Source: Bremia lactucae
Taxonomy: Eukaryota > Oomycota > Peronosporomycetes > Peronosporales > Peronosporaceae
DNA length: 64,000 bases
Assembly (NCBI RefSeq): GCF_004359215.1
Contig: NC_090610.1
Location: forward strand, 9,416,674-9,480,673
Direction: 5' to 3'
Both the position numbers and the translations under genes were made by a program. This document shows positions 1 to 64,000 of this stretch, piece by piece (position 1 is the first letter of the stretch; each line of letters opens with the position of its first letter). A model generated the notes under the pieces. The model was not told the DNA's origin. It saw only the letters and a program-made list of their open reading frames with translations, and searched no databases.

Positions 1-369
1 GAATATTTGGAAAATATTACTTTACATAGTAATATTCGGAAAGCTTATCTATTCGTAGATATATACCATTATATCTGCTTGCTTCACGGTCCAGTCAGCG
101 CTGGACCCGCGCGAAGAGAAAGGCAGATAAGACTTTTATTTCATGTTTTGGATTATTCTATAATTAAGTTAGTATCATATACATAGAAGCAGAAACACTT
201 AATTCTATTAATATAGTTTTCTTTTAACCGTCTTTAAAGCAAGTGCTATAAAGAGAGTCTTCCTTTGCGCATACTAGTGTACGTGAAGTGACGTCAGGCA
301 CCACTCGCACTGAGGTAGTGCGAAGATGACTTTTACTGAAGCAGTACAAGTTGGCAGTGCCCCGTTACA
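1..369 (+). repeat. G1 gypsy LTR, 5' end cut off by window edge
   Basis: The sequence aligns by eye along its length with the complete 435-bp G1 LTR at 36725-37159 and ends in the same CCCCGTTACA. About 65 bp of the LTR start lie outside the window. It contains the family's short hairpins near the end. It is the 5' LTR of the gypsy remnant that follows, because gag begins about 50 bp downstream in the same orientation. Confidence 0.85.
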
Positions 370-410
370 CTTGGTCGCACTTTGTTGTCCGTCCAAGGAC
401 CACAGTTCCA

Positions 411-436
411 TCATCTAACATGGACATGTTAGATGA
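411..436. promoter_or_regulatory. Perfect inverted repeat over the gag start codon
   Basis: Two 12-bp arms (411-422 and 425-436) separated by 2 nt form a perfect hairpin. The gag ATG (420-422) is the end of the left arm and the next in-frame ATG (426-428) is in the right arm. The same palindrome sits at the gag start of the G1 copies near 46237-46262 and 54648-54673, and a variant sits near 30158-30182 and 62878-62905 in the inverted-repeat arms. It could form an RNA stem at the start codon; function is not shown. Confidence 0.6.
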
Positions 437-683
437 TAATGGAAATACGCATCAAGTTTCCCGTGAAAACTACTCCTTTCTAAGTGACATAGAAAAGAGT
501 GCGGTCGAACGAATGAGTTCGACCGAAGGGAAAGATGCCATCTTGGCAATGCTGTCCAATTCGGACAGAAATGCCCTCCAATCAGCCATCGCAAAGTTCA
601 TACAACATGAACTTGACGAGACGAAGAAGAAGGTAGCCTTGCTGAATCAGCAAGGCTCCCAACAGGCAGAACTGTTGAGGTAA
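420..683 (+). pseudogene. G1 gag N-terminal fragment
   Basis: An 87-codon frame starting MDMLDD, rich in charged residues, with a predicted helical stretch ending in LLNQQGSQQAELLR. It is followed by an in-frame TAA. The same 87-codon block with the same TAA occurs at 45990-46253 and 54401-54664, so the start is taken as the conserved ATG at 420. After the stop, the same frame reads on into gag-like sequence for a short way. It is the matrix-side part of a gypsy Gag and is not functional here because the capsid part is deleted. Confidence 0.65.
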
Positions 684-862
684 CTACAGGTACAGACCCC
701 TGTATCTGGAATGACGCACACGCGTCGTCCCTAAACCTTTAAGATTGACATCTCTAAGTACAAGAAGTCGAAGAAGACTCCTTCCATTGGTGGTTTTTCG
801 AATTGGGCGATGCCATAACGTACGCCCAGTACCGAGAAGTACTGAACGTAATTATGGACTAA

Positions 863-1402
863 ATGCCAAAAAAGGCAACGGTCGCGGGTCCGATTTTGTT
901 GCAAAATTGCAACAGCGAAACAAACCGCCAAAAAACGTCGCAGTCAGTAGGGGCGCAAAGCCCTACTGATCCAGCAACCCCAAGAAAATTTGCGAATTTC
1001 TTGACTAAAATTTGTCCAGACACACAATCATTATGTGTCTCTGCACCTGGTGATGAGGTATCCCTCGTCACCTTAAAGATAAAAGTGACAAATGATTTGT
1101 CTCTGAGGGCCCTAGTGGACTGCGGAGCTTCGAATAACGTTATTCGTTGCCAGTCACTAGAGCGTCGTAGGCTCAAAAATGTTGAGCACGACATCCCTCC
1201 AACGAATATGACGCTGGGTATAGCGACAGGCGCATCGATAAGAGTAATGAAACGTGTAGCGAAATTTCACTACACGTTAAAAGATTTACAGTACGATGAT
1301 GATTTTATCGTACTGGACCCGGATGCCAAATCTATACCATCCTTAGTTTACCTTGGCACAGAAATTATGAGCCAAGAGTCAGCTTGCAGCATCGATCCGT
1401 AA
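863..1402 (+). pseudogene. G1 gag end and aspartic protease fragment
   Basis: The first part matches the G1 region after the zinc knuckle. The second half is a retropepsin-like domain: the catalytic loop reads LVDCGASNNVI (the oomycete gypsy variant of D-T/S-G) at about residue 86-96, followed by beta-strand-like segments and a later IVLDPDAKS. In the family this protease cuts the Gag-Pol polyprotein. The frame ends at a stop soon after the domain and the remaining pol is in other frames, so this is a remnant. Confidence 0.7.
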
Positions 1403-1858
1403 AGATGCCTGCCACTTGTTCATCAGATGGCCATCGGTTGAACGTCTTGGTGCGTCCACAAGCGTCTGACTGTACAACGAAGGAGTGCAACGGCCTCACT
1501 TGTGGTACGGTCGTTAGAACGACATCACAAGATCACAGTATGATAACTTATCACTCTGTCGAGTCAGCTGTTGGCGACTGTGCGAATGCATAGACAGCGC
1601 TGAAGGTCTACCACTCGAATAAGTCGAGTGAATTAAGACATGAATGTACGCCTAGCGGGCGACATTCAAGGAAGAAAATGGTTGTCCAAAAAAGAACACA
1701 CCATGACCCTAGGTTGAGTTATGAGACGACCGTAGAATACCCACTGAGATAGCGCAATCAAACTCGGAAGACGTTGAGGAAAAGAGTCCCCACGAACTTG
1801 AGGAAAAATCTCCTCAAATAGTTAATGCTGAAGTGACCAGACTTCAAGATCCCGAGGA

Positions 1859-2660
1859 TTGATCCCTCGGCAGCCTGTGGATAAATATCAAGAAGAAACC
1901 GAGACATTGAATGTCTTAGTCAATGACGGATCTAGAGTAGGCGCTTATACTCTTGATCTGTATGCGCCTCCGAAGTTAACTTTGGAGAAAACTCAATTTT
2001 TAACCCTAGAACCTAAGCGGTTCTTACGAGATCTGCGTAGTGGTATAATCAAGCTGATCTGCGTTCTCGTCAAAGAGGACGATTACGTTACCGACAATCG
2101 GTCAGCGGTAATTTTTGCAGAGAACGAATGGGTTCTCAGAATCTCATCGATAGACGAAAGTGGTCTCGATGTGAAGCGTCGGATTGAGAGATATACTACT
2201 TAATCCTGGCAGCCACTTAGGACAAATCATTTATAAAAATACTTGATTGAACTCAGGGATGTGTTCCCTGAAGCAGTCCCATGCGAGTTGCTTAAGGATA
2301 AAGGCACTCGACATGAGATCGAGTTCAAACCGGGCTCGTATTACTCTGTCATAAAGCAGTGGCCACTGCCTTGTGATCAAGTACTTGCGATCGATAAATT
2401 CTTTACCGATCGATTAAAAGCGGGCCATGTAAGGGAGTCAATCTCCCCATATAGGAGGGTGTTGGATAGTGCACGCATTCAATAAACTGAATGCTGCAAC
2501 GGTACCACCTTAAACGCCGATACCTAGAAAAGACGTAATCATAGATGGTATGTATAAGGGTACCATCTTTGCGTCTATGGATCTGATGAATGAATTTCAT
2601 CAAATCCTTATGCGTGAACGGGACATCCTGTACACAGCAGTGAGCCCCCTCCGTGCTCTA
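1859..2660 (+). pseudogene. G1 protease-RT linker and start of reverse transcriptase
   Basis: Two adjacent frames (1859-2203 and 2243-2485) match the G1 pol segment upstream of and into the RT fingers: RDVFPEAVPCELL, then H-E-I-E-F-K-P-G, then VIKQWPLP, typical of the entry to a Ty3/gypsy reverse transcriptase. The next 170 bp continue the RT in broken frames, including sequence matching a SMDLMDGFYQI-type segment. No catalytic DD is present because the element is deleted beyond about 2690. Confidence 0.7.
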
Positions 2661-2689
2661 AAAATGGCTAGTTGTGCCACAGGGGCTTA

Positions 2690-2935
2690 GTACGCCAATT
2701 TGCCATCAACAGTTCAGTGCATGCTCCGACAAATCATACACCATTTTTCGTGAATAGCTTATGCCACTCACATATACCTACCCGGTGTGAGTGTAACTCT
2801 AAATTAAGGGGTGTGACTTACTCGAGCAAAGAGACTTTTAGCTTTCGCTCCTCAATCATTAGTCCCTTGGTTAGTGCGAAGAAAACCAATGTTGAGCCAG
2901 CTAAAATTGAAGTAAACAACGATGCTAACTGACTC
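2690..2935 (+). pseudogene. Gypsy integrase C-terminal remnant
   Basis: One frame reads FAINSSVHAPTNHTPFFVNS, matching the conserved integrase segment FAINNSVHASTTHTPFFVNG of the copy at 31617-32039. It is joined directly to the broken RT, which marks a pol-internal deletion. Downstream the sequence loses similarity. Confidence 0.65.
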
Positions 2936-5365
2936 AGCTTCGAAAACAGTACTATTAATGATATTGATATACTCTCAATAATGAAGAGAATATAATCTCC
3001 AGAGTGCGAGCCGGTCGCACTGAAATCAAAAATAAAACCGAGTCAGCAGGTGATTTCACAAGAATCTGCGGGAAAAAGTCCCGGAGCCCCGTGGTCAAGG
3101 TTCTCAAGTACCTTTTGATATAAGTTCCAAAGAGGAATCCCAGAAGCTCGAGCGCCATCTGTAGCGAATTCGGGACACACGAATTCTCATTGCCGTAACG
3201 GGGCACTGCCGACTTGTACTGGGTTCAGTACAAGTCCACTTCGCACTGCTTGAGTGCGACCAATACATTAATGAATTCAATCAAATCTTTGTAAAAAGGA
3301 ACGGGAGGTCGTGCGTATTACTAAAGTGGTACAGACACGAACTCAGCCTTCGTCTGTACTCGCAACATCTGTTCTTACGTCCCAATTTAGTGTGTCCACA
3401 TCAATGTGCAACCAACTTTTTGCTGACAAGTGCCTTCAGTTCGGCCTTTATCGCTTTTATCTCCTCTCATAATAATTATAATAGATAATTCACAAATCTC
3501 TTGACGAAAGTTTCTCCAGACACACATGGGTAAATTCGGGCGGCCAAATCACGTTCGGCAATCCGAAATGGGCGCGCGTACGGGGATTCCAGCTTTCTGC
3601 GGAATTTTAGTAGTTAACTATTATAAAATAGGATAAAAGAGTATCTACCAATAAAGTAAATATACCACAACAACGGTTCTCCATATGATGAAGTTGAGCG
3701 AGCTAATGGGGAAGGGTATTTGCGCTGTTATGCATGACTTGGTAACCCTGACTCTTAAGACAAACGGTGCAGCTTGCAGCGTGCACAGTACTACTGCGAA
3801 TAGCGTGATGACATAATTCAGTCATCCGTCTGTGCCACCTGCAAAAATAATATGTAAAAGGCAGCTACAAGATAATTATACAAGGCAAAGCTGCTGCGAT
3901 GCCTTATAAGCATCCTCTCCGCCTTTCCATTTTTTTGCTTGGTTACGCGGCTCGCTTATTTGTCGCTGTTCACGCTTAAGCTCATCCTGAGTCTATATCG
4001 CTTCGCCTGTCGCGCTCCAAAGAAGCGCTCCTGAAGCAACACTTCGTTGTTTGGCGGCTGGTTTAAGGCGCGAATCTTTGCCTTAAAGATGGGCATCAGC
4101 ATGACAACGTGCCCGATGCTGTAGTGGCACTTTACGTGTCCAGCGGAAGCGACTCTAACCACGCTAGTGTCGTCGTAAAGGCACTTGTTGCGGTGGTGGC
4201 TGTTGCTGCTGCGTATTTGTGTGCAATGAGGTAAGAGACCTCTCCTTCTTTATACTTCATAACTTTTTTGTGGTCCCGATTGTTTTACAAGTTTGAAGAC
4301 CCCTTGCTTTTAGTACTTGAAGGTCCCGCTTTTTATTTCGCCATCTCGACCGGAGAATTTGAAGAATCTGATGCTGCAGGTGGCCACTAGGGCTTCGAGG
4401 ACTGGACTGTATGCGTTGGTAGTGTGAAGTAACTAGCTCGTAATTGCAAATTAGAGCCAATAGGTATGCGTAAATTTGATCGAGCACTGGATAGGCGGGC
4501 ACATATCCGTTGTCTCGAAGCATGCTGCCTTTGGACCACAGTTCCTCGCAATAGGATAAATTCACATATTTGCCAAGTCGCCTGTGCGCATTTTCAGAGT
4601 GGCTTACCAAACATAAGTCCAGACTTATTGATTTCCATAAATCCGTTGGATTTGATAGCGGCTTCAGTGACGCACTGCTGGACGGTGCAGGCCTAAATTT
4701 TCTTTCCGTAAAGCTTTGCGGCTAAGGGTGCGTTTCATCGTCAATTGAAGCGGCCAATGTCGTGTTTTCAGTGGGACAAATTTCGAAAACGTTCAAGTCA
4801 GCGATGAAATTGAGCGACGCGGAATAGTGCAAAGCTGCGTGCGACTCCGCAATAGTCGTACCGTGCTATCTTTTTCAATGTTTGAGATCACATGTTAGAC
4901 ACTGAATCTAGATTTATACCGGTACTTACACATTTCATTCTTCAGACCTACACTGAGGCCGTAGCGAGGAAGCTCGGCCGACGAGGTCTGGCAGAGAATT
5001 GTTTTTCTCTACATCAATCTCATCATGACATAAGCGGTTCTTCCTTGGCAGATGAAAAATTTTCGGTATTGCATATAAACTGCTTCTTAACGGCATTTCT
5101 ACTCGGAGCTTGATAGAGAACGGCAACAGAACAACGCGGTAAAATCACGGACCTTCTGCCAGCGTCATCCGTCTGGCGAATTCCCATTGTACTTAATCGG
5201 CGTGACAGCGAATATTTGGCTACCAGACGTTCATTTAGCGAAAGGCACGCTCGTTGTCACTTTCCAACGACGTTGTGTGTCATCATCAAATCCATAGCTT
5301 ACCCTACCTCACGTAGAATTGGCTCACGCTAATGTTGCCAAGCTCGTGATATATATGCCTGTGTG
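2936..5365. other. No intact gene; scattered LTR and gypsy fragments
   Basis: A reversed G1 LTR fragment lies at about 3193-3258, with a G1-like duplicate of the integrase/RT region near 3260-3310. A G3 LTR end is at about 3600-3695 (ATACCACAACAACGG). A segment near 4000-4050 is the reverse complement of sequence at about 58370-58420 in the right inverted-repeat arm. Open frames here (for example 4257-4610 minus, 117 codons) have no recognisable domain or conserved copy. The remainder is unassigned. Confidence 0.5.
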
Positions 5366-5605
5366 NNNNNNNNNNNNNNNNNNNNNNNNNNNNNNNNNNN
5401 NNNNNNNNNNNNNNNNNNNNNNNNNNNNNNNNNNNNNNNNNNNNNNNNNNNNNNNNNNNNNNNNNNNNNNNNNNNNNNNNNNNNNNNNNNNNNNNNNNNN
5501 NNNNNNNNNNNNNNNNNNNNNNNNNNNNNNNNNNNNNNNNNNNNNNNNNNNNNNNNNNNNNNNNNNNNNNNNNNNNNNNNNNNNNNNNNNNNNNNNNNNN
5601 NNNNN
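5366..5605. other. Assembly gap, 240 N
   Basis: Run of N; nothing can be read. Open frames reported across it are artefacts. Confidence 0.99.
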
Positions 5606-5905
5606 CTGCCTACGACCGAGCTCATGCATCAAGCTTATGACATCTCAACATTATTAAGTAAAGAATTTGGCAAAATTGTGATGATGCCTACATCGGGTGA
5701 AATGGACAAGATCTGCAAGCTTGTAGCGAGTGTTGCAACAGTTGGATTATTATCTCTGTTGGGTGCGCAGCCGACTCGAAGCGACGAAACCCCTCCTCAA
5801 CTCCGCTTCCGACGAGGCTCGCGCCAAATTTTCTTCACGAGACAAAATTGTGTGGTGCGCAAGGAGGCGCCATACTTTTTTATTTATTCATAGAATAAGT
5901 CAGTT
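5606..5905 (-). pseudogene. Gypsy RNase H/integrase linker remnant next to a G2 LTR piece
   Basis: 5722-5790 matches 47990-48055 of the minus-oriented gypsy copy (the linker between RNase H and integrase). At about 5845-5885 the sequence switches to the G2 LTR interior signature GTGCGGTGCGCAAGGAGGCG, also found at 10072-10095 and 29830-29855. The junction is abrupt. Confidence 0.55.
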
Positions 5906-7398
5906 GTAGCAAGTCGCATTTGCTAAATCTCGTTGCCGCGGGCTAGCGGCGGTTGATAATGTTTCTCGTGACCATTTAATCAAAACTTAATAGTGTGTAA
6001 CGGTGCACACAAGTCCAAGCTCTAATTTATCACAATCTCTCGTGTCTTCGTCTGGTTGTACACAATGCATTAATTTCCAAAGCCCTTTGTGAATACCGAT
6101 TCTACGTGCTGTAGGGTTAGCCTTTAGTTTTCGATAACACACAACGTCTTAAGGTTGGAAAGTGACAACGAGCGCGCCGTTCGTCAAACGAACGGCTTTT
6201 AGCCTGACATTACAATGGAAATTCGCCATACGGTTGACGCTGGCGCGGAAGGTCCGTAATTTTTACGCGTTGCTCCTGTGACGTTCCCCACCAGGAGCGT
6301 CACCACCAGGAAACCCTCTTCCAGCGGCAGTAGGGGTGAACAAGGGCGCAAATTCATTAAGCGCAACATACCTCTAGTGGCATACATCTTCATGCTTTGC
6401 AAGCCGACCTTCCGCAAAGCTTCGGCTGCAATACCGACACATCGTATGAAATGAAAAATTTCAGTGGCGTCACGGAACGGTAATCTGGCTCCAAAGAGGG
6501 GTTCCATTCACATGATGATTAACCACATATCGCCAAAGAACTTGGAAGTCGCAAATAGATGAATAGCATCACTCGAAAAGAGTAATTTAGAATCGACAAA
6601 GAAATGTCGCTAAGAATCATTTCGGGTCACCGGAACAAATTCGTTTATCACTGCAATCAATATACACAAGGTCTTCATGTACAAATGAACAAATTACCAA
6701 TTACAATAGAGAGATAGCAAATAATAAGGAAGCCCATGATAGATGATGCAACTGTGGTCCTTATGCGGACTACGAAGTGCTACCACGTGTAATGGGGCAT
6801 TGCGGGAGAGTACGGGACGCTAGTTTGTTATCAGAACGGAAACACTCAATCATGACGGGAAACACTCAATTCTTCGTTTGGAGGACACCAGCATCTGACA
6901 ATGTGTTAAATACAAGCGGTAATCCGGCTTTACGTGCGCACATGTTCACTAAAAGTAGTTTTACGACTGTTATACATTTTATAGAACAAAAAATAGTACC
7001 GTCTAATGACGTATCAAATGCGGTCAAGACCACATTTAATTGCGTGTTTTCAGTGTTAAACAGCGTACTGACGCTCAATGCATCGATGTCACATGCTAGA
7101 GTCTTCGGAGTCTCCACACGACGACGCGCTGCGTCATCTTCAAAAGAGCCGTATGTGCTGGGCATAAGTGTGAACACCGCGCAAGAATTTGAGCGGCCGA
7201 ATCCGAATTTTGGAAATGAAAGACTCAGACGACGAAGAGGAGAGAAGCCTGCTTAAATTTTCATACTAATATCGCGTGTGTAATTTTCGACGCTAATATT
7301 GCTGCTTGATTACCCATGAACTGAAGGTCTCGGCTGAAGTTGACGAAGACGGCGCACGTGTTGACTGCAAGAGTGAAGCGCAAGAGTGAAGCGCAAGA
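5906..7398. other. Unassigned repeat debris with one gypsy PBS/LTR junction
   Basis: Near 6765-6790 the sequence reads GAAGTGCTACCACG then TGTAATGGGGCA: on the minus strand this is an LTR end followed by TGGTAGCAC, the primer site used by G1 (complementary to the 3' end of initiator tRNA-Met). The LTR body that should follow on the right is not G1 or G2, so a further gypsy family is represented. A 159-codon frame at 6777-7256 starts inside this junction and is not convincing as a gene. Confidence 0.45.
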
Positions 7399-7740
7399 TT
7401 AAAGACGTGAAGATGGATTGACTATGCAAGTGGCACTGCTTGCAAATGGTCTAAATGATTTATCATATCCGACCGACCTTGCTCCGCACGATGGACTAAC
7501 TTTAATCTTTAGCAATACCCTGCTCAAGAATTTGGCGAATCCTTCGAGACTCCAACTCCTCGTATAAGGTAAGTCTTTAATTCTACATAGACTTGCTTCT
7601 GCGTCATCAAAATACTGACTGCATGACTCAATATCTTCACTTTTTTCGTCCATTCGCCAGTAGCTCCTCTTCTCTGCACCCTTCCAACCGCACCAGGCTC
7701 TAGGCACTGTGGCCCCCCATTAAACTAGACGATCCCTCTA
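7399..7740 (-). pseudogene. G3-like reverse transcriptase remnant
   Basis: The minus strand matches the G3 RT/RNase H junction at about 15690-15800: both share CACTGCTTGCAAATGGTCT-like and TATCCGAC blocks. The translated sequence resembles the FL..I..GY.KI.APLT region that follows the palm in gypsy RTs but is full of stops. Confidence 0.4.
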
Positions 7741-8643
7741 GTTGGGTGGGAACTGTGCGCTCACTCAGCTTTTCACCGACAGATTTCAAATTTGTGTCGT
7801 GTTCAGATGAAGCTACAGTGGAGATCTAGGAACGCCCCCAGAGACCGTCCTAACAGCTGCCGACAAGTCGTTCAGTCAGGCTATTACTCATGAGCGTAAC
7901 GTTCTTACTTTTGACAGCGGTCCGTCCAGTCGATCTAGGACTTTCGCACTGACAGGCGTTTTAGGAGGGTCAAAATATTCCAGCCGAATGATTCCTCCCA
8001 CCACGATACGGACTTGGAAATGCCGAACGTAACTGGCCTTTGGCGTTGAGCTTGAGTAAGTGCGCGCGTGTAGCCGGATTACCGCTCCATGACGTCACTT
8101 TAACTAAGGATTATAGTTCGTAAGGCCTTCGTAGACTCACCTGTATAACTTGCCATCGCCATGGTAGTTACAAAACATATTTAAAATGCAAAGTTAGAAG
8201 GCTCAACTTGCACACCAGTCACGTCAAGCCGGTGCGTTGTGATCAAATAGCGTCAGGCTGAAATTCTCCTCGCTATCGCGATCACTGTCCACAACGTACG
8301 GCATGGCCAAGATGGCATCGTTCTCTACGGTCGAACTCATTCGTTTGCTTTGATTTTGGCATCAATTTCGTCCCAAGCATTTCCTCGAACGGTCAGCAGC
8401 CCTGCCGCACGCTCCGTCAAGTTAAGGAGCTCCTTTAAGCGCGGCTACTCATGCTGCCCACCTTTTTAAAGGTGGGCAAAAAATCCACGGACGCGGCTTC
8501 TCCCTCTGCAGGCTTATAGAGCCTGGATGAGTCGAATACTTTGTTAGAGTAAAACTCTAGTTCAAGGGTGGGGTTCGCCCGAGCAAAGACTGATCGGGCT
8601 TTACCGATTCCAAGCAGTCAAAGTCACCATCAATCTTAATCCA
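7741..8643. other. No intact gene; fragments of gypsy sequence
   Basis: A short gag-derived block (8296-8345, ATGGCCAAGATGGCATCGTT) corresponds to the minus-strand G1 gag at 46118-46160. 8515-8545 repeats nearly verbatim at 9266-9290 (AGCCTGGATGAGTCGAATA), a local direct repeat about 750 bp apart. Otherwise nothing recognisable. Confidence 0.45.
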
Positions 8644-8685
8644 TTCTGGAATGACACAGATTAAGTGTTCTGTGTCATTCCAGAA
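8644..8685. repeat. Perfect 17-bp inverted repeat, 8-nt loop
   Basis: Arm 8644-8660 (TTCTGGAATGACACAGA) and arm 8669-8685 are exact reverse complements around the loop TTAAGTGT. There is no following T-run, so it is not a simple terminator. It lies at the left boundary of the integrase remnant. Confidence 0.85.
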
Positions 8686-8698
8686 GGAATTAAGATCT

Positions 8699-9260
8699 TC
8701 ATGACTCCATACAAGAACGCTGTAAAGGTTCGGCTCTTGGGAACCAGTTGACGTTCTTCACGTCGATGTGCAGGGACTGGTGTCCGCCTATGAGAAGGAG
8801 CACAACGCTCGCTCCGCCAAGTGCCAAGTTCTCGTCAATCCGGACGATTATTAGTGCCTTCAAGAGTTGGAGGGAGTTCTTGCCGATGGTAGAAATTACC
8901 ATCAACAATTCAGTGCATGCTTCTTGTTCACCGCTCTTTCGAGAGTCTAGCAACAATTGGCGGGTTACGTCATCCCCTGTAGAAAGCCATAGTTGAGATG
9001 GCTAGAGAAGCAGTGGTCCGTTTCGCTCATGATTCCATCGCTGATGCGGTGGACGACAGGAACGGGACGCTGAAAAATAGAAGAGGAAACATACTTTTAT
9101 TTAAAATTAATGACCTAATTCTACTGTCTACGGTAAATTCACCAAAGTATGTAGTGACGAATGTAGGCAATAATAAATTACTGCCCTCCTTTGCCCTTTT
9201 GCGAGTGTACCACTGATGTCGGTAAAAGGCATCGATGAAGAATTCAGTTTCATCCTCACC
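8699..9260 (+). pseudogene. Gypsy integrase C-terminal remnant (G2-linked)
   Basis: The frames contain LPMVEITINNSVHAS and then, at 8998-9216, AREAVVRFAHDSIADAV followed by LFKINDLILLSTVNSPKYVVTNVG. These match the integrase C-terminal domain of the copies at 31617-32263. Orientation plus. The following G2 LTR at 9971 is in the right place to be the 3' LTR of this element. Confidence 0.65.
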
Positions 9261-9416
9261 AGGCCTTTGAAGCCTGGATGAGTCGAATAATGGAATATGA
9301 TAATGATTGTTGATCGCTTTAGACCAACGACTGAGGTTTTTCTTAGAGGGGAATTAAGGCCTATTTTTTCAAGAGCGAACCGCAGCGTATTGCAGTCCCT
9401 CTACTGTTGGATCATA

Positions 9417-9680
9417 TTAAGTTAACGTTAACTTGGCCCTGAGAGCGATCCATGGATTCACTCCCATTCTGGTGATGCAAACTAGCACCACCAGCAGCAA
9501 TCTTACTTTCGCGAACACGTAGTTTCTGGTGACGCAAATTAACTTTACCAGAGTGGTCATCGCCCTCGGTTTTATCTGATGATGACTCCTAACTAAAGAA
9601 GTCCGACGAGTTAAAAACCTCGTCATCATCTCTTTAGTAGTCACGTTAGAACCCAAAGGCTTTTCAGGACTCGGCCCCAT
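9417..9680 (-). CDS. Possible antisense ORF between gypsy pol and 3' LTR (broken)
   Basis: An 87-codon minus frame starts MGPSPEKPLGSNVTTK; an overlapping minus frame continues as an acidic and serine-rich segment (DDDEVFNSSDFF, later SSSDKTEGDDHSGKVN and QNGSESMDRSQGQVNVN). Neighbouring pol is on the plus strand, so this would be antisense. Hydrophilic composition resembles coding sequence, but there is a frameshift and one stop. Similar antisense frames occur in the same place in G1 and G3. It may equally be a chance open stretch. Confidence 0.3.
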   Translation of the reverse strand: MGPSPEKPLGSNVTTKEMMTRFLTRRTSLVRSHHQIKPRAMTTLVKLICVTRNYVFAKVRLLLVVLVCITRMGVNPWIALRAKLTLT

Positions 9681-9709
9681 GTAATTCGGTGGCCTTCTCA
9701 GTCGTCACT

Positions 9710-9746
9710 ATGTTTCAGTAGACGCTATTAGCGTCTACTGAAACAT
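9710..9746. repeat. Perfect 16-17-bp hairpin
   Basis: Arm 9710-9725 (ATGTTTCAGTAGACGC) and arm 9731-9746 are exact reverse complements; the 5-nt centre TATTA allows one more pair. Function unknown; located in the 3' region of the gypsy remnant. Confidence 0.85.
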
Positions 9747-9970
9747 GCGTCTTACTGACAGCTACACTGTTCCGTGCAGCTGCCAGCTTCACGGCCGGCC
9801 CACCCGCACAGACTTGTTTGTCATCATCTTGATTCTAATCAAAATGAAGAATGCAAATAAAATCGGCATTTTGATTAAACCAACAATGCTAATTACAGGA
9901 AGACTTAATAATCTTTTCTGTCACCCTACGTCAATCACTATGGTGACTGTTGGTTAATGGGAAGGGGTCA

Positions 9971-10351
9971 TGTAACGGGGTGTCCCGTTACATAAGTATT
10001 ATTTCCTAGAAGAGAAACTATACATATTATTCTACGAGAGGAAACGCCGCCAATCGTAAGAATACACGATTGTGCGGTGCGCAAGGAGGCGCCATACTTA
10101 GTAAGATATTGCTATTATAAGTCCAGCAGTAGATAGAAGATCGTAACGTAGGGCGCTAATTATAGTAATACAGTTCTACTTTTTCCTAACTCGAAATCCA
10201 TTGAATTACCGTTGGAAGCTAAAGCCCTTAGCTACCTAAGACCGTTCTTCTTTACTTTTGTGTACGCGAAGTACGAGGCAACCTACTTACATTGTAATCA
10301 GTGTAAGGTTAACAAGTACTTACTAGTACTAGTATTTGGTGCCCCGTTACA
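9971..10351 (+). repeat. G2 gypsy LTR
   Basis: Begins TGTAACGGGGTGTCCC and ends GTGCCCCGTTACA. The interior matches the longer G2 LTR at 29608-30112, including GGTGCGCAAGGAGGCGCCAT and the ACTAGTACT region near the end. It is 381 bp, so it lacks a segment present in the 505-bp version. The flanking 5-mers (GGTCA left, CTGCG right) differ, so this is not a clean solo LTR; it most likely is the 3' LTR of the decayed element ending at about 9970. Confidence 0.75.
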
Positions 10352-11737
10352 CTGCGAATGCAGCTTGCCGAGGAAATTGTAGATACTTTTTTTTTTAATT
10401 AATTAAACATTCATGCTACAGCTTCCACAAAAGCGCTTGATCTAACATCTCAAGAGCCTTGAAATAACACAAAAGGGTCACTTATTATCGATAAAAAACG
10501 CTAGCGATTGACAAAAAATCTCGAGCCCACGTCGCGACGGTGGTGGCATGATGAAGCAGATAATGTACTTAGTCACGTAGACGACTAGGTGGAGAACGAC
10601 TTGATGGTTTGAGGAGAAATTCAAGAGTCCAAGCTGTACCGATTCATGCTCGTTTATTTCGCGCTAGTGGATTCTTCACACCTTCTCTTCATCCTCGCGG
10701 CGACGCGGAGTGTTTGCACGTGTTAATACGGTTGACTGAGGTTGCTGAGGACTGAACTTTCAGCTTAAGTGCACAATAAAAACGCACAAATCGTACTGAT
10801 ACGCCGTCACTCTTCTATTTTCCTTTTGCGTATACATAAGGCCGGTCTTTTGGTGAGAATACGACGTTAGTAAACGCATTGCGTGTGTCGAATGCCCGTC
10901 AACATTTTCGGACCCGGACGGCACAACCGCGCGAGTCAATGGAGGATTTAAATGCTGTCTTTCCTTTCGAAAAAGTATAAACCATCTCTGCTGCAGAAAC
11001 TGTCAAAGTTTTGCGGCAGCGAGTTCAAATTAGCGAAGACTTGGGACGCGAGATCTGCAGGAGAGAACTATAGTGAATCTGAAAGACTCAAGTATTTGGG
11101 GCGAGGGTTGATGTTTTACCATGGAATTTCGAAAAATCGAGATATAAGCCAAGAACTATGCAAATAATTGATTCTATCAGTTGGCAATTGAACTACTGGG
11201 CACCTTACCTAATGAAATATCATTTTTCTTTTAGAACAATTAAAATGTCAGATAATTATTAAGATTAATGTCTTGCCGGCTACTACTTTATTTAGTTTCA
11301 TTATCTGGTATTTTCATTACCACGCATGATTTGATAAAGAACGAATTTGACAGTTGATACGATTATCTCTACACTTATTATTACAGCACCACTATTTGCA
11401 ATCATTGAACAGTAGTTTGAATTTTGAGAGAAAGCTCTAAAACTATATCAACGAGCCATCTGAACTAGGCTGCTAGTTGTATGATGATTTTTGATTTGTA
11501 AGACAATCCTACTTACCGTACAACGACAACTTCGACTTAACGTTTTCACGCTTTGCAAGAATCAATCTAAGTTTTCAGCTCTTTTAAAACATCATATTTG
11601 TAGCAGGGGCACTTTTCGCTTAACCTTCTTCAGTACATGCTCAACTATTCTGATGACAATTTAGGCAAGCCCCTTACACCTTAACTGCACGTACACGACG
11701 GACAGTGGAAGATTTGTTAAGTTGCTTAGTGGATTAG
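10352..11737. other. Low-repeat segment without intact gene
   Basis: I see no LTR or pol similarity here. AT-rich, with many stops. Apart from the short gene remnant at 10939-11167, nothing is supported. Confidence 0.5.
10939..11167 (+). pseudogene. Unrecognised decayed gene remnant
   Basis: Starting from the ATG at 10939 one frame reads MEDLNAVFPFEKV, stop, then TISAAETVKVLRQRVQISED, which has protein-like composition; the overlapping frame at 10952-11167 is 71 codons without a recognisable domain. About 130 bp upstream is GTCACTCTTCTATTTTCC (about 10806-10823), which resembles the oomycete initiator plus flanking promoter element (TCAYTYY ... ATTTTYC). I do not recognise the family; a truncated host gene is the best guess. 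Confidence 0.3.
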
Positions 11738-12203
11738 TGTACCGCAGCTGACTTGCTCCCAAAGTCAGAGAAAGACCTTTAGAGTCATAGAGTCTCTTCG
11801 TTCTATACAACTAATAATTTTAACAGCTGAAGGAGCCGTACAAGCTATTAAAACTTTATGAATCCTAGTTCAAGGAATTCAGGGGTTCGTAGAACCAAGT
11901 GGCAACTAGACCAAAGAGCATATACTTTAAAAAAGCTTCTATCTCTTACAGTTTAATGCGCAAGCCTTAGGAGGCACTTAACGCTATACAATTGAATTGG
12001 AACTGAACTTTTTTTAATTGTTTAATCTCAAGCCTTACCCTAGCTAATTTAAAAATAGATTTTGGCGCCAAATTTTATATCTCGCGGACATTTGTTACCC
12101 ATAACAAACGAGATTAGAGTAATCACATTTTAGATAAGTATTAAAGGGTGTTTTACCCATAAGGTGAATGTACCACAACAACGGTCCCCGTGCCCCATTT
12201 CAC
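11738..12203 (-). repeat. G3 LTR, 3' LTR of the element (left end)
   Basis: Begins TGTACCGCAG and shows the same order of blocks as the LTR at 26075-26490: AAAACTTTATGAATCCTAGT, TCTTACAGTTTAATGCGCAA, TTACCCATAAGGTGAATGTA and CAACAACGGT. The right boundary is approximate because the terminal CCCGTTACA is degraded. Confidence 0.65.
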
Positions 12204-12312
12204 CCTTCCCTATCAGACTGTTGACACCGAGTGACAACATACGCTTCATTTTCGCTTTGAGATTGGAACCCAACAGCCAACCGTTTGATTCTCTTTTGCT
12301 TTCCTTTGTCCC

Positions 12313-13431
12313 ATGATAACTGAGCGTGAGTCACAGAAACTTAGCACCTCCCTCGACGATGAGAGAATGGTGGACTTTGAAAGTCACACTCCATCAGAGG
12401 ATGAGGAACAAGAGCGTCGCTCTTACACGCCTTCTCCTTCGGATGAACGTCGGCAGGCCCCGAGTCCGTTTCCAGAACGTGGTGCCGCTGATGGCTTAAC
12501 TGCATTGAGCAGGACACAGGACCCTGAGACTATCATTGTTACGAATCCGCTTGACGAAAAGCAAGAGCGGACTTCCTTAAGAATTACAAGCTCGACGTTG
12601 AGCTGCCGAGATAGCAAAAGCTAAGTTTTTAGTGAATACAGATTCTCCCCAATAAGTGTGGAAGAACGTCTCAAAGAGATAGCGGGTCACAGCTTGACCA
12701 ACTAAATCTCCGGTGCCACGGCGACGACCCCGGAGGAGATTGCTGCTCGCGACGCTTTTCATGAGCGATACCTTACGCGAAAGGAGCGACACGTGAGAAG
12801 TATCTGATGCGTTTACGTGATAAAGCCCGTGGGACGTCGGTGACCTTAATAAGGGAAATTCCGATCGTCTTGTTTTCAAACGAAACAAGAAGTGAAAACA
12901 AAGTCTCATTTGAGACCTGGGTCCATCGGGCCCGCCGCCTCCGCAATATTTGAAATATCAGGGAGTCTGCGGATGTGGCTGATGTTCGCTTCGAAACGAA
13001 ACCTTCGCTTCGATTTTGCCAAGCTTAACGCCAAAGGCCAATTATGTTCGGCATTTATGCCACAAAACGAAGAAAAGTCTAGCCAATATTTGAGTGCTTC
13101 GGTTGACCATGCAACCATGGATCGAAGTCGCACTGAGGCTATAGATCCACCTAATGTCACTTCTACTGGTGGGAGACGTCGTTTGACGCGTGTTGACCCT
13201 GAGCTTGGCGCTCAAAAACGTCAATGGCGTGCAAATAATCGTGCCGAAGAGGTACCTCAAACTCCCAAGAGTTTTCTGAAGAGGGGTACATCAGCCACTT
13301 CACCAGATACTGGTATTGGCACTTTTAACAAAGTCGCTTTAAAGTTTCTCAACAGGAAACTGAAGGTTTCCTCGCGCATCAAGCAGCGCGGAAGGGGGCC
13401 GAAATCTCGACGGGAGCGTCCGCACGCTTAG
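12313..13431 (+). CDS. Antisense ORF region in the 3' part of G3 (frameshifted)
   Basis: On the strand opposite to pol, 110 bp from the inner LTR edge, 12313-12624 encodes 103 acidic residues starting MITERESQK with SEDEEQERR and SPSDERRQAPSPFPER. After the stop, plus frames go on with protein-like sequence (FSPISVEERLKEIAGH, PEEIAARDAFHERYL, NKVSFETWVHRARRL) and end in the basic 12892-13431 frame (RKLKVSSRIKQRGRG near its end). At least three breaks separate these blocks. The minus frames over the same DNA look like shadows (hydrophobic/basic). I recognise no domain. It could be an antisense accessory gene of the retrotransposon or a captured host gene. Confidence 0.4.
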
Positions 13432-14149
13432 TAAGTTGATCTATTTAAAGATGCTCGTACAACTCTCTATATTACCTTGCTCAGGTTGAGAGCTCCTTTG
13501 AGGCAGTCCTAAAGCGTCTTTCAAAATTGTACCGTTAACAGCCTCGTTTAAGTGGCTAGCTGGATATCCGGGTGAGGATGCAGCAATCTGCTGCACTGCC
13601 GTCTATCTCGGCGCAAGCGCCTTTAAGTCCACGTGGGAACGGCCCAAGATGGCTTGAGCAAGCCAACGTACAACACTGGGTGTGTATGCAATTTGCTTAA
13701 ATGGTTTAGCGTGTAAGCTAGGCCCTTCTTGGCCACGACCGTAAATAGTTCAATTAAGCGCGGGCACAATTTGGTCTTGAAGACCGTGGAAACCAAGTTA
13801 GTAAATAGTTTTTAGCATTTAATAAACTTGGTCTCCGACCACATAAAAAATGATACAGCTTCTGCCTTTGGTATCTGCTTGCTCTTTTTGTTTGTCTTGG
13901 CTATCAGCCATCGTGTCTCTTACGTGTCTTAAGACTCTAATTCGCGTCGCGAGAGACTCGCTTACTTGTTTCCGAACGGAAACAGGGCTGATTACAGAAA
14001 GCCTAACGGCAAATTCTCCCCCACCAAGCACTGAGCCACGCAATGATATCGTTAAAGAAACGCGTGGGTGGGTGAGACCGTTGACATAGAGCGGAGTTTA
14101 GCCTGCAGAGGCAAGAAAAACGTATATTAACGCAAAATTTACCACTGGG

Positions 14150-14900
14150 AGCATAGCGCTTTGGTGTCTGAGCACATCCACTGCGTTAAACGTCTTCAAT
14201 AACACGATTAACACGTTCAGTTTGACCATCGGTCTGCGGATGGTATGCGGTGGACATGTCCAATCCGGTGCCAAGCACTCGGAAAATCAATTTCCAGAAT
14301 TAACCTTTGAAACGGGGTTCCGATATTTGTTTCTCCTTGCGTTTTGACTTAAAGTTTTTTTCCTTGGGTTCTGACTTTAAGAAACCGTATTGTCGAAACA
14401 TGCGATCGATGAACAGCCTTGCTGCACCTTCACCATCAATGGTATCCAGTACAGCCGATACGTGAGCCATTTCCTCAATCGGTCAACAAAAAAAGACCAC
14501 TATGCCAGAGTTACCGGCCGAATCTTTTGGTAGACCGAAACAAAATCCATACTAATGGACTCTTAACACCCTATGGTACGGCAGACTTGCCAGTGGTGCA
14601 GCGGCATGAGCTTAGGGCTTAACCCATCGGCAACTTTTGCATGTGCGAACGTATGTGCTGACCCATTTGTAAAGCTTGGGTCACCAACAACTCGAGCTTA
14701 CAGAGCCGTAGGTCTTTTCTTTACTTAGATGAGTACGAAGGACAGTATCGTGCGCCTCATAGAGGATCCGGTATTTCAAATCCTCCTCATCCGCAGCGTC
14801 CATGCAATAAAGCAACAGGTCGTTATCAAAATAAAATAGATGTAACTTGCACGCAAACGCGCCGGCAATTTAAATAAAATCGAGTCAGTGCTCTTTAAAG
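14150..14900 (-). pseudogene. G3 integrase core remnant
   Basis: The minus strand encodes the block [19 protein letters not shown] near 14180-14240, which contains the third catalytic acid of gypsy integrase (E of QTER). Frames are broken by stops. The zinc-finger side follows towards 14900. Confidence 0.6.
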
Positions 14901-14999
14901 CTCGTAGCAGAACTACACACTGTTCATCCTTGGCGTAAGCCAAACAAATTAATTCAGTAAAATGCGACATTATGGTCGTATAATGAGAGTGCTCATAAA

Positions 15000-16370
15000 C
15001 CGGCCTGCGTAAAACGCATCGGCCAAAGCATTCTGCTTGCCAGGTTCATACTTCACCTTGAAGTTGTATTCGGCGAAAAAGGATAGCCATCGGGCCATTT
15101 TCTGTGAAAGAGGGGGCGACTTAGTCGCAGAGCGTAATGACTCGTGATCTCAATATCTTTCAAATGGCTTCGAGTCGAGCAGATGAACTCCGAATTTGAC
15201 GAGAACATACTTCATAGCAAGTAACTATTTGTCATGAACTGGGTAGTTCTTTTCCGCAACTTTAAGCTGTCTAGTCTCGAACGCAATAACACTTTCACGC
15301 CTATCAGCATCTGTTTGTAACAGAGCACTACAATTGGCAAAATCCGATGCGTACAGACGACACTGAAAGGCCGATTTGGATTTGGCAGTGCCAGAATCGG
15401 GGCATGGATAAGATTATTTTTAGCTGCTTGAAAACCATTCTATTCTGTACTAGTCCAGCACCATTCAGTATCCTTTTAAAGGAGATTCGATAATGGCCTA
15501 GCCATACCAGCGTAATTTTCGCTACATTTGTGTAAATTATTGGCGAGACCCTACCGCTTACGCAAATTCTTTGATTTCAAAAAACGCCCATTCTACAATG
15601 GCTTTTTTCAAGCAGAATTCGCTCTAAGGCCTCGGTTCCCAATGAAGCACCTTAAGAAAGGAATTTCTTCTGCGCCAAAAAGTAGAAGCATTGGCATCCA
15701 ATTTATTTGTGCGCATACACTCAGCACTGCTCGCAAATGGTCTTAATGGTTTTCCATATCCGACAGGAAAATCAACCAGCAAAACCAAACTCAACCATGC
15801 TCCACATGACTATGGACATATATGTCATCAAAATAAGTCCGTGCATAATCTCGATGAGTGCGGAAGAGTTGCGTCTCTAGACGATTAAATGTTGCCGGGG
15901 CGTTGGAAAGCCCTTGTGGCATAACCAACCACTCACATAATAAACGTTTGGGGTGCTAATCGCTGAAAGTGGAATATCGCTTGCTTGCATGAGCAGTTGT
16001 TAGTAACCATCGACTAAGGTCAGTGCACTGTACATTGTACATACCACCATATTACTCTGAAGAACATCCTTTCTAGGAATGGGGGTTTGTTCTGGTATAG
16101 TGGCAGCATTAAGCTTATTGTAAGCATACGCCATTACCATTTGTTTTTTTTTGACACAAATTGTCGGTGTCGAATGGAGAGATTTGCTCTCTCATACCAT
16201 TTCAGCCTCGTTCTTAGCAAGAAAGAAACCGTTAATGACGTCACACTGTCCCTTGGTAAGGGCCAGTGTTGTGTGATACAGTATTTGGTTCCCATAACCA
16301 AGTCAATTTCACGACGGACACCTCTATCTAGAGGTAAAACAGATGGTGGATTGGTGCACACTATATCTTG
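15000..16370 (-). pseudogene. G3 reverse transcriptase and RNase H remnant
   Basis: The RT catalytic motif reads YFDDIYVHS on the minus strand; the two aspartates are encoded at 15824-15829. Upstream is ATFNRLETQLFR, as in gypsy palm domains (APATFNR..). Towards 15000 the sequence follows the RNase H part. Stops interrupt every frame, so it is not translated as a whole. Confidence 0.65.
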
Positions 16371-16373
16371 GAA

Positions 16374-17330
16374 TTATGTAATCAATAAATAAAATAGATC
16401 CGTAGAATCGGCAAGGATCGATGACCCACTCCGTGCACTAAGTGCAGCTTTTGCGTCATTCAGGACAACTTCGTTCCGAAGTGACGATGAGCTCAACTCA
16501 ATCGTGAGTCGAATGACCACCATCGCAGACAAGTCGCGAGCCTTTAAGGCTCGGCCGCTCTTAATAGACATTTTCTCTAGATCTAAAAGACCATGTAACA
16601 AAGAGATTGGTGCAAGGCTAACTTCTCCTTCAATGTTACGCCATTTGCAAGCGTATGTAATTTCTCTCCTATGTATTTGTTAAAGTATAAACGCTTCGCG
16701 TCTTTCCTGTCTTGGAGTAGAGATAATACGCCTCTTCGAGGCCGGCACATTCACGTCCCCAAAATTTCCAGCCTGCATTGGTTCTATACCAGAAATGGTG
16801 TCTAATTCTACATTCGACAAGAGGTGAGGTAACTCAACTTCCTTATCCAGCGAACCTTTACGCGTTGCTTCACGTGCATTAGAAGGGTTTGACCGAAACT
16901 GCCCTGGCGAACCGCTAATCGTGTCACTATTGACACTTAGTATGGTGTCACGTCGGCCGACCACACTCGGTGGACGTAAACGTGCCACTTCACGTATCTC
17001 AGGGATATAACACCCTTGATGGCTTGGCCTTACGCCAACAATGCTTTCAACATTCAGTGAATCGTTATTACAACGAGTGTCGCTCGACGGAGAAAAACAC
17101 CCCCTTTTTCTGAGTTGAGCTCATAATTGATGTTTACAACATTAGAGTTTATTAGCTTAGACATTCCAATGTCTAAAACACCGACAGACTCAGTCAATGA
17201 TCCGCGCCAATAGCGATTTCGTTGCCTATGGATATACTGATGCTATTTCACAGCTTGAAGTTCTCCTACTCCTACTCAACAAGGCTTTATATATGTGTTT
17301 GGTCTATTAGACGGTACCTCTGGTCTGGGA
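16374..17330 (-). pseudogene. G3 pol linker upstream of RT
   Basis: 16374-16601 (LHGLLDLEKMSIKSGRALKA) corresponds to LLHALLDLDEMSIDECGRAL in the arm copy (35640-36065), and 16680-16988 to the part before it. Compared with the arm copy the aspartic protease (34986-35334) is absent: sequence passes from the linker at about 17240 straight to the 5' leader at about 17300. Confidence 0.6.
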
Positions 17331-17529
17331 TATAATGAACTATACGTGTTCAAGCCCAAACAAAGTTTTGAGCTTGTCATAAGCTGCGCGTTGCTTCTTA
17401 AAGTTCTGGAACGCCTCCATTTCAGTGAAGGCTTCGTCTTATAAAAGACTCAGGCATAGATTGACTACGAATGCCACTAAATGTAGCGGAGCTTCCTCGC
17501 TCCTAAAGTCAGAAGAAGACATTTAGACT

Positions 17530-17534
17530 CAGAG
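17530..17534. repeat. Target-site duplication CAGAG of the copia insertion (copy 1, left)
   Basis: CAGAG lies directly before the copia 5' LTR and recurs at 20980-20984 and, after the 3' LTR, at 26070-26074. With copia removed, the flanks rejoin into a continuous G3 LTR comparable to 11738-12203. Confidence 0.85.
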
Positions 17535-17801
17535 TGTTGGAAGGCGATGCTGCAGCGGAGTTTCTGGGACTCGCAAGGAGTTTCGAAACGTCTTTTATTG
17601 TAATGGTCACGGAGCGGTGGTTACGGCGAAAGATGAAACGATCCAAGGTCGAGAGGTTTCAAGAAGTATGAGGTGCAAGTAACGCACGATGGACAGGTAA
17701 TTCTGACAAGAAGAGAGTTAAGGCTTACATGCATAATATATTCACTTTGTCTTTTGCAAAATGGCACCCATGGAAATTCAATCTGACGTTCAACACCAAA
17801 A
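17535..17801 (+). repeat. Copia 5' LTR, copy 1 (267 bp)
   Basis: Begins TGTTGGAAGG, a common copia LTR start, and ends CAACACCAAAA; the end is set by the target duplication after the 3' LTR and by the primer site. It does not end in the usual CA. The gag ATG at 17761 lies inside the LTR, 41 nt before its end, as in yeast Ty1. Confidence 0.85.
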
Positions 17802-20173
17802 GGTTATGAGCCCAACGCCAAAGGATCAAGAAGGTCATGTCCAAGCGCCAGCCATCACCCAAGTCGACGACGACAGAGCCAGTACGGCTTCTGGCGCGGA
17901 CGAGGGCATGGCCAGGCTGCTGGAACTGATAACGGACTTGAAAGGAGACATGGGAGCTCGCCTTAATAGGCTTGAGGCCCGCCGAGTCGAGGATGATCAA
18001 GGTTCAGTCGTGTCAGCCGGTAGCAGCACCTTCCGTACGTATGCGGAAGCGCGCACCGGATTCGGCCGGAACATGACGATGGCCTCGCTCGAAGACGAAG
18101 TCATGCCTGGACCAGCGCGGCAACACGCAGCAGGACCAGGGCAACAAAGGCTGGCTGGAGGGAGAGCCGGTGTAGGTCCAGTTCCTCAGGTGCCACGGGA
18201 ATCGGCTTTCAGACCGGTTCCTACACCAGCGTATTTTGCTCCGCAAAGGCCCCTGCAGATCAGGGACCTAAAACTAGCGATCGAAAACTTCGATGGCAAG
18301 GAGGTTTATCCAGGACTAGGGTCGGGATTCGCACCTTGGGGGAAGCGATTTCTACGCCAAGTTCGTATCGCCGAGGAACTTAGTGGGTGCATCTGGACCG
18401 AGGACATCAAAATGGATGTACTTGGTCGGTATTTGACAGGCAAGGCTGGTCAACATTTTCACAGTCAAGTGGATACATGGTACACCGAGAATCCACAGAT
18501 ATGGTACTCGATGGACCGTATGAACCTCAAGTTTGGACCTAGGATCTCAAGGTCACAAGCTTTTAAACTGTTCACGTGTAAGAAAAAGGAGTCGATGTCG
18601 TGGAATGATCATATGCTCTATCTAATGGCGGTCAGCGACGCAGTCGGAGGCGCACAAGACCAAGTGCTTGAAAATATAGCCAAGTACGCATGCTTCGCAA
18701 CCGACTTTCAAGGTGTGCTTCTCGCAAGGTACAATCCTCATCGAGAGGATTACTTACGGCAAGCTGAAGAGTTGGTGAATTTTGCCCAGTTAAATGACCC
18801 GGGTATTCGCATTGGGTCCAAGTCAACTGTGGCCGTCGTCAAAGGCACTGAAGGAGGTCGGCGCAGAAACGATAAAGAGAGAAAAGTCAAGAAGACTGGA
18901 GCGTGTTTCAAGTGTGGAAAAGAAGGCCACTACAAACGTGAATGTACTAGTGAGCCTAATAACAACTTTACGTTAGCTGTCTCCGACGGCATTGACTCTA
19001 CCAGCCAATGGATACTGGACAGCGGGTCAAGTCGACATTTGGTGACAAAGGCGTCACAGCTAATCGACGCAGTAAAATGCGACGAAGAGTGTTTACTTCC
19101 TAATGGGGACAGCTTGCGTATGCAGCTCAAGGGTACGGCCGAGTTCGTGGTCAGTGTTGACGGCGAAATTCGCCGAGTCAAACTACTCGATGCGTACTAC
19201 GCAGAAAAGCTACCGTTTAACATCATATCCTATGGCAAGATCGAGGAGCGAGGGTTTGAACTTCGTTACGATGGACATAAGCGATCAGTGGTTCGGCGGC
19301 GTGATGGTTGCAAGATTTTTGATGTTGACAAAGACGACAGCAACGTGTTGCTAGTGAATGTTGTTGACACAATTGAGCACAAGGATTTTTTTACGGTTGC
19401 AGCAATTGCTGAGGCTGTCAACACGCCGATTTCGGACCTTCAGATGGGGAGTCTACTCGATTTTCACTTAAGATTTGGACACCTCGCCTATGATACAATC
19501 GAATTGATGGCGAGTGATCCATCGAGTGGAATAAGGCTAACAGACACCGAGCGACCCACTTGCTTAACGTGTGCGCAAGGTAAGCAGCGCCGCAACAAGC
19601 AGTCGAAGAAAGACACGGGTGAGAATGCTCCTATCGATAGGGTGGGTGGTGTGATATGCAGCGATATCAAAGGTCCAATAACGCCGGTCGACAGGTCGGG
19701 AAACCGATATTTAATTAATTTTATCGACCACAAGAGTAACTACTGCCGGGTATTCCTCGCCAAGACGAAGGACAAGGCGACTAAGCATTTCGAAGACTTC
19801 ATGGTCTACTTTGAAAAGCGATTCAACTGCAAGGTTCACTATCTCCGTACGGATGGAGGCGCCGAGTACAAAGTTGTTGACCCGTTTTGTAAGAATGTGG
19901 GTGTGCGTCGCCAGGTTTCAGAAGCTGACAACCAAGCATCCAACGGAAAAGCGGAAAGGATGCACCAGACATTGATGAACCTGGTGCGATCAATGATTTT
20001 CGGTTCAGGACTCCCGTTGAGCTTCTGGGGTGATGCTGCTGAGTACGCAGCCTACATACTCAACAGAAGCCCAACGCGGAGTAACGTGGGGCGTGCATCA
20101 CCTATTGAGGTGCTTACAGGTATCAAACCCAGGCTAACTGATATTGTTATATTTGGATCGCCGTGTACCGCTA
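17761..20173 (+). CDS. Copia gag-pol polyprotein, N-terminal 804 codons (gap-truncated)
   Basis: Open frame from the ATG at 17761 to the gap. Order: Gag capsid-like region (about 170-350); zinc knuckle C-X2-C-X4-H-X4-C at 382-395 (CFKCGKEGHYKREC); aspartic protease with DSGSS at 420; GAG-pre-integrase with FHLRFGHL near 566; integrase core with catalytic D635, D698 and E732 (33 residues between the last two) and NGKAERMHQT around the glutamate. The product would form a virus-like particle and integrate the cDNA. RT and RNase H are lost in the gap in this copy but present in copy 2. Start choice: first ATG, in the LTR; an in-frame ATG three codons later is an alternative. Confidence 0.85.
17802..17818 (+). 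promoter_or_regulatory. Copia primer-binding site for half initiator tRNA-Met
   Basis: GGTTATGAGCCCAACGC directly follows the LTR. Its complement, GCGTTGGGCTCATAACC, matches the anticodon stem-loop (CAT anticodon) of eukaryotic initiator tRNA-Met. Drosophila copia is known to prime from an internally cut tRNA-iMet in this way. The same site is at 21252-21268 in copy 2. Confidence 0.75.
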
Positions 20174-20831
20174 NNNNNNNNNNNNNNNNNNNNNNNNNNN
20201 NNNNNNNNNNNNNNNNNNNNNNNNNNNNNNNNNNNNNNNNNNNNNNNNNNNNNNNNNNNNNNNNNNNNNNNNNNNNNNNNNNNNNNNNNNNNNNNNNNNN
20301 NNNNNNNNNNNNNNNNNNNNNNNNNNNNNNNNNNNNNNNNNNNNNNNNNNNNNNNNNNNNNNNNNNNNNNNNNNNNNNNNNNNNNNNNNNNNNNNNNNNN
20401 NNNNNNNNNNNNNNNNNNNNNNNNNNNNNNNNNNNNNNNNNNNNNNNNNNNNNNNNNNNNNNNNNNNNNNNNNNNNNNNNNNNNNNNNNNNNNNNNNNNN
20501 NNNNNNNNNNNNNNNNNNNNNNNNNNNNNNNNNNNNNNNNNNNNNNNNNNNNNNNNNNNNNNNNNNNNNNNNNNNNNNNNNNNNNNNNNNNNNNNNNNNN
20601 NNNNNNNNNNNNNNNNNNNNNNNNNNNNNNNNNNNNNNNNNNNNNNNNNNNNNNNNNNNNNNNNNNNNNNNNNNNNNNNNNNNNNNNNNNNNNNNNNNNN
20701 NNNNNNNNNNNNNNNNNNNNNNNNNNNNNNNNNNNNNNNNNNNNNNNNNNNNNNNNNNNNNNNNNNNNNNNNNNNNNNNNNNNNNNNNNNNNNNNNNNNN
20801 NNNNNNNNNNNNNNNNNNNNNNNNNNNNNNN
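20174..20831. other. Assembly gap, 658 N
   Basis: Lies inside copia copy 1 pol. The DNA to its right restarts upstream of the copia LTR, so the gap joins two copies of the same insertion site. Confidence 0.99.
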
Positions 20832-20984
20832 AGCTGCGCGTTGCTTCTTAAAGTTCTGGAACGCCTCCATTTCAGTGAAGGCTTCGTCTTATAAAAGACT
20901 CAGGCATAGATTGACTACGAATGCCACTAAATGTAGCGGAGCTTCCTCGCTCCTAAAGTCAGAAGAAGACATTTAGACTCAGAG

Positions 20985-21251
20985 TGTTGGAAGGCGATGC
21001 TGCAGCGGAGTTTCTGGGACTCGCAAGGAGTTTCGAAACGTCTTTTATTGTAATGGTCACGGAGCGGTGGTTACGGCGAAAGATGAAACTATCCAAGGTC
21101 GAGAGGTTTCAAGAAGTATGAGGTGCAAGTAACGCACGATGGACAGGTAATTCTGACAAGAAGAGAGTTAAGGCTTACATGCATAATATATTCACTTTGT
21201 CTTTTGCAAAATGGCACCCATGGAAATTCAATCTGACGTTCAACACCAAAA
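20985..21251 (+). repeat. Copia 5' LTR, copy 2
   Basis: Same boundaries as copy 1, shifted by 3450 bp. It includes the gag ATG at 21211. Confidence 0.9.
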
Positions 21252-22128
21252 GGTTATGAGCCCAACGCCAAAGGATCAAGAAGGTCATGTCCAAGCGCCA
21301 GCCATCACCCAAGTCGACGACGACAGAGCCAGTACGGCTTCTGGCGCGGACGAGGGCATGGCCAGGCTGCTGGAACTGATAACGGACTTGAAAGGAGACA
21401 TGGGAGCTCGCCTTTATAGGCTTGAGGCCCGCCGAGTCGAGGATGATCAAGGTTCAGTCGTGTCAGCCGGTAGCAGCACCTTCCGTACGTATGCGGAAGC
21501 GCGCACCGGATTCGGCCGGAACATGACGATGGCCTCGCTCGAAGACGAAGTCATGCCTGGACCAGCGCGGCAACACGCAGCAGGACCAGGGCAACAAAGG
21601 CTGGCTGGAGGGAGAGCCGGTGTAGGTCCAGTTCCTCAGGTGCCACGGGAATCGGCTTTCAGACCGGTTCCTACACCAGCGTATTTTGCTCTGCAAAGGC
21701 CCCTGCAGATCAGGGACCTAAAACTAGCGATCGAAAACTTCGATGGCAAGGAGGTTTGTCCAGGACTAGGGTCGGGATTCGCACCTTGGGAGAAGCGATT
21801 TCTACGCCAAGTTCGTATCGCCGAGGAACTTAGTGGGTGCATCTGGACCGAGGACATCAAAATGGATGTACTTGGTCGGTATTTGACAGGCAAGGCTGGT
21901 CAACATTTTCACAGTCAAGTGGATACATGGTACACCGAGAATCCACAGATATGGTACTCGATGGACCGTATGAACCTCAAGTTTGGACCTAGGATCTCAA
22001 GATCACAAGCTTTTAAACTGTTCACGTGTAAGAAAAAGGAGTCGATGTCGTGGAATGATCATATGCTCTATCTAATGGCGTCAGCGACGCAGTCGGAGGC
22101 GCACAAGACCAAGTGCTTGAAAATATAG
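21211..22128 (+). pseudogene. Copia gag, copy 2, first segment before frameshift
   Basis: The frame is nearly identical to copy 1 up to LYLMA. At about 22080 one base of the GCGGTCAGC of copy 1 is missing, which throws the frame into a stop at 22128. The Gag capsid-like region is present; zinc knuckle and everything after are in the next frame. The reading break would prevent a full Gag-Pol. Confidence 0.8.
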
Positions 22129-23189
22129 CCAAGTACGCATGCTTCACAACCGACTTTCAAGGTGTGCTTCTCGCAAGGTACAATCCTCATCGAGAGGATT
22201 ACTTACGGCAAGCTGAAGAGTTGGTGAATTTTGCCCAGTTAAATGACCCGGGTATTCGCATTGGGTCCAAGTCAACTGTGGCCGTCGTCAAAGGCACTGA
22301 AGGAGGTCGGCGCAGAAACGATAAAGAGAGAAAAGTCAAGAAGACTGGAGCGTGTTTCAAGTGTGGAAAAGAAGGCCACTACAAACGTGAATGTACTAGT
22401 GAGCCTAATAACAACTTTACGTTAGCTGTCTCCGACGGCATTGACTCTACCAGCCAATGGATACTGGACAGCGGGTCAAGTCGACATTTGGTGACAAAGG
22501 CGTCACAGCTAATCGACGCAGTAAAATGCGACGAAGAGTGTTTACTTCCTAATGGGGACAGCTTGCGTATGCAGCTCAAGGGTACGGCCGAGTTCGTGGT
22601 CAGTGTTGACGGCGAAATTCGCCGAGTCAAACTACTCGATGCGTACTACGCAGAAAAGCTACCGTTTAACATCATATCCTATGGCAAGATCGAGGAGCGA
22701 GGGTTTGAACTTCGTTACGATGGACATAAGCGATCAGTGGTTCGGCGGCGTGATGGTTGCAAGATTTTTGATGTTGACAAAGACGACAGCAACGTGTTGC
22801 TAGTGAATGTTGTTGATACAATTGAGCACAAGGATTTTTTTACGGTTGCAGCAATTGCTGAGGCTGTCAACACGCCGATTTCGGACCTTCAGATGGGGAG
22901 TCTACTCGATTTTCACTTAAGATTTGGACACCTCGCCTATGATACAATCGAATTGATGGCGAGTGATCCATCGAGTGGAATAAGGCTAACAGACACCGAG
23001 CGACCCACTTGCTTAACGTGTGCGCAAGGTAAGCAGCGCCGCAACAAGCAGTCGAAGAAAGACACGGGTGAGAACGCTCCTATCGATAGGGTGGGTGGTG
23101 TGATATGCAGCGATATCAAAGGTCCAATAACGCCGGTCGACAGGTCGGGAAACCGATATTTAATTAATTTTAATCGACCACAAGAGTAA
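22113..23189 (+). pseudogene. Copia gag end, protease and integrase start, copy 2
   Basis: Continues copy 2 in the shifted frame: zinc knuckle (CFKCGKEGHYKREC), protease DSGSSRHLV, GAG-pre-integrase FHLRFGHL, and the first integrase aspartate in CSDIKGP. At about 23171 one extra A relative to copy 1 causes a second frameshift and the frame stops at 23189. Confidence 0.8.
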
Positions 23190-23226
23190 CTACTGCCGGG
23201 TATTCCTCGCCAAGACGAAGGACAAG

Positions 23227-25758
23227 GTGACTAAGCATTTCGAAGACTTCATGGTCTACTTTGAAAAGCGATTCAACTGCAAGGTTCACTATCTCCGTAC
23301 GGATGGAGGCGCCGAGTACAAAGTTGTTGACCCATTTTGTAAGAATGTGGGTGTGCGTCGCCAGGTTTCAGAAGCTGACAACCAAGCATCCAACGGAAAA
23401 GCGGAAAGGATGCACCAGACATTGATGAACCTGGTGCGATCAATGATTTTCGGTTCAGGACTCCCGTTGAGCTTCTGGGGTGATGCTGCTGAGTACGCAG
23501 CCTACATACTCAACAGAAGCCCAACGCGGAGTAACGTGGGGCGTGCATCACCTATTGAGGTGCTTACAGGTATCAAACCCAGGCTAACTGATATTGTTAT
23601 ATTTGGATCGCCGTGTACCGCTATTCAGACACCAAAACACAAGGCGCTGGATAGACGTGGAGAAGCGGGATTGATACTCGGGAAGAACGACGAAGTTAAA
23701 GGTTTTCGCGTGTTATTTACTAAGGATCGTGTGGTACGCACAACACAGCATGTGCAGAATATCAAGACGCTGAGTGAAGACGCAAATGCACAACTTCATC
23801 GTCTGACAGATGGCCAATCAGAACATGAAAGCTCATCAGCTAATTCCTCGATTTCGATGGATGAGAACAGATCCAGTCCTGCTGATTTGGCGACTACAAG
23901 TGCAAGTCTAAAGTCTATCGAGACTGACGAATTCTTTGATACCCAACAGACCGATGTAGATCATCGGAAGGAGCCACGTGCCTGTACAAATCCACAAATG
24001 TCACGTGGTAAGCGCGGCGGGCAAGGGAGGTGGTCGAATACCAAGATAATCGCCGAGACACCACGCATGACAACGCGATACGGTGGTAATAAGATACCTC
24101 CACGTGAATTTGTTGGAGCAACTTACCGCGTGGATCCAAGTAATTGGAACATGGCTATGAAGAGTGACAAGCGCGTGGAATGGGAGCGCGCTGCAAGCGC
24201 TGAAATTGACTCGCTGGAAGCAAATGATACGTGGGAGTTGGTTCCACGAACTCAGGAGATGCGACCACTCCATACCAAGTGGGTCTTCAAAACGAAGACG
24301 GATGCCGATGGTAACATCGAGCGTTACAAGGCACGCATGGTAGCGTGTGGCAACGAGCAGTCGTTCGGCAAGGACTATACCCTGACTTTTGCCGCAGTAA
24401 TGGATATGACGACCGGGAAAGTCATTTTGGCACTGGCTCAGATATGGGGAGTTCCAGCAAGACACGGAGACGTACCTAATGCGTACGTGAAGGCGTCTAC
24501 GGAGCCGGACCTCAATATCTATTTGTACGTCCCGCAGGGAATGCAAATTAGCAAAGAAGAAACTCAGCGACTTGGTGTTGAAACCGCAGGTCAAGTGGTT
24601 CTTCAGCTCAAGAGAAGTCTATATGGGCTAAAGCAAGCCGGGAGACTATGGTCTCAGCTTCTACACTCAGAGCTACTTCGAGTTGGATTTGTGCAGTGTG
24701 TGAGCGACTCGTGCCTTTACTTTAAAGTAAATGGTGACGATAGAACGGTCGTGGGGGTATATGTCGACGATTTGCTGATTACAGGGACGTCTGAGGGGCG
24801 AGTGGAAGAAGTATTTGATCTCCTTGTAACGCTGCAGATAAAGAATCTGGGTGCTGTCAGCAAATTTCTGGGCATGAGAATCAGTTACTCGGATGAGTGT
24901 GGATACGAAATTGATCAAGAAGCTACTATCATCGAGATGCTGATAAAGTTTGGATTACAAGATGCGCACTCGGTGATGACGCCAATTGGACTTGATCACG
25001 ACAATAATACGCACGAGGTGGATACACTACTACCTAAAGAGGGCGTGGTTGGATCTGCATCGGTGCAGAATTTCCAGTCGATTGTTGGATCGCTTTTATG
25101 GCTGGCTCGCTGTACGCGTCCGGATGTAGCATATGCCGTACATCGAGCAACTCGGCGAGCTCATGCGCCGACGACGAGCGATTGGCAGCTAGCCAAACGA
25201 ATTGCTAGATACCTAAAGGGTACTAAAGATGTCAAGCTTCGCTTAGGACGACGAAAAGGTACAGAAAGATCGATTGTACAACTCACTAGCACAAGTGATG
25301 CAGACTTCGCCGATGATAAGAGCGATAGGAAGTCAGTGAGCGGTGCTATATTTCGTGTGGACGGTATGATGGTGGGTTGGACCTGTCGGAAGCAGACGAC
25401 CGTCTCACTGTCAACAATGGAAGCTGAATTCACGTCTGCATCGCATGCTGGACAAGAACTACTAGGCCTACGTGAGCTTTTATCCGAGTTGGATTTTCTC
25501 GTGAAGTTAACCATGACAATGGAAATGGATAACCAAGCGGCCATCCGGCAGATGGAAAATGAAGAGAGCTCGGCACGCGCCAAGCATATTGATATCAAGC
25601 TCAAGTTTATTAAGGACTACGCTAAGAAGGGAATTATAAAACCCAGCTTTGTGTCAACTGAGGCGATGACAGCAGACATACTGACGAAGGCATTTAGCGC
25701 CACTCGCCTGCGGGCACTAATGGAGATGTGCTCATTGTACCGCAGCAAGATGGACTAA
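23227..25758 (+). CDS. Copia integrase end, reverse transcriptase and RNase H (843 codons)
   Basis: A long open segment with no own ATG at its start; it is the third part of the broken gag-pol. Integrase second aspartate (LRTDGGAEY) and glutamate (GKAERMHQ) come first. RT (RVT_2 type) starts at WVFKTKTDADGNIERYKARM and carries the catalytic YVDD at residues 512-515 (24760-24771). RNase H of copia type follows: SDADFADDKSDRKSVSG, then STMEAEF and DNQAAI, ending HIDIKLKFIKDY and ADILTKAF, which are hallmark copia C-terminal motifs. Stop TAA at 25756-25758. Function in the family: cDNA synthesis and RNA removal. The upstream frameshifts probably silence it unless supplied in trans. Confidence 0.85.
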   Translation: MTKHFEDFMVYFEKRFNCKVHYLRTDGGAEYKVVDPFCKNVGVRRQVSEADNQASNGKAERMHQTLMNLVRSMIFGSGLPLSFWGDAAEYAAYILNRSPTRSNVGRASPIEVLTGIKPRLTDIVIFGSPCTAIQTPKHKALDRRGEAGLILGKNDEVKGFRVLFTKDRVVRTTQHVQNIKTLSEDANAQLHRLTDGQSEHESSSANSSISMDENRSSPADLATTSASLKSIETDEFFDTQQTDVDHRKEPRACTNPQMSRGKRGGQGRWSNTKIIAETPRMTTRYGGNKIPPREFVGATYRVDPSNWNMAMKSDKRVEWERAASAEIDSLEANDTWELVPRTQEMRPLHTKWVFKTKTDADGNIERYKARMVACGNEQSFGKDYTLTFAAVMDMTTGKVILALAQIWGVPARHGDVPNAYVKASTEPDLNIYLYVPQGMQISKEETQRLGVETAGQVVLQLKRSLYGLKQAGRLWSQLLHSELLRVGFVQCVSDSCLYFKVNGDDRTVVGVYVDDLLITGTSEGRVEEVFDLLVTLQIKNLGAVSKFLGMRISYSDECGYEIDQEATIIEMLIKFGLQDAHSVMTPIGLDHDNNTHEVDTLLPKEGVVGSASVQNFQSIVGSLLWLARCTRPDVAYAVHRATRRAHAPTTSDWQLAKRIARYLKGTKDVKLRLGRRKGTERSIVQLTSTSDADFADDKSDRKSVSGAIFRVDGMMVGWTCRKQTTVSLSTMEAEFTSASHAGQELLGLRELLSELDFLVKLTMTMEMDNQAAIRQMENEESSARAKHIDIKLKFIKDYAKKGIIKPSFVSTEAMTADILTKAFSATRLRALMEMCSLYRSKMD

Positions 25759-25792
25759 AACAAGGCGTGTAATCAGAAACACACGGCACCGT

Positions 25793-25802
25793 GAGGAAGA
25801 AG
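25793..25802 (+). promoter_or_regulatory. Copia polypurine tract
   Basis: GAGGAAGAAG abuts the 3' LTR start TGTTGG, the expected place and composition for plus-strand priming. Confidence 0.75.
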
Positions 25803-26069
25803 TGTTGGAAGGCGATGCTGCAGCGGAGTTTCTGGGACTCGCAAGGAGTTTCGAAACGTCTTTTATTGTAATGGTCACGGAGCGGTGGTTACGGCGAAAG
25901 ATGAAACGATCCAAGGTCGAGAGGTTTCAAGAAGTATGAGGTGCAAGTAACGCACGATGGACAGGTAATTCTGACAAGAAGAGAGTTAAGGCTTACATGC
26001 ATAATATATTCACTTTGTCTTTTGCAAAATAGCACCCATGGAAATTCAATCTGACGTTCAACACCAAAA
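25803..26069 (+). repeat. Copia 3' LTR
   Basis: 267 bp, matching the 5' LTRs; the position equivalent to the gag start reads ATA instead of ATG, while the in-frame ATG three codons later is kept. It is followed by CAGAG. Confidence 0.9.
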
Positions 26070-26074
26070 CAGAG

Positions 26075-26490
26075 ACTCTCAATTCTATAGAACTAATGGT
26101 TCTAGCATTTTAAAGGGCGGTAGAAGCTATTAAAACTTTATGAATCCTAGTTCAAGGGATTAGGGGTTCGTAGAACCAATTGGCAACAAGTGCCCTAGAG
26201 TATTCACCTTAGAAAGGCTTCTATCTCTTACAGTTTAATGCGCAAGCCTTAGGAAGGCACTTAACGCGTTAATATCAAAAAAGGAACTGCACTTTAATTA
26301 TTCAATCTAAAACTTTACCCTAGCTAATTTAAGAATAGATTTGGCTCCAAATTTATATCTCGCGGAGATTTGTTGCTCATAATAAATGAGATTAAAGTAA
26401 TTAACATTTTAGATTAGGATTAAAGAGTATTTTACCCATAAGGTAAATGTAATACAACAACGGTTCTCCAACCCGATGTAGCCCGTTACA
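26075..26490 (-). repeat. G3 LTR, larger part of the 5' LTR split by copia
   Basis: Continues the G3 LTR interrupted at 17534/20984. It ends AACCCGATGTAGCCCGTTACA-like at 26490. The homologous LTR in opposite orientation is at 56016-56242. Confidence 0.75.
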
Positions 26491-26677
26491 TGTAACACAA
26501 ACGATATTTATATTGACCTTTAGCAATCAACAGCTTGATTCGTGCCTAATTGCAATGGCGCTCCGTCGGCGAAACCATTACTTATCTTGTCAAAAAGCGA
26601 ACTTTCGTCGTTCTCACAATTACTGGTAAAAGCATGTGATACTTTGCGCGCATAGAGCTTATATAACCCGCAGCCGT

Positions 26678-28405
26678 TTAATTTGGTGGTGGGTTTTCAT
26701 GATTATATGCCACCAATTCATTAGCAAATCTTTGCAAAGCTAGATCGTTATGTGTTTTACATTCCATAAAGACTTTCTGTAAAATTGGAAATTGGAGGAT
26801 TCCAAATACATATCTCGCTCTGGCTTTAAATCCCTCTGTAAATTTAATCCAGCAATACCATGATCCGATTTGAATTAAAAAGTTTTTATGAAGCTTGAGC
26901 CGAGTAAACAAATTTGCTGCTGCGTTTAGCATAATGTTTTTCGGCTTATTTATGTCAAGTAGCTCCAATTGTACTTCATTCAAAGCGAATTTTGGATATT
27001 TATAATTCAGGTAATCTTTCATTGCCTTCTTCACCAAAATTTGGACAGCCTCAGCCTCTTCATTGCGTACACAAGCGAATTCCATCCAAAATTGAAATAA
27101 TCGATTCTCGTACATCGAAAAATTGATTTTACCAAGTTCAAGCGAACCGAGAAAGATATGCAACTTCAAGCTTTTCCAATGGTCTTTTTGCAGATGCAGC
27201 AAAAGAAGCTGATTGGATTCCAAGCCGTTCGCCGCAGATTGTAGCGCTTTCTGACACCCTCCGGAAACTCTACTTAACCAATCAAGACAATCAATCTGCA
27301 TATCCGGCGAGCTTTGCGTGATGTACAGCAAATAGAGCCTGGTGGTCGGTGAGTTGAAGAACGCGGGATCCATCGGGTTTCTGAGCTGTAGTAGCTCGCG
27401 GACTTGCTCCTGTAAACAATGTCTGAACCAACTCTCAATCAGCTCCTTTTCCAAGTTCGTACCAACCAATTTAACAACTGGAACTCCCTCTGATGCTGCT
27501 AAAAGCAATTCTGCGAGTTGGTCAAAACCCAGCTTGTACTTCAGCTCGCGCAGCAATATTTGATACGACGCAACATCTCCATAATCATTGATGATAGTAT
27601 TCTCCACATTCTTATGACCATACTTTTTCAAATACTTCAGATCGGGCTTATTATCTGTCAGATCTGACGGGTCAATATCGAATTCCTTGTGCCAGTTGTT
27701 TAACCGTTCCACTAGAAGACGCATGCCAATGTTGTCGCCATATCTAATAAGTTTACTCAGTTTCTCAGTTTCATGCGAGTAAGTCTTTTCAAGCTCCACA
27801 CTCAGCACTTGGTAATTGATGCTAGGGTTAGCATCGAGAAATCTTTTTAGCAACGGATCTTGTAAAAGGTTGGGGTCTTTTAGATCGAACTCAGCAAGCT
27901 TGGGGACGGCATCCGTAAATCGTTTGTTCTGGCGATGTAACAAATCATTATGAGTTGACACCGTCATCACTTCTTTATCTGGAACGTCGATAGCTTCAGC
28001 AATAGTTCTCGTCTTTTTATTCGCATTTGCGTGATTTATTCCGGATTTTGAAAGCGCTGCCTCTCCATGTTCGTTATTCTCACTCCAGTAAGGTCTTTTT
28101 TTCGGAATCCGCGATAGGTTAATCACACTTGCTTCGTTAACCGCCTCGTCATAGTTATCTAAATCTATGACAACCTTCGAAACCGCTTTCACAGCTCTTT
28201 CGGCTAGATCTTCCACATCCTTGATAATGTTTGTGTAGTCCATTCTCTCCTCGACGCGGCTCGGAGATTCTTCCATTTTGGAAGGCAAGCTTATTGCACG
28301 AGAAGCTGCAGCCCCTTCTATAGCGGCGGCTTCGAATATTGACAGCAGGGAAGAGGCATATACGAGTGCAACAGCGTGGAGGTAGGTCAAAATCTTGGTA
28401 ATCAT
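26678..28405 (-). CDS. Candidate secreted EER/WY-type effector protein
   Basis: The frame is open from 28522, but I choose the ATG at 28405 because the 575-residue product then begins with a signal-peptide-like segment (MITKILTYLHAVALVYASSL, cleavage expected near the following AAA/SRA). An EER motif (SRVEER) lies at about residues 50-54, where RXLR effectors carry dEER; no RXLR is present. A basic patch IPKKRP at about 99-104 could be a nuclear signal. The C-terminal half is helical with two WY-like units: LKLHIFLGSLEL ... YENRLFQFWMEF (about 411-442) and LFTRLKLHK ... WYCWIKF (about 498-521), plus weaker similar units near 180-190 and 347-360. No transmembrane helix after the signal. Oomycete WY/LWY effectors are delivered to plant cells; that role is inferred from family. 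A truncated paralogue is at 55147-55858. An unrelated secreted helical protein cannot be excluded. Confidence 0.6.
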   Translation of the reverse strand: MITKILTYLHAVALVYASSLLSIFEAAAIEGAAASRAISLPSKMEESPSRVEERMDYTNIIKDVEDLAERAVKAVSKVVIDLDNYDEAVNEASVINLSRIPKKRPYWSENNEHGEAALSKSGINHANANKKTRTIAEAIDVPDKEVMTVSTHNDLLHRQNKRFTDAVPKLAEFDLKDPNLLQDPLLKRFLDANPSINYQVLSVELEKTYSHETEKLSKLIRYGDNIGMRLLVERLNNWHKEFDIDPSDLTDNKPDLKYLKKYGHKNVENTIINDYGDVASYQILLRELKYKLGFDQLAELLLAASEGVPVVKLVGTNLEKELIESWFRHCLQEQVRELLQLRNPMDPAFFNSPTTRLYLLYITQSSPDMQIDCLDWLSRVSGGCQKALQSAANGLESNQLLLLHLQKDHWKSLKLHIFLGSLELGKINFSMYENRLFQFWMEFACVRNEEAEAVQILVKKAMKDYLNYKYPKFALNEVQLELLDINKPKNIMLNAAANLFTRLKLHKNFLIQIGSWYCWIKFTEGFKARARYVFGILQFPILQKVFMECKTHNDLALQRFANELVAYNHENPPPN

Positions 28406-28522
28406 TAGGATATCTTCTTCGCCCGTAAGTTGTAAAGTGTAAATTATGTGGCTGTAATCAAATACCGGTCGACGCCTGATTGACTTAAATGAATTTTCAA
28501 TCTCGTCTTTTAAGCCAACCAT

Positions 28523-29059
28523 GCAATGCTGTCTACTTCTTAAATATCTGTAACAAAACCTAAAATAAGCCGAGATATCCAGAAAAAGTTTAAAGCAGCA
28601 GCGCTTAGGCCATTACCAATCAAATTCCGTGCTCGGGATTATATGCTTTCCTTCTGACACATCCTGCGAAACCGGCAAACGTGATTTGCATGGTCCTGAA
28701 CGCGAGTCGACAATCGGTGGTGCACTTTCGCAAGCGATAGATTGCAAAGTATCGCCTTAATCGAGCACACCGTAACGAACGAGCTTAGTTGCCCTAATGT
28801 TCCACAGTCCCCGTAAAGTACACTTGGTGTACTTAAGGGGATGGTCAAATACTAAATTAAAGTAATTAGACCCAGCACTCGGTGTGGTACACATTTGTGA
28901 CCAACCCTTGTGTATGTGATGCACATGGGTGCATTCATATTAGGAGGGATGACGCCTAGCGTCATCCATTACGCGAAAGATATGCTCGCAATACATATTA
29001 AGTGTTATCTATAGAGATAACATTTTGATTGGTAAAAATAGGTATTTATATTTAATACG
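28523..29059. other. Intergenic DNA upstream of the effector
   Basis: Contains a 69-codon minus frame at 28639-28848 without recognisable features. A short hairpin GGATGACGCCTAGCGTCATCC is centred at about 28959. A promoter for the effector should lie in the left part, but I see no clear oomycete initiator. Confidence 0.4.
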
Positions 29060-29607
29060 ATTAAATATAGATCAGTCTGAAAACTTCTTGCTACTTGGTA
29101 AGTGCGCACGAGGAGCCGGATTCCGCTCCCGTGACGACACTTAACCGAAGTACTTAGTGCGTTGGGTGAGGTCGCTAACGCGCCCACCACAGCTACCTCA
29201 CTGCACACGAGAGAAGCTGGTTAAACCGTTTCCTTGCTGTGCTAGGGTGTGTGTCTAAGTAGAGCGTGGCCGCATTACGACGTGCCCGCCTACACCGTAT
29301 AAAAGATCATGCAATTGATGATTGCAGTTGCGTTCGTCAGACCCAAAGGGCTTCATCATTCCCTCTCAGACTATAGTGCCTGAAGTGCTCACGACTGGAA
29401 GGGTTCATCAGACATACGATCTGATAATCCCATCTCAGGATGGTCGCGCTACAGGAATTATCATTTACCGAAATAATCAAACGAAATTCTTCTGCCAGAT
29501 CGGTGTCTATGCAGACTCGATAATATTATTGAGTTTATACAGAATCAGAGCCAATACCAGTTTCGCAGTACTTTTTCGAGCACGAGATTGGTTTCGGCGC
29601 CGCTGCG

Positions 29608-30112
29608 TGTTACGGGTTACATAATTATTATCCCTATAAGAGGACTAGTACATATTATTTCCCATGAGAGGAAATAAATTAAGAAGTGCAAAATTATTAC
29701 CTTTATTTATTTTGACCTAAATAGTTCCAATAAACCAAATCTGGTATTATTGATGCAATAAAACGTTAGCTCTATTGATTGATTTATTTAAGTATAAATC
29801 AACCCCGCCAATCTATTAAAGACACGATTGTGCGGTGCGCAAGGAGGCGCCATACTTAGTTAGATATAAATATTTTAAGTTCAGTAGTAGATAAAAAGGC
29901 GTTAGGTAGAAAACTAATTATACTAATACAGTTTTACTTTTTCCTTATTCGAAATACATTGAATTACCTTTGGTAGCCAAAGACCCTTTGCTACCTAGAA
30001 ACCCTCCCCTATCCTCTTGTATACGTGAAGTTTTGAGGGACCCAACCTACACTGTAATCGATGTAACGTTAACTAGTACTTACCAGTGCTATTGAAAGGT
30101 GCCCCGTTACAC
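29608..30112 (+). repeat. G2 gypsy LTR (5' LTR, left arm)
   Basis: Begins TGTTACGGGTTACATAATTA and ends GGTGCCCCGTTACA, 505 bp. Followed by CTCATAGCAATTCGTAGTCC, a degraded primer-binding site, then gag. The right-arm copy is 62948-63451. Confidence 0.75.
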
Positions 30113-30510
30113 CTCATAGCAATTCGTAGTCCGTTCAACGACCTGCGCACGTTTGATCCAACATTGACATGTTGGATATAGAAAGAGGGGGCTTTCACCC
30201 CCTTGAGAAGGCTATCACGCCACGCGCAAACGGTTTACTCCTTTGAGTGACGTCGAATGAAGAGCGAGCCTACACGTGCCGAATTTCAGGGCTCGAGCCG
30301 AGCTCCTGGATTTGCAGCAGAGCAAGCGTGACAATCACGCTTATCTTCAACATACACAATACCTGGTCAGTTGTATCGTTAGTCATCCAATAGATGAAGA
30401 AACACAGGTAACTGTGTTATTAAAGGTAGCAACGCTTGATGCAATCGCCAAGATGGGCGATTGCAGATCAAAACAGACCATTCCATGTGGTCTGTGACGC
30501 CAGCGATTTC
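30113..30510 (+). pseudogene. G2 gag fragment fused to RNase H by deletion
   Basis: After the palindromic gag-start variant (about 30158-30182) the sequence carries FRARAELLDLQQSKRDNHAYLQHTQYLVS, matching the Gag block FGARSELLNLKQGKRDAHAYAQHIRLYAS of G1. At about 30455 it jumps to IANQNRPFH-type RNase H sequence; zinc knuckle, protease and RT are absent. Confidence 0.65.
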
Positions 30511-30935
30511 GCAATTAGCTCCGCGTAAACGCAATACGATGCAGACGGCACAGAGCGCGTCGTCTGTTACTAATCGCGTCAGCTACAACCCACTGAACGA
30601 CATTACCTAGTGCAGGACAAGGAGCTCCTTGCCATGAAATATGCGTTGACTAAGTTTAGTGTCTATTTTCTCGGAGATACCGTTTATTGTATATACGGAC
30701 CATGCGTCATTACGCACGGCCGTAAATAGCCTACACATCTCGCAAAGAATGGCGAGGTGGCTTTCCTTATTAGCGGAGGTGAATTTCTCGGTGTACGACG
30801 ACTTAATGTCGTTGCTGATGCGTTATCACGCCGATCAGATTTTAATCCGGCTGCGCATTCCAACAGTGAAAAAATCTCACTGTTGCAACACTCATTACAA
30901 GTGTTCCGTCATCAACCTTGTTTGATGACATAAAG
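30500..30935 (+). pseudogene. Gypsy RNase H remnant
   Basis: Frames encode HVVCDASDFAI, LLAMKYALTKF, TDHASLRTAV, RMARWLSLLAE and ADALSRRSDF-like segments, the standard Ty3/gypsy RNase H series, broken by stops. 30659-30925 is the longest frame. Confidence 0.7.
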
Positions 30936-30971
30936 AAAGCCTGAGCAGAAGATAAGTACCTTCTGCGTTTA

Positions 30972-32039
30972 ATGGATCATCCAACGAATCCATCCGATAA
31001 ATCTTTTCAAGATTTACCGGCTCTATATCGATTGTCATCCGATCGATACACAACATGCAACGGCTTATCGTATTACACAGCCGTTACGGGCGACAATCCA
31101 CGTATCGACGTCCCAACACACAATGATTTGCGCTTTCGCATCCTGTATGAATGTCACGATGCACTGACAAGTGGGCATCGTGGACGTGAGAAGACTTATT
31201 ACCTCACAGTAAATCGCGACTTTTACTGGCCCCGCCAGTATCAGTTCGTGCGCAAGTACATTCGTGCTTGCGAGGTATGTAAACGGGTGAAGCTTAGCCT
31301 TTCATCCCATGCACCTCTCCAACCTCTACCACTCCCGGCAGAATGTTGGCAGTCCGTATCTATGGACTTCGGCTTCGAATTTCCTGTAGGCGATCACAAA
31401 AACAACAGAATCCTTATTTTTGTTAACAGATTCAGCAAGATATTACATCTTGTTGCAGCACCAGAGACGATCACGGCTTCGAGCTGTGTCCGTGCCTTTA
31501 TCGACACGGAATTCAAACTGCACGGTTTACCCCGTGAACTGGTCTCGGATATAGATCCACGGTTCACGGCGAATTTTTGGCAATCCGTATTCCGATCTGT
31601 CAGAATATGACTGACTATGTCAACTTCTGGTCATCCGGAGACAAATGGTCAGACGAAACGCGTAAATCGCGTCCTCGAAGATATACTTAATGGTTACGTC
31701 CAATCGTATACGAATTGGTGCAAGTTTTTACCGATGGTCGAATTCGCCATTAATAATTCGGTGCATGCGTCTACAACGCATACACCGTTCTTCGTGAATG
31801 GCTTACGCCATCCTCGCATTCCCATCCAATTTGAGGGATCCTCTAGTTTAACGGGGGGGGGACTCGCACGAGCAAAACCATTTTTGGCTCATGCTCATCA
31901 CGCGTCGAAGTTAACAATGACGCGAGTGATGTCGATGTCGAAGAAATCGACATCGAGGATGAGAATGACCTCATGGCAGTACGCAAAAAGCGTACTGAAA
32001 AAGACAAAACAAATGAGTCAGCAGAAGAAATTCTGCTAA
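30972..32039 (+). pseudogene. Gypsy integrase, nearly complete but catalytically altered
   Basis: Two frames (30972-31610 and 31617-32039) separated by a stop. Zinc-binding domain H-X-H/C-X2-C: HDALTSGHRGREKTYYL ... IRACEVCKRVK. Catalytic core: D in SVSMDFGFEF, D in LVSDIDPRFT, and the QTER glutamate replaced by lysine (NGQTKRVNRV). The same lysine is in the right-arm copy, while the copy at 39393-39918 has NGQTER with glutamate. Function in the family is cDNA insertion; this copy should be inactive. Confidence 0.75.
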
Positions 32040-32792
32040 ATCGAGAATCAGTAATCCGTTTCGTACAGGATTCCATTGCTAACGCAGTGAACCGTCAAAA
32101 ATGGAATGCAGACAAACATGGAAGAGCAAATGTTCATTCATTTAAAATTAATGATCTAGTGCTACTCTCTACGGTAAATCTACCTAAGCATGTAATCACT
32201 AATGTGGGTAGCCGTAAACAGATACCCAAGTTCATTGAGCCTTTCCGTGTACTGCGTCGCTGAGGCAATGCGTACACAATAGAATTGCCATGCAGGATGC
32301 GAATGCATCCTAAATTTTACGTTGGTCGGCTCCGTCCGTACCATCAGTACGCGGTTTCTTCCGAGGACGGATCTGAGCACCCTTTTCTAGAATCCCTAAA
32401 AGATTATTGTGGTCACGATACAGATTCTCATGTCGGGTCCGAAGATCCTCGAAACCGCGATGACCGGACGGCAGCTCATTATGAAGAGCGTGATAATCTC
32501 GTTCGTACTTCAACATGGAGTACGCACTCTTCGAACGGTTTTGCAATCGTCAGGTATAGTGAGCCTGCACCATCTGCTCCAACGAGCAACGCTTACCGTG
32601 CTCGTGATCAAGTCCCTCCTCCAATTCATAGAGGAAGTGATCGAGTTTGTCGAACTTCCACTCTAGATCCAACACACGGTTCGAATCTAATTTCCCTCCT
32701 CCGCTACAACCATTGGTGGATTACCACGGTGGTCAACGTTTCCTTGTGGAACGTATTCAAAAACAGCGTGATGTGAAGGGGCAGCGAACGAG
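31973..32792 (+). pseudogene. Integrase C-terminal domain and truncated chromodomain
   Basis: 31973-32263 carries FKINDLVLLSTVNLPKHVIT, the SH3-like gypsy C-terminal segment; 32285-32776 continues with MHPKFYVGRLRPYHQYA, a proline-rich linker, and the chromodomain start (WWITTVVNV in this frame; QRFLVERIQK in another). Relative to the right arm about 190 bp of the chromodomain and beyond are deleted here. Confidence 0.6.
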
Positions 32793-32847
32793 TGGGTAGG
32801 ATGCGCGCCCTACCCCAGGGCGAAGAAAGAGAATAAAAATTCTCCTT

Positions 32848-33800
32848 TTATTCGTTTCGTGTTGTCGACACAACAAGGGCAGGGATCACCCCAAGGGAAG
32901 CATGGAAGTCCTGCCTCACGAGACAACTGATGCAATTTATACTTTGCACCGGTTGGAGTTCATTTCTCAAACTTAATGTGAATTGCGTTAAGTCTTTTAA
33001 GCTAGTCTTTGCGTCCAATGTCTTTGACATTGCGAATAAACGCGTTCTAGGCTATCATCAACGAGCTTTTATCTCGCTTGTTGTTGCCACTGTACCATCG
33101 ATGCTTAAGAAAAGCATCGATATAAAAATCTTTCTCAGCGCAAAAGCTCTTTGCGCTGGGATCAAGGCCATGTAGCTTTGTCGCAATAAATTTTGGATAT
33201 TTATTGTGAGTAGTCTCCTCAGACAAGCTACTGTCTAGCCGTTCGGTCGAAAGCCGTGGCTTCTTCTCAGGGGTAGATGAGACATTTTGTTGGCTGCGAT
33301 CCCCTGAGTGGTACCCACTGAAGCAGGTACCAGAAAAAGTTTAAAACGATATCTTACGCCATCGTGATCACAACTCACATAAATAAGTGAAGGTGACGGC
33401 ACAGGAGACAGTGCTGGAGATGAGGAAACATCCTCATCGTCGGAAGCGGACATGCTATATCGAACGATTCTAGCATGTTTATCAGATTGAGCCTTCTCAT
33501 TCGAAGGCTCATTGTCAGCCGCCTGACGACTATCAGGCGACTGTTCTGTTCTCCCTGAGAGGGCCATTTCGTCCGACTCGCACTTATTGTCGACCTCCAC
33601 AGAGCGGTCGAATTCACATGGTTACTCAACACGTGCACCTTCAACATTTAGAGTTGCGGAAGAAGACGATACTATGGCAGACGGAACGCCTGTCGCAAGA
33701 GACAAGAATGCGTCACACGCGGCGGCATGAAACGCAGTCGAAGACGTCGCACTATTCGCACACCGCATGGACTTGTTAACCATGCGATATAACTAAAGAT
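32848..33800 (-). CDS. Antisense ORFs between pol and 3' LTR of the gypsy element
   Basis: On the strand opposite to pol, 33235-33600 is an uninterrupted 121-codon frame from an ATG: MEVDNKCESDEMALSGRTEQ, then SASDDEDVSSSPALSPVPSPS, acidic and serine/proline rich. Minus sequence further on (32848-33030) reads MSKTLDAKTSLKDLTQF. The diverged copy at 37807-38760 aligns in the same antisense frame with mainly conservative changes. But the sense strand is also largely open in places, and one antisense stop (after DIGR) is shared by both copies. Coding is therefore unproven; a structural or regulatory RNA is an alternative. Confidence 0.35.
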
Positions 33801-33898
33801 GGTGATTCTGACCAATCAACACAGCTTTTATTTAAGTACTCTTATAGTGATTTCTTCATCTAATGACAGTCAGAGTGATTGTACGTTTAAGTGAAAGG

Positions 33899-34341
33899 TG
33901 CTTAACGGGGTGTATCGTTACATGAAATTAACACCTAAAGGTTGTTAATTAAAATATTATGTAAAAGATAGTGACTACTTGGAGAGTATTACTTTACATA
34001 GTAATATTTCGAGAGCTTATCCATCAATAAACATAGACCATGATATCTACTCGCTCCGCGGTCCAGTCAGCGCTGGACGCGCGCAAAGAGAAAGACAGAT
34101 AAGACTTTTATTACATATTTAGTATTAGTATATTATCAAGTAAGTATAAATATATTGGAAACATAAAAATTCAACTATATTAAATACAGTTATCTTTTAA
34201 CCCTCTTTCTAGCAAGTGTTTTAAAGAGAAGCTTCCTCTGCACGTAAAAGAGTACGTGGAGTGCATGAGGCACCACTCGCACTAAGGTAGGGCAAAGTGG
34301 ACTTGTACTGAAGCAGTACCAGTCGGTAGTGCCCCGTTACA
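33899..34341 (+). repeat. G1-type LTR in left arm
   Basis: Begins TGCTTAACGGGGTGTATCG (2-bp insertion relative to TGTAACGGGGTG) and ends AGTGCCCCGTTACA. It would be the 3' LTR of the preceding element, although the 5' LTR at 29608 is of G2 type, so this element is a recombinant or nested structure. Confidence 0.7.
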
Positions 34342-34985
34342 GAGGTAGCTTTGCTACAGCTAGTGGCACTCGTAGTCAATCTACGCCAGCGTCTTTAAAA
34401 GACTAAGCCTTCACTGAGAAGGAAGAGTTTCCAGAATTTTCAGAGGTGCAACGCGCAGCTTATGACAAGCTTAAAACTTTTGCTCAGGCTTGAACATGTA
34501 GTGCTCAATATATCCCAGGTACCAGAGGTACCGTCTAATAGACCGGAACCATAATATAAAGGCTTGTTGAGGAAGCCGTAGAAGCACTGCAAGCTTTGGA
34601 ACATCATAAGAACATCCGTAGATGTTATGTGTGCGGAAACACGAAACGTTTACGTCCAGCGTATCCGCTACGAAATACACGTGAAGCTCGAAAATGCACC
34701 AATTCCGTCCTATACCAGAAATCTGGTACGGTGCGGGTAAACGTCGATACCCAGTAGGTCCGGGGCGCCCTACTGGAGAAGACCTAGACTCTGTTAAACA
34801 TCTATGATTTAAGAGTAAACAGGACCTAGCCCCAATTAGCTCGGGGCGTAATAGCACGGGGCGTGAGTACAAGCCTGGTTTGTTAGTCGCTCAAGCGACT
34901 GTGAATGGTTTAATAAGCTATGGTCAATTTTTATTGACTCAGTAAGTTCTTGCAATTATACTCGACGCCTTTCCCTTAAAGGAAG
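34342..34985 (+). pseudogene. G3 leader and gag remnants
   Basis: 34342-34480 matches (reversed) the G3 leader at about 17340-17492, including the primer-site region GGCACTCGTAGTCAATCTAC. The segment 34490-34900 is gag-like debris without an open frame. The stretch 34230-34490 is the part not shared with the right arm. Confidence 0.5.
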
Positions 34986-35334
34986 TCAACAATACGTTAA
35001 GGTGCTTAAAGCGCATGAAACTAATACAATCACTGTTCGCTTAGCGACTGGGACTCGTTTCACTGTTCCCAAAATTCCATTGAGCTTAGGCCTAAAGTTT
35101 CTGGACTTTGACGGCATGACACGCTGTCTCGATCTTGATTTAGATTCAGGATATGACCTCATTCTTGGTATGGCGTGGCTTGAACACCATGAGCCATGGA
35201 TCAATTGGAGGCCTAAGACCTTGCGCGCCACGCACAATGCTCCTAGCAAAGTTTTGGAGAGTCGTGAACCCACCTTTCCTATGCAGCAAAAGCGCTATTG
35301 GCGCGGATCATTAACTGAGTCTGTCAGTGTTTAG
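34986..35334 (+). pseudogene. G3 aspartic protease domain
   Basis: Frame LKAHETNTITVRLATGTRFT followed by LDLDLDSGYDLILGMAWLEHHEPWINW, the second half of a gypsy retropepsin with the conserved I-L-G-M-x-W-L. The first half with the catalytic aspartate precedes in a broken frame. The right-arm equivalent is 57507-57839. Confidence 0.65.
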
Positions 35335-35337
35335 TAT

Positions 35338-36065
35338 ATGGAATGTCTGAGGTTAAAAAACTATAATGTTAAGAACATTAATTCTGAGCTCAACTCAGAA
35401 GAAAGAAGTGGAACGGCACGTATTCCGTCGAGTGACACTCGTTGTAAAAACGAATCACTGAATGCTGCAAGCATTGTTGGGGGCCTAAGGCCGAGTCATC
35501 AAGGGTGCAATATTCTTGAGATACGTGGAGTGGCGCGTCTAAGTCTACCGAGTGTGGTCGGCCGAGGTGGCACCATACTGAGCGTAATATTGGCGGTCCG
35601 CGAGGGCATTTAGGGTCAAACCCTTCTAATGCACGTGAAGTGACATGTAAATGGTCGCTGAACAAGGAAGTTGAGTTGCCTAACTTTTTGTCGGATGTCA
35701 AATTAGACACCAGGTATAAAACCAATACAGGGTGGAAAATTTGGGGACGTGAATGTCCCGGTCTCAAAGAGGCTATTTTTTCTACTCCAAGACAGGGGAG
35801 ACGCGAAGCGTTTGTATTCTCACAAAGTGATACGAGTGAGCAGTTCAATACGCTTGTAAATAGTATAAACGGTAACATTGAGGGAGAAGTTAGCCTTGCG
35901 GCAATCTCTTTGTTACATGCTCTTTTAGATCTAGACGAAATGTCTATTGATGAGTGCGGCCGAGCCTTAAAGGCTGGCGACTTATCTGAGAGGGTGGTCA
36001 TTCGACCGAACACCTTACTTGGCGCTCCAGCTGCCGACGAGTTCATGCGGTTATTTAATCATTAA
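35338..36065 (+). pseudogene. G3 protease-RT linker
   Basis: Two frames (35338-35613 and 35640-36065) of hydrophilic sequence ending LLHALLDLDEMSIDECGRALK and AADEFMRLFNH. The same segment precedes RT in the minus-strand G3 copy at 16374-17330. No RT follows here. The right-arm equivalents are 57228-57503 and 56776-57201. Confidence 0.6.
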
Positions 36066-36499
36066 GACCTTCTCGATGCCACGTCGCGTCCACTTGTTCC
36101 GACGTTGAGTGATAAAAGCACTTTGAATAGTCGTGACTAATTCACCGAAACATTCTTTTTTGCAAGACTCATGTCTTTGGCCACTTGCTTCCATTGCTTC
36201 TAGTAAGAATTTAAAATTGGCCTTGTTGTTATCAAACTTATTGCGATTTTTAAAAGCTTCAATTGGATCAATGACATGGCGTTTTCATTGGCTAAAGCTT
36301 CGAGACACCGTGTGTTTCTTCCTATTTGTGAGTTCAAAGAGCATCGTGGGCGTAACACACAAGCAGCCTCTCCCGAAACTCCAAAAAAGAATCTGCATGA
36401 CCGTTGACTTGCAGTACCCGGATTCTTTCTGCTGAGCTCAACCCGAGAGCATGCTAAACGAATCGACGTCATTCACGTTGCTTCGTGATTATGTCCTAG
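36066..36499 (-). pseudogene. Unrecognised coding fragment in both arms
   Basis: On the minus strand one frame (about 36066-36250) reads IDPIEAFKNRNKFDNNKANF followed by LEAMEASGQRHESCKKECFG and TIQSAFITQRRNKWTRRGIE, a protein-like hydrophilic helical sequence that does not resemble the gypsy proteins here. Upstream on the same strand the frame changes. It may be a host-gene fragment captured next to G3. The right-arm copy is about 56590-56790 (+). Confidence 0.35.
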
Positions 36500-36724
36500 G
36501 GTTCACGACAGAAACAATTTTGAGAAGCAGGCTTAAATTAGCTATGGGACACGGGGGTGCATTCACATTTATATGTCCTGATTGGCTTAGGTCGGCAGGG
36601 TGTACATATAGCACATGTGGGGTTAACATATATCAGTGGTCTATATTTAAGTCAGTAGATATTAAATTCATTACGTATAAATTTAATATACTAGATACAG
36701 TTTTCCATTTTCATATACTAAGCC
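36500..36724. other. Short unassigned segment before the solo LTR
   Basis: AT-rich; contains TACGTATAAATTTAATATACTA-like sequence resembling an LTR interior. The last five bases (36720-36724, AAGCC) are the left target duplication of the solo LTR. Confidence 0.4.
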
Positions 36725-37159
36725 TGTAACGGGGTGTATCGTTACATGAAATTAACACTTAAAGGTTGTTAATTAATCTAAAAAGGTAGATACTATTTGG
36801 GAAATATTACTTTACATGGTAATATTCTTAAAGCTTATCCATAAGTAGATATACACCAATATATCTACTTTCTCCGCGATCCAGTCAGCGCTGAACGCGC
36901 GCAAAGAGAGAGACAGATAAGATATAATTACATGGTTTGTATTAGTATATAATCAAGCCAGTATTAAAAAAATAGAAACAGAATAATTTTATTTTATAAA
37001 ATCCGGTTTTAATTTATCTCTCTTTAACGTTAGTGTTTAAAAGAGAGGCTTCCTCTGCACGTACTAGTGTACGTGAAGTGACGAGAGGCACCACTCGCAC
37101 TGAAGCAGTGCGAAGTGAAATTGTCCTGAAGCAATACAAGTCAGTAGTGCCCCGTTACA
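36725..37159 (+). repeat. Solo G1 LTR with perfect 5-bp target duplication
   Basis: Complete 435-bp LTR from TGTAACGGGGTGTATCG to GTGCCCCGTTACA, with AAGCC at 36720-36724 and again at 37160-37164. No internal region follows. This is the product of recombination between the two LTRs of a former insertion and defines the exact G1 ends. Confidence 0.92.
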
Positions 37160-37164
37160 AAGCC

Positions 37165-37282
37165 TCGTTAGTTTTGACCTTTAATAGCTAAATCTTCTTC
37201 GCTACTGAAAGCCTTCCTCTGCACGTCGTGTACGCGAAGTATTCGTGGCGCATCATTTTCACTGTTACCCGTGTAGGGTGGC
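37165..37282. repeat. G1-like LTR end fragment meeting the next LTR head to head
   Basis: TTCCTCTGCACG ... GTGTACGCGAAG corresponds to the last third of a plus-oriented G1 LTR. It meets the minus-oriented LTR at 37283, giving the near palindrome CTGTTACCC ... TTGTAACAG. Confidence 0.5.
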
Positions 37283-37720
37283 TTGTAACAGGGCATTACG
37301 ACTTGTACTGCTTCAGTACAACTCCACTTTGCACTGCTTCAGTTGCGAGTGGTGCCTTACGTTATTTCACGTACACCAGTACGTGCAGAGGAAGGCTTCT
37401 CTTTAAGGTAACAAGCTCAAAGAGGGTAAAATGAAAAATGTATTAATATACATAAGTATCTCTTCTTTCTATCTGTACTCTAAGTTAATTATAACTAATA
37501 CTAAACATGCAACTAAATTCTTATCTTATCTGTCTCTCTCTTTTGCTATCTCTACAGCTGATTAATCTGCGGAATAAATAGATATAATGGTCTATACCTA
37601 TTTATGGAAAGGAATTCTGAACATTAATATATAAAGTAATATACTGTTATCACCTTTTAGATAATATATTAATTAACAACATTTAAGTGTTAATTTCATT
37701 GAACGATACACCCCGTTACA
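37283..37720 (-). repeat. G1 3' LTR of copy A
   Basis: Displayed on the plus strand it begins TGTAACAGGGCATTACG and ends CGATACACCCCGTTACA. It contains the family's hairpins (ACTTGTACTG / CAGTACAA). Confidence 0.8.
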
Positions 37721-37806
37721 TCAGCCCTCCCTTAAACGACAATCACTCTGACTGTCATCGGATGGAGTGGTCACTATGTGACCACATAATTTTAAAATGC
37801 TGTTGA

Positions 37807-38770
37807 TTGGCCAGAACTATCATTTTAAAATTCCATCGCATGAAGAATAAACTCATGCGGGGTGTCGATAGTGCTGCGCCTTCGGCTGCGGTTCGTGCAG
37901 CCGCGGATGACGCACTGTTATCTCTTGCGGCAGACGGAACGTCTGCCGTAGTATCTAACACTCGCACAACACTAGATGTTGCGAGTGCACGTGGTGGTTC
38001 ACCACGTAAATACGACCCCCCTTTGGAGGTCGACTACGAATGCGAGTCGGACGAAATGGCCGACTCGGGGAGAATGGAACAGTAGCCTGATAGACGTCAG
38101 GCGGCTGACTTTGAGCATTCGAATGAGAGGGCTCATTATGATAGACGAGTTAGTAGTCTATTTGGATCCGACGATAAGGATGATCCCTCATCGCCCGTTC
38201 CGTCTCCCGTACGGTCATCTGCACGTATTTATGTGCAAGGTGATGACGATGGCGTAAGCCATCGTAAGAAAAGCACTTGTGATACCCTGCTTCAGTAGGT
38301 ACCAATCCGGGGAGTAAAGACAGTAAATGTCTAATGTCGCCCCTGAAACGAAGCTGTGGCTTTTCTTAGAAAGGCTAATCAATAGATTGTCTGGAGAAAC
38401 TACTCATCACATTCAATATCCTTTTTTTATTGCGACAAAGCTACATGGCCTTGATCCCAGCGCGAAAAACTTTCGCGCTGAGGAAGTTTTTTATCTCGAT
38501 GCTTTTCTTAAGCTTCGATGGTTTAGTTGAAACAATAAGCGAGATAAAGTCTCGCTTATGCAAGCCTCGATCGCATTCATTCGCAATGTCAAAGACATTG
38601 GACGCGAAACCTAGCTTCAAAACCTTAACGCGAATCGCGTTAAGTTTGAGAAACGAATTGCAAACCGGTGCAAAGTATAAATTGCATCGGTTGTCAGGTG
38701 ATGCTGGGCTTCCATGCCTCACGTGGGGTGATTTCTGTCCGTGTTGTGTTGACAACTCTAAGAGGATAGA
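37807..38770 (+). CDS. Antisense ORFs in the 3' region of G1 copy A
   Basis: 37807-38085 is a 92-codon frame from ATG (an internal MKNKLMRGV start is closer to the arm copies), alanine-rich and then acidic: LEVDYECESDEMADSGRMEQ. The same frame passes a TAG and continues with PDRRQAADFEHSNERAH and SSPVPSPVRSS. A further plus frame (38430 onwards) contains PCLTWGDFCPCCVDNSKRI, which the right arm conserves as PCFSWGDPCPCCVDNTKRI. Pol is on the minus strand. Sense frames here (37755-37967, 38441-38755) are open as well, so which strand codes is unsettled. No known domain recognised. Confidence 0.35.
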
Positions 38771-38779
38771 AGGGGATGA

Positions 38780-39070
38780 CTATTCTCTTTCTTCGCCCTT
38801 GGGAAGGGCGCACATCCTAATCGAGATGCGCGATGCGATTGACGTTTTCAATCGATACACAGGCGCCAGGAGCGCGTGTTTCCCGATGGGCCTTCTGAAC
38901 CATCGCATCGGTCTCGTCATACTGACCGACGAGGCCCTCAACGTCAGCAGCCAGCCAGGAACGAGGCTCCCAGCTGTCATGCGAAGGTGGATAATCACGC
39001 CAGCGAACAAAATAACTCGTTCCCTACCCCATCACATCACGGTGGTTCCGGATACGTTCCACAAGAAAAC
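38780..39070 (-). pseudogene. Gypsy chromodomain, copy A
   Basis: Minus-strand translation gives ERIRNHRDVMG and then TSYFVRWRDYPPSHDSWEPR, the classical chromodomain ending of chromovirus integrases. One stop interrupts it. Such domains guide insertion towards marked chromatin. It is followed by a charged tail (GQYDETDAMVQKAHRETR in the next frame). Confidence 0.7.
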
Positions 39071-39392
39071 GTTGACCACCGTGGAAATCCACCAATGGTT
39101 GCGGTGGAGGAGAAAAAAATAGATCCGAACCGTGTGTCGGATCTAATGTCGAAGATCGTTAAAATCGATCACTTCCTCTATTGTTGGAGGAGGGACTTGA
39201 CCACGAGCGCGGCAAGCGTCGCTCATTAAAGCAGACGGTGCAGGCTCACCATATCGAGATGTTGGAAGACCGTTCGAAGAGTGCGTACTCCATGTTGGAC
39301 TACGAACGGACAAATCACGCTGTTCGTGATGACCTGTCGTCAGCTCATCACAGTTTCGAGGATATTCAGAACAGGCATGAGAAATTCCAGGT

Positions 39393-39918
39393 TCATGTTA
39401 TTGATTGCGAATTCGACCATTGGTAAAAACTCGCTTCAATTCGGATACGGTTGGACGTAACTCGATGTATCTCTTCGAGGACGCGATTAACGCGTTCTGT
39501 TTGACCATCCGCTTCTGGGTGATCGGATGTTGACATAATCAGTCGTGTTCTGAGAGATCGGAACACGGATTGCCAAAAATTCGCCGTGAACCGTGGATAT
39601 CTATCCGAGTCCAGTTCACGGGGTAAACCGTGCAGTTTTAATACCGTGTCGATAAAGGCACGGGCACAGCCCAAAGCCGTGATCATCTCTGGTACTGCAA
39701 CAAGATGTACCATCTTGCTGAATCTGTTAACAAAAACTAGGATTCTGTTGTTTTTGTGATAGTCTTTGGGAAATCCGAAGACGAAGTCCATAGATACGGA
39801 CTGCCAACACTCTGTCGGCAGTGGGAGAGGTTGAAGAGGGTCACGGGACGAAGGGCTAGGCTTCACCCGTTGAAATACTTTGCAAGCACGAATGTAATTG
39901 CGCACAAACTGATATTGG
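39393..39918 (-). pseudogene. Gypsy integrase core, copy A (gap-truncated)
   Basis: Encodes YQFVRNYIRACKVFQRVK (zinc-finger second Cys changed to Phe), SVSMDFVFGFP with the first catalytic Asp, DRYPRFTANFWQSVF with the second, and [15 protein letters not shown] with the catalytic Glu intact. The frame then degenerates (RIRIEASFYQWSNS). Confidence 0.7.
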
Positions 39919-40722
39919 NNNNNNNNNNNNNNNNNNNNNNNNNNNNNNNNNNNNNNNNNNNNNNNNNNNNNNNNNNNNNNNNNNNNNNNNNNNNNNNNNN
40001 NNNNNNNNNNNNNNNNNNNNNNNNNNNNNNNNNNNNNNNNNNNNNNNNNNNNNNNNNNNNNNNNNNNNNNNNNNNNNNNNNNNNNNNNNNNNNNNNNNNN
40101 NNNNNNNNNNNNNNNNNNNNNNNNNNNNNNNNNNNNNNNNNNNNNNNNNNNNNNNNNNNNNNNNNNNNNNNNNNNNNNNNNNNNNNNNNNNNNNNNNNNN
40201 NNNNNNNNNNNNNNNNNNNNNNNNNNNNNNNNNNNNNNNNNNNNNNNNNNNNNNNNNNNNNNNNNNNNNNNNNNNNNNNNNNNNNNNNNNNNNNNNNNNN
40301 NNNNNNNNNNNNNNNNNNNNNNNNNNNNNNNNNNNNNNNNNNNNNNNNNNNNNNNNNNNNNNNNNNNNNNNNNNNNNNNNNNNNNNNNNNNNNNNNNNNN
40401 NNNNNNNNNNNNNNNNNNNNNNNNNNNNNNNNNNNNNNNNNNNNNNNNNNNNNNNNNNNNNNNNNNNNNNNNNNNNNNNNNNNNNNNNNNNNNNNNNNNN
40501 NNNNNNNNNNNNNNNNNNNNNNNNNNNNNNNNNNNNNNNNNNNNNNNNNNNNNNNNNNNNNNNNNNNNNNNNNNNNNNNNNNNNNNNNNNNNNNNNNNNN
40601 NNNNNNNNNNNNNNNNNNNNNNNNNNNNNNNNNNNNNNNNNNNNNNNNNNNNNNNNNNNNNNNNNNNNNNNNNNNNNNNNNNNNNNNNNNNNNNNNNNNN
40701 NNNNNNNNNNNNNNNNNNNNNN
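39919..40722. other. Assembly gap, 804 N
   Basis: The equivalent stretch in copy B (47659-48420) is about 762 bp and is fully read, so its content is known in kind: integrase zinc finger and RNase H. Confidence 0.99.
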
Positions 40723-40911
40723 TTGATTTGCAATCTCCAAGATGGGCGATGCATCAAGCTTTGCATGATACTTTCAAACGAACGCTGACAATCAGCGTTC
40801 CATAACCATTTTTTCTCGTCTTTTTTCAAGAGAAGAGAGAGATGAACTGTCATCTCTGCATAATTGCAAGAGTATTTGTGCAAGCACGCCGCTAAACCAA
40901 GAACCTTTCTA
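40723..40911 (-). pseudogene. Gypsy RT/RNase H junction, copy A
   Basis: Minus frame HKYSCNYAEMTVHLSLLLKKD then KKWLWNADCQRSFESIMQSL, the connection segment of Ty3/gypsy RT. It is cut on its N-terminal side by the Tigger element at 40912. Confidence 0.75.
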
Positions 40912-43097
40912 CAGTAGAACCCCTCTAAAGTAATACTCTTAGGACCGAAAAGTAATATTACTTTATGCGTTTTATTACTTTAGATGCCAACCTCTTCTCT
41001 CCAGAAAATTTTCGTTTAGGAAGCTCAATGTGCAGCTGACGCATTACCTAACCCTAACCCTCGACGTGAAGCTTCAACTTTGACACTTATACTAAACTAA
41101 AATATTTATAAGAAGTACAGAACGGGAACGGCAAATCTTAACGTCTAAGCAAGAACTGCAAACTTAACACAAAAAATGGCGAAAGCACACCTGAAGGTTG
41201 CTCATGCTCCTATCACTAATGAAATCCGCATAGCTATCAGTAAAAGGAAGCGTGATACCAGTGGAACACAGAAGGATATTGCACAATGGGTGGTAGAGAA
41301 ATTTGGCATGACTGTCAGTCAAGCTGCGATTTCCAAGATTCTCAAGCAGCAGGAGCACTGGATCTCCCAAGGTGAAAAAGCTGGTGCAGGAGACGGAGCA
41401 AAAATTAGTATGGATGCGAAGCTTCAGAAGACTGTAGAATACCCTCTAATGGAAGAGGCACTTTACAAATTTGTGCGAACTTACGAAGATGTCATGGATC
41501 TCTCGGGTGAACTTTATAAAGAAAAGGGGAGGATTTTTTTGGAGAGACTGTACCCCGATCAAGACACAAATACGTTTCAATTCTCCAATGGCTGGTTGAA
41601 CAGGTTCAAAGCTCGATATGGAATCAAAGAGCGAGTGAGACATGGAGAGAGCGGTTCGGTTAACATGGAGATACTCGAGCAATCCTTACCCGCAATTCGA
41701 GAAGTTTTGGATCAGTATGAATGGAAGGATATCTACAATATGGATGAAACGGGTTTGTTTTACCGACTTCAGGTATGTCGGGGCCAGTTGAAATCACTTT
41801 GGAAGCAACTTCAAATACTAAAATTTATTGCCTCCTCACTTTAGGCTAATCGTTCACTTGCAACGAAGCAACTGGAGGGCCGCAAGCAGCACAAGGAACG
41901 GCTAACTTTTGTTGTTTGTGCCAACGGAGATGGCTCAGATCGTGTCCCACTTTGGGTGATTGGGAAACACTTGAATCCCCGTTGTCTCAAAAATATCAAT
42001 CGTCAGAACCTTGGCTGCCACTACAGGGCAAACCCGAAGGCTTGGATGAACAGTGTATTGTTTTTGGAATGGCTACAATGGTTTAATCGGAGGATGGGGA
42101 GAAGACAGGTGCTGCTGATTATGGACAAATGTCCTGCTCATGTTCCAATTGACAGCTTGCCGGAGCTGGCCAATGTTAAAATCCTTTACCTGCCGCCCAA
42201 CACAACTTCCCGAATTCAGCCTTGTGATGCAGGCATTATTCGAACTTTGAAGGCCTTTTACAGGAAAATTTTCAATCGCAACTTGCTAAGAGCAGTGGAG
42301 CTGGATGAAACACTTGACAATGTGGAAGCGCATAAAAAAGTGGATGTTTTGAAGGCAATGGTGTGGGCTGTGGAGGCCTGGAATATGGTGACCAAGGAAA
42401 CTATTCGTAATTGTTTTAATCACTGCAAAATTCGGACATCAAGCTTGAACATCCAAGTTCCTGCTAGGGCGACCGAACCCCCCGCAAATGTTGCAGATGA
42501 CCTGATGTTACAGAATGATCAACTGTACCGCAATCCAATGGACATCAACGCCATCCTCATCAACCCCTTGGAGAGAGAGGTCGCCTATAGTCCTGACGTA
42601 GAAGACATTGTGGCAGTAACAATGGAAGAACATGGATTGTCTTTGCCTGTAGAAGTGGAAGGAGGGATTCCCGATGCGGATGATAGCGAAGTGCCAGCCC
42701 CCGTGAAAGCCAAGGACGTCCTTGATGCAATAAGGTTGTGTAAACTGTACTTCATGCAGAGGGAGTGTGATACTTCCACGACTCACAGGAAACTGAATGA
42801 AGTTTTGGAGGATTTTGAAAGGATACAGATTACTGGAAAGAAGCAAGTCACTCTCCATCGATTTCTCTCAAAAGCGGCAAAAGAAGTATAGTTATTTGAA
42901 AAAAAAAATTTTTTTGATACAACTTAATATATTACTTTTGGGGTATGTGTCTACTAATAGTGGGACTTTAAAAAATATTACTTTATTACTTTGGCAAAAT
43001 ATTACTTTAACCTTAAGTCCCAACTCGGGACCACGAAATTTTATTACTTAGGACGTATTATTACTTTAGAGCGTAATACTTTAGAGGGGTTCTACCG
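40912..43097 (+). mobile_element. Pogo/Tigger-type DNA transposon, copy A (2186 bp)
   Basis: Terminal inverted repeats of 21 bp with one mismatch: left CAGTAGAACCCCTCTAAAGT, right end reading CGGTAGAACCCCTCTAAAGT on the other strand. Target duplication TA (40910-40911 and 43098-43099), as for Tc1/mariner/pogo elements. AAAGTAAT repeats are clustered inside both ends. One intact transposase gene with an intron lies inside. It is inserted in gypsy RT. Confidence 0.9.
41176..42891 (+). CDS. Tigger/pogo transposase, copy A, one intron
   Basis: Exon 1 is 41176-41772, exon 2 41845-42891, 547 residues. The 72-bp intron starts GTATGT, ends CTTTAG and has TACTAAA as a likely branch point; unspliced, a TAG at its end stops translation. 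Domains: N-terminal CENP-B-like helix-turn-helix (about 1-65, KRKRDTSGTQKDIAQWVVEK), a second CENPB/Tc5-type DNA-binding domain (about 85-160, GWLNRFKARYGI), and a DDE_1 nuclease with D190 (NMDETGLFY), D293 (LLIMDKCPAHV) and D327 (SRIQPCDAGII), 33 residues apart. It binds the element ends and moves the DNA. All catalytic residues are present, so it may be active. Identical to copy B. Confidence 0.88.
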
Positions 43098-43099
43098 TA

Positions 43100-43800
43100 T
43101 GTCCCTTGACATTGACTGGAACTGGCCAGTTGGTGATTGCCTTGATCCTTTCGGGATCAGGGCGCACGCCGTGTTTACCAACGATGCACCCAAGAAGTGG
43201 TATTTCGCTTGCAGCGAATATTCACGTCTTGAGATTTGCGTACAACTTATGCTTTCGCATAAGTGTAAGAACCTGACGAACGTAAGTTTTATGAACTTCC
43301 ACGTCGTCTTTCCGTCCATGGCCCGGCTATGGACGAATACATCGTCAAAATAACTCGGTGGGGATTCTTTCACCGGGTCTCAACAGATTTGTTTCACATC
43401 TGTTGAATGTTGTAGGGGCGTTACTAAGCCCCTGAGGCATCACTAGCCATTCCCAGAGCATCCCACTGGGAGTGCTCACTGCTGTGTATGGGATGTGTCG
43501 TTCACGCATAAGGATTTGATAGAACCCATCCATCAGATCCATAGACGAAAAGATAGTACTCTTAGACATACCATCTATGATTACGTCTTTTCTAGGTATC
43601 AGCATGTGAGCCGATACCGTTGCAGCATTCAGTTTGTTGAATGCGTGCACTATCCGCCACCCTCCTGTGGCCTTTCGCACACAGAAGGTCGGAGAGCTAT
43701 GTGGTAAGGTTGACTCCCTTACATGGCCCGGTTTTACTCGATCGGTAAGGAATTTATCGTTCGCAAGTACTTGTTTACGAGGCAGTGCCACTGCTTCATG
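43100..43800 (-). pseudogene. Gypsy reverse transcriptase, copy A
   Basis: 43345-43791 encodes FLTDRVKPGHVRES, FCVRKATGGWRIVHAFNKLN and SSMDLMDGFYQILMRERHIP and VMPQGLSNAPTTFNR; 43092-43373 gives YFDDVFVHSRAMDGKT with the catalytic DD in a shifted frame. Tigger disrupts it directly after this motif. Confidence 0.75.
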
Positions 43801-44318
43801 ACACAGTACTTCGAGCCCGATTTAAACTCGATCTCCTGTCGAGTGCATTTATCCTTAGGCAACTCGCACGGAACTGCTTTAGGGAATACATCCCTGAATT
43901 CTATAAAATTCTCGTATAAAGGATTTGTCTTGTGTGACTCCCAAGATTGAGTAGTATATATTTCAATCCGAGTCTTCACTTCGAGGACACTTTCGTCCAT
44001 CGATGAGCTGCTGAGAACCCGTTCGTTCTCTGCAAAAAGTACCGCTGACCGAATGTCAGTTACGTAATCGTCCTCTGTGACGAGTACGCAAATCTGCTTG
44101 ATTTTACCATCATGCAGATTTCTCAAGAGCCGCTTCGGTTCTAGGGTTGATAACTGAGTTATCTCCGAAGTTAACTTCGGAGGCGCACACAGATCATGAG
44201 TATAAGCGCCTACTCTCGAACCGCCATTAGCCAAGACATTTAATAGCTCGGTTTCTTCCTGGGATTTATCCACAGGCTGCCGAGAGATTAATCCCTCGGG
44301 ATCTTGAAGTCTAGTCAC
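43734..44318 (-). pseudogene. G1 protease-RT linker, copy A
   Basis: A 194-codon open frame with QPVDKSQEETELLNVLANGG, then FRDVFPKAVPCELPKD and EIEFKSGSKYCVMKQWH at the RT entry. It is the longest undisturbed part of this pol. Confidence 0.65.
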
Positions 44319-44837
44319 TTCAACATTAACTATTTAAAAAGATTTCTCTTCAAGTATGTGGGGACTTATTCTCTCAACGTCTTCCGAGTGTGATTGCGCT
44401 ATCACAGTCGGGTCCTCTACGGTCGACTCTCTACTCGACACAGGATCATCGTGTTGTCCCTTTGGGGCAACCGGTAAACTCCTTGAATGTCGCCCGCTAG
44501 GCGTACATTCATGTCTTAATCCACTCGACTTATTCGAGTGGTGGACCTTCAGCGCTGCCTATGCATTCGCACAGTCGCCGGCAGCTGACTCCACAGGGTG
44601 ATTAGTAATCACACTGTGATCTTGTGCAGTTGTACTAACGACCGTACCACAAGTGAGGCTACACGCTTGTGGACGCTCCAAGACGTTCATCAGATGGCCA
44701 TTTGATGAACAAGTGGCAGGCATCTTTACGGACCGATGCTACCAGCTGATCCTTGGCTCGTATTTTCTGAGCCAAGGTAAACCTAGGATGACATCAAATT
44801 TGTCATCCAAATTCAGTACGATAAAATCATCATCGTA

Positions 44838-45044
44838 CTATAAATGTTTTAGCGGGTAGTGAAATTTCACTACGCGTTTCATTACTGTTATCGATGCGCC
44901 TGTGGCTAGACGCACCGTCATCCTCGTTGGAGGGATGTCGCGCTCAACATATTTGAGCTTACGACCCTCTAGTGACTGGCGACTGATAAAGTTATTCGAC
45001 GCTCCGCAGTCCAGTAGGGCTCTAAGTGACAAATCATTTGTCAT
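44838..45044 (-). pseudogene. G1 aspartic protease, copy A
   Basis: Frame with LRALLDCGASNNFISRQSL (catalytic Asp in D-C-G-A-S) and RMTVRLATGASITVMKR. 44350-44830 holds the second half of the domain and linker in broken frames. Confidence 0.7.
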
Positions 45045-45051
45045 TTTTGAT

Positions 45052-45360
45052 TTAAGGTGATTTGGGATACCTCATAAATAGGTGCAGAGACACATAATGA
45101 TTGTGTGTCTGAAGCAACTTTAGTCGCCCATACTGACCCCGAACGTTTTTTTGGCGGTCCGCCTCGCTGTTGCGATTACGCAACAACGTCGGACCCGAGA
45201 CTGTTGCCCCTTTTGGCATACGGTCCAAAATCACGTTCAGTGCCTTTCGGTGCTGGGCGAGAGGCACTATATTCATGAGCGTAGTGTCCTAAATTTTGGC
45301 AGCGATGACATTTCTGCAATGCTCATTGATCGAAAAGCGAGGTCTCTCGCTTTCGACATA
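45052..45360 (-). pseudogene. G1 zinc knuckle and gag C-terminus, copy A
   Basis: Minus strand reads CHRCQNLGHYAHEY: a C-X2-C-X4-H-X4-C knuckle whose last cysteine is changed to tyrosine here; copy B keeps cysteine. This is followed by a basic, glycine-rich segment. Confidence 0.65.
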
Positions 45361-45774
45361 TTATAGGTCCATGGGTTCTGGACCTCCTAATTCGTGTCGT
45401 CTTGGAGGACGATACGATGACAAACTAGCTTGAGCCTGTCTCAAGCTAAAGTCCTCCTTTTCCGCAACGGATATTGCTTCTTCAAGCGTATCCATTTCCA
45501 AGCGGAACAGGCGGGTCTTTACGGGACCATCCGTAAGACCTTGCATGAACACCGTAGTTAACGTGTGTTCATGGTCTGGGTTATTTGTAGTACAACTCGC
45601 ATAGAGTCGTATGTGTTGGGCATATGCGTGAGCATCACGCTTGCCTTGCTTGAGGTTCAGAAGCTCTGAACGAGCTCCGAACTCTGCCCTAGGCGGTTCA
45701 AACGTCTGTTTGATCCGGGCTTTAAAAGCCTCTAGCGACCCAAAGACATATGGGTCGCGCAACTTAAGAACCAA
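45361..45774 (-). pseudogene. G1 capsid domain, copy A
   Basis: An 137-codon frame: LRDPYVFGSLEAFKARIKQT, SELLNLKQGKRDAHAYAQHI, TLEEAISVAEKEDFSLRQAQ, matching a Retrotrans_gag-type capsid. Just upstream a tryptophan codon (K-T-W of the family) reads TGA, which separates it from the N-terminal part at 45732-45962. Confidence 0.7.
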
Positions 45775-46253
45775 TGTTCAAGTTTTGGCACAACCTGCAA
45801 AATTTGATTGAGCGAATGCGACTTGCATTTGCTCGTCGACGATGTGACGTGCCCTATGGCATCGTCCAACTCGACAAACCATCTTAAGAGGACGTCTTCT
45901 TCGACTCCCCTATACTTAGAGATGCCAATCTTTACGGTTTCGGGACGACGCGTGTGCGTCATCCCAGGTACAGGGGTCTGTACCTGTTGTTACCTCAACA
46001 GTTCTGCCTGTTGAGAGCCTTGCTGATTCAGCAAGGCTACCTTCTTCTTCATGTCGTCAAGTTCATGTTGTATGAACTTGGCGATGGCTGAATGGAGGGC
46101 ATCTCTGTCCAAACCGGACTGCATGGCCAAGATGGCATCGTTCCCTTCGGTCGAACTTATTCGTTCAACCGCACTCCTTTCTATATCACTTAGAAAGGAG
46201 CAGTTTTCACGGGAAACGTGATGCGTATTTCCACTATCATCTAACATGTCCAT
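45732..46253 (-). pseudogene. G1 gag N-terminal part, copy A
   Basis: 45990-46253 is the 87-codon N-terminal block starting MDMLDDSGNTHHVS; it ends at the same TAA as in the other copies. Directly downstream the same frame reads QQVQTPVPG, then TRRPETVKIGISKYRGVEED and LLRWFVELDDAIGH (45732-45962), the normal continuation of Gag. Confidence 0.7.
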
Positions 46254-46303
46254 GTTAGATGAAGGAAATTTGGTCCTTGGACTGACTACAAAGTGCTACC
46301 AGA

Positions 46304-46738
46304 TGTAACGGGGCACCACGACTTGTACTGCTTCAGTACAAGTTCACTTCGCACTACTTCAATTGCGAGTATTGCCTTACGTTCCCGTGCACTAAGTACG
46401 TGCAGAGGGAGACTTCTCTTTAAGACAACTAGCTTAAAGAGGATTAAATGAAAACTGTATTTAGATGATTAAATATCTCTTCTTTCTATCCGCTAATGCT
46501 GACTTAATTATAAACTAATACCGAACATGCAATTGAAATCTTATCTGTCTCTCTGTTTACGTTTACAGCTGATTAGTCTGCAAGATACATAGATATAATG
46601 GCCTATACCTACTTATGAATAAGATTTCTGAACATTACTATATAAAGTAATGTTCTCCAAATATTATCTACCTTTTAGATAATATATTAGTTAACAACCT
46701 TTAAGTGTTAATTTCATGTAACGATACACCCCGTTACA
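46304..46738 (-). repeat. G1 5' LTR of copy A (435 bp)
   Basis: Same length and ends as the solo LTR. On its inner side the minus strand reads TCTGGTAGCACTTTG, a primer-binding site complementary to the 3' end of initiator tRNA-Met. Contains a 10-bp perfect hairpin (46321-46330 and 46334-46343). Confidence 0.85.
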
Positions 46739-47349
46739 AGAGATGCTTTTTTATACTAATACAGTTTTCATTTAACCCTCTTTTATTTAGTTGTCTTAAA
46801 GATAAGTCTTCCATCCCACGTCTGTGTACATAAGTAAAGTAAGACAAAAAACGCAACTGAAGCAGTAAAAGTAGTAGTACACCGCAAAATAACAAGTACG
46901 CCCAGACAAAGACTTCGTGATAACCTAACTTTAAACAGCTTTAATTAATACTATCAAGAAAATAATACTGATTGTACATCTAATAGAAACTAATTTAATC
47001 AAAAACCAATACAAAATATCAATAAAAAGGCCGATGCATCTTACACTTAACGCGAGACCAGGATCACACGAACGCGCAAAAAAATATAAATTGTATTTAC
47101 CAAACGACAAACTATTAAAATATAAAAAGGTAAAAAAATAATTAAAATATTCTCCCCTGTCAGATAATACACTATTTACAACACATAAGTGCTAATTTCA
47201 TGTACGATCACCCCCTTAATCACTCTTCGAATGTGGCCATTCTAACTTAAGTGGCCGTTTATCCAGTTTTCATTCACACACTTATTGTGTAAGAAAGCCA
47301 AACAAATAATTTAAATATAAAATGCAGCAACGCGAGCTACTATAGGTCT
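46739..47349. repeat. Degenerate G1 LTR fragments, opposed
   Basis: 46747-46905 resembles the last part of a plus-oriented G1 LTR (ACAGTTTTCATTTAACCCTC and the TCTTCC/CACGT region), heavily diverged and A-rich. 47130-47215 resembles the end of a minus-oriented G1 LTR (AAGTGCTAATTTCATGTACG). No gene. Bounded on the right by a 100-N gap. Confidence 0.45.
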
Positions 47350-47449
47350 NNNNNNNNNNNNNNNNNNNNNNNNNNNNNNNNNNNNNNNNNNNNNNNNNNN
47401 NNNNNNNNNNNNNNNNNNNNNNNNNNNNNNNNNNNNNNNNNNNNNNNNN
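47350..47449. other. Assembly gap of nominal 100 N (unknown size)
   Basis: Exactly 100 N, the conventional size for a join of unknown length. It separates copies A and B of the G1 plus Tigger segment. Confidence 0.99.
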
Positions 47450-48600
47450 CCATCTTGCTGAATCTGTTAACAAAAACTAGGATTCTGTTGTTTTTGTGAT
47501 AGTCTTTGGGAAATCCGAAGACGAAGTCCATAGATACGGACTGCCAACACTCTGTCGGCAGTGGGAGAGGTTGAAGAGGGTCACGGGACGAAGGGCTAGG
47601 CTTCACCTGTTGAAATACTTTGCAAGCACGAATGTACTTGCGCACAAACTGATATTGGCGGGGCCAGTAAAAGTCGCGATTTACTGTGAGGTTATAAGTC
47701 TTCTTACGTCCACGATGCCCACTTGTTGGTGCATCGTGACACTCATACATGATGCGCAAGCGCAAATTGTGAGTTGGGACGACGACACGTGGAGTGTCGC
47801 CGGTAACGGCTGTGTTATACAATAAGCCGTTGCGTGTTGTGTATCGATCGGATGACGATCGATATAAAGCCGGTAAATCTTTAAATGATTATCGGACTGA
47901 TTCATTAAATGATCCATCAAACATAGAAGGTACTTATCTTCTGCTCAGGCTTTCTTTATGTCATCAACTAAGGTTGATGACGGAACACTCGTAGTGAGTG
48001 TTGTAACAGTGGGATTAATTTCAATGTTGGAGTGCACTGCCGACTCGAAATCGGATCGCCGTGATAACGCATCAGCGATGACATTAAGTCGTCCTGGTTT
48101 ATATTCGATGAATAAATTATATTTATCGCGAAGAAGGATAGCCACCTCGCCATTCTTTGCGAGAGGAGTGGGCTATTTACGGCCGTGCGTAATGACGCAT
48201 GGTCCGTATGTACGATGAACGGTCTATCTCCGAGGAGATAGACCCAACATTTAGCCAATGCATATTTCATGGCAAGGATTTCCTTGTCATGCACTGGATA
48301 ATTGCGTATAGCTGACGCGATTGGTAACAGACGACGCTTCGCGCCGTCTGTGTCGTATTGCATTAACGCCCAGCCGATTGCAAAACAGCTGGCGTCACAG
48401 ACCACATGGAATGGTCTGTTTTGATTTGCAATCTCCAAGATGGGCGATGCATCAAGCTTTGCATGATACTTTCAAACGAACGCTGACAATCAGCGTTCCA
48501 TAACCATTTTTTCTCGTCTTTTTTCAAGAGAAGAGAGAGATGAACTGTCATCTCTGCATAATTGCAAGAGTATTTGTGCAAGCACGCCGCTAAACCAAGA
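47450..48600 (-). pseudogene. Gypsy RNase H and integrase N-terminal part, copy B
   Basis: 47968-48438 encodes RNase H: PFHVVCDASCFAIGWALMQY, KEILAMKYALAKCW, VHTDHASLRTAVNSP; 47945-48145 continues with LRDKYNLFIEYKPGRLNVIA and DALSRRSDF. Integrase zinc domain at about 47600-47800 (HDAPTSGHRGRKKTYNL, IRACKVFQQVK, second Cys changed to Phe) and the first catalytic Asp in SMDFVFGFP. 48363-48600 is the RT connection up to the Tigger boundary. Confidence 0.75.
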
Positions 48601-48609
48601 ACCTTTCTA

Positions 48610-50795
48610 CAGTAGAACCCCTCTAAAGTAATACTCTTAGGACCGAAAAGTAATATTACTTTATGCGTTTTATTACTTTAGATGCCAACCTCTTCTCTCC
48701 AGAAAATTTTCGTTTAGGAAGCTCAATGTGCAGCTGACGCATTACCTAACCCTAACCCTCGACGTGAAGCTTCAACTTTGACACTTATACTAAACTAAAA
48801 TATTTATAAGAAGTACAGAACGGGAACGGCAAATCTTAACGTCTAAGCAAGAACTGCAAACTTAACACAAAAAATGGCGAAAGCACACCTGAAGGTTGCT
48901 CATGCTCCTATCACTAATGAAATCCGCATAGCTATCAGTAAAAGGAAGCGTGATACCAGTGGAACACAGAAGGATATTGCACAATGGGTGGTAGAGAAAT
49001 TTGGCATGACTGTCAGTCAAGCTGCGATTTCCAAGATTCTCAAGCAGCAGGAGCACTGGATCTCCCAAGGTGAAAAAGCTGGTGCAGGAGACGGAGCAAA
49101 AATTAGTATGGATGCGAAGCTTCAGAAGACTGTAGAATACCCTCTAATGGAAGAGGCACTTTACAAATTTGTGCGAACTTACGAAGATGTCATGGATCTC
49201 TCGGGTGAACTTTATAAAGAAAAGGGGAGGATTTTTTTGGAGAGACTGTACCCCGATCAAGACACAAATACGTTTCAATTCTCCAATGGCTGGTTGAACA
49301 GGTTCAAAGCTCGATATGGAATCAAAGAGCGAGTGAGACATGGAGAGAGCGGTTCGGTTAACATGGAGATACTCGAGCAATCCTTACCCGCAATTCGAGA
49401 AGTTTTGGATCAGTATGAATGGAAGGATATCTACAATATGGATGAAACGGGTTTGTTTTACCGACTTCAGGTATGTCGGGGCCAGTTGAAATCACTTTGG
49501 AAGCAACTTCAAATACTAAAATTTATTGCCTCCTCACTTTAGGCTAATCGTTCACTTGCAACGAAGCAACTGGAGGGCCGCAAGCAGCACAAGGAACGGC
49601 TAACTTTTGTTGTTTGTGCCAACGGAGATGGCTCAGATCGTGTCCCACTTTGGGTGATTGGGAAACACTTGAATCCCCGTTGTCTCAAAAATATCAATCG
49701 TCAGAACCTTGGCTGCCACTACAGGGCAAACCCGAAGGCTTGGATGAACAGTGTATTGTTTTTGGAATGGCTACAATGGTTTAATCGGAGGATGGGGAGA
49801 AGACAGGTGCTGCTGATTATGGACAAATGTCCTGCTCATGTTCCAATTGACAGCTTGCCGGAGCTGGCCAATGTTAAAATCCTTTACCTGCCGCCCAACA
49901 CAACTTCCCGAATTCAGCCTTGTGATGCAGGCATTATTCGAACTTTGAAGGCCTTTTACAGGAAAATTTTCAATCGCAACTTGCTAAGAGCAGTGGAGCT
50001 GGATGAAACACTTGACAATGTGGAAGCGCATAAAAAAGTGGATGTTTTGAAGGCAATGGTGTGGGCTGTGGAGGCCTGGAATATGGTGACCAAGGAAACT
50101 ATTCGTAATTGTTTTAATCACTGCAAAATTCGGACATCAAGCTTGAACATCCAAGTTCCTGCTAGGGCGACCGAACCCCCCGCAAATGTTGCAGATGACC
50201 TGATGTTACAGAATGATCAACTGTACCGCAATCCAATGGACATCAACGCCATCCTCATCAACCCCTTGGAGAGAGAGGTCGCCTATAGTCCTGACGTAGA
50301 AGACATTGTGGCAGTAACAATGGAAGAACATGGATTGTCTTTGCCTGTAGAAGTGGAAGGAGGGATTCCCGATGCGGATGATAGCGAAGTGCCAGCCCCC
50401 GTGAAAGCCAAGGACGTCCTTGATGCAATAAGGTTGTGTAAACTGTACTTCATGCAGAGGGAGTGTGATACTTCCACGACTCACAGGAAACTGAATGAAG
50501 TTTTGGAGGATTTTGAAAGGATACAGATTACTGGAAAGAAGCAAGTCACTCTCCATCGATTTCTCTCAAAAGCGGCAAAAGAAGTATAGTTATTTGAAAA
50601 AAAAAATTTTTTTGATACAACTTAATATATTACTTTTGGGGTATGTGTCTACTAATAGTGGGACTTTAAAAAATATTACTTTATTACTTTGGCAAAATAT
50701 TACTTTAACCTTAAGTCCCAACTCGGGACCACGAAATTTTATTACTTAGGACGTATTATTACTTTAGAGCGTAATACTTTAGAGGGGTTCTACCG
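48610..50795 (+). mobile_element. Pogo/Tigger-type DNA transposon, copy B (2186 bp)
   Basis: Same ends, TA target duplication (48608-48609 and 50796-50797) and length as copy A, offset by 7698 bp, in the same gypsy position. I saw no difference between the two in the transposase region. Confidence 0.9.
48874..50589 (+). CDS. Tigger/pogo transposase, copy B, one intron
   Basis: Exon 1 48874-49470, intron 49471-49542 (GTATGT to CTTTAG), exon 2 49543-50589; 547 residues, with translations identical to copy A in both exons. Contains the CENP-B-like and CENPB/Tc5 DNA-binding domains and the DDD nuclease triad. Because the copy arose with the whole gypsy segment, its identity to A reflects segment duplication (or allelic assembly), not a second transposition. 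Confidence 0.88.
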
Positions 50796-50797
50796 TA

Positions 50798-52015
50798 TGT
50801 CCCTTGACATTGACTGGAACTGGCCAGTTGGTGATTGCCTTGATCCTTTCGGGATCAGGGCGCACGCCGTGTTTACCAACGATGCACCCAAGAAGTGGTA
50901 TTTCGCTTGCAGCGAATATTCACGTCTTGAGATTTGCGTACAACTTATGCTTTCGCATAAGTGTAAGAACCTGACGAACGTAAGTTTTATGAACTTCCAC
51001 GTCGTCTTTCCGTCCATGGATCGGCTATGGACGAATACATCGTCAAAATAACTCGGTGCCAATGCTCGCACCGATCTCAACAGATTCGTTACGCATCTGT
51101 TGAATGTTGCAGGGCGTTACTAAGCCCCTGAGGCATCACTAGCCATTCCCAAAGCATCCCACTGAGAGTGCTCACTGTTGGGATGTCCCTTTCACGCATA
51201 AGGATTTGATAGAACCCATCCATCAGCTCCATCGACGAAAAGATCGTACTCTTAGACATACCATCTATGATTACGTCTAATCTCGTATTGGCGTTTGAAC
51301 AGGTACCGTTGCATCATTCAGTTTGTTGAATGCGTGCATTATCCGCCACCCTCCTGTAGCCTTTCGCACACAGAAGGTCGAAGAGCTATGTGAGGAGGTT
51401 GACTCCCTTACATGGCCCGCTTTTACTCGATCGGTAATAAATTATCGATCGCAATTACTTGTTCACGAGGCAGTGGCCACTGCTTCATGACACAGTACTT
51501 CGAGCCCGGTTTGAGCTCGATCACATGTCGAGTGCCTTTATCCTTAAGCAACTCGCACGGGACTGCTTCAGGGAATACATCCCATAATTCTTTTAAATTT
51601 TCGTATAGAGGATTTCCCTTGAGTGACTCCCAAGATTGAGTACTGTATCTTTTAATCCGAGTCTTCACATCGAGGACACTTTGGTCCATCGATGAGCTGC
51701 TGAGAACCCGTTCGTTCTCTGCAAAAAAATTACAGCTGACCTAATGTCGGTTACGTAATCGTCCGCTGTGACGAGTACGCAGATCTGCTTGATTTTGCCA
51801 CCATGCAGATCCCTCAAGAACCGCTTAGGATCTAGGTTGGTAATTGAGTTATCTCCGTAGGTAACTTCGGAGGCGCATACAGAGTTAGAGTATAAGCGCC
51901 TACTCTTTACCGTTATTAACCGAGACATTTATTGTCTCGGTTTCTTCCTGGGATATATCCACAGGCTGTCGAGGAATTATTTCCTCGGCATCTTGAAGTC
52001 TAGTTACTCCAACCT
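50798..52015 (-). pseudogene. Gypsy RT and linker, copy B
   Basis: Matches copy A RT (YFDDVFVHSRSMDGKT near 51040; DRVKAGHVRES region) with more small indels; 51423-51689 carries ELWDVFPEAVPCELLKDKGT and VIELKPGSKYCVMKQWPLP; 51665-51928 the linker. Confidence 0.7.
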
Positions 52016-52715
52016 GGCCCCTCCATCTCAATGGCCTCGTTTCAACGGACCAACCACAAATTGCAACAAGGTCCAGTCGAGCTCATTGCAGAAGTCGAGG
52101 CTTGAAAGATAAGCATAAGAGCGGTATTTTTATTAGCTTCGTTAAGAAAGATAGTTACGTGGATGGCAAGAAGCTGACATGCTCCACGTCTTGTAAAACG
52201 GTTGGCAAAATTCAAATGTGATTGCCGATTACAGTACGAGGTAAACGTGGATGCACTATGCACCACAGGTGTTCGATGTCGATTTCTTTGACATCGATAT
52301 CACTCGCGTCGTTGTTAACTTCGACGCGTGATGAGCATTAAGGAATATTTATTGTGAGGAGTAGACTTTTCAGACAATATAAACCAGGGCGACTTAATAT
52401 CGTCGCTGATGCGAGCTTTCCTTTTGGGCAAGACCAGGCGGAAACCATGATTGATGATGCCATCCGTCATGTCGTTCCGCATAATGCAGGAACCACCTTA
52501 TTCTAAAGAAGAATAAATACTATCAATTTTCACACGCGCTGTAAGAAACAATCTCAGTCCAATGCGTAAGACTGTGATGGAGATCGCTTTTTAAGATCAA
52601 AACTGACTTCTAGTATACTGTCTTAATAAAACGAATATGGCACCTGGCCGTGCCGAAGGCGCCGCACTACTCGCACACCGTTCACGCATACGGATCTGAT
52701 AAAATCCATCCAAAT
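52016..52715. other. Mosaic insertion in copy B, absent from copy A
   Basis: Copy A passes directly from ...TCACTTCAAC to ATTAACTATTT at 44325-44337, whereas copy B has about 700 extra bases. They include blocks from gypsy integrase end (52275-52335, GATGTCGATTTCTTTGACAT), RNase H (52425-52450, GACTTAATATCGTCGCTGATG) and unassigned DNA. No LTR ends or target duplication seen; it looks like filler DNA from several templates. Confidence 0.6.
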
Positions 52716-52810
52716 TAACTATTTGAGGAGATTTCTCATCAAGTACGTGGGACTTATTCCCTCAACGTCTTCCGACTGAGATTGCGCTATCTCAGTCGGG
52801 TCCTCTCGAT

Positions 52811-53455
52811 CTACTCTCTACTCGGCCTAGAATCATCGTGTTGTCCCTTTGGGGCAACCGGCATACTACTTGAATGTCGCCCGCTAGGCGTACATTCATG
52901 TCTCAATCCACTCGACTTCTTCGAGTGGTGGAACTTCGGCGCTGCCTGTGCATTCGCACAGCCGCCGGCAGCTGACTCCACAGGGTGATAAGTAATCACA
53001 CTGTGATCTTGTGCAGTCGTACTAACGACCGAACCACAAGTGATGCCATCGCACTCACTCGTAGTACATCCACACGTTTGTGGACGCTCTAAGACGTTCA
53101 TCAGATGGCCATCTGATAAACAAGTGGCAGGCATCTTCACGGATCGATGCTGCCAGCTGATCCTTGGCTCATAGTTTCTGAGCCAAGGTAGACCTAGGAT
53201 GACATCAAATTTGACATCCAAATCCAGTACGATGAAACCATCATCGTATTGTATATCTTTTAACGTGTAGTGAAATTTCACTACGCGTTTCATCACTGTT
53301 ATCGATGCGCCTGTGGCTAGACGCACCGTCATCCTCGTTGGAGGGATGTCGCGCTCAACATATTTGAGCTTACGACCCTCTAGTGACTGGCGACGAATAA
53401 AGTTATTCGACGCTCCGCAGTCCACTAGGGCTCTAAGTGACAAATCATTTTTCAT
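52811..53455 (-). pseudogene. G1 aspartic protease and linker, copy B
   Basis: A 214-codon open frame: LRALVDCGASNNFIRRQSLEG at the catalytic loop, then RMTVRLATGASITVMKR, FIVLDLDVKFDVILGLPWLR and NYEPRISW, a complete gypsy retropepsin including I-L-G-L-P-W-L. This is the best preserved G1 protease in the window. Confidence 0.75.
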
Positions 53456-53472
53456 TTTTTGTTTAAGGTGAT

Positions 53473-54664
53473 TTAGGATACCTCATAAATAGGTGCAGAG
53501 ACACATAATGATTGTGTGTCTGAAGCAACTTTAGTCGCCCATACTGACCCCGAACGTTTTTTTAGCGGTCCGCCTCGCTGTTGCGATTTCGCAACAACGT
53601 CAGACCCGCGACCGTTGCCCCTTTTGGCATACGGACCAAAATCACGTTCAGTACCTTTCGGTGCTGGGCGAGGGGCACTACATTCATGAGCGTAGTGTCC
53701 TAAATTTTGGCAGCGATGGCATTTCTGCAACGCTCATTGCTCGAAAAGCAAGGTCTCTCGCTTTCGACATATTACAGGTCCATGGGTTCTGGACCTCCTA
53801 ACTCGTGTCGTCTTGGAGGACGATACGATGACAAACTAGCTTGAGCCTGTCTCAAGCTTAAGTCCTCCTTTTCCGCAACGGATATTGCTTCTTCAAGCGT
53901 ATCCAGTTCCAAGCGGAACAGGCGGGTCTTTACGGGACCATTCTAAAGACCTTGCATGAACACCGTAGTTAACGTGTGTTCATGGTCTGGGTTATTTGTA
54001 GTACAACTCGCATAGAGTCGTGTGTGCTGGGCATATGCGTGAGCATCACGCTTGCCTTGCTTGAGTTTCAGAAGCTCTGAACGAGCTCCGAACTCTGCCC
54101 TAGGCGGTTCAAACGTCTGTTTGATACGGGCTTTAAAAGCCTCTAGCGACCCAAAGACATATCGGTCGCGCAACTTAAGAACCAATGTTCAAGTTTTGGC
54201 ACAACCTGCAAAATTTGATTGAGCGAATGCGACTTGCATTTACTCGTCGACGATGTGACGTGCCCTATGGCATCGTCCAACTCGACAAACCATCTTAAGA
54301 GGACGTCTTCTTCGACTCCCCTATACTTAGAGATGCCAATCTTTACGGTTTCGGGACGACGCGTGTGCGTCATCCCAGGTACAGGGGTCTGTACCTGTTG
54401 TTACCTCAATAGTTCTGCCTGTTGAGAGCCTTGCTGATTCAGCAAGGCTACCTTCTTCTTCATGTCGTCAAGTTCATGTTGTATGAACTTGGCGATGGCT
54501 GAATGGAGGGCATCTCTGTCCAAACCGGACTGCATGGCCAAGATGGCATCGTTCCCTTCGGTCGAACTTATTCGTTCAACCGCACTCCTTTCTATATCAC
54601 TTAGAAAGGAGCAGTTTTCACGGGAAACGTGATGCGTATTTCCACTATCATCTAACATGTCCAT
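53473..54664 (-). pseudogene. G1 gag, copy B
   Basis: Order on the minus strand: 54401-54664 N-terminal block ending at the shared TAA; 54143-54373 continuation; 53943-54185 capsid block ending in a stop after VFMQGL (TAG where copy A reads on); 53473-53730 intact zinc knuckle CHRCQNLGHYAHEC and basic tail. At least three breaks. Confidence 0.7.
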
Positions 54665-54714
54665 GTTAGATGAAGGAAATTTGGTCCTTGGACTGACTAC
54701 AAAGTGCTACCAGA

Positions 54715-55146
54715 TGTAACGGGGCACCACGACTTGTACTGCTTCAGTACAAGTTCACTTCGCACTACTTCAATTGCGAGTATTGCCTTACGTTCCCGTG
54801 CACTAAGTACGTGTAGAGGGAGACTTCTCTTAAGACAAGTAGCTTAAGAGGGTTAAATGAAAACTGTATTTATATGGTTAAGTGTCTCTTCTTCTATCTT
54901 TTAATGCGACTTAATTATAAATTAATACTGAACATGTAATTGAAATCTTATCTGTCTCTCTTGATTACTTCTACAGCTGATTAGTCTGCGGAATAAATAG
55001 ACATAATGGTCTATACCTATTTATGGATAAGAATTCAGGAAATTACTATATAAAGTAATTTCCTCCAAATATTATCTACCTTTTAGATAATATATTAATT
55101 AACAACCTTTAAGTGTTAATTTCATGTAACGATACACCCCGTTACA
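54715..55146 (-). repeat. G1 5' LTR of copy B
   Basis: 432 bp with the family ends; primer site on the inner side as in copy A. Its outer edge, GTTACA, joins CTACAGCTC of the effector pseudogene without spacer. Confidence 0.85.
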
Positions 55147-55858
55147 CTACAGCTCCAAAAGCCGATTGAGGACACGTTCTTCAATCATCGTCCACCAGGC
55201 TCTATTGTTGTACATCACAGAAAGCTCGCCGGGTATGCAGATTGATTGTCTTGATTGGTTAAGTAGAGTTTCCGGAGGGTGTCAGAAAGCGCTACAATCT
55301 GCGGCAAACGGCATGGAATTCAATCAGCTTCTTTTGCTGCATCTGCAAAAAGACCATTGGAAAAGCTTGAAGTTGCATATCTTTCTCGTTTCGCTTGAAC
55401 TTGGTCAAATCAATTTTTCGATGTACGAGAATCGATTATTTCAATTTTGGGTGGAATTCGCTTGTGTACGCAATCAAGAGGCTAATGCTGTTCAAATTTT
55501 GGTAAAGAAGGCAATGATAGATTATCTGAATTATGATAATCCGAAATTCGCTTTGAATGAAGTACAATTGGAGCTACTTGACATAAATAAGCCGAAAAAC
55601 ATCATGCTAAACGAAGCAGCAAATTTGTTTACTCGGCTCAGGCTTCATAAAGTCTTTCCCTTTCGATTCGATGTATGGCGTTGTTGGATTTACTTTGCAG
55701 AGGGATCAGAAGCCAGAGCGAGATATGTATTAGGAATTTACCCATTTTCAATTTTACAGGAAGTCATTATGGAATGGAAAACAAGTGAGGAACTAGCTTT
55801 GCAAAAATTTGCTAAAGAATTGGTGGATTATAACCATGAGAACCCACCACCAAATTAA
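55147..55858 (+). pseudogene. 5'-truncated paralogue of the effector gene
   Basis: Similarity to 26678-28405 starts at CTACAGCTC (about codon 338 there), exactly at the G1 LTR edge, so signal peptide and N-terminal half are gone. Small indels occur before about 55205; from LLYIT onward the frame is open to the same NHENPPPN end. Compared with the full gene there are 14 differences in the first 149 residues and 25 in the last 68. The 3' flank (55859-56015) is also shared. No start codon with a signal peptide is left, so it is not expected to be secreted. Confidence 0.75.
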
Positions 55859-56015
55859 ACGGCTGCGGGCTATATAAGCTCTATGCGCGCGAAGTACCAC
55901 ATGCTTTTACAAGTAATTCTGTGAACGACGCTTCCGCCGACGGAGCGACACTGCAATTAGGCACGAATCAAGCTGTTGGTTGCTAAAGGTCAATGTAAAT
56001 ATCGTTTGTGTTACA

Positions 56016-56242
56016 TGTAATGGGCTACATCGGGTTGGAGAACCGTTGTTGTAGTACATTTACCTTATGGGTAAAATACCCTTTAATCCTATTCTAAAAT
56101 GTTAATTACTTCAATTTCATTTATTATGGGCAACAAATGTCCGCGAGATGTAAATCTGGCGCTAAAATCTATTTTTAAATTAGCTAGGGTGAAGTTTTAG
56201 ATTAAATAATTTAATAAAGTGCAGTTCCTCTTTTGATATTAA
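56016..56242 (+). repeat. G3 LTR fragment in opposite orientation
   Basis: Begins TGTAATGGGCTACATCGGG and matches the reverse complement of about 26240-26490. Together with the effector copies this makes 26240-27365 and 55147-56242 an older inverted duplicate. Confidence 0.7.
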
Positions 56243-56342
56243 NNNNNNNNNNNNNNNNNNNNNNNNNNNNNNNNNNNNNNNNNNNNNNNNNNNNNNNNNN
56301 NNNNNNNNNNNNNNNNNNNNNNNNNNNNNNNNNNNNNNNNNN
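56243..56342. other. Assembly gap of nominal 100 N (unknown size)
   Basis: Separates the effector pseudogene contig from the right arm of the large inverted repeat. Confidence 0.99.
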
Positions 56343-56775
56343 TAGGACATAATCACGAAGCAACGTGAATGACGTCGATTCGTTTAGCATGCTCTCGGGT
56401 TGAGCTCAGCAGAAAGAATCCGGGTACTGCAAGTCAACGGTCATGCAGATTCTTTTTTGGAGTTTCGGGAGAGGCTGCTTGTGTGTTACGCCCACGATGC
56501 TCTTTGAACTCACAAATAGGAAGAAACACACGGTGTCTCGAAGCTTTAGCCAATGAAAACGCCATGTCATTGATCCAATTGAAGCTTTTAAAAATCGCAA
56601 TAAGTTTGATAACAACAAGGCCAATTTTAAATTCTTACTAGAAGCAATGGAAGCAAGTGGCCAAAGACATGAGTCTTGCAAAAAAGAATGTTTCGGTGAA
56701 TTAGTCACGACTATTCAAAGTGCTTTTATCACTCAACGTCGGAACAAGTGGACGCGACGTGGCATCGAGAAGGTC

Positions 56776-57839
56776 TTAATGATTAAATAACCGCATGAAC
56801 TCGTCGGCAGCTGGAGCGCCAAGTAAGGTGTTCGGTCGAATGACCACCCTCTCAGATAAGTCGCCAGCCTTTAAGGCTCGGCCGCACTCATCAATAGACA
56901 TTTCGTCTAGATCTAAAAGAGCATGTAACAAAGAGATTGCCGCAAGGCTAACTTCTCCCTCAATGTTACCGTTTATACTATTTACAAGCGTATTGAACTG
57001 CTCACTCGTATCACTTTGTGAGAATACAAACGCTTCGCGTCTCCCCTGTCTTGGAGTAGAAAAAATAGCCTCTTTGAGACCGGGACATTCACGTCCCCAA
57101 ATTTTCCACCCTGTATTGGTTTTATACCTGGTGTCTAATTTGACATCCGACAAAAAGTTAGGCAACTCAACTTCCTTGTTCAGCGACCATTTACATGTCA
57201 CTTCACGTGCATTAGAAGGGTTTGACCCTAAATGCCCTCGCGGACCGCCAATATTACGCTCAGTATGGTGCCACCTCGGCCGACCACACTCGGTAGACTT
57301 AGATGCGCCACTCCACGTATCTCAGGAATATTGCACCCTTGATGACTCGGCCTTAGGCCCCCAACAATGCTTGTAGCATTCAGTGATTCGTTTTTACAAC
57401 GAGTGTCACTCGACGGAGTACGTGCCGTTCCACTTCTTTCTTCTGAGTTGAGCTCGGAATTAATGTTCTTAACATTATAGTTTTTTAACCTCAGACATTC
57501 CATGTACTAAACATTGACAGACTCAGTTAATGATCCGCGCCAATAGCGCTTTTGCTGCATAGGAAAGGTGGGTTCACGACTCTCCAAAACTTTGCTAGGA
57601 GCATTGTGCGTGGCGCGCAAGGTCTTAGGCCTCCAATTGATCCATGGCTCATGGTGTTCAAGCCACGCCATACCAAGAATGAGGTCATATCCTGAATCTA
57701 AATCAAGATCGAGACAGCGTGTCATACTGTCAAAGTCCAGAAACTTTAGGCCTAAGCTCAATGGAATTTTGGGAACAGTGAAACGAGTCCCAGTCGCTAA
57801 GCGAACAGTGATTGTATTAGTTTCATGCGCTTTAAGCAC
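56776..57839 (-). pseudogene. G3 protease and linker, right arm
   Basis: 57507-57839 protease half (LDLDLDSGYDLILGMAWLEH), 57228-57503 and 56776-57201 linker frames. Translations differ from the left arm at only a few positions (for example A for T in one frame), consistent with a recent duplication. Confidence 0.65.
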
Positions 57840-58359
57840 CTTAACGTATTGTTGACTTCCTTTAAGGGAAAGGCGTCGAGTATAATTGCAAGAACTTACT
57901 GAGTCAATAAAAATTGACCATAGCTTATTAAACCATTCACAGTCGCTTGAGCGACTAACAAACCAGGCTTGTACTCACGCCCCGTGCTATTACGCCCCGA
58001 GCTAATTGGGGCTAGGTCCTGTTTACTCTTAACTCATAGATGTTTAACAGAGTCTAGGTCTTCTCCAGTAGGGCGCCCCGGACCTACTGGGTATCGACGT
58101 TTACCCGCACCGTACCAGATTTCTGGTATAGGACGGAATTGGTGCATTTTCGAGCTTCACGTGTATTTCGTAGCGGATACGCTGGACGTAAACGTTTCGT
58201 GTTTCCGCACATATAACATCTACGGATGTTCTTATGATGTTCCAAAGCTTGCAGTGCTTCTACGGCTTCCTCAACAAGCCTTTATATTATGGTTCCGGTC
58301 TATTAGACGGTACCTCTGGTACCTGGGATATATTGAGCGCTACATGTTCAAGCCTGAGC

Positions 58360-58680
58360 AAAAGTATTACTTCAGGCGCGCTTCTTTGGAGCGAGACAGG
58401 CGAAGCGATCTCTGCAACAAAATGTGCAAGAGATGCGCTCGCTGTCGGAAGTCCGATTCCGAAGCACTTATGGTCTTAGTTTATGAACGACTACGGCGTA
58501 GATTGCTACAGGCCCTTTTTAGAAAGGTACCTCAGTGATGGGGCACTCCGAATTGCCTGGTTGATAAGCAATCCTACAATAGTGCCTCTGCGACAGCTTG
58601 GTATAAGCCGTCGGCTGAGAGGTCATATGCCACTCCTCTTTGAGTTGCAGATGAAGACTTGTCTGTTATAACACTTGCTA
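58360..58680. other. Arm-specific replacement segment
   Basis: Corresponds in position to 34230-34490 of the left arm but is unrelated to it. Contains CGCTTCTTTGGAGCGAGACAGG, which matches (reversed) about 4010-4030. Open plus frames here have no recognisable domain. Confidence 0.5.
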
Positions 58681-58990
58681 GAAAGAGGGTTAAAAGATAA
58701 CTGTATTTAATATGTTGAATTTTCATGTTTCCAATATATTTATACTTACTTGATAATATACTAATACTAAATATGTAATAAAAGTCTTATCTGTCTTTCT
58801 CTTTGCGCTGCGTCCAGCGCTGACTGGACCGCGGAGCGAGTAGATAGTATGGTCTATGTTTATTGATGGATAAGCTCTCGAAATATTACTATGTAAAGTA
58901 ATACTCTCACAAGTAGTTACTATCTCTTACATAATATTTTAATTAACAACCTTTAGGTGTTAATTTCATGTAACGATACACCCCGTTAAG
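58681..58990 (-). repeat. G1 LTR, truncated, right arm
   Basis: Matches 33899-34230 in reverse; the LTR part nearest its 3' end is lost in the replacement segment. Ends TACACCCCGTTAAGCA, sharing the left arm's 2-bp insertion. Confidence 0.7.
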
Positions 58991-59099
58991 CACCTTTCAC
59001 TTAAACGTACAATCACTCTGACTGTCATTAGATGAAGAAATCACTATAAGACCGCTTAAATAAAAGCGGTGTTGATTGGTCAGAATCACCATCTTTAGT

Positions 59100-60060
59100 T
59101 ATATCGCATGGTTAACAAGTACATGCGGTGTGCGAATAGTGCGACGTCTTCGACTGCGTTTCATGCCGCCGCGTGTGACGCATTATTGTCTCTTGCGACA
59201 GGCGTTCCGTCTGCCATAGTATCGTCTTCTTCCGCAACTCTAAATGTTGAAGGTGCACGTGTTGAGTAACCATGTGAATTCGACCGCTCTGTGGAGGTCG
59301 ACAATAAGTGCGAGTCGGACGAAATGGCCCTCTCAGGGAGAACAGAACAGTCGCCTGATAGTCGTCAGGCGGCTGACAATGAGCCTTCGAATGAGAAGGC
59401 TCAATCTGATAAACATGCTAGAATCGTTCGATATAGCATGTCCGCTTCCGACGATGAGGATGTTTCCTCATCTCCAGCACTGTCTCCCGTGCCGTCACCT
59501 TCACTTATTTATGTGAGTTGTGATCACGATGGCGTAAGATATCGTTTTAAACTTTTTCTGGTACCTGCTTCAGTGGGTACCACTCAGGGGATCGCAGCCA
59601 ACAAAATGTCTCGTCTACCCCTGAGAAGAAGCCACGGCTTTCGACCGAACGGCTAGACAGTAGCTTGTCTGAGGAGACTACTCACAATAAATATCCAAAA
59701 TTTATTGCGACAAAGCTACATGGCCTTGATCCCAGCGCAAAGAGCTTTTTCGCTGAGAAAGATTTTTATATCGATGCTTTTCTTAAGCATCGATGGTACA
59801 GTGGCAACAACAAGCGAGATAAAAGCTCGTTGATGATAGCCTAGAACGCGTTTATTCGCAATGTCAAAGACATTGGACGCAAAGACTAGCTTCAAAGACT
59901 TAACGCAATTCACATTAAGTTTGAGAAATGAACTCCAACCGGTGCAAAGTATGAATTGCATCAGTTGTCTCGTGAGGCAGGGCTTCCATGCTTCTCTTGG
60001 GGTGATCCCTGCCCTTGTTGTGTCGACAACACGAAACGAATAAAAGGAGAATTTTTATTC
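59100..60060 (+). CDS. Antisense ORFs between pol and LTR, right arm
   Basis: 59291-59656 is the 121-codon acidic/serine frame from ATG, identical to the left-arm antisense frame except near its end. Plus sequence after it reads KFIATKLHGLDPSAKSFFAE and YIDAFLKHRWYSGNNKRDKS, then AFIRNVKDIGR, stop, and later PCFSWGDPCPCCVDNTKRI. Pol is on the minus strand. The stop after DIGR is at the same place in copy A. See the copy A entry for the competing sense frames. Confidence 0.35.
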
Positions 60061-60225
60061 TCTTTCTTCGCCCTGGGGTAGGGCGCGCATCCTAATCGAG
60101 ATGCGCGATGCGATTGACGTTTTCAATCGATACACAAGCGCCAGGGGCACGTGTTTGTTGATGGACCTTCTGATCCATCGGATCGGTCTCGTCATACTGA
60201 CGGATGAGGCCATCAACGTCTACAA

Positions 60226-60435
60226 TTAGCTGGAAACGAGGCGTTCAGCTGTCATACGAAGTTGATAACTGCGCCAGCGAACAAGATAACTTGTTCGCTG
60301 CCCCTTTACATCACGGTGTTTTTGAATACGTTCCACAAGGAAACGTTGACCACCGTGGTAATCCACCAATGGTTGTAGCGGAGGAGGGAAATTATATTCG
60401 AACCGTGTGTTGGATCTAGAGTGGAAGTTCGACAA
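60226..60435 (-). pseudogene. Chromodomain, right arm
   Basis: Frame with PPPLQPLVDYHGGQRFLVER then IQKHRDVKGQRTSYLVRWRS: proline-rich linker and chromodomain of a chromovirus integrase. The final W-E-P block is lost (YQLRMTAERLV). The left arm is truncated before YLVRW. Confidence 0.7.
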
Positions 60436-60778
60436 ACTCGATCACTTCCTCTATGAATTGGAGGAGGGACTTGATCACGAGCACGGTAAGCGTTGCTCGT
60501 TGGAGCAGACGGTGCAGGCTCACTATACCTGACGATTGCAAAACCGTTCGAAGAGTGCGTACTCCATGTTGAAGTACGAACGAAATTATCACGCTCTTCA
60601 TAATGAGCTGCCGTCCGCTCATCGCGGTTTCGAGGATCTTCGGACCCGACATGAGAATCTGTATCGTGACCACATTAATCTTTTAGGGATTCTAGAAAAG
60701 GGTGCTCAGATCCGTCCTCGGAAGAAACCGCGTACTGATGGTACGGACGGAGCCGACCAACGTAAAATTTAGATGCAT

Positions 60779-62087
60779 TCACATCCTACATGGCAATTCT
60801 ATTGTGTACGCATTGCCTCTGCGATGCAGTACACGGAAAGGCTCAATGAACTTGGGTATCTGTTTACGGCTACCCACATTAGTGATTACATGCTTAGGTA
60901 GATTTACCGTAGAGAGTAGCACTAGATCATTAATTTTAAATGAATGAACATTTGCTCTTCCATGTTTGTCTGCATTCCATTTTTGACGGTTCACTGCGTT
61001 AGCAATGGAATCCTGTACGAAACGGGTTACTGATTCTGCTGACTCATTTGTTTTGTCTTTTTCAGTACGCTTTTTGCGTACTGCCATGAGGTCATTCTCA
61101 TCCTCGATGTCGATTTCTTCGACATCGACATCACTCGCGTCATTGTTAACTTCGACGCGTGATGAGCATGAGCCAAAAATGGTTTTGCTCGTGCGAGTCC
61201 CCCCCCCTTAAACTAGAGGATCCCTCAAATTGGATGGGAATGCGAGGATGGCGTAAGCCATTCACGAAGAACGGTGTATGCGTTGTAGACGCATGCACCG
61301 AATTATTAATGGCGAATTCGACCATCGGTAAAAACTTGCACCAATTCGTATACGATTGGACGTAACCATTAAGTATATCTTCGAGGACGCGATTTACGCG
61401 TTTCGTCTGACCATTTGTCTCCGGATGACCAGAAGTTGACATAGTCAGTCATATTCTGACAGATCGGAATACGGATTGCCAAAAATTCGCCGTGAACCGT
61501 GGATCTATATCCGAGACCAGTTCACGGGGTAAACCGTGCAGTTTGAATTCCGTGTCGATAAAGGCACGGACACAGCTCGAAGCCGTGATCGTCTCTGGTG
61601 CTGCAACAAGATGTAATATCTTGCTGAATCTGTTAACAAAAATAAGGATTCTGTTGTTTTTGTGATCGCCTACAGGAAATTCGAAGCCGAAGTCCATAGA
61701 TACGGACTGCCAACATTCTGCCGGGAGTGGTAGAGGTTGGAGAGGTGCATGGGATGAAAGGCTAAGCTTCACCCGTTTACATACCTCGCAAGCACGAATG
61801 TACTTGCGCACGAACTGATACTGGCGGGGCCAGTAAAAGTCGCGATTTACTGTGAGGTAATAAGTCTTCTCACGTCCACGATGCCCACTTGTCAGTGCAT
61901 CGTGACATTCATACATGATGCGAAAGCGCAAATCATTGTGTGTTGGGACGTCGATACGTGGATTGTCGCCGGTAACGGCTGTGTAATACGATAAGCCGTT
62001 GCATGTTGTGTATCGATCGGATGACGATCGATATAGAGCCGGTAAATCTTGAAAAGATTTATCGGATGGATTCGTTGGATGATCCAT
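60779..62087 (-). pseudogene. Gypsy integrase, right arm
   Basis: 61449-62087 zinc domain and core (ACEVCKRVKLSLS, SMDFGFEFP, LVSDIDPRFT), 61146-61442 with NGQTKRVNRV (catalytic Glu replaced by Lys), 60779-61087 C-terminal domain (FKINDLVLLSTVNLPK). A 24-bp block present in the left arm (EEILLNRE region) is missing here. Confidence 0.72.
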
Positions 62088-62133
62088 TAAACGCAGAAGG
62101 TACTTATCTTCTGCTCAGGCTTTCTTTATGTCA

Positions 62134-62947
62134 TCAAACAAGGTTGATGACGGAACACTTGTAATGAGTGTTGCAACAGTGAGATTTTTTCACTGTTGGA
62201 ATGCGCAGCCGGCTTAAAATCGGATCGGCGTGATAACGCATCAGCGACGACATTAAGTCGTCGTACACCGAGAAATTCACCTCCGCTAATAAGGATAGCC
62301 ACCTCGCCATTCTTTGCGAGATGTGTAGGCTATCTACGGCCGTGCGTAACGACGCATGGTCCGTATATACAATAAACGGTATCTCCGAGAAGATAGACAC
62401 TAAACTTAGTCAACGCATATTTCATGGCAAGGAGCTCCTTCTCCTGCACTAGGTAATTGCGTTCAGCTGGTTGTAGCTGACGCGATTAGTAACAGACGAC
62501 GCGCTCTGTGCCGTCTGCATCGTATTGCGTTTACGCGCAGCTAATTGCGAATTCGCTGGCGTCACAGACCATATGGAATAGTCTGTCTTGATCTGCAATC
62601 GCCCATCTTGGCGACTGCATCAAGCGTTGCTACCTTTAATAACACAGTTACGTGTGTTTCTTAATCTATTGAATGACTAACGATACAACTGACCAGGTAT
62701 CGTGTATGTTGAACATAAGCGTGATTGTCACGCTTGCTCTGCTGCAAATCCAGGAGCTCGGCTCGAGCCCTGAAATTCGGCACGTGTAGACTCGCTCTCC
62801 ATTCGACGTCACTCAAAGGAGTAAACCGTTTGCGCGTGGCGTGATAGCCTTCTCAAGGGGGTGAAAGCCCCCACTTTCTGTATCCAACATGTCAATGTTG
62901 GATCAAACGTGCGCAGGTCGTTGAACGGACTACGAATTGCTATCAGG
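62134..62947 (-). pseudogene. RNase H and gag remnants, right arm
   Basis: 62134-62400 RNase H (VYTDHASLRTAV, RMARWLSLLAEV); 62560-62800 the gag-RNase H deletion junction; 62878-62905 the gag-start palindrome variant; 62930-62947 degraded primer site. Confidence 0.6.
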
Positions 62948-63451
62948 TGTAACGGGGCACCTTTCAATAGTACTGGTAAGTACTAGTTAACGTTACATCG
63001 ATTACAGTGTAGGTTGGGTCCCTCAAAACTTCACGTATACAAGAGGATAGGGGAGGGTTTCTAGGTAGCAAAGGGTCTTTCGCTACCAAAGGTAATTCAA
63101 TGTATTTCGAATAAGGGAAAAGTAAAACTGTATTAATATAATTAGTTTTCTACCTAACGCCTTTTTATCTACTACTGAACTTAAAATATTTATATCTAAC
63201 TAAGTATGGCGCCTCCTTGCGCACCGCACAATCGTGTCTTTAATAGATTGGCGGGGTTGATTTATACTTAAATAAATCAATCAATAGAGCTAACGTCTTA
63301 TTGCATCAATAATACCAGATTTGGTTTATTGGAACTATTTAGGTCAAAATAAATAAAGGTAATAATTTTGCACTTCTTAATTTATTTCCTCTCATAGGAA
63401 ATAATATGTACTAGTCCTCTTATAGGGATAATAATTATGTAACCCGTAACA
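62948..63451 (-). repeat. G2 gypsy LTR, right arm
   Basis: On the plus strand it begins TGTAACGGGGCACCTTTC and ends TAACCCGTAACA; 504 bp, matching 29608-30112. Confidence 0.78.
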
Positions 63452-64000
63452 CGCAGCGTGCGCCGAAACCAATCTCGTGCTCGAAAAAGTACTGCGAAAC
63501 TGGTATTGGCTCTGATTCTGTATAAACTCAATAATATTATCGAGTCTGCATAGACACCGATCTGGCAGAAAAATTTCGTTTGATTATTTAGGTAAATGAT
63601 AATTCCTGTAGCGCGACCAACCTGAGATGGGATTATCAGATCGTGTGTCTGATGAACCCTTCCAGTCGTGAGCACTTCAGGCACTATAGTCTGAGAGGGA
63701 ATGATGAAGCCCTTGGGGTCTGACGAACGCAACTGCAATCATCAATTGCATGATCTTTTATACGGTGTAGGCGGGCACGTCGTAATGCGGCCACGCTCTA
63801 CTTAGACACACACCCTAGCACAGCAAGGAAACGGTTTAAGCAGCTTCTCTCGTGTGCAGTGAGGTAGTTGTGGTGGGTGCGTTAGCGACCTCACCCAACG
63901 CACTAAGTACTTCGGTTAAGTGTCGTCACGGGAGCGGAATCCGGCTCCTCGTGCGCACTTACCAAGTAGCAAGAAGTTTTCAGACTGATTTATATTTAAT
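63452..64000. other. Flank of the gypsy element, right arm
   Basis: Matches 29060-29607 in reverse. A 118-codon minus frame (63382-63738) and its left-arm counterpart (29322-29624) lack an ATG and a recognisable domain. No gene supported. Confidence 0.45.

Follow-up and report, generated by a model that had tools for sequence, protein, structure and literature searches.

Short perfect hairpins are dense in the coding DNA of several Ty3/gypsy families of Bremia lactucae

Among described systems, the closest to the hairpin arrays reported here is the genome-scale ordered RNA structure (GORS) of positive-strand RNA viruses. In the excerpts of PMC3695492 and PMC7642675 used for comparison, the coding sequence folds along its length to energies lower than those of shuffled controls, as it does here, and in both cases structure is spread along that sequence rather than confined to single signals. 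The carrier here, however, is an LTR retrotransposon and not an RNA virus genome, so the arrays work like GORS without being a member of it. They also differ in consisting of short, separate, nearly all-Watson-Crick hairpins with a family-specific stem length, and in folding about equally in sense and antisense. The RNAs of yeast Ty3 and Ty1 are presented in the excerpt of PMC11381356 as mosaics, A-rich overall, in which stable regions account for up to 30% of the RNA. Structured regions inside coding sequence are common to both cases, and Ty3 shares the superfamily and life cycle of our elements, but dense arrays of perfect 5- to 13-bp hairpins are not described in that excerpt. Maize Sirevirus elements (copia) carry one abundant palindromic motif, and their structure gathers mainly in the LTR (excerpt of PMC10760457). 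The likeness extends to a short perfect stem with arms of 8, a 3-nt loop, and an LTR retrotransposon as carrier, whereas here 224 distinct hairpins occur throughout coding DNA and in gypsy rather than copia elements. Hairpin packing of gypsy coding DNA is unreported in the titles and opening abstract lines among the literature matches listed.

We analyzed a 64,000-nucleotide stretch of the B. lactucae genome (contig NC_090610.1, positions 9,416,674 to 9,480,673), hereafter the window, together with related loci elsewhere in the genome. The window contains the following hairpin-rich gypsy features.

1-3300, plus strand: G1, a decayed Ty3/gypsy copy of family A, with further copies in its own genome
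Within 1-3300, plus strand: parts of G1, comprising a left LTR-like end, a gag-like start, a protease-like ORF and an RT region
29060-33972, plus strand: gypsy stretch of family B, with 36 stems and an Integrase_H2C2 match
37284-39383, minus strand: gypsy stretch of family D, with 20 stems
43300-46740, minus strand: G2, a second family-A gypsy copy, with an RVT_1 match
51100-55146, minus strand: G3, a third family-A gypsy copy, with a retroviral protease match (RVP_2)

The aspartyl-protease-like match in G1, at 863-1399, falls under the Pfam cut-off, and on our reading the gag-like start and RT region are probable assignments by homology to G2, which is ~80 to 82% identical to G1 in blocks. 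Protease, RVT_1 and H2C2 pieces were found in the gypsy copies of the window, and related end blocks, candidate LTRs, recur at 1-369, 33973-34341, 36794-37159 and 37284-37642. The family F locus L046 has the defining Ty3/gypsy order of RT, RNase H and then integrase in one pol frame (RVT_1 12-176, RNase H 240-370, Integrase_H2C2 501-558, rve 578-672).

Counting only perfect stems with arms of at least 7 bp and loops of 0 to 13 nt, we found 20 in bases 410-2602 of G1, compared with 1.47 ± 1.18 (maximum 6) in 1,000 dinucleotide shuffles, close to the roughly two that the first-pass annotation had guessed for random sequence. The initial 3.3 kb of G1 holds 30 such stems, spread along this stretch, compared with 2.23 ± 1.38 in 30 shuffles. 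The hairpins of bases 410-2602 are as follows, those absent from the first-pass list being marked as new.

410-437, plus: hairpin, arms 13 bp, loop 2
502-525, plus: hairpin, arms 9 bp, loop 6, new
594-614, plus: hairpin, arms 8 bp, loop 5, new
635-657, plus: hairpin, arms 11 bp, loop 1, new
897-914, plus: hairpin, arms 8 bp, loop 2
944-969, plus: hairpin, arms 9 bp, loop 8
981-1003, plus: hairpin, arms 7 bp, loop 9, new
1018-1040, plus: hairpin, arms 7 bp, loop 9
1049-1072, plus: hairpin, 10 bp including one G-T pair, read from the letters
1087-1101, plus: hairpin, arms 7 bp, loop 1
1131-1146, plus: perfect palindrome, 16 bp
1251-1278, plus: hairpin, arms 9 bp, loop 10, the stem almost extended by inner pairs
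1289-1315, plus: hairpin, arms 9 bp, loop 9
1612-1630, plus: hairpin, arms 7 bp, loop 5
1798-1817, plus: hairpin, arms 7 bp, loop 6, new
1902-1916, plus: hairpin, arms 7 bp, loop 1, new
2253-2271, plus: hairpin, arms 7 bp, loop 5
2356-2369, plus: palindrome, arms 7 bp, loop 0, new
2475-2494, plus: hairpin, arms 7 bp, loop 6
2543-2568, plus: hairpin, arms 8 bp, loop 10, new
2584-2602, plus: hairpin, arms 7 bp, loop 5

Of the 13 items listed in the first-pass annotation, 12 prove to be perfect stems or palindromes located where it placed them, and the other, at 1049-1058/1063-1072, pairs over 10 bp of which one is G-T, just as claimed. The hairpin described as 12 bp at 411-422/425-436 is there but is 13 bp long (410-422/425-437). 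The list was incomplete, lacking among others the stems at 502-525 (9 bp), 594-614 (8 bp), 635-657 (11 bp) and 2543-2568 (8 bp). The hairpin excess in G1 is confirmed as real, and it had been understated.

Elsewhere in the window, gypsy stretches show 7- to 14-fold enrichment, with 43 stems versus 4.9 in shuffled sequence at 28.6-34.8 kb, 35 versus 3.37 at 43.0-47.3 kb, and 36 versus 4.73 at 50.6-56.2 kb. Helices of 8 bp number 31 versus 0.7 in controls in the family B stretch and 19 versus 0.5 in the family D stretch. In the rest of the genome, 20 of 29 relatives are denser in hairpins than the window copy. Adjacent copia and Tigger DNA had appeared by eye to lack such packing, which holds for Tigger (1 stem versus 1.7 and 1 versus 1.5 shuffled) but only in part for the window's copia, which is weakly enriched, at 1.8- to 2.7-fold (4 versus 1.5 and 5 versus 2.8). 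An effector-like ORF shows no stem excess (2 versus 1.6). One copia ORF contains 25 stems with arms of at least 5 bp and loops of 3 to 8 nt, compared with 11.4 ± 3.5 after codon shuffling; over 12 copia loci genome-wide, 5-bp stems with such loops number 132 versus 143.5, and most loci are not enriched.

Codon shuffles, which preserve protein and codon usage (40 per sequence), leave the gypsy excess in place, as do dinucleotide shuffles, the two controls that the first-pass annotation had called for. Stems with arms of at least 7 bp number 14 versus 2.60 ± 1.48 in family F (L046), where they are spread along a 3,174-nt open frame, 18 versus 1.30 ± 1.21 in family A (L060), and 7 versus 0.82 in the family B ORF; in family H (L061), 30 stems with arms of at least 5 bp and loops of 3 to 8 nt compare with 9.5 ± 2.7. 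Gypsy coding sequence also folds below codon-shuffled controls (20 each), with sense-strand energy z scores of -10.5 in A, -7.5 in H, -5.0 in F, -4.4 in E and -2.7 in F2; the score is -1.6 in copia, -0.5 in the effector-like ORF and -0.2 in one host gene, the last two of which lack the hairpin excess. Relative to dinucleotide shuffles, the folding of family F is weak (mean z, -0.70).

These shuffles and energies rule out composition and codon usage as the cause. General repeat-proneness is likewise ruled out, as repeats of the mirror, direct and complement kinds remain few: family A has 65 inverted repeats versus 2 mirror, 4 direct and 6 complement ones, with strong enrichment in the inverted class only. 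The absence of any Rfam match in the window (0 matches) rules out a known RNA family. Some sharing of motifs does exist, with seven 6-mers present in at least 4 of the 224 distinct hairpins versus 0.84 expected from shuffled arms, but the most-shared one, TCATCA, occurs in only 6 of the 224, which rules out a single shared motif. It is therefore extremely improbable that the excess arises by chance, from codon usage or base composition, or from a handful of recurring motifs.

Stem size is characteristic of the family, at ~5 bp in H, 8 to 9 in F, and 7 to 13 in A. In family F, arms of 8 bp occur 8 times versus 0.5 expected and arms of 9 bp 9 times versus 0.2, with a single arm of 10 bp and none longer. 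Long stems are scarce in families E and H, and H is enriched instead in 5- to 6-bp hairpins; E is ~69% identical to F, yet almost without long stems. The first-pass annotation had regarded a density equal to that of other gypsy families as counting against its reading, a situation found only in part, by way of E and H. Our cut-off of 1 stem with an arm of at least 8 bp per kb is arbitrary and is crossed by two E rows, L050 and L051. An integrase tree of 36 rows places A, B and D in one supported clade, F and F2 in another, and E and H in others, and gives no order among these clades. No gypsy relatives were found in viral contigs. Between families, hairpin positions change while density persists. 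The integrase peptide AHPETDGQ is encoded with an identical 8-bp stem in both F and F2 but without the stem in E, so that codon choice makes the hairpin. By our reading of the letters, F, F2 and E each form a near-perfect hairpin at the site GANKLAP/GASKLAP/GSSKLLP, but from different bases.

The geometry of the hairpins is also constrained. Loop enrichment reaches ~13 nt and peaks at 3 to 8: among stems with arms of at least 7 bp, loops of 0 to 2 nt and of 3 to 8 nt number 9 and 84 in B, D, F and F2 pooled, and 17 and 47 in A. Overlapping hairpin pairs are rare in two A copies (2 versus 11.3 and 0 versus 9.4 expected) and in H (15 versus 34.5 and 13 versus 32.0), and near expectation in E (15 versus 16.7), where stems are hardly enriched. 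The excess over dinucleotide and codon controls, the short loops, the little overlap and little shared sequence, and the density maintained between families together favor a locally folded strand, as does the absence of the hairpins from the DNA transposon and tested host coding sequences and their rarity in most copia loci. We consider selection for a hairpin-folded strand in these Ty3/gypsy elements, most simply the genomic RNA, to have a probability of about one-half.

Paired changes offer some support for this selection. Watson-Crick pairs with both sides changed make up 17 of 799 in A (0.021 versus 0.008 in controls, a ~2.6-fold excess), 9 of 279 in D-B (0.032 versus 0.014) and 14 of 307 in F-F2 (0.046 versus 0.033), while no such excess is present in F-E (3/121), F2-E (3/138), H (4/618), B1-B2 (0/155) or D1-D2 (5/269; 0.019 versus 0.017). 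The stem pairs of F and F2 are conserved in E less often than control pairs (0.421 versus 0.480 for F; 0.370 versus 0.463 for F2). At the protein level, codons in the arms show no clear gain in conservation over the remaining codons (0.51 versus 0.62 against E L053; 0.79 versus 0.72 against F2 L066).

The strand that folds is less sharply indicated. Stems with one internal G-T versus one A-C number 7 and 4 in F, 6 and 4 in F2, 27 and 21 in A (40 versus 29 summed over these three), 8 and 11 in B, 9 and 5 in D, and 8 and 15 in G1. Among helices of at least 7 pairs, A-C is commoner than G-T (in the A copies of the window, G-T 13 versus A-C 23; in the A loci, 55 versus 79). De-duplicated F-F2 changes include 21 G-U versus 12 A-C (p = 0.16), and 20 family-A copies, mostly decayed and so of little bearing on selection, give 18 and 17. 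If G-U equalled Watson-Crick pairing, helices with one G-U should be far more numerous, and a wobble signature of RNA is not clear. Antisense folding approximates sense folding overall, being better by 3.1 ± 1.1 kcal/mol in B and worse by 3.3 ± 1.3 in copia. Loops on the sense strand have few G and many A. The G deficit has p < 0.05 in F2 and H, the A excess in B and copia, and neither in A, D and F; these figures are de-duplicated and weaker than with overlapping copies counted. Structured genomic RNA, one cause offered by the first-pass annotation, thus gains from the codon-shuffle energies, loop limits, overlap avoidance and compensatory excess in A and D-B, while G-U tolerance and sense-versus-antisense energy do not single out RNA.

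The lack of a clear G-U preference and the like folding of both strands leave room for selection on single-stranded cDNA, in which hairpins would limit mis-annealing, self-recombination or attack on the single strand, or for a mutational origin. Perfect Watson-Crick pairing and equal folding of both strands suit the cDNA explanation, and the 3- to 8-nt loop preference fits single-stranded DNA as well as RNA. However, some families show the weak sense-strand loop asymmetry, copia also passes through cDNA yet lacks enrichment at most of its loci here, and we know of no requirement for cDNA hairpins of this kind. We regard this explanation as unlikely.

That the hairpins might be miRNA-like precursors feeding silencing of the element, a host small-RNA substrate as the first-pass annotation had also proposed, has in its favor their abundance in high-copy elements and a precedent in maize LTR elements, where miRNA-like folds correlate with small RNAs according to the excerpt of PMC10760457. 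The arms, however, are nearly all 5 to 13 bp. Known Dicer substrates need longer arms, of ~20 bp or more. Across the window and 78 loci, only 5 perfect stems (loop 0 to 13) are longer than 13 bp: 31 bp in L055, 23 bp in both L019 and L020, and 18 and 17 bp at window positions 9710 and 8644. None of the perfect stems surveyed in G1 is that long. We thus reject a Dicer-type substrate on arm length, as perfect stems of at least 20 bp occur, within the window and these loci, only in L055, L019 and L020, and we judge the small-RNA explanation very improbable.

The product of template-switch (quasipalindrome) mutagenesis is a perfect inverted repeat with a short spacer, a form present here. A mutational origin would have the reverse transcriptase or a host polymerase fold the nascent strand back and copy a short run of bases. 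Imperfect hairpins would thereby become perfect again and again, and density would reflect a balance of conversion and decay, without benefit. The stems are perfectly Watson-Crick and the two strands roughly equivalent, as fold-back copying predicts, and short loops are required. Pairing registers are even relative to the reading frame, indicating that changes at third positions cannot alone have made the hairpins, and some arms altered amino acids, both of which fit this origin. So does one F hairpin with 0 derived changes in its left arm and 3 in its right. Pairing at the second to fourth positions past the arm is modestly above the 25% chance level in A (80/259) and B (41/114), resembling patches inside longer quasi-palindromes, but does not exceed chance in F2 (17/102) and H (40/228) and is near chance in F (21/72). 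Overlap could also be lowered if older copies were overwritten by new ones.

The clustered one-arm change of template switching, in contrast, is absent. We sought it three times, and the first-pass suggestion of template-switch correction is weakened accordingly. Arm asymmetry was 16 versus 16.6 expected for derived changes in 14 family F hairpins; 133 versus 164.7 ± 12.7, more symmetric than chance, in 117 hairpins with at least 2 differences; 69 versus 84.1 ± 9.2 in 47 hairpins broken at at least 3 pairs in a relative, only 5 of them one-armed; and 23 versus 33.8 ± 5.4 over 24 hairpins in D1-D2. One-armed switching is rejected, since changes are not concentrated in one arm in F, the 117 hairpins or D1-D2. 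The pile-up of F arm lengths at 8 to 9, followed by a stop, and the difference between families as close as E and F also argue against a mutational origin, which we hold to be possible but doubtful.

Under selection for a folded strand, diffuse, genome-wide pressure would keep the replicating single strand of Ty3/gypsy elements folded into small, separate hairpins. The folded strand would most simply be the genomic RNA, which is packaged and reverse-transcribed. The benefit may lie in compaction and packaging, or in protecting the RNA from nucleases or silencing RNAs, rather than in one specific signal, and stem length in each family might balance stability against unwinding by the ribosome and reverse transcriptase. 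It is conceivable, if rather improbable, that each Ty3/gypsy lineage keeps its own hairpin format over the whole coding sequence, to be read by Gag/nucleocapsid or reverse transcriptase. On a similarly speculative footing, such a format might constitute dispersed, sequence-independent marks for packaging or copying, a second, shape-based code tuned per family.

Several gypsy families of B. lactucae thus contain ~10 times more short perfect hairpins than chance, also within coding sequence, which suggests that the shape of the gypsy genetic strand matters beside the proteins it encodes. If selected, the hairpins would strongly and measurably constrain the choice of synonymous codons, and even of amino acids, in these elements, a folding constraint that, to our knowledge, is not usually considered in retrotransposon annotation. 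Young, high-copy gypsy families would then be a natural system for asking why retroelement RNA must fold. If the hairpins are instead mutational, the copying error rate would be high enough to reshape coding DNA. Either outcome bears on why some RNA genomes are globally folded.

The short-looped inverted repeats that the first-pass annotation listed in G1, a decayed copy of the Ty3/gypsy family A at window positions 1-3300, were all recovered by re-reading the sequence and by a stem search. Positions 410-2602 hold 20 perfect stems (arm of at least 7 bp, loop of 0-13 nt), compared with 1.47 ± 1.18 in 1000 dinucleotide shuffles with a maximum of 6, and the arms cover 15% of the bases. The hairpin excess is real and strong, and neither composition nor codon usage is its driver. 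PMC6570648 gives Bremia lactucae a 115-Mb assembly with 53.3 Mb of gypsy annotation; the assembly searched here comprises 115.9 Mb in 220 contigs, with the window at C1:9416674-9480673. Within the window, the stem excess tracks gypsy DNA.

Stems in gypsy stretches of the window (arm of at least 7, loop 0-13), observed vs shuffled
First 3.3 kb: 30 vs 2.2
28.6-34.8 kb: 43 vs 4.9
34.8-39.4 kb: 31 vs 3.2
43.0-47.3 kb: 35 vs 3.4
50.6-56.2 kb: 36 vs 4.7
56.3-64 kb: 40 vs 5.5

By the same count, two Tigger stretches show no excess (1 vs 1.7 and 1 vs 1.5), which bears out the contrast with gypsy drawn in the first-pass annotation, and neither does the effector-like open reading frame (ORF; 2 vs 1.6). 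Copia, which showed no such pattern by eye in the first-pass annotation, carries a weak excess (4 vs 1.5 and 5 vs 2.8). Two further stretches, 3.3-7 kb (5 vs 3.0) and 7-17.7 kb (23 vs 8.1), are likewise weakly enriched.

Other structures in the window
29060-36498 and 56343-64000, opposite orientation: long inverted duplication in three blocks (3735, 1460 and 2027 bases), 97.8-99.4% identity
17382-20173 and 20832-23623: copia copies in tandem, 99.5% identity over 2793 bases, N run between
40723-44324 and 48421-52013: duplicated block of gypsy and a Tigger-like transposon (Tc5-type DNA-binding domain match), 96.6% identity
26678-28612, minus strand: 644-aa ORF, a putative secreted effector by its resemblance to those of oomycetes, no Pfam match
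26269-27392 and 55146-56242: partial repeat, 88% identity

Of four 10-kb stretches picked arbitrarily outside the window, three show enrichment (67 vs 7.8, 45 vs 5.4 and 29 vs 2.2, the last with just 2.0 kb readable) and the fourth hardly any (16 vs 9.4). In the window's own copy of the queried piece, flanks included, stem density is 9.0 per kb of readable sequence; its 29 relatives have 6.5-14.8, with 20 exceeding 9.0. In twelve copia loci, 5- and 6-bp stems with loops of 3-8 are no more numerous than expected (132 vs 143.5 and 32 vs 37.4), and 7-bp stems are in excess (21 vs 7.8). Stems with arms of at least 7 are enriched 3.7- to 5.3-fold in copia L075-L077, 2.6-fold in L071 and 0.9- to 2-fold in the remaining eight. 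No such stems occur in the one recognizable host gene compared, an ORF with Bin3/dsrm domains (0 vs 0.7), or in the ORF adjoining it (0 vs 0.3). The host ORF (L034:4371-5333) matches a Bin3-type methyltransferase, with a double-stranded RNA-binding motif upstream in the same frame.

Enrichment is limited to loops of at most about 13 nt and peaks at 3-8, as would follow from a need for single-strand folding. With arms of at least 7, loops of 0-2 and 3-8 number 9 and 84 in families B, D, F and F2 combined and 17 and 47 in A. Counts of mirror, direct and complement repeats stay low, unlike those of inverted repeats. Hairpins largely avoid mutual overlap, although the random-placement null may overestimate the overlap of perfect stems: overlapping pairs number 2 vs 11.3 and 0 vs 9.4 expected in two A copies, in B and F2 the counts are 2 vs 5.6 and 1 vs 4.8, in two H copies 15 vs 34.5 and 13 vs 32.0, and in E 15 vs 16.7. 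Sequence sharing among the 224 distinct hairpins is low, slightly above that of shuffled arms. Only five stems in the window and 78 loci have perfect arms above 13 bp. These fall outside the short-stem pattern: window 8644-8685 (17-bp arms) and 9710-9746 (18 bp), L055:1964-2029 (31 bp), and L019:20-77 and L020:3464-3521 (23 bp each). The loop-closing pair in A, B, D, F and F2 has its purine on the 5' side (A-T 77 vs T-A 34; G-C 61 vs C-G 47), and the preference is reversed in H (T-A 32 vs A-T 14; C-G 19 vs G-C 11).

Stem boundaries are well defined in F2 and H and slightly soft in A and B.

Pairing at the second to fourth positions beyond the arms (chance, 25%)
A: 80/259
B: 41/114
D: 16/57
F: 21/72
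F2: 17/102
G1: 16/66
H: 40/228

A mutational origin, in which fold-back copying is biased toward making hairpins, would account best for this slight pairing beyond the arms in A and B and for the perfect, strand-neutral Watson-Crick pairing.

Further gypsy families were drawn from integrase matches (the best 150 of 6202 candidates scored, 25 fetched), and stem format differs among them. The arms of family F (L042-L047, L062 and L063; mutual identity about 96.6-99.9%) concentrate at 8-9 bp: 4 of 7 bp (vs 2.2), 8 of 8 bp (vs 0.5), 9 of 9 bp (vs 0.2), 1 of 10 bp and none longer. A de-duplicated count, using other copies and loops of at least 3, gave 7, 6, 10 and 1 hairpins of 7, 8, 9 and 10 bp. 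F2 (L040, L064 and L066), at about 69% identity to F, has chiefly 7- to 9-bp arms (16, 13 and 5 hairpins, de-duplicated), and A ranges over 7-13 bp. Stems above 7 bp are almost absent from E, also about 69% identical to F. At loops of 0-13, stems of at least 8 bp are missing from the H loci L039 and L061, and L038 has two; the 5-bp stems of H with loops of 3-8 are strongly enriched (L061, 33 vs 9.2; L039, 37 vs 11.3; L038, 31 vs 10.7). Arms of at least 9 occur once in H locus L048 and twice in L055, and the distant H-like locus L065 shows no stem enrichment (4 vs 3.0). E and H are also folded, with energies below those of codon shuffles (z of -4.4 and -7.5). Therefore, each family so tested, with one ORF apiece (A, F, F2, H and E), has codon-independent local structure in its own format. 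The folding effect is clearer against codon than against dinucleotide shuffles, by which F is only mildly stable.

Mean folding z against dinucleotide shuffles
F: -0.70
E: -0.96
F2: -1.60
H: -1.98
B: -1.99
G1: -2.69
D: -2.89
A: -4.37

All 14 stems of F locus L046 lie inside its uninterrupted 1058-aa frame. The integrase peptide AHPETDGQ carries a hairpin made by codon choice in F and F2; E has the identical peptide in different codons and lacks the 8-bp stem. Other hairpins entail amino acid changes (VVIPADDD, SKMVHFA), arm codons are inconsistently conserved (below other codons against E, equal or slightly above against F2), and all three pairing registers relative to the frame are represented among the stems. 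Thus, the pressure or process acts beyond silent sites.

Single hairpins turn over between families. Stem pairs of F traced into F2 are unchanged in 55-58% of cases at two F2 loci (about 45% of control pairs) and in 49% at a third (44%). Pairs in which both bases changed and Watson-Crick pairing was kept are more frequent than in controls in A (17/799, 0.021 vs 0.008) and D-B (9/279, 0.032 vs 0.014) and slightly in F-F2 (14/307, 0.046 vs 0.033). There is no such excess in D1-D2 (5/269, 0.019 vs 0.017), F-E, F2-E, H or B1-B2. An earlier F-E excess (13/117, 0.111 vs 0.057), attributed mainly to one multiply changed site, disappeared in the DNA-aligned count. Transversion-type breaks affect stem pairs less often than control pairs within A (0.060 vs 0.100) and B (0.039 vs 0.101), in D-B (0.090 vs 0.170) and within D (0.108 vs 0.181); F-E and F2-E show no such deficit. 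Lineages differ from one another on both arms; the one-arm signature expected of template switching, a cause suggested by the first-pass annotation, is absent (13 hairpins usable at >85% identity). These changes on both arms count against one-arm copying; we consider a mutational origin by fold-back copying rather unlikely.

Sense and antisense folding energies are about equal, and a single internal G-T is not clearly more frequent in stems than a single A-C, another count giving the opposite. De-duplicated F-F2 changes (G-U 21 vs A-C 12, p = 0.16) lean toward RNA, below significance. By nominal p across seven families, sense-strand loops are poor in G in F2 (0.013) and H (0.006) and rich in A in B (0.043) and copia (0.017); A, the largest family, shows neither. 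Decayed copies are uninformative on strand because later mutation is symmetric.

We propose that diffuse selection keeps a single strand folded. Such selection would account best for the loop requirement, the avoidance of overlap and the limit on stem length, as well as for changes being symmetric between arms and for the compensatory pairs of A and D-B. Among the matches listed from titles and abstract openings in the open-licence literature, we found no report of short, perfect, family-sized hairpins in retrotransposons. That selection works through the cDNA seems improbable, still more so than fold-back copying; that it works through the genomic RNA has roughly even odds (about 0.5). The gypsy hairpins behave like the genome-scale ordered RNA structure of RNA viruses, in elements outside that class.
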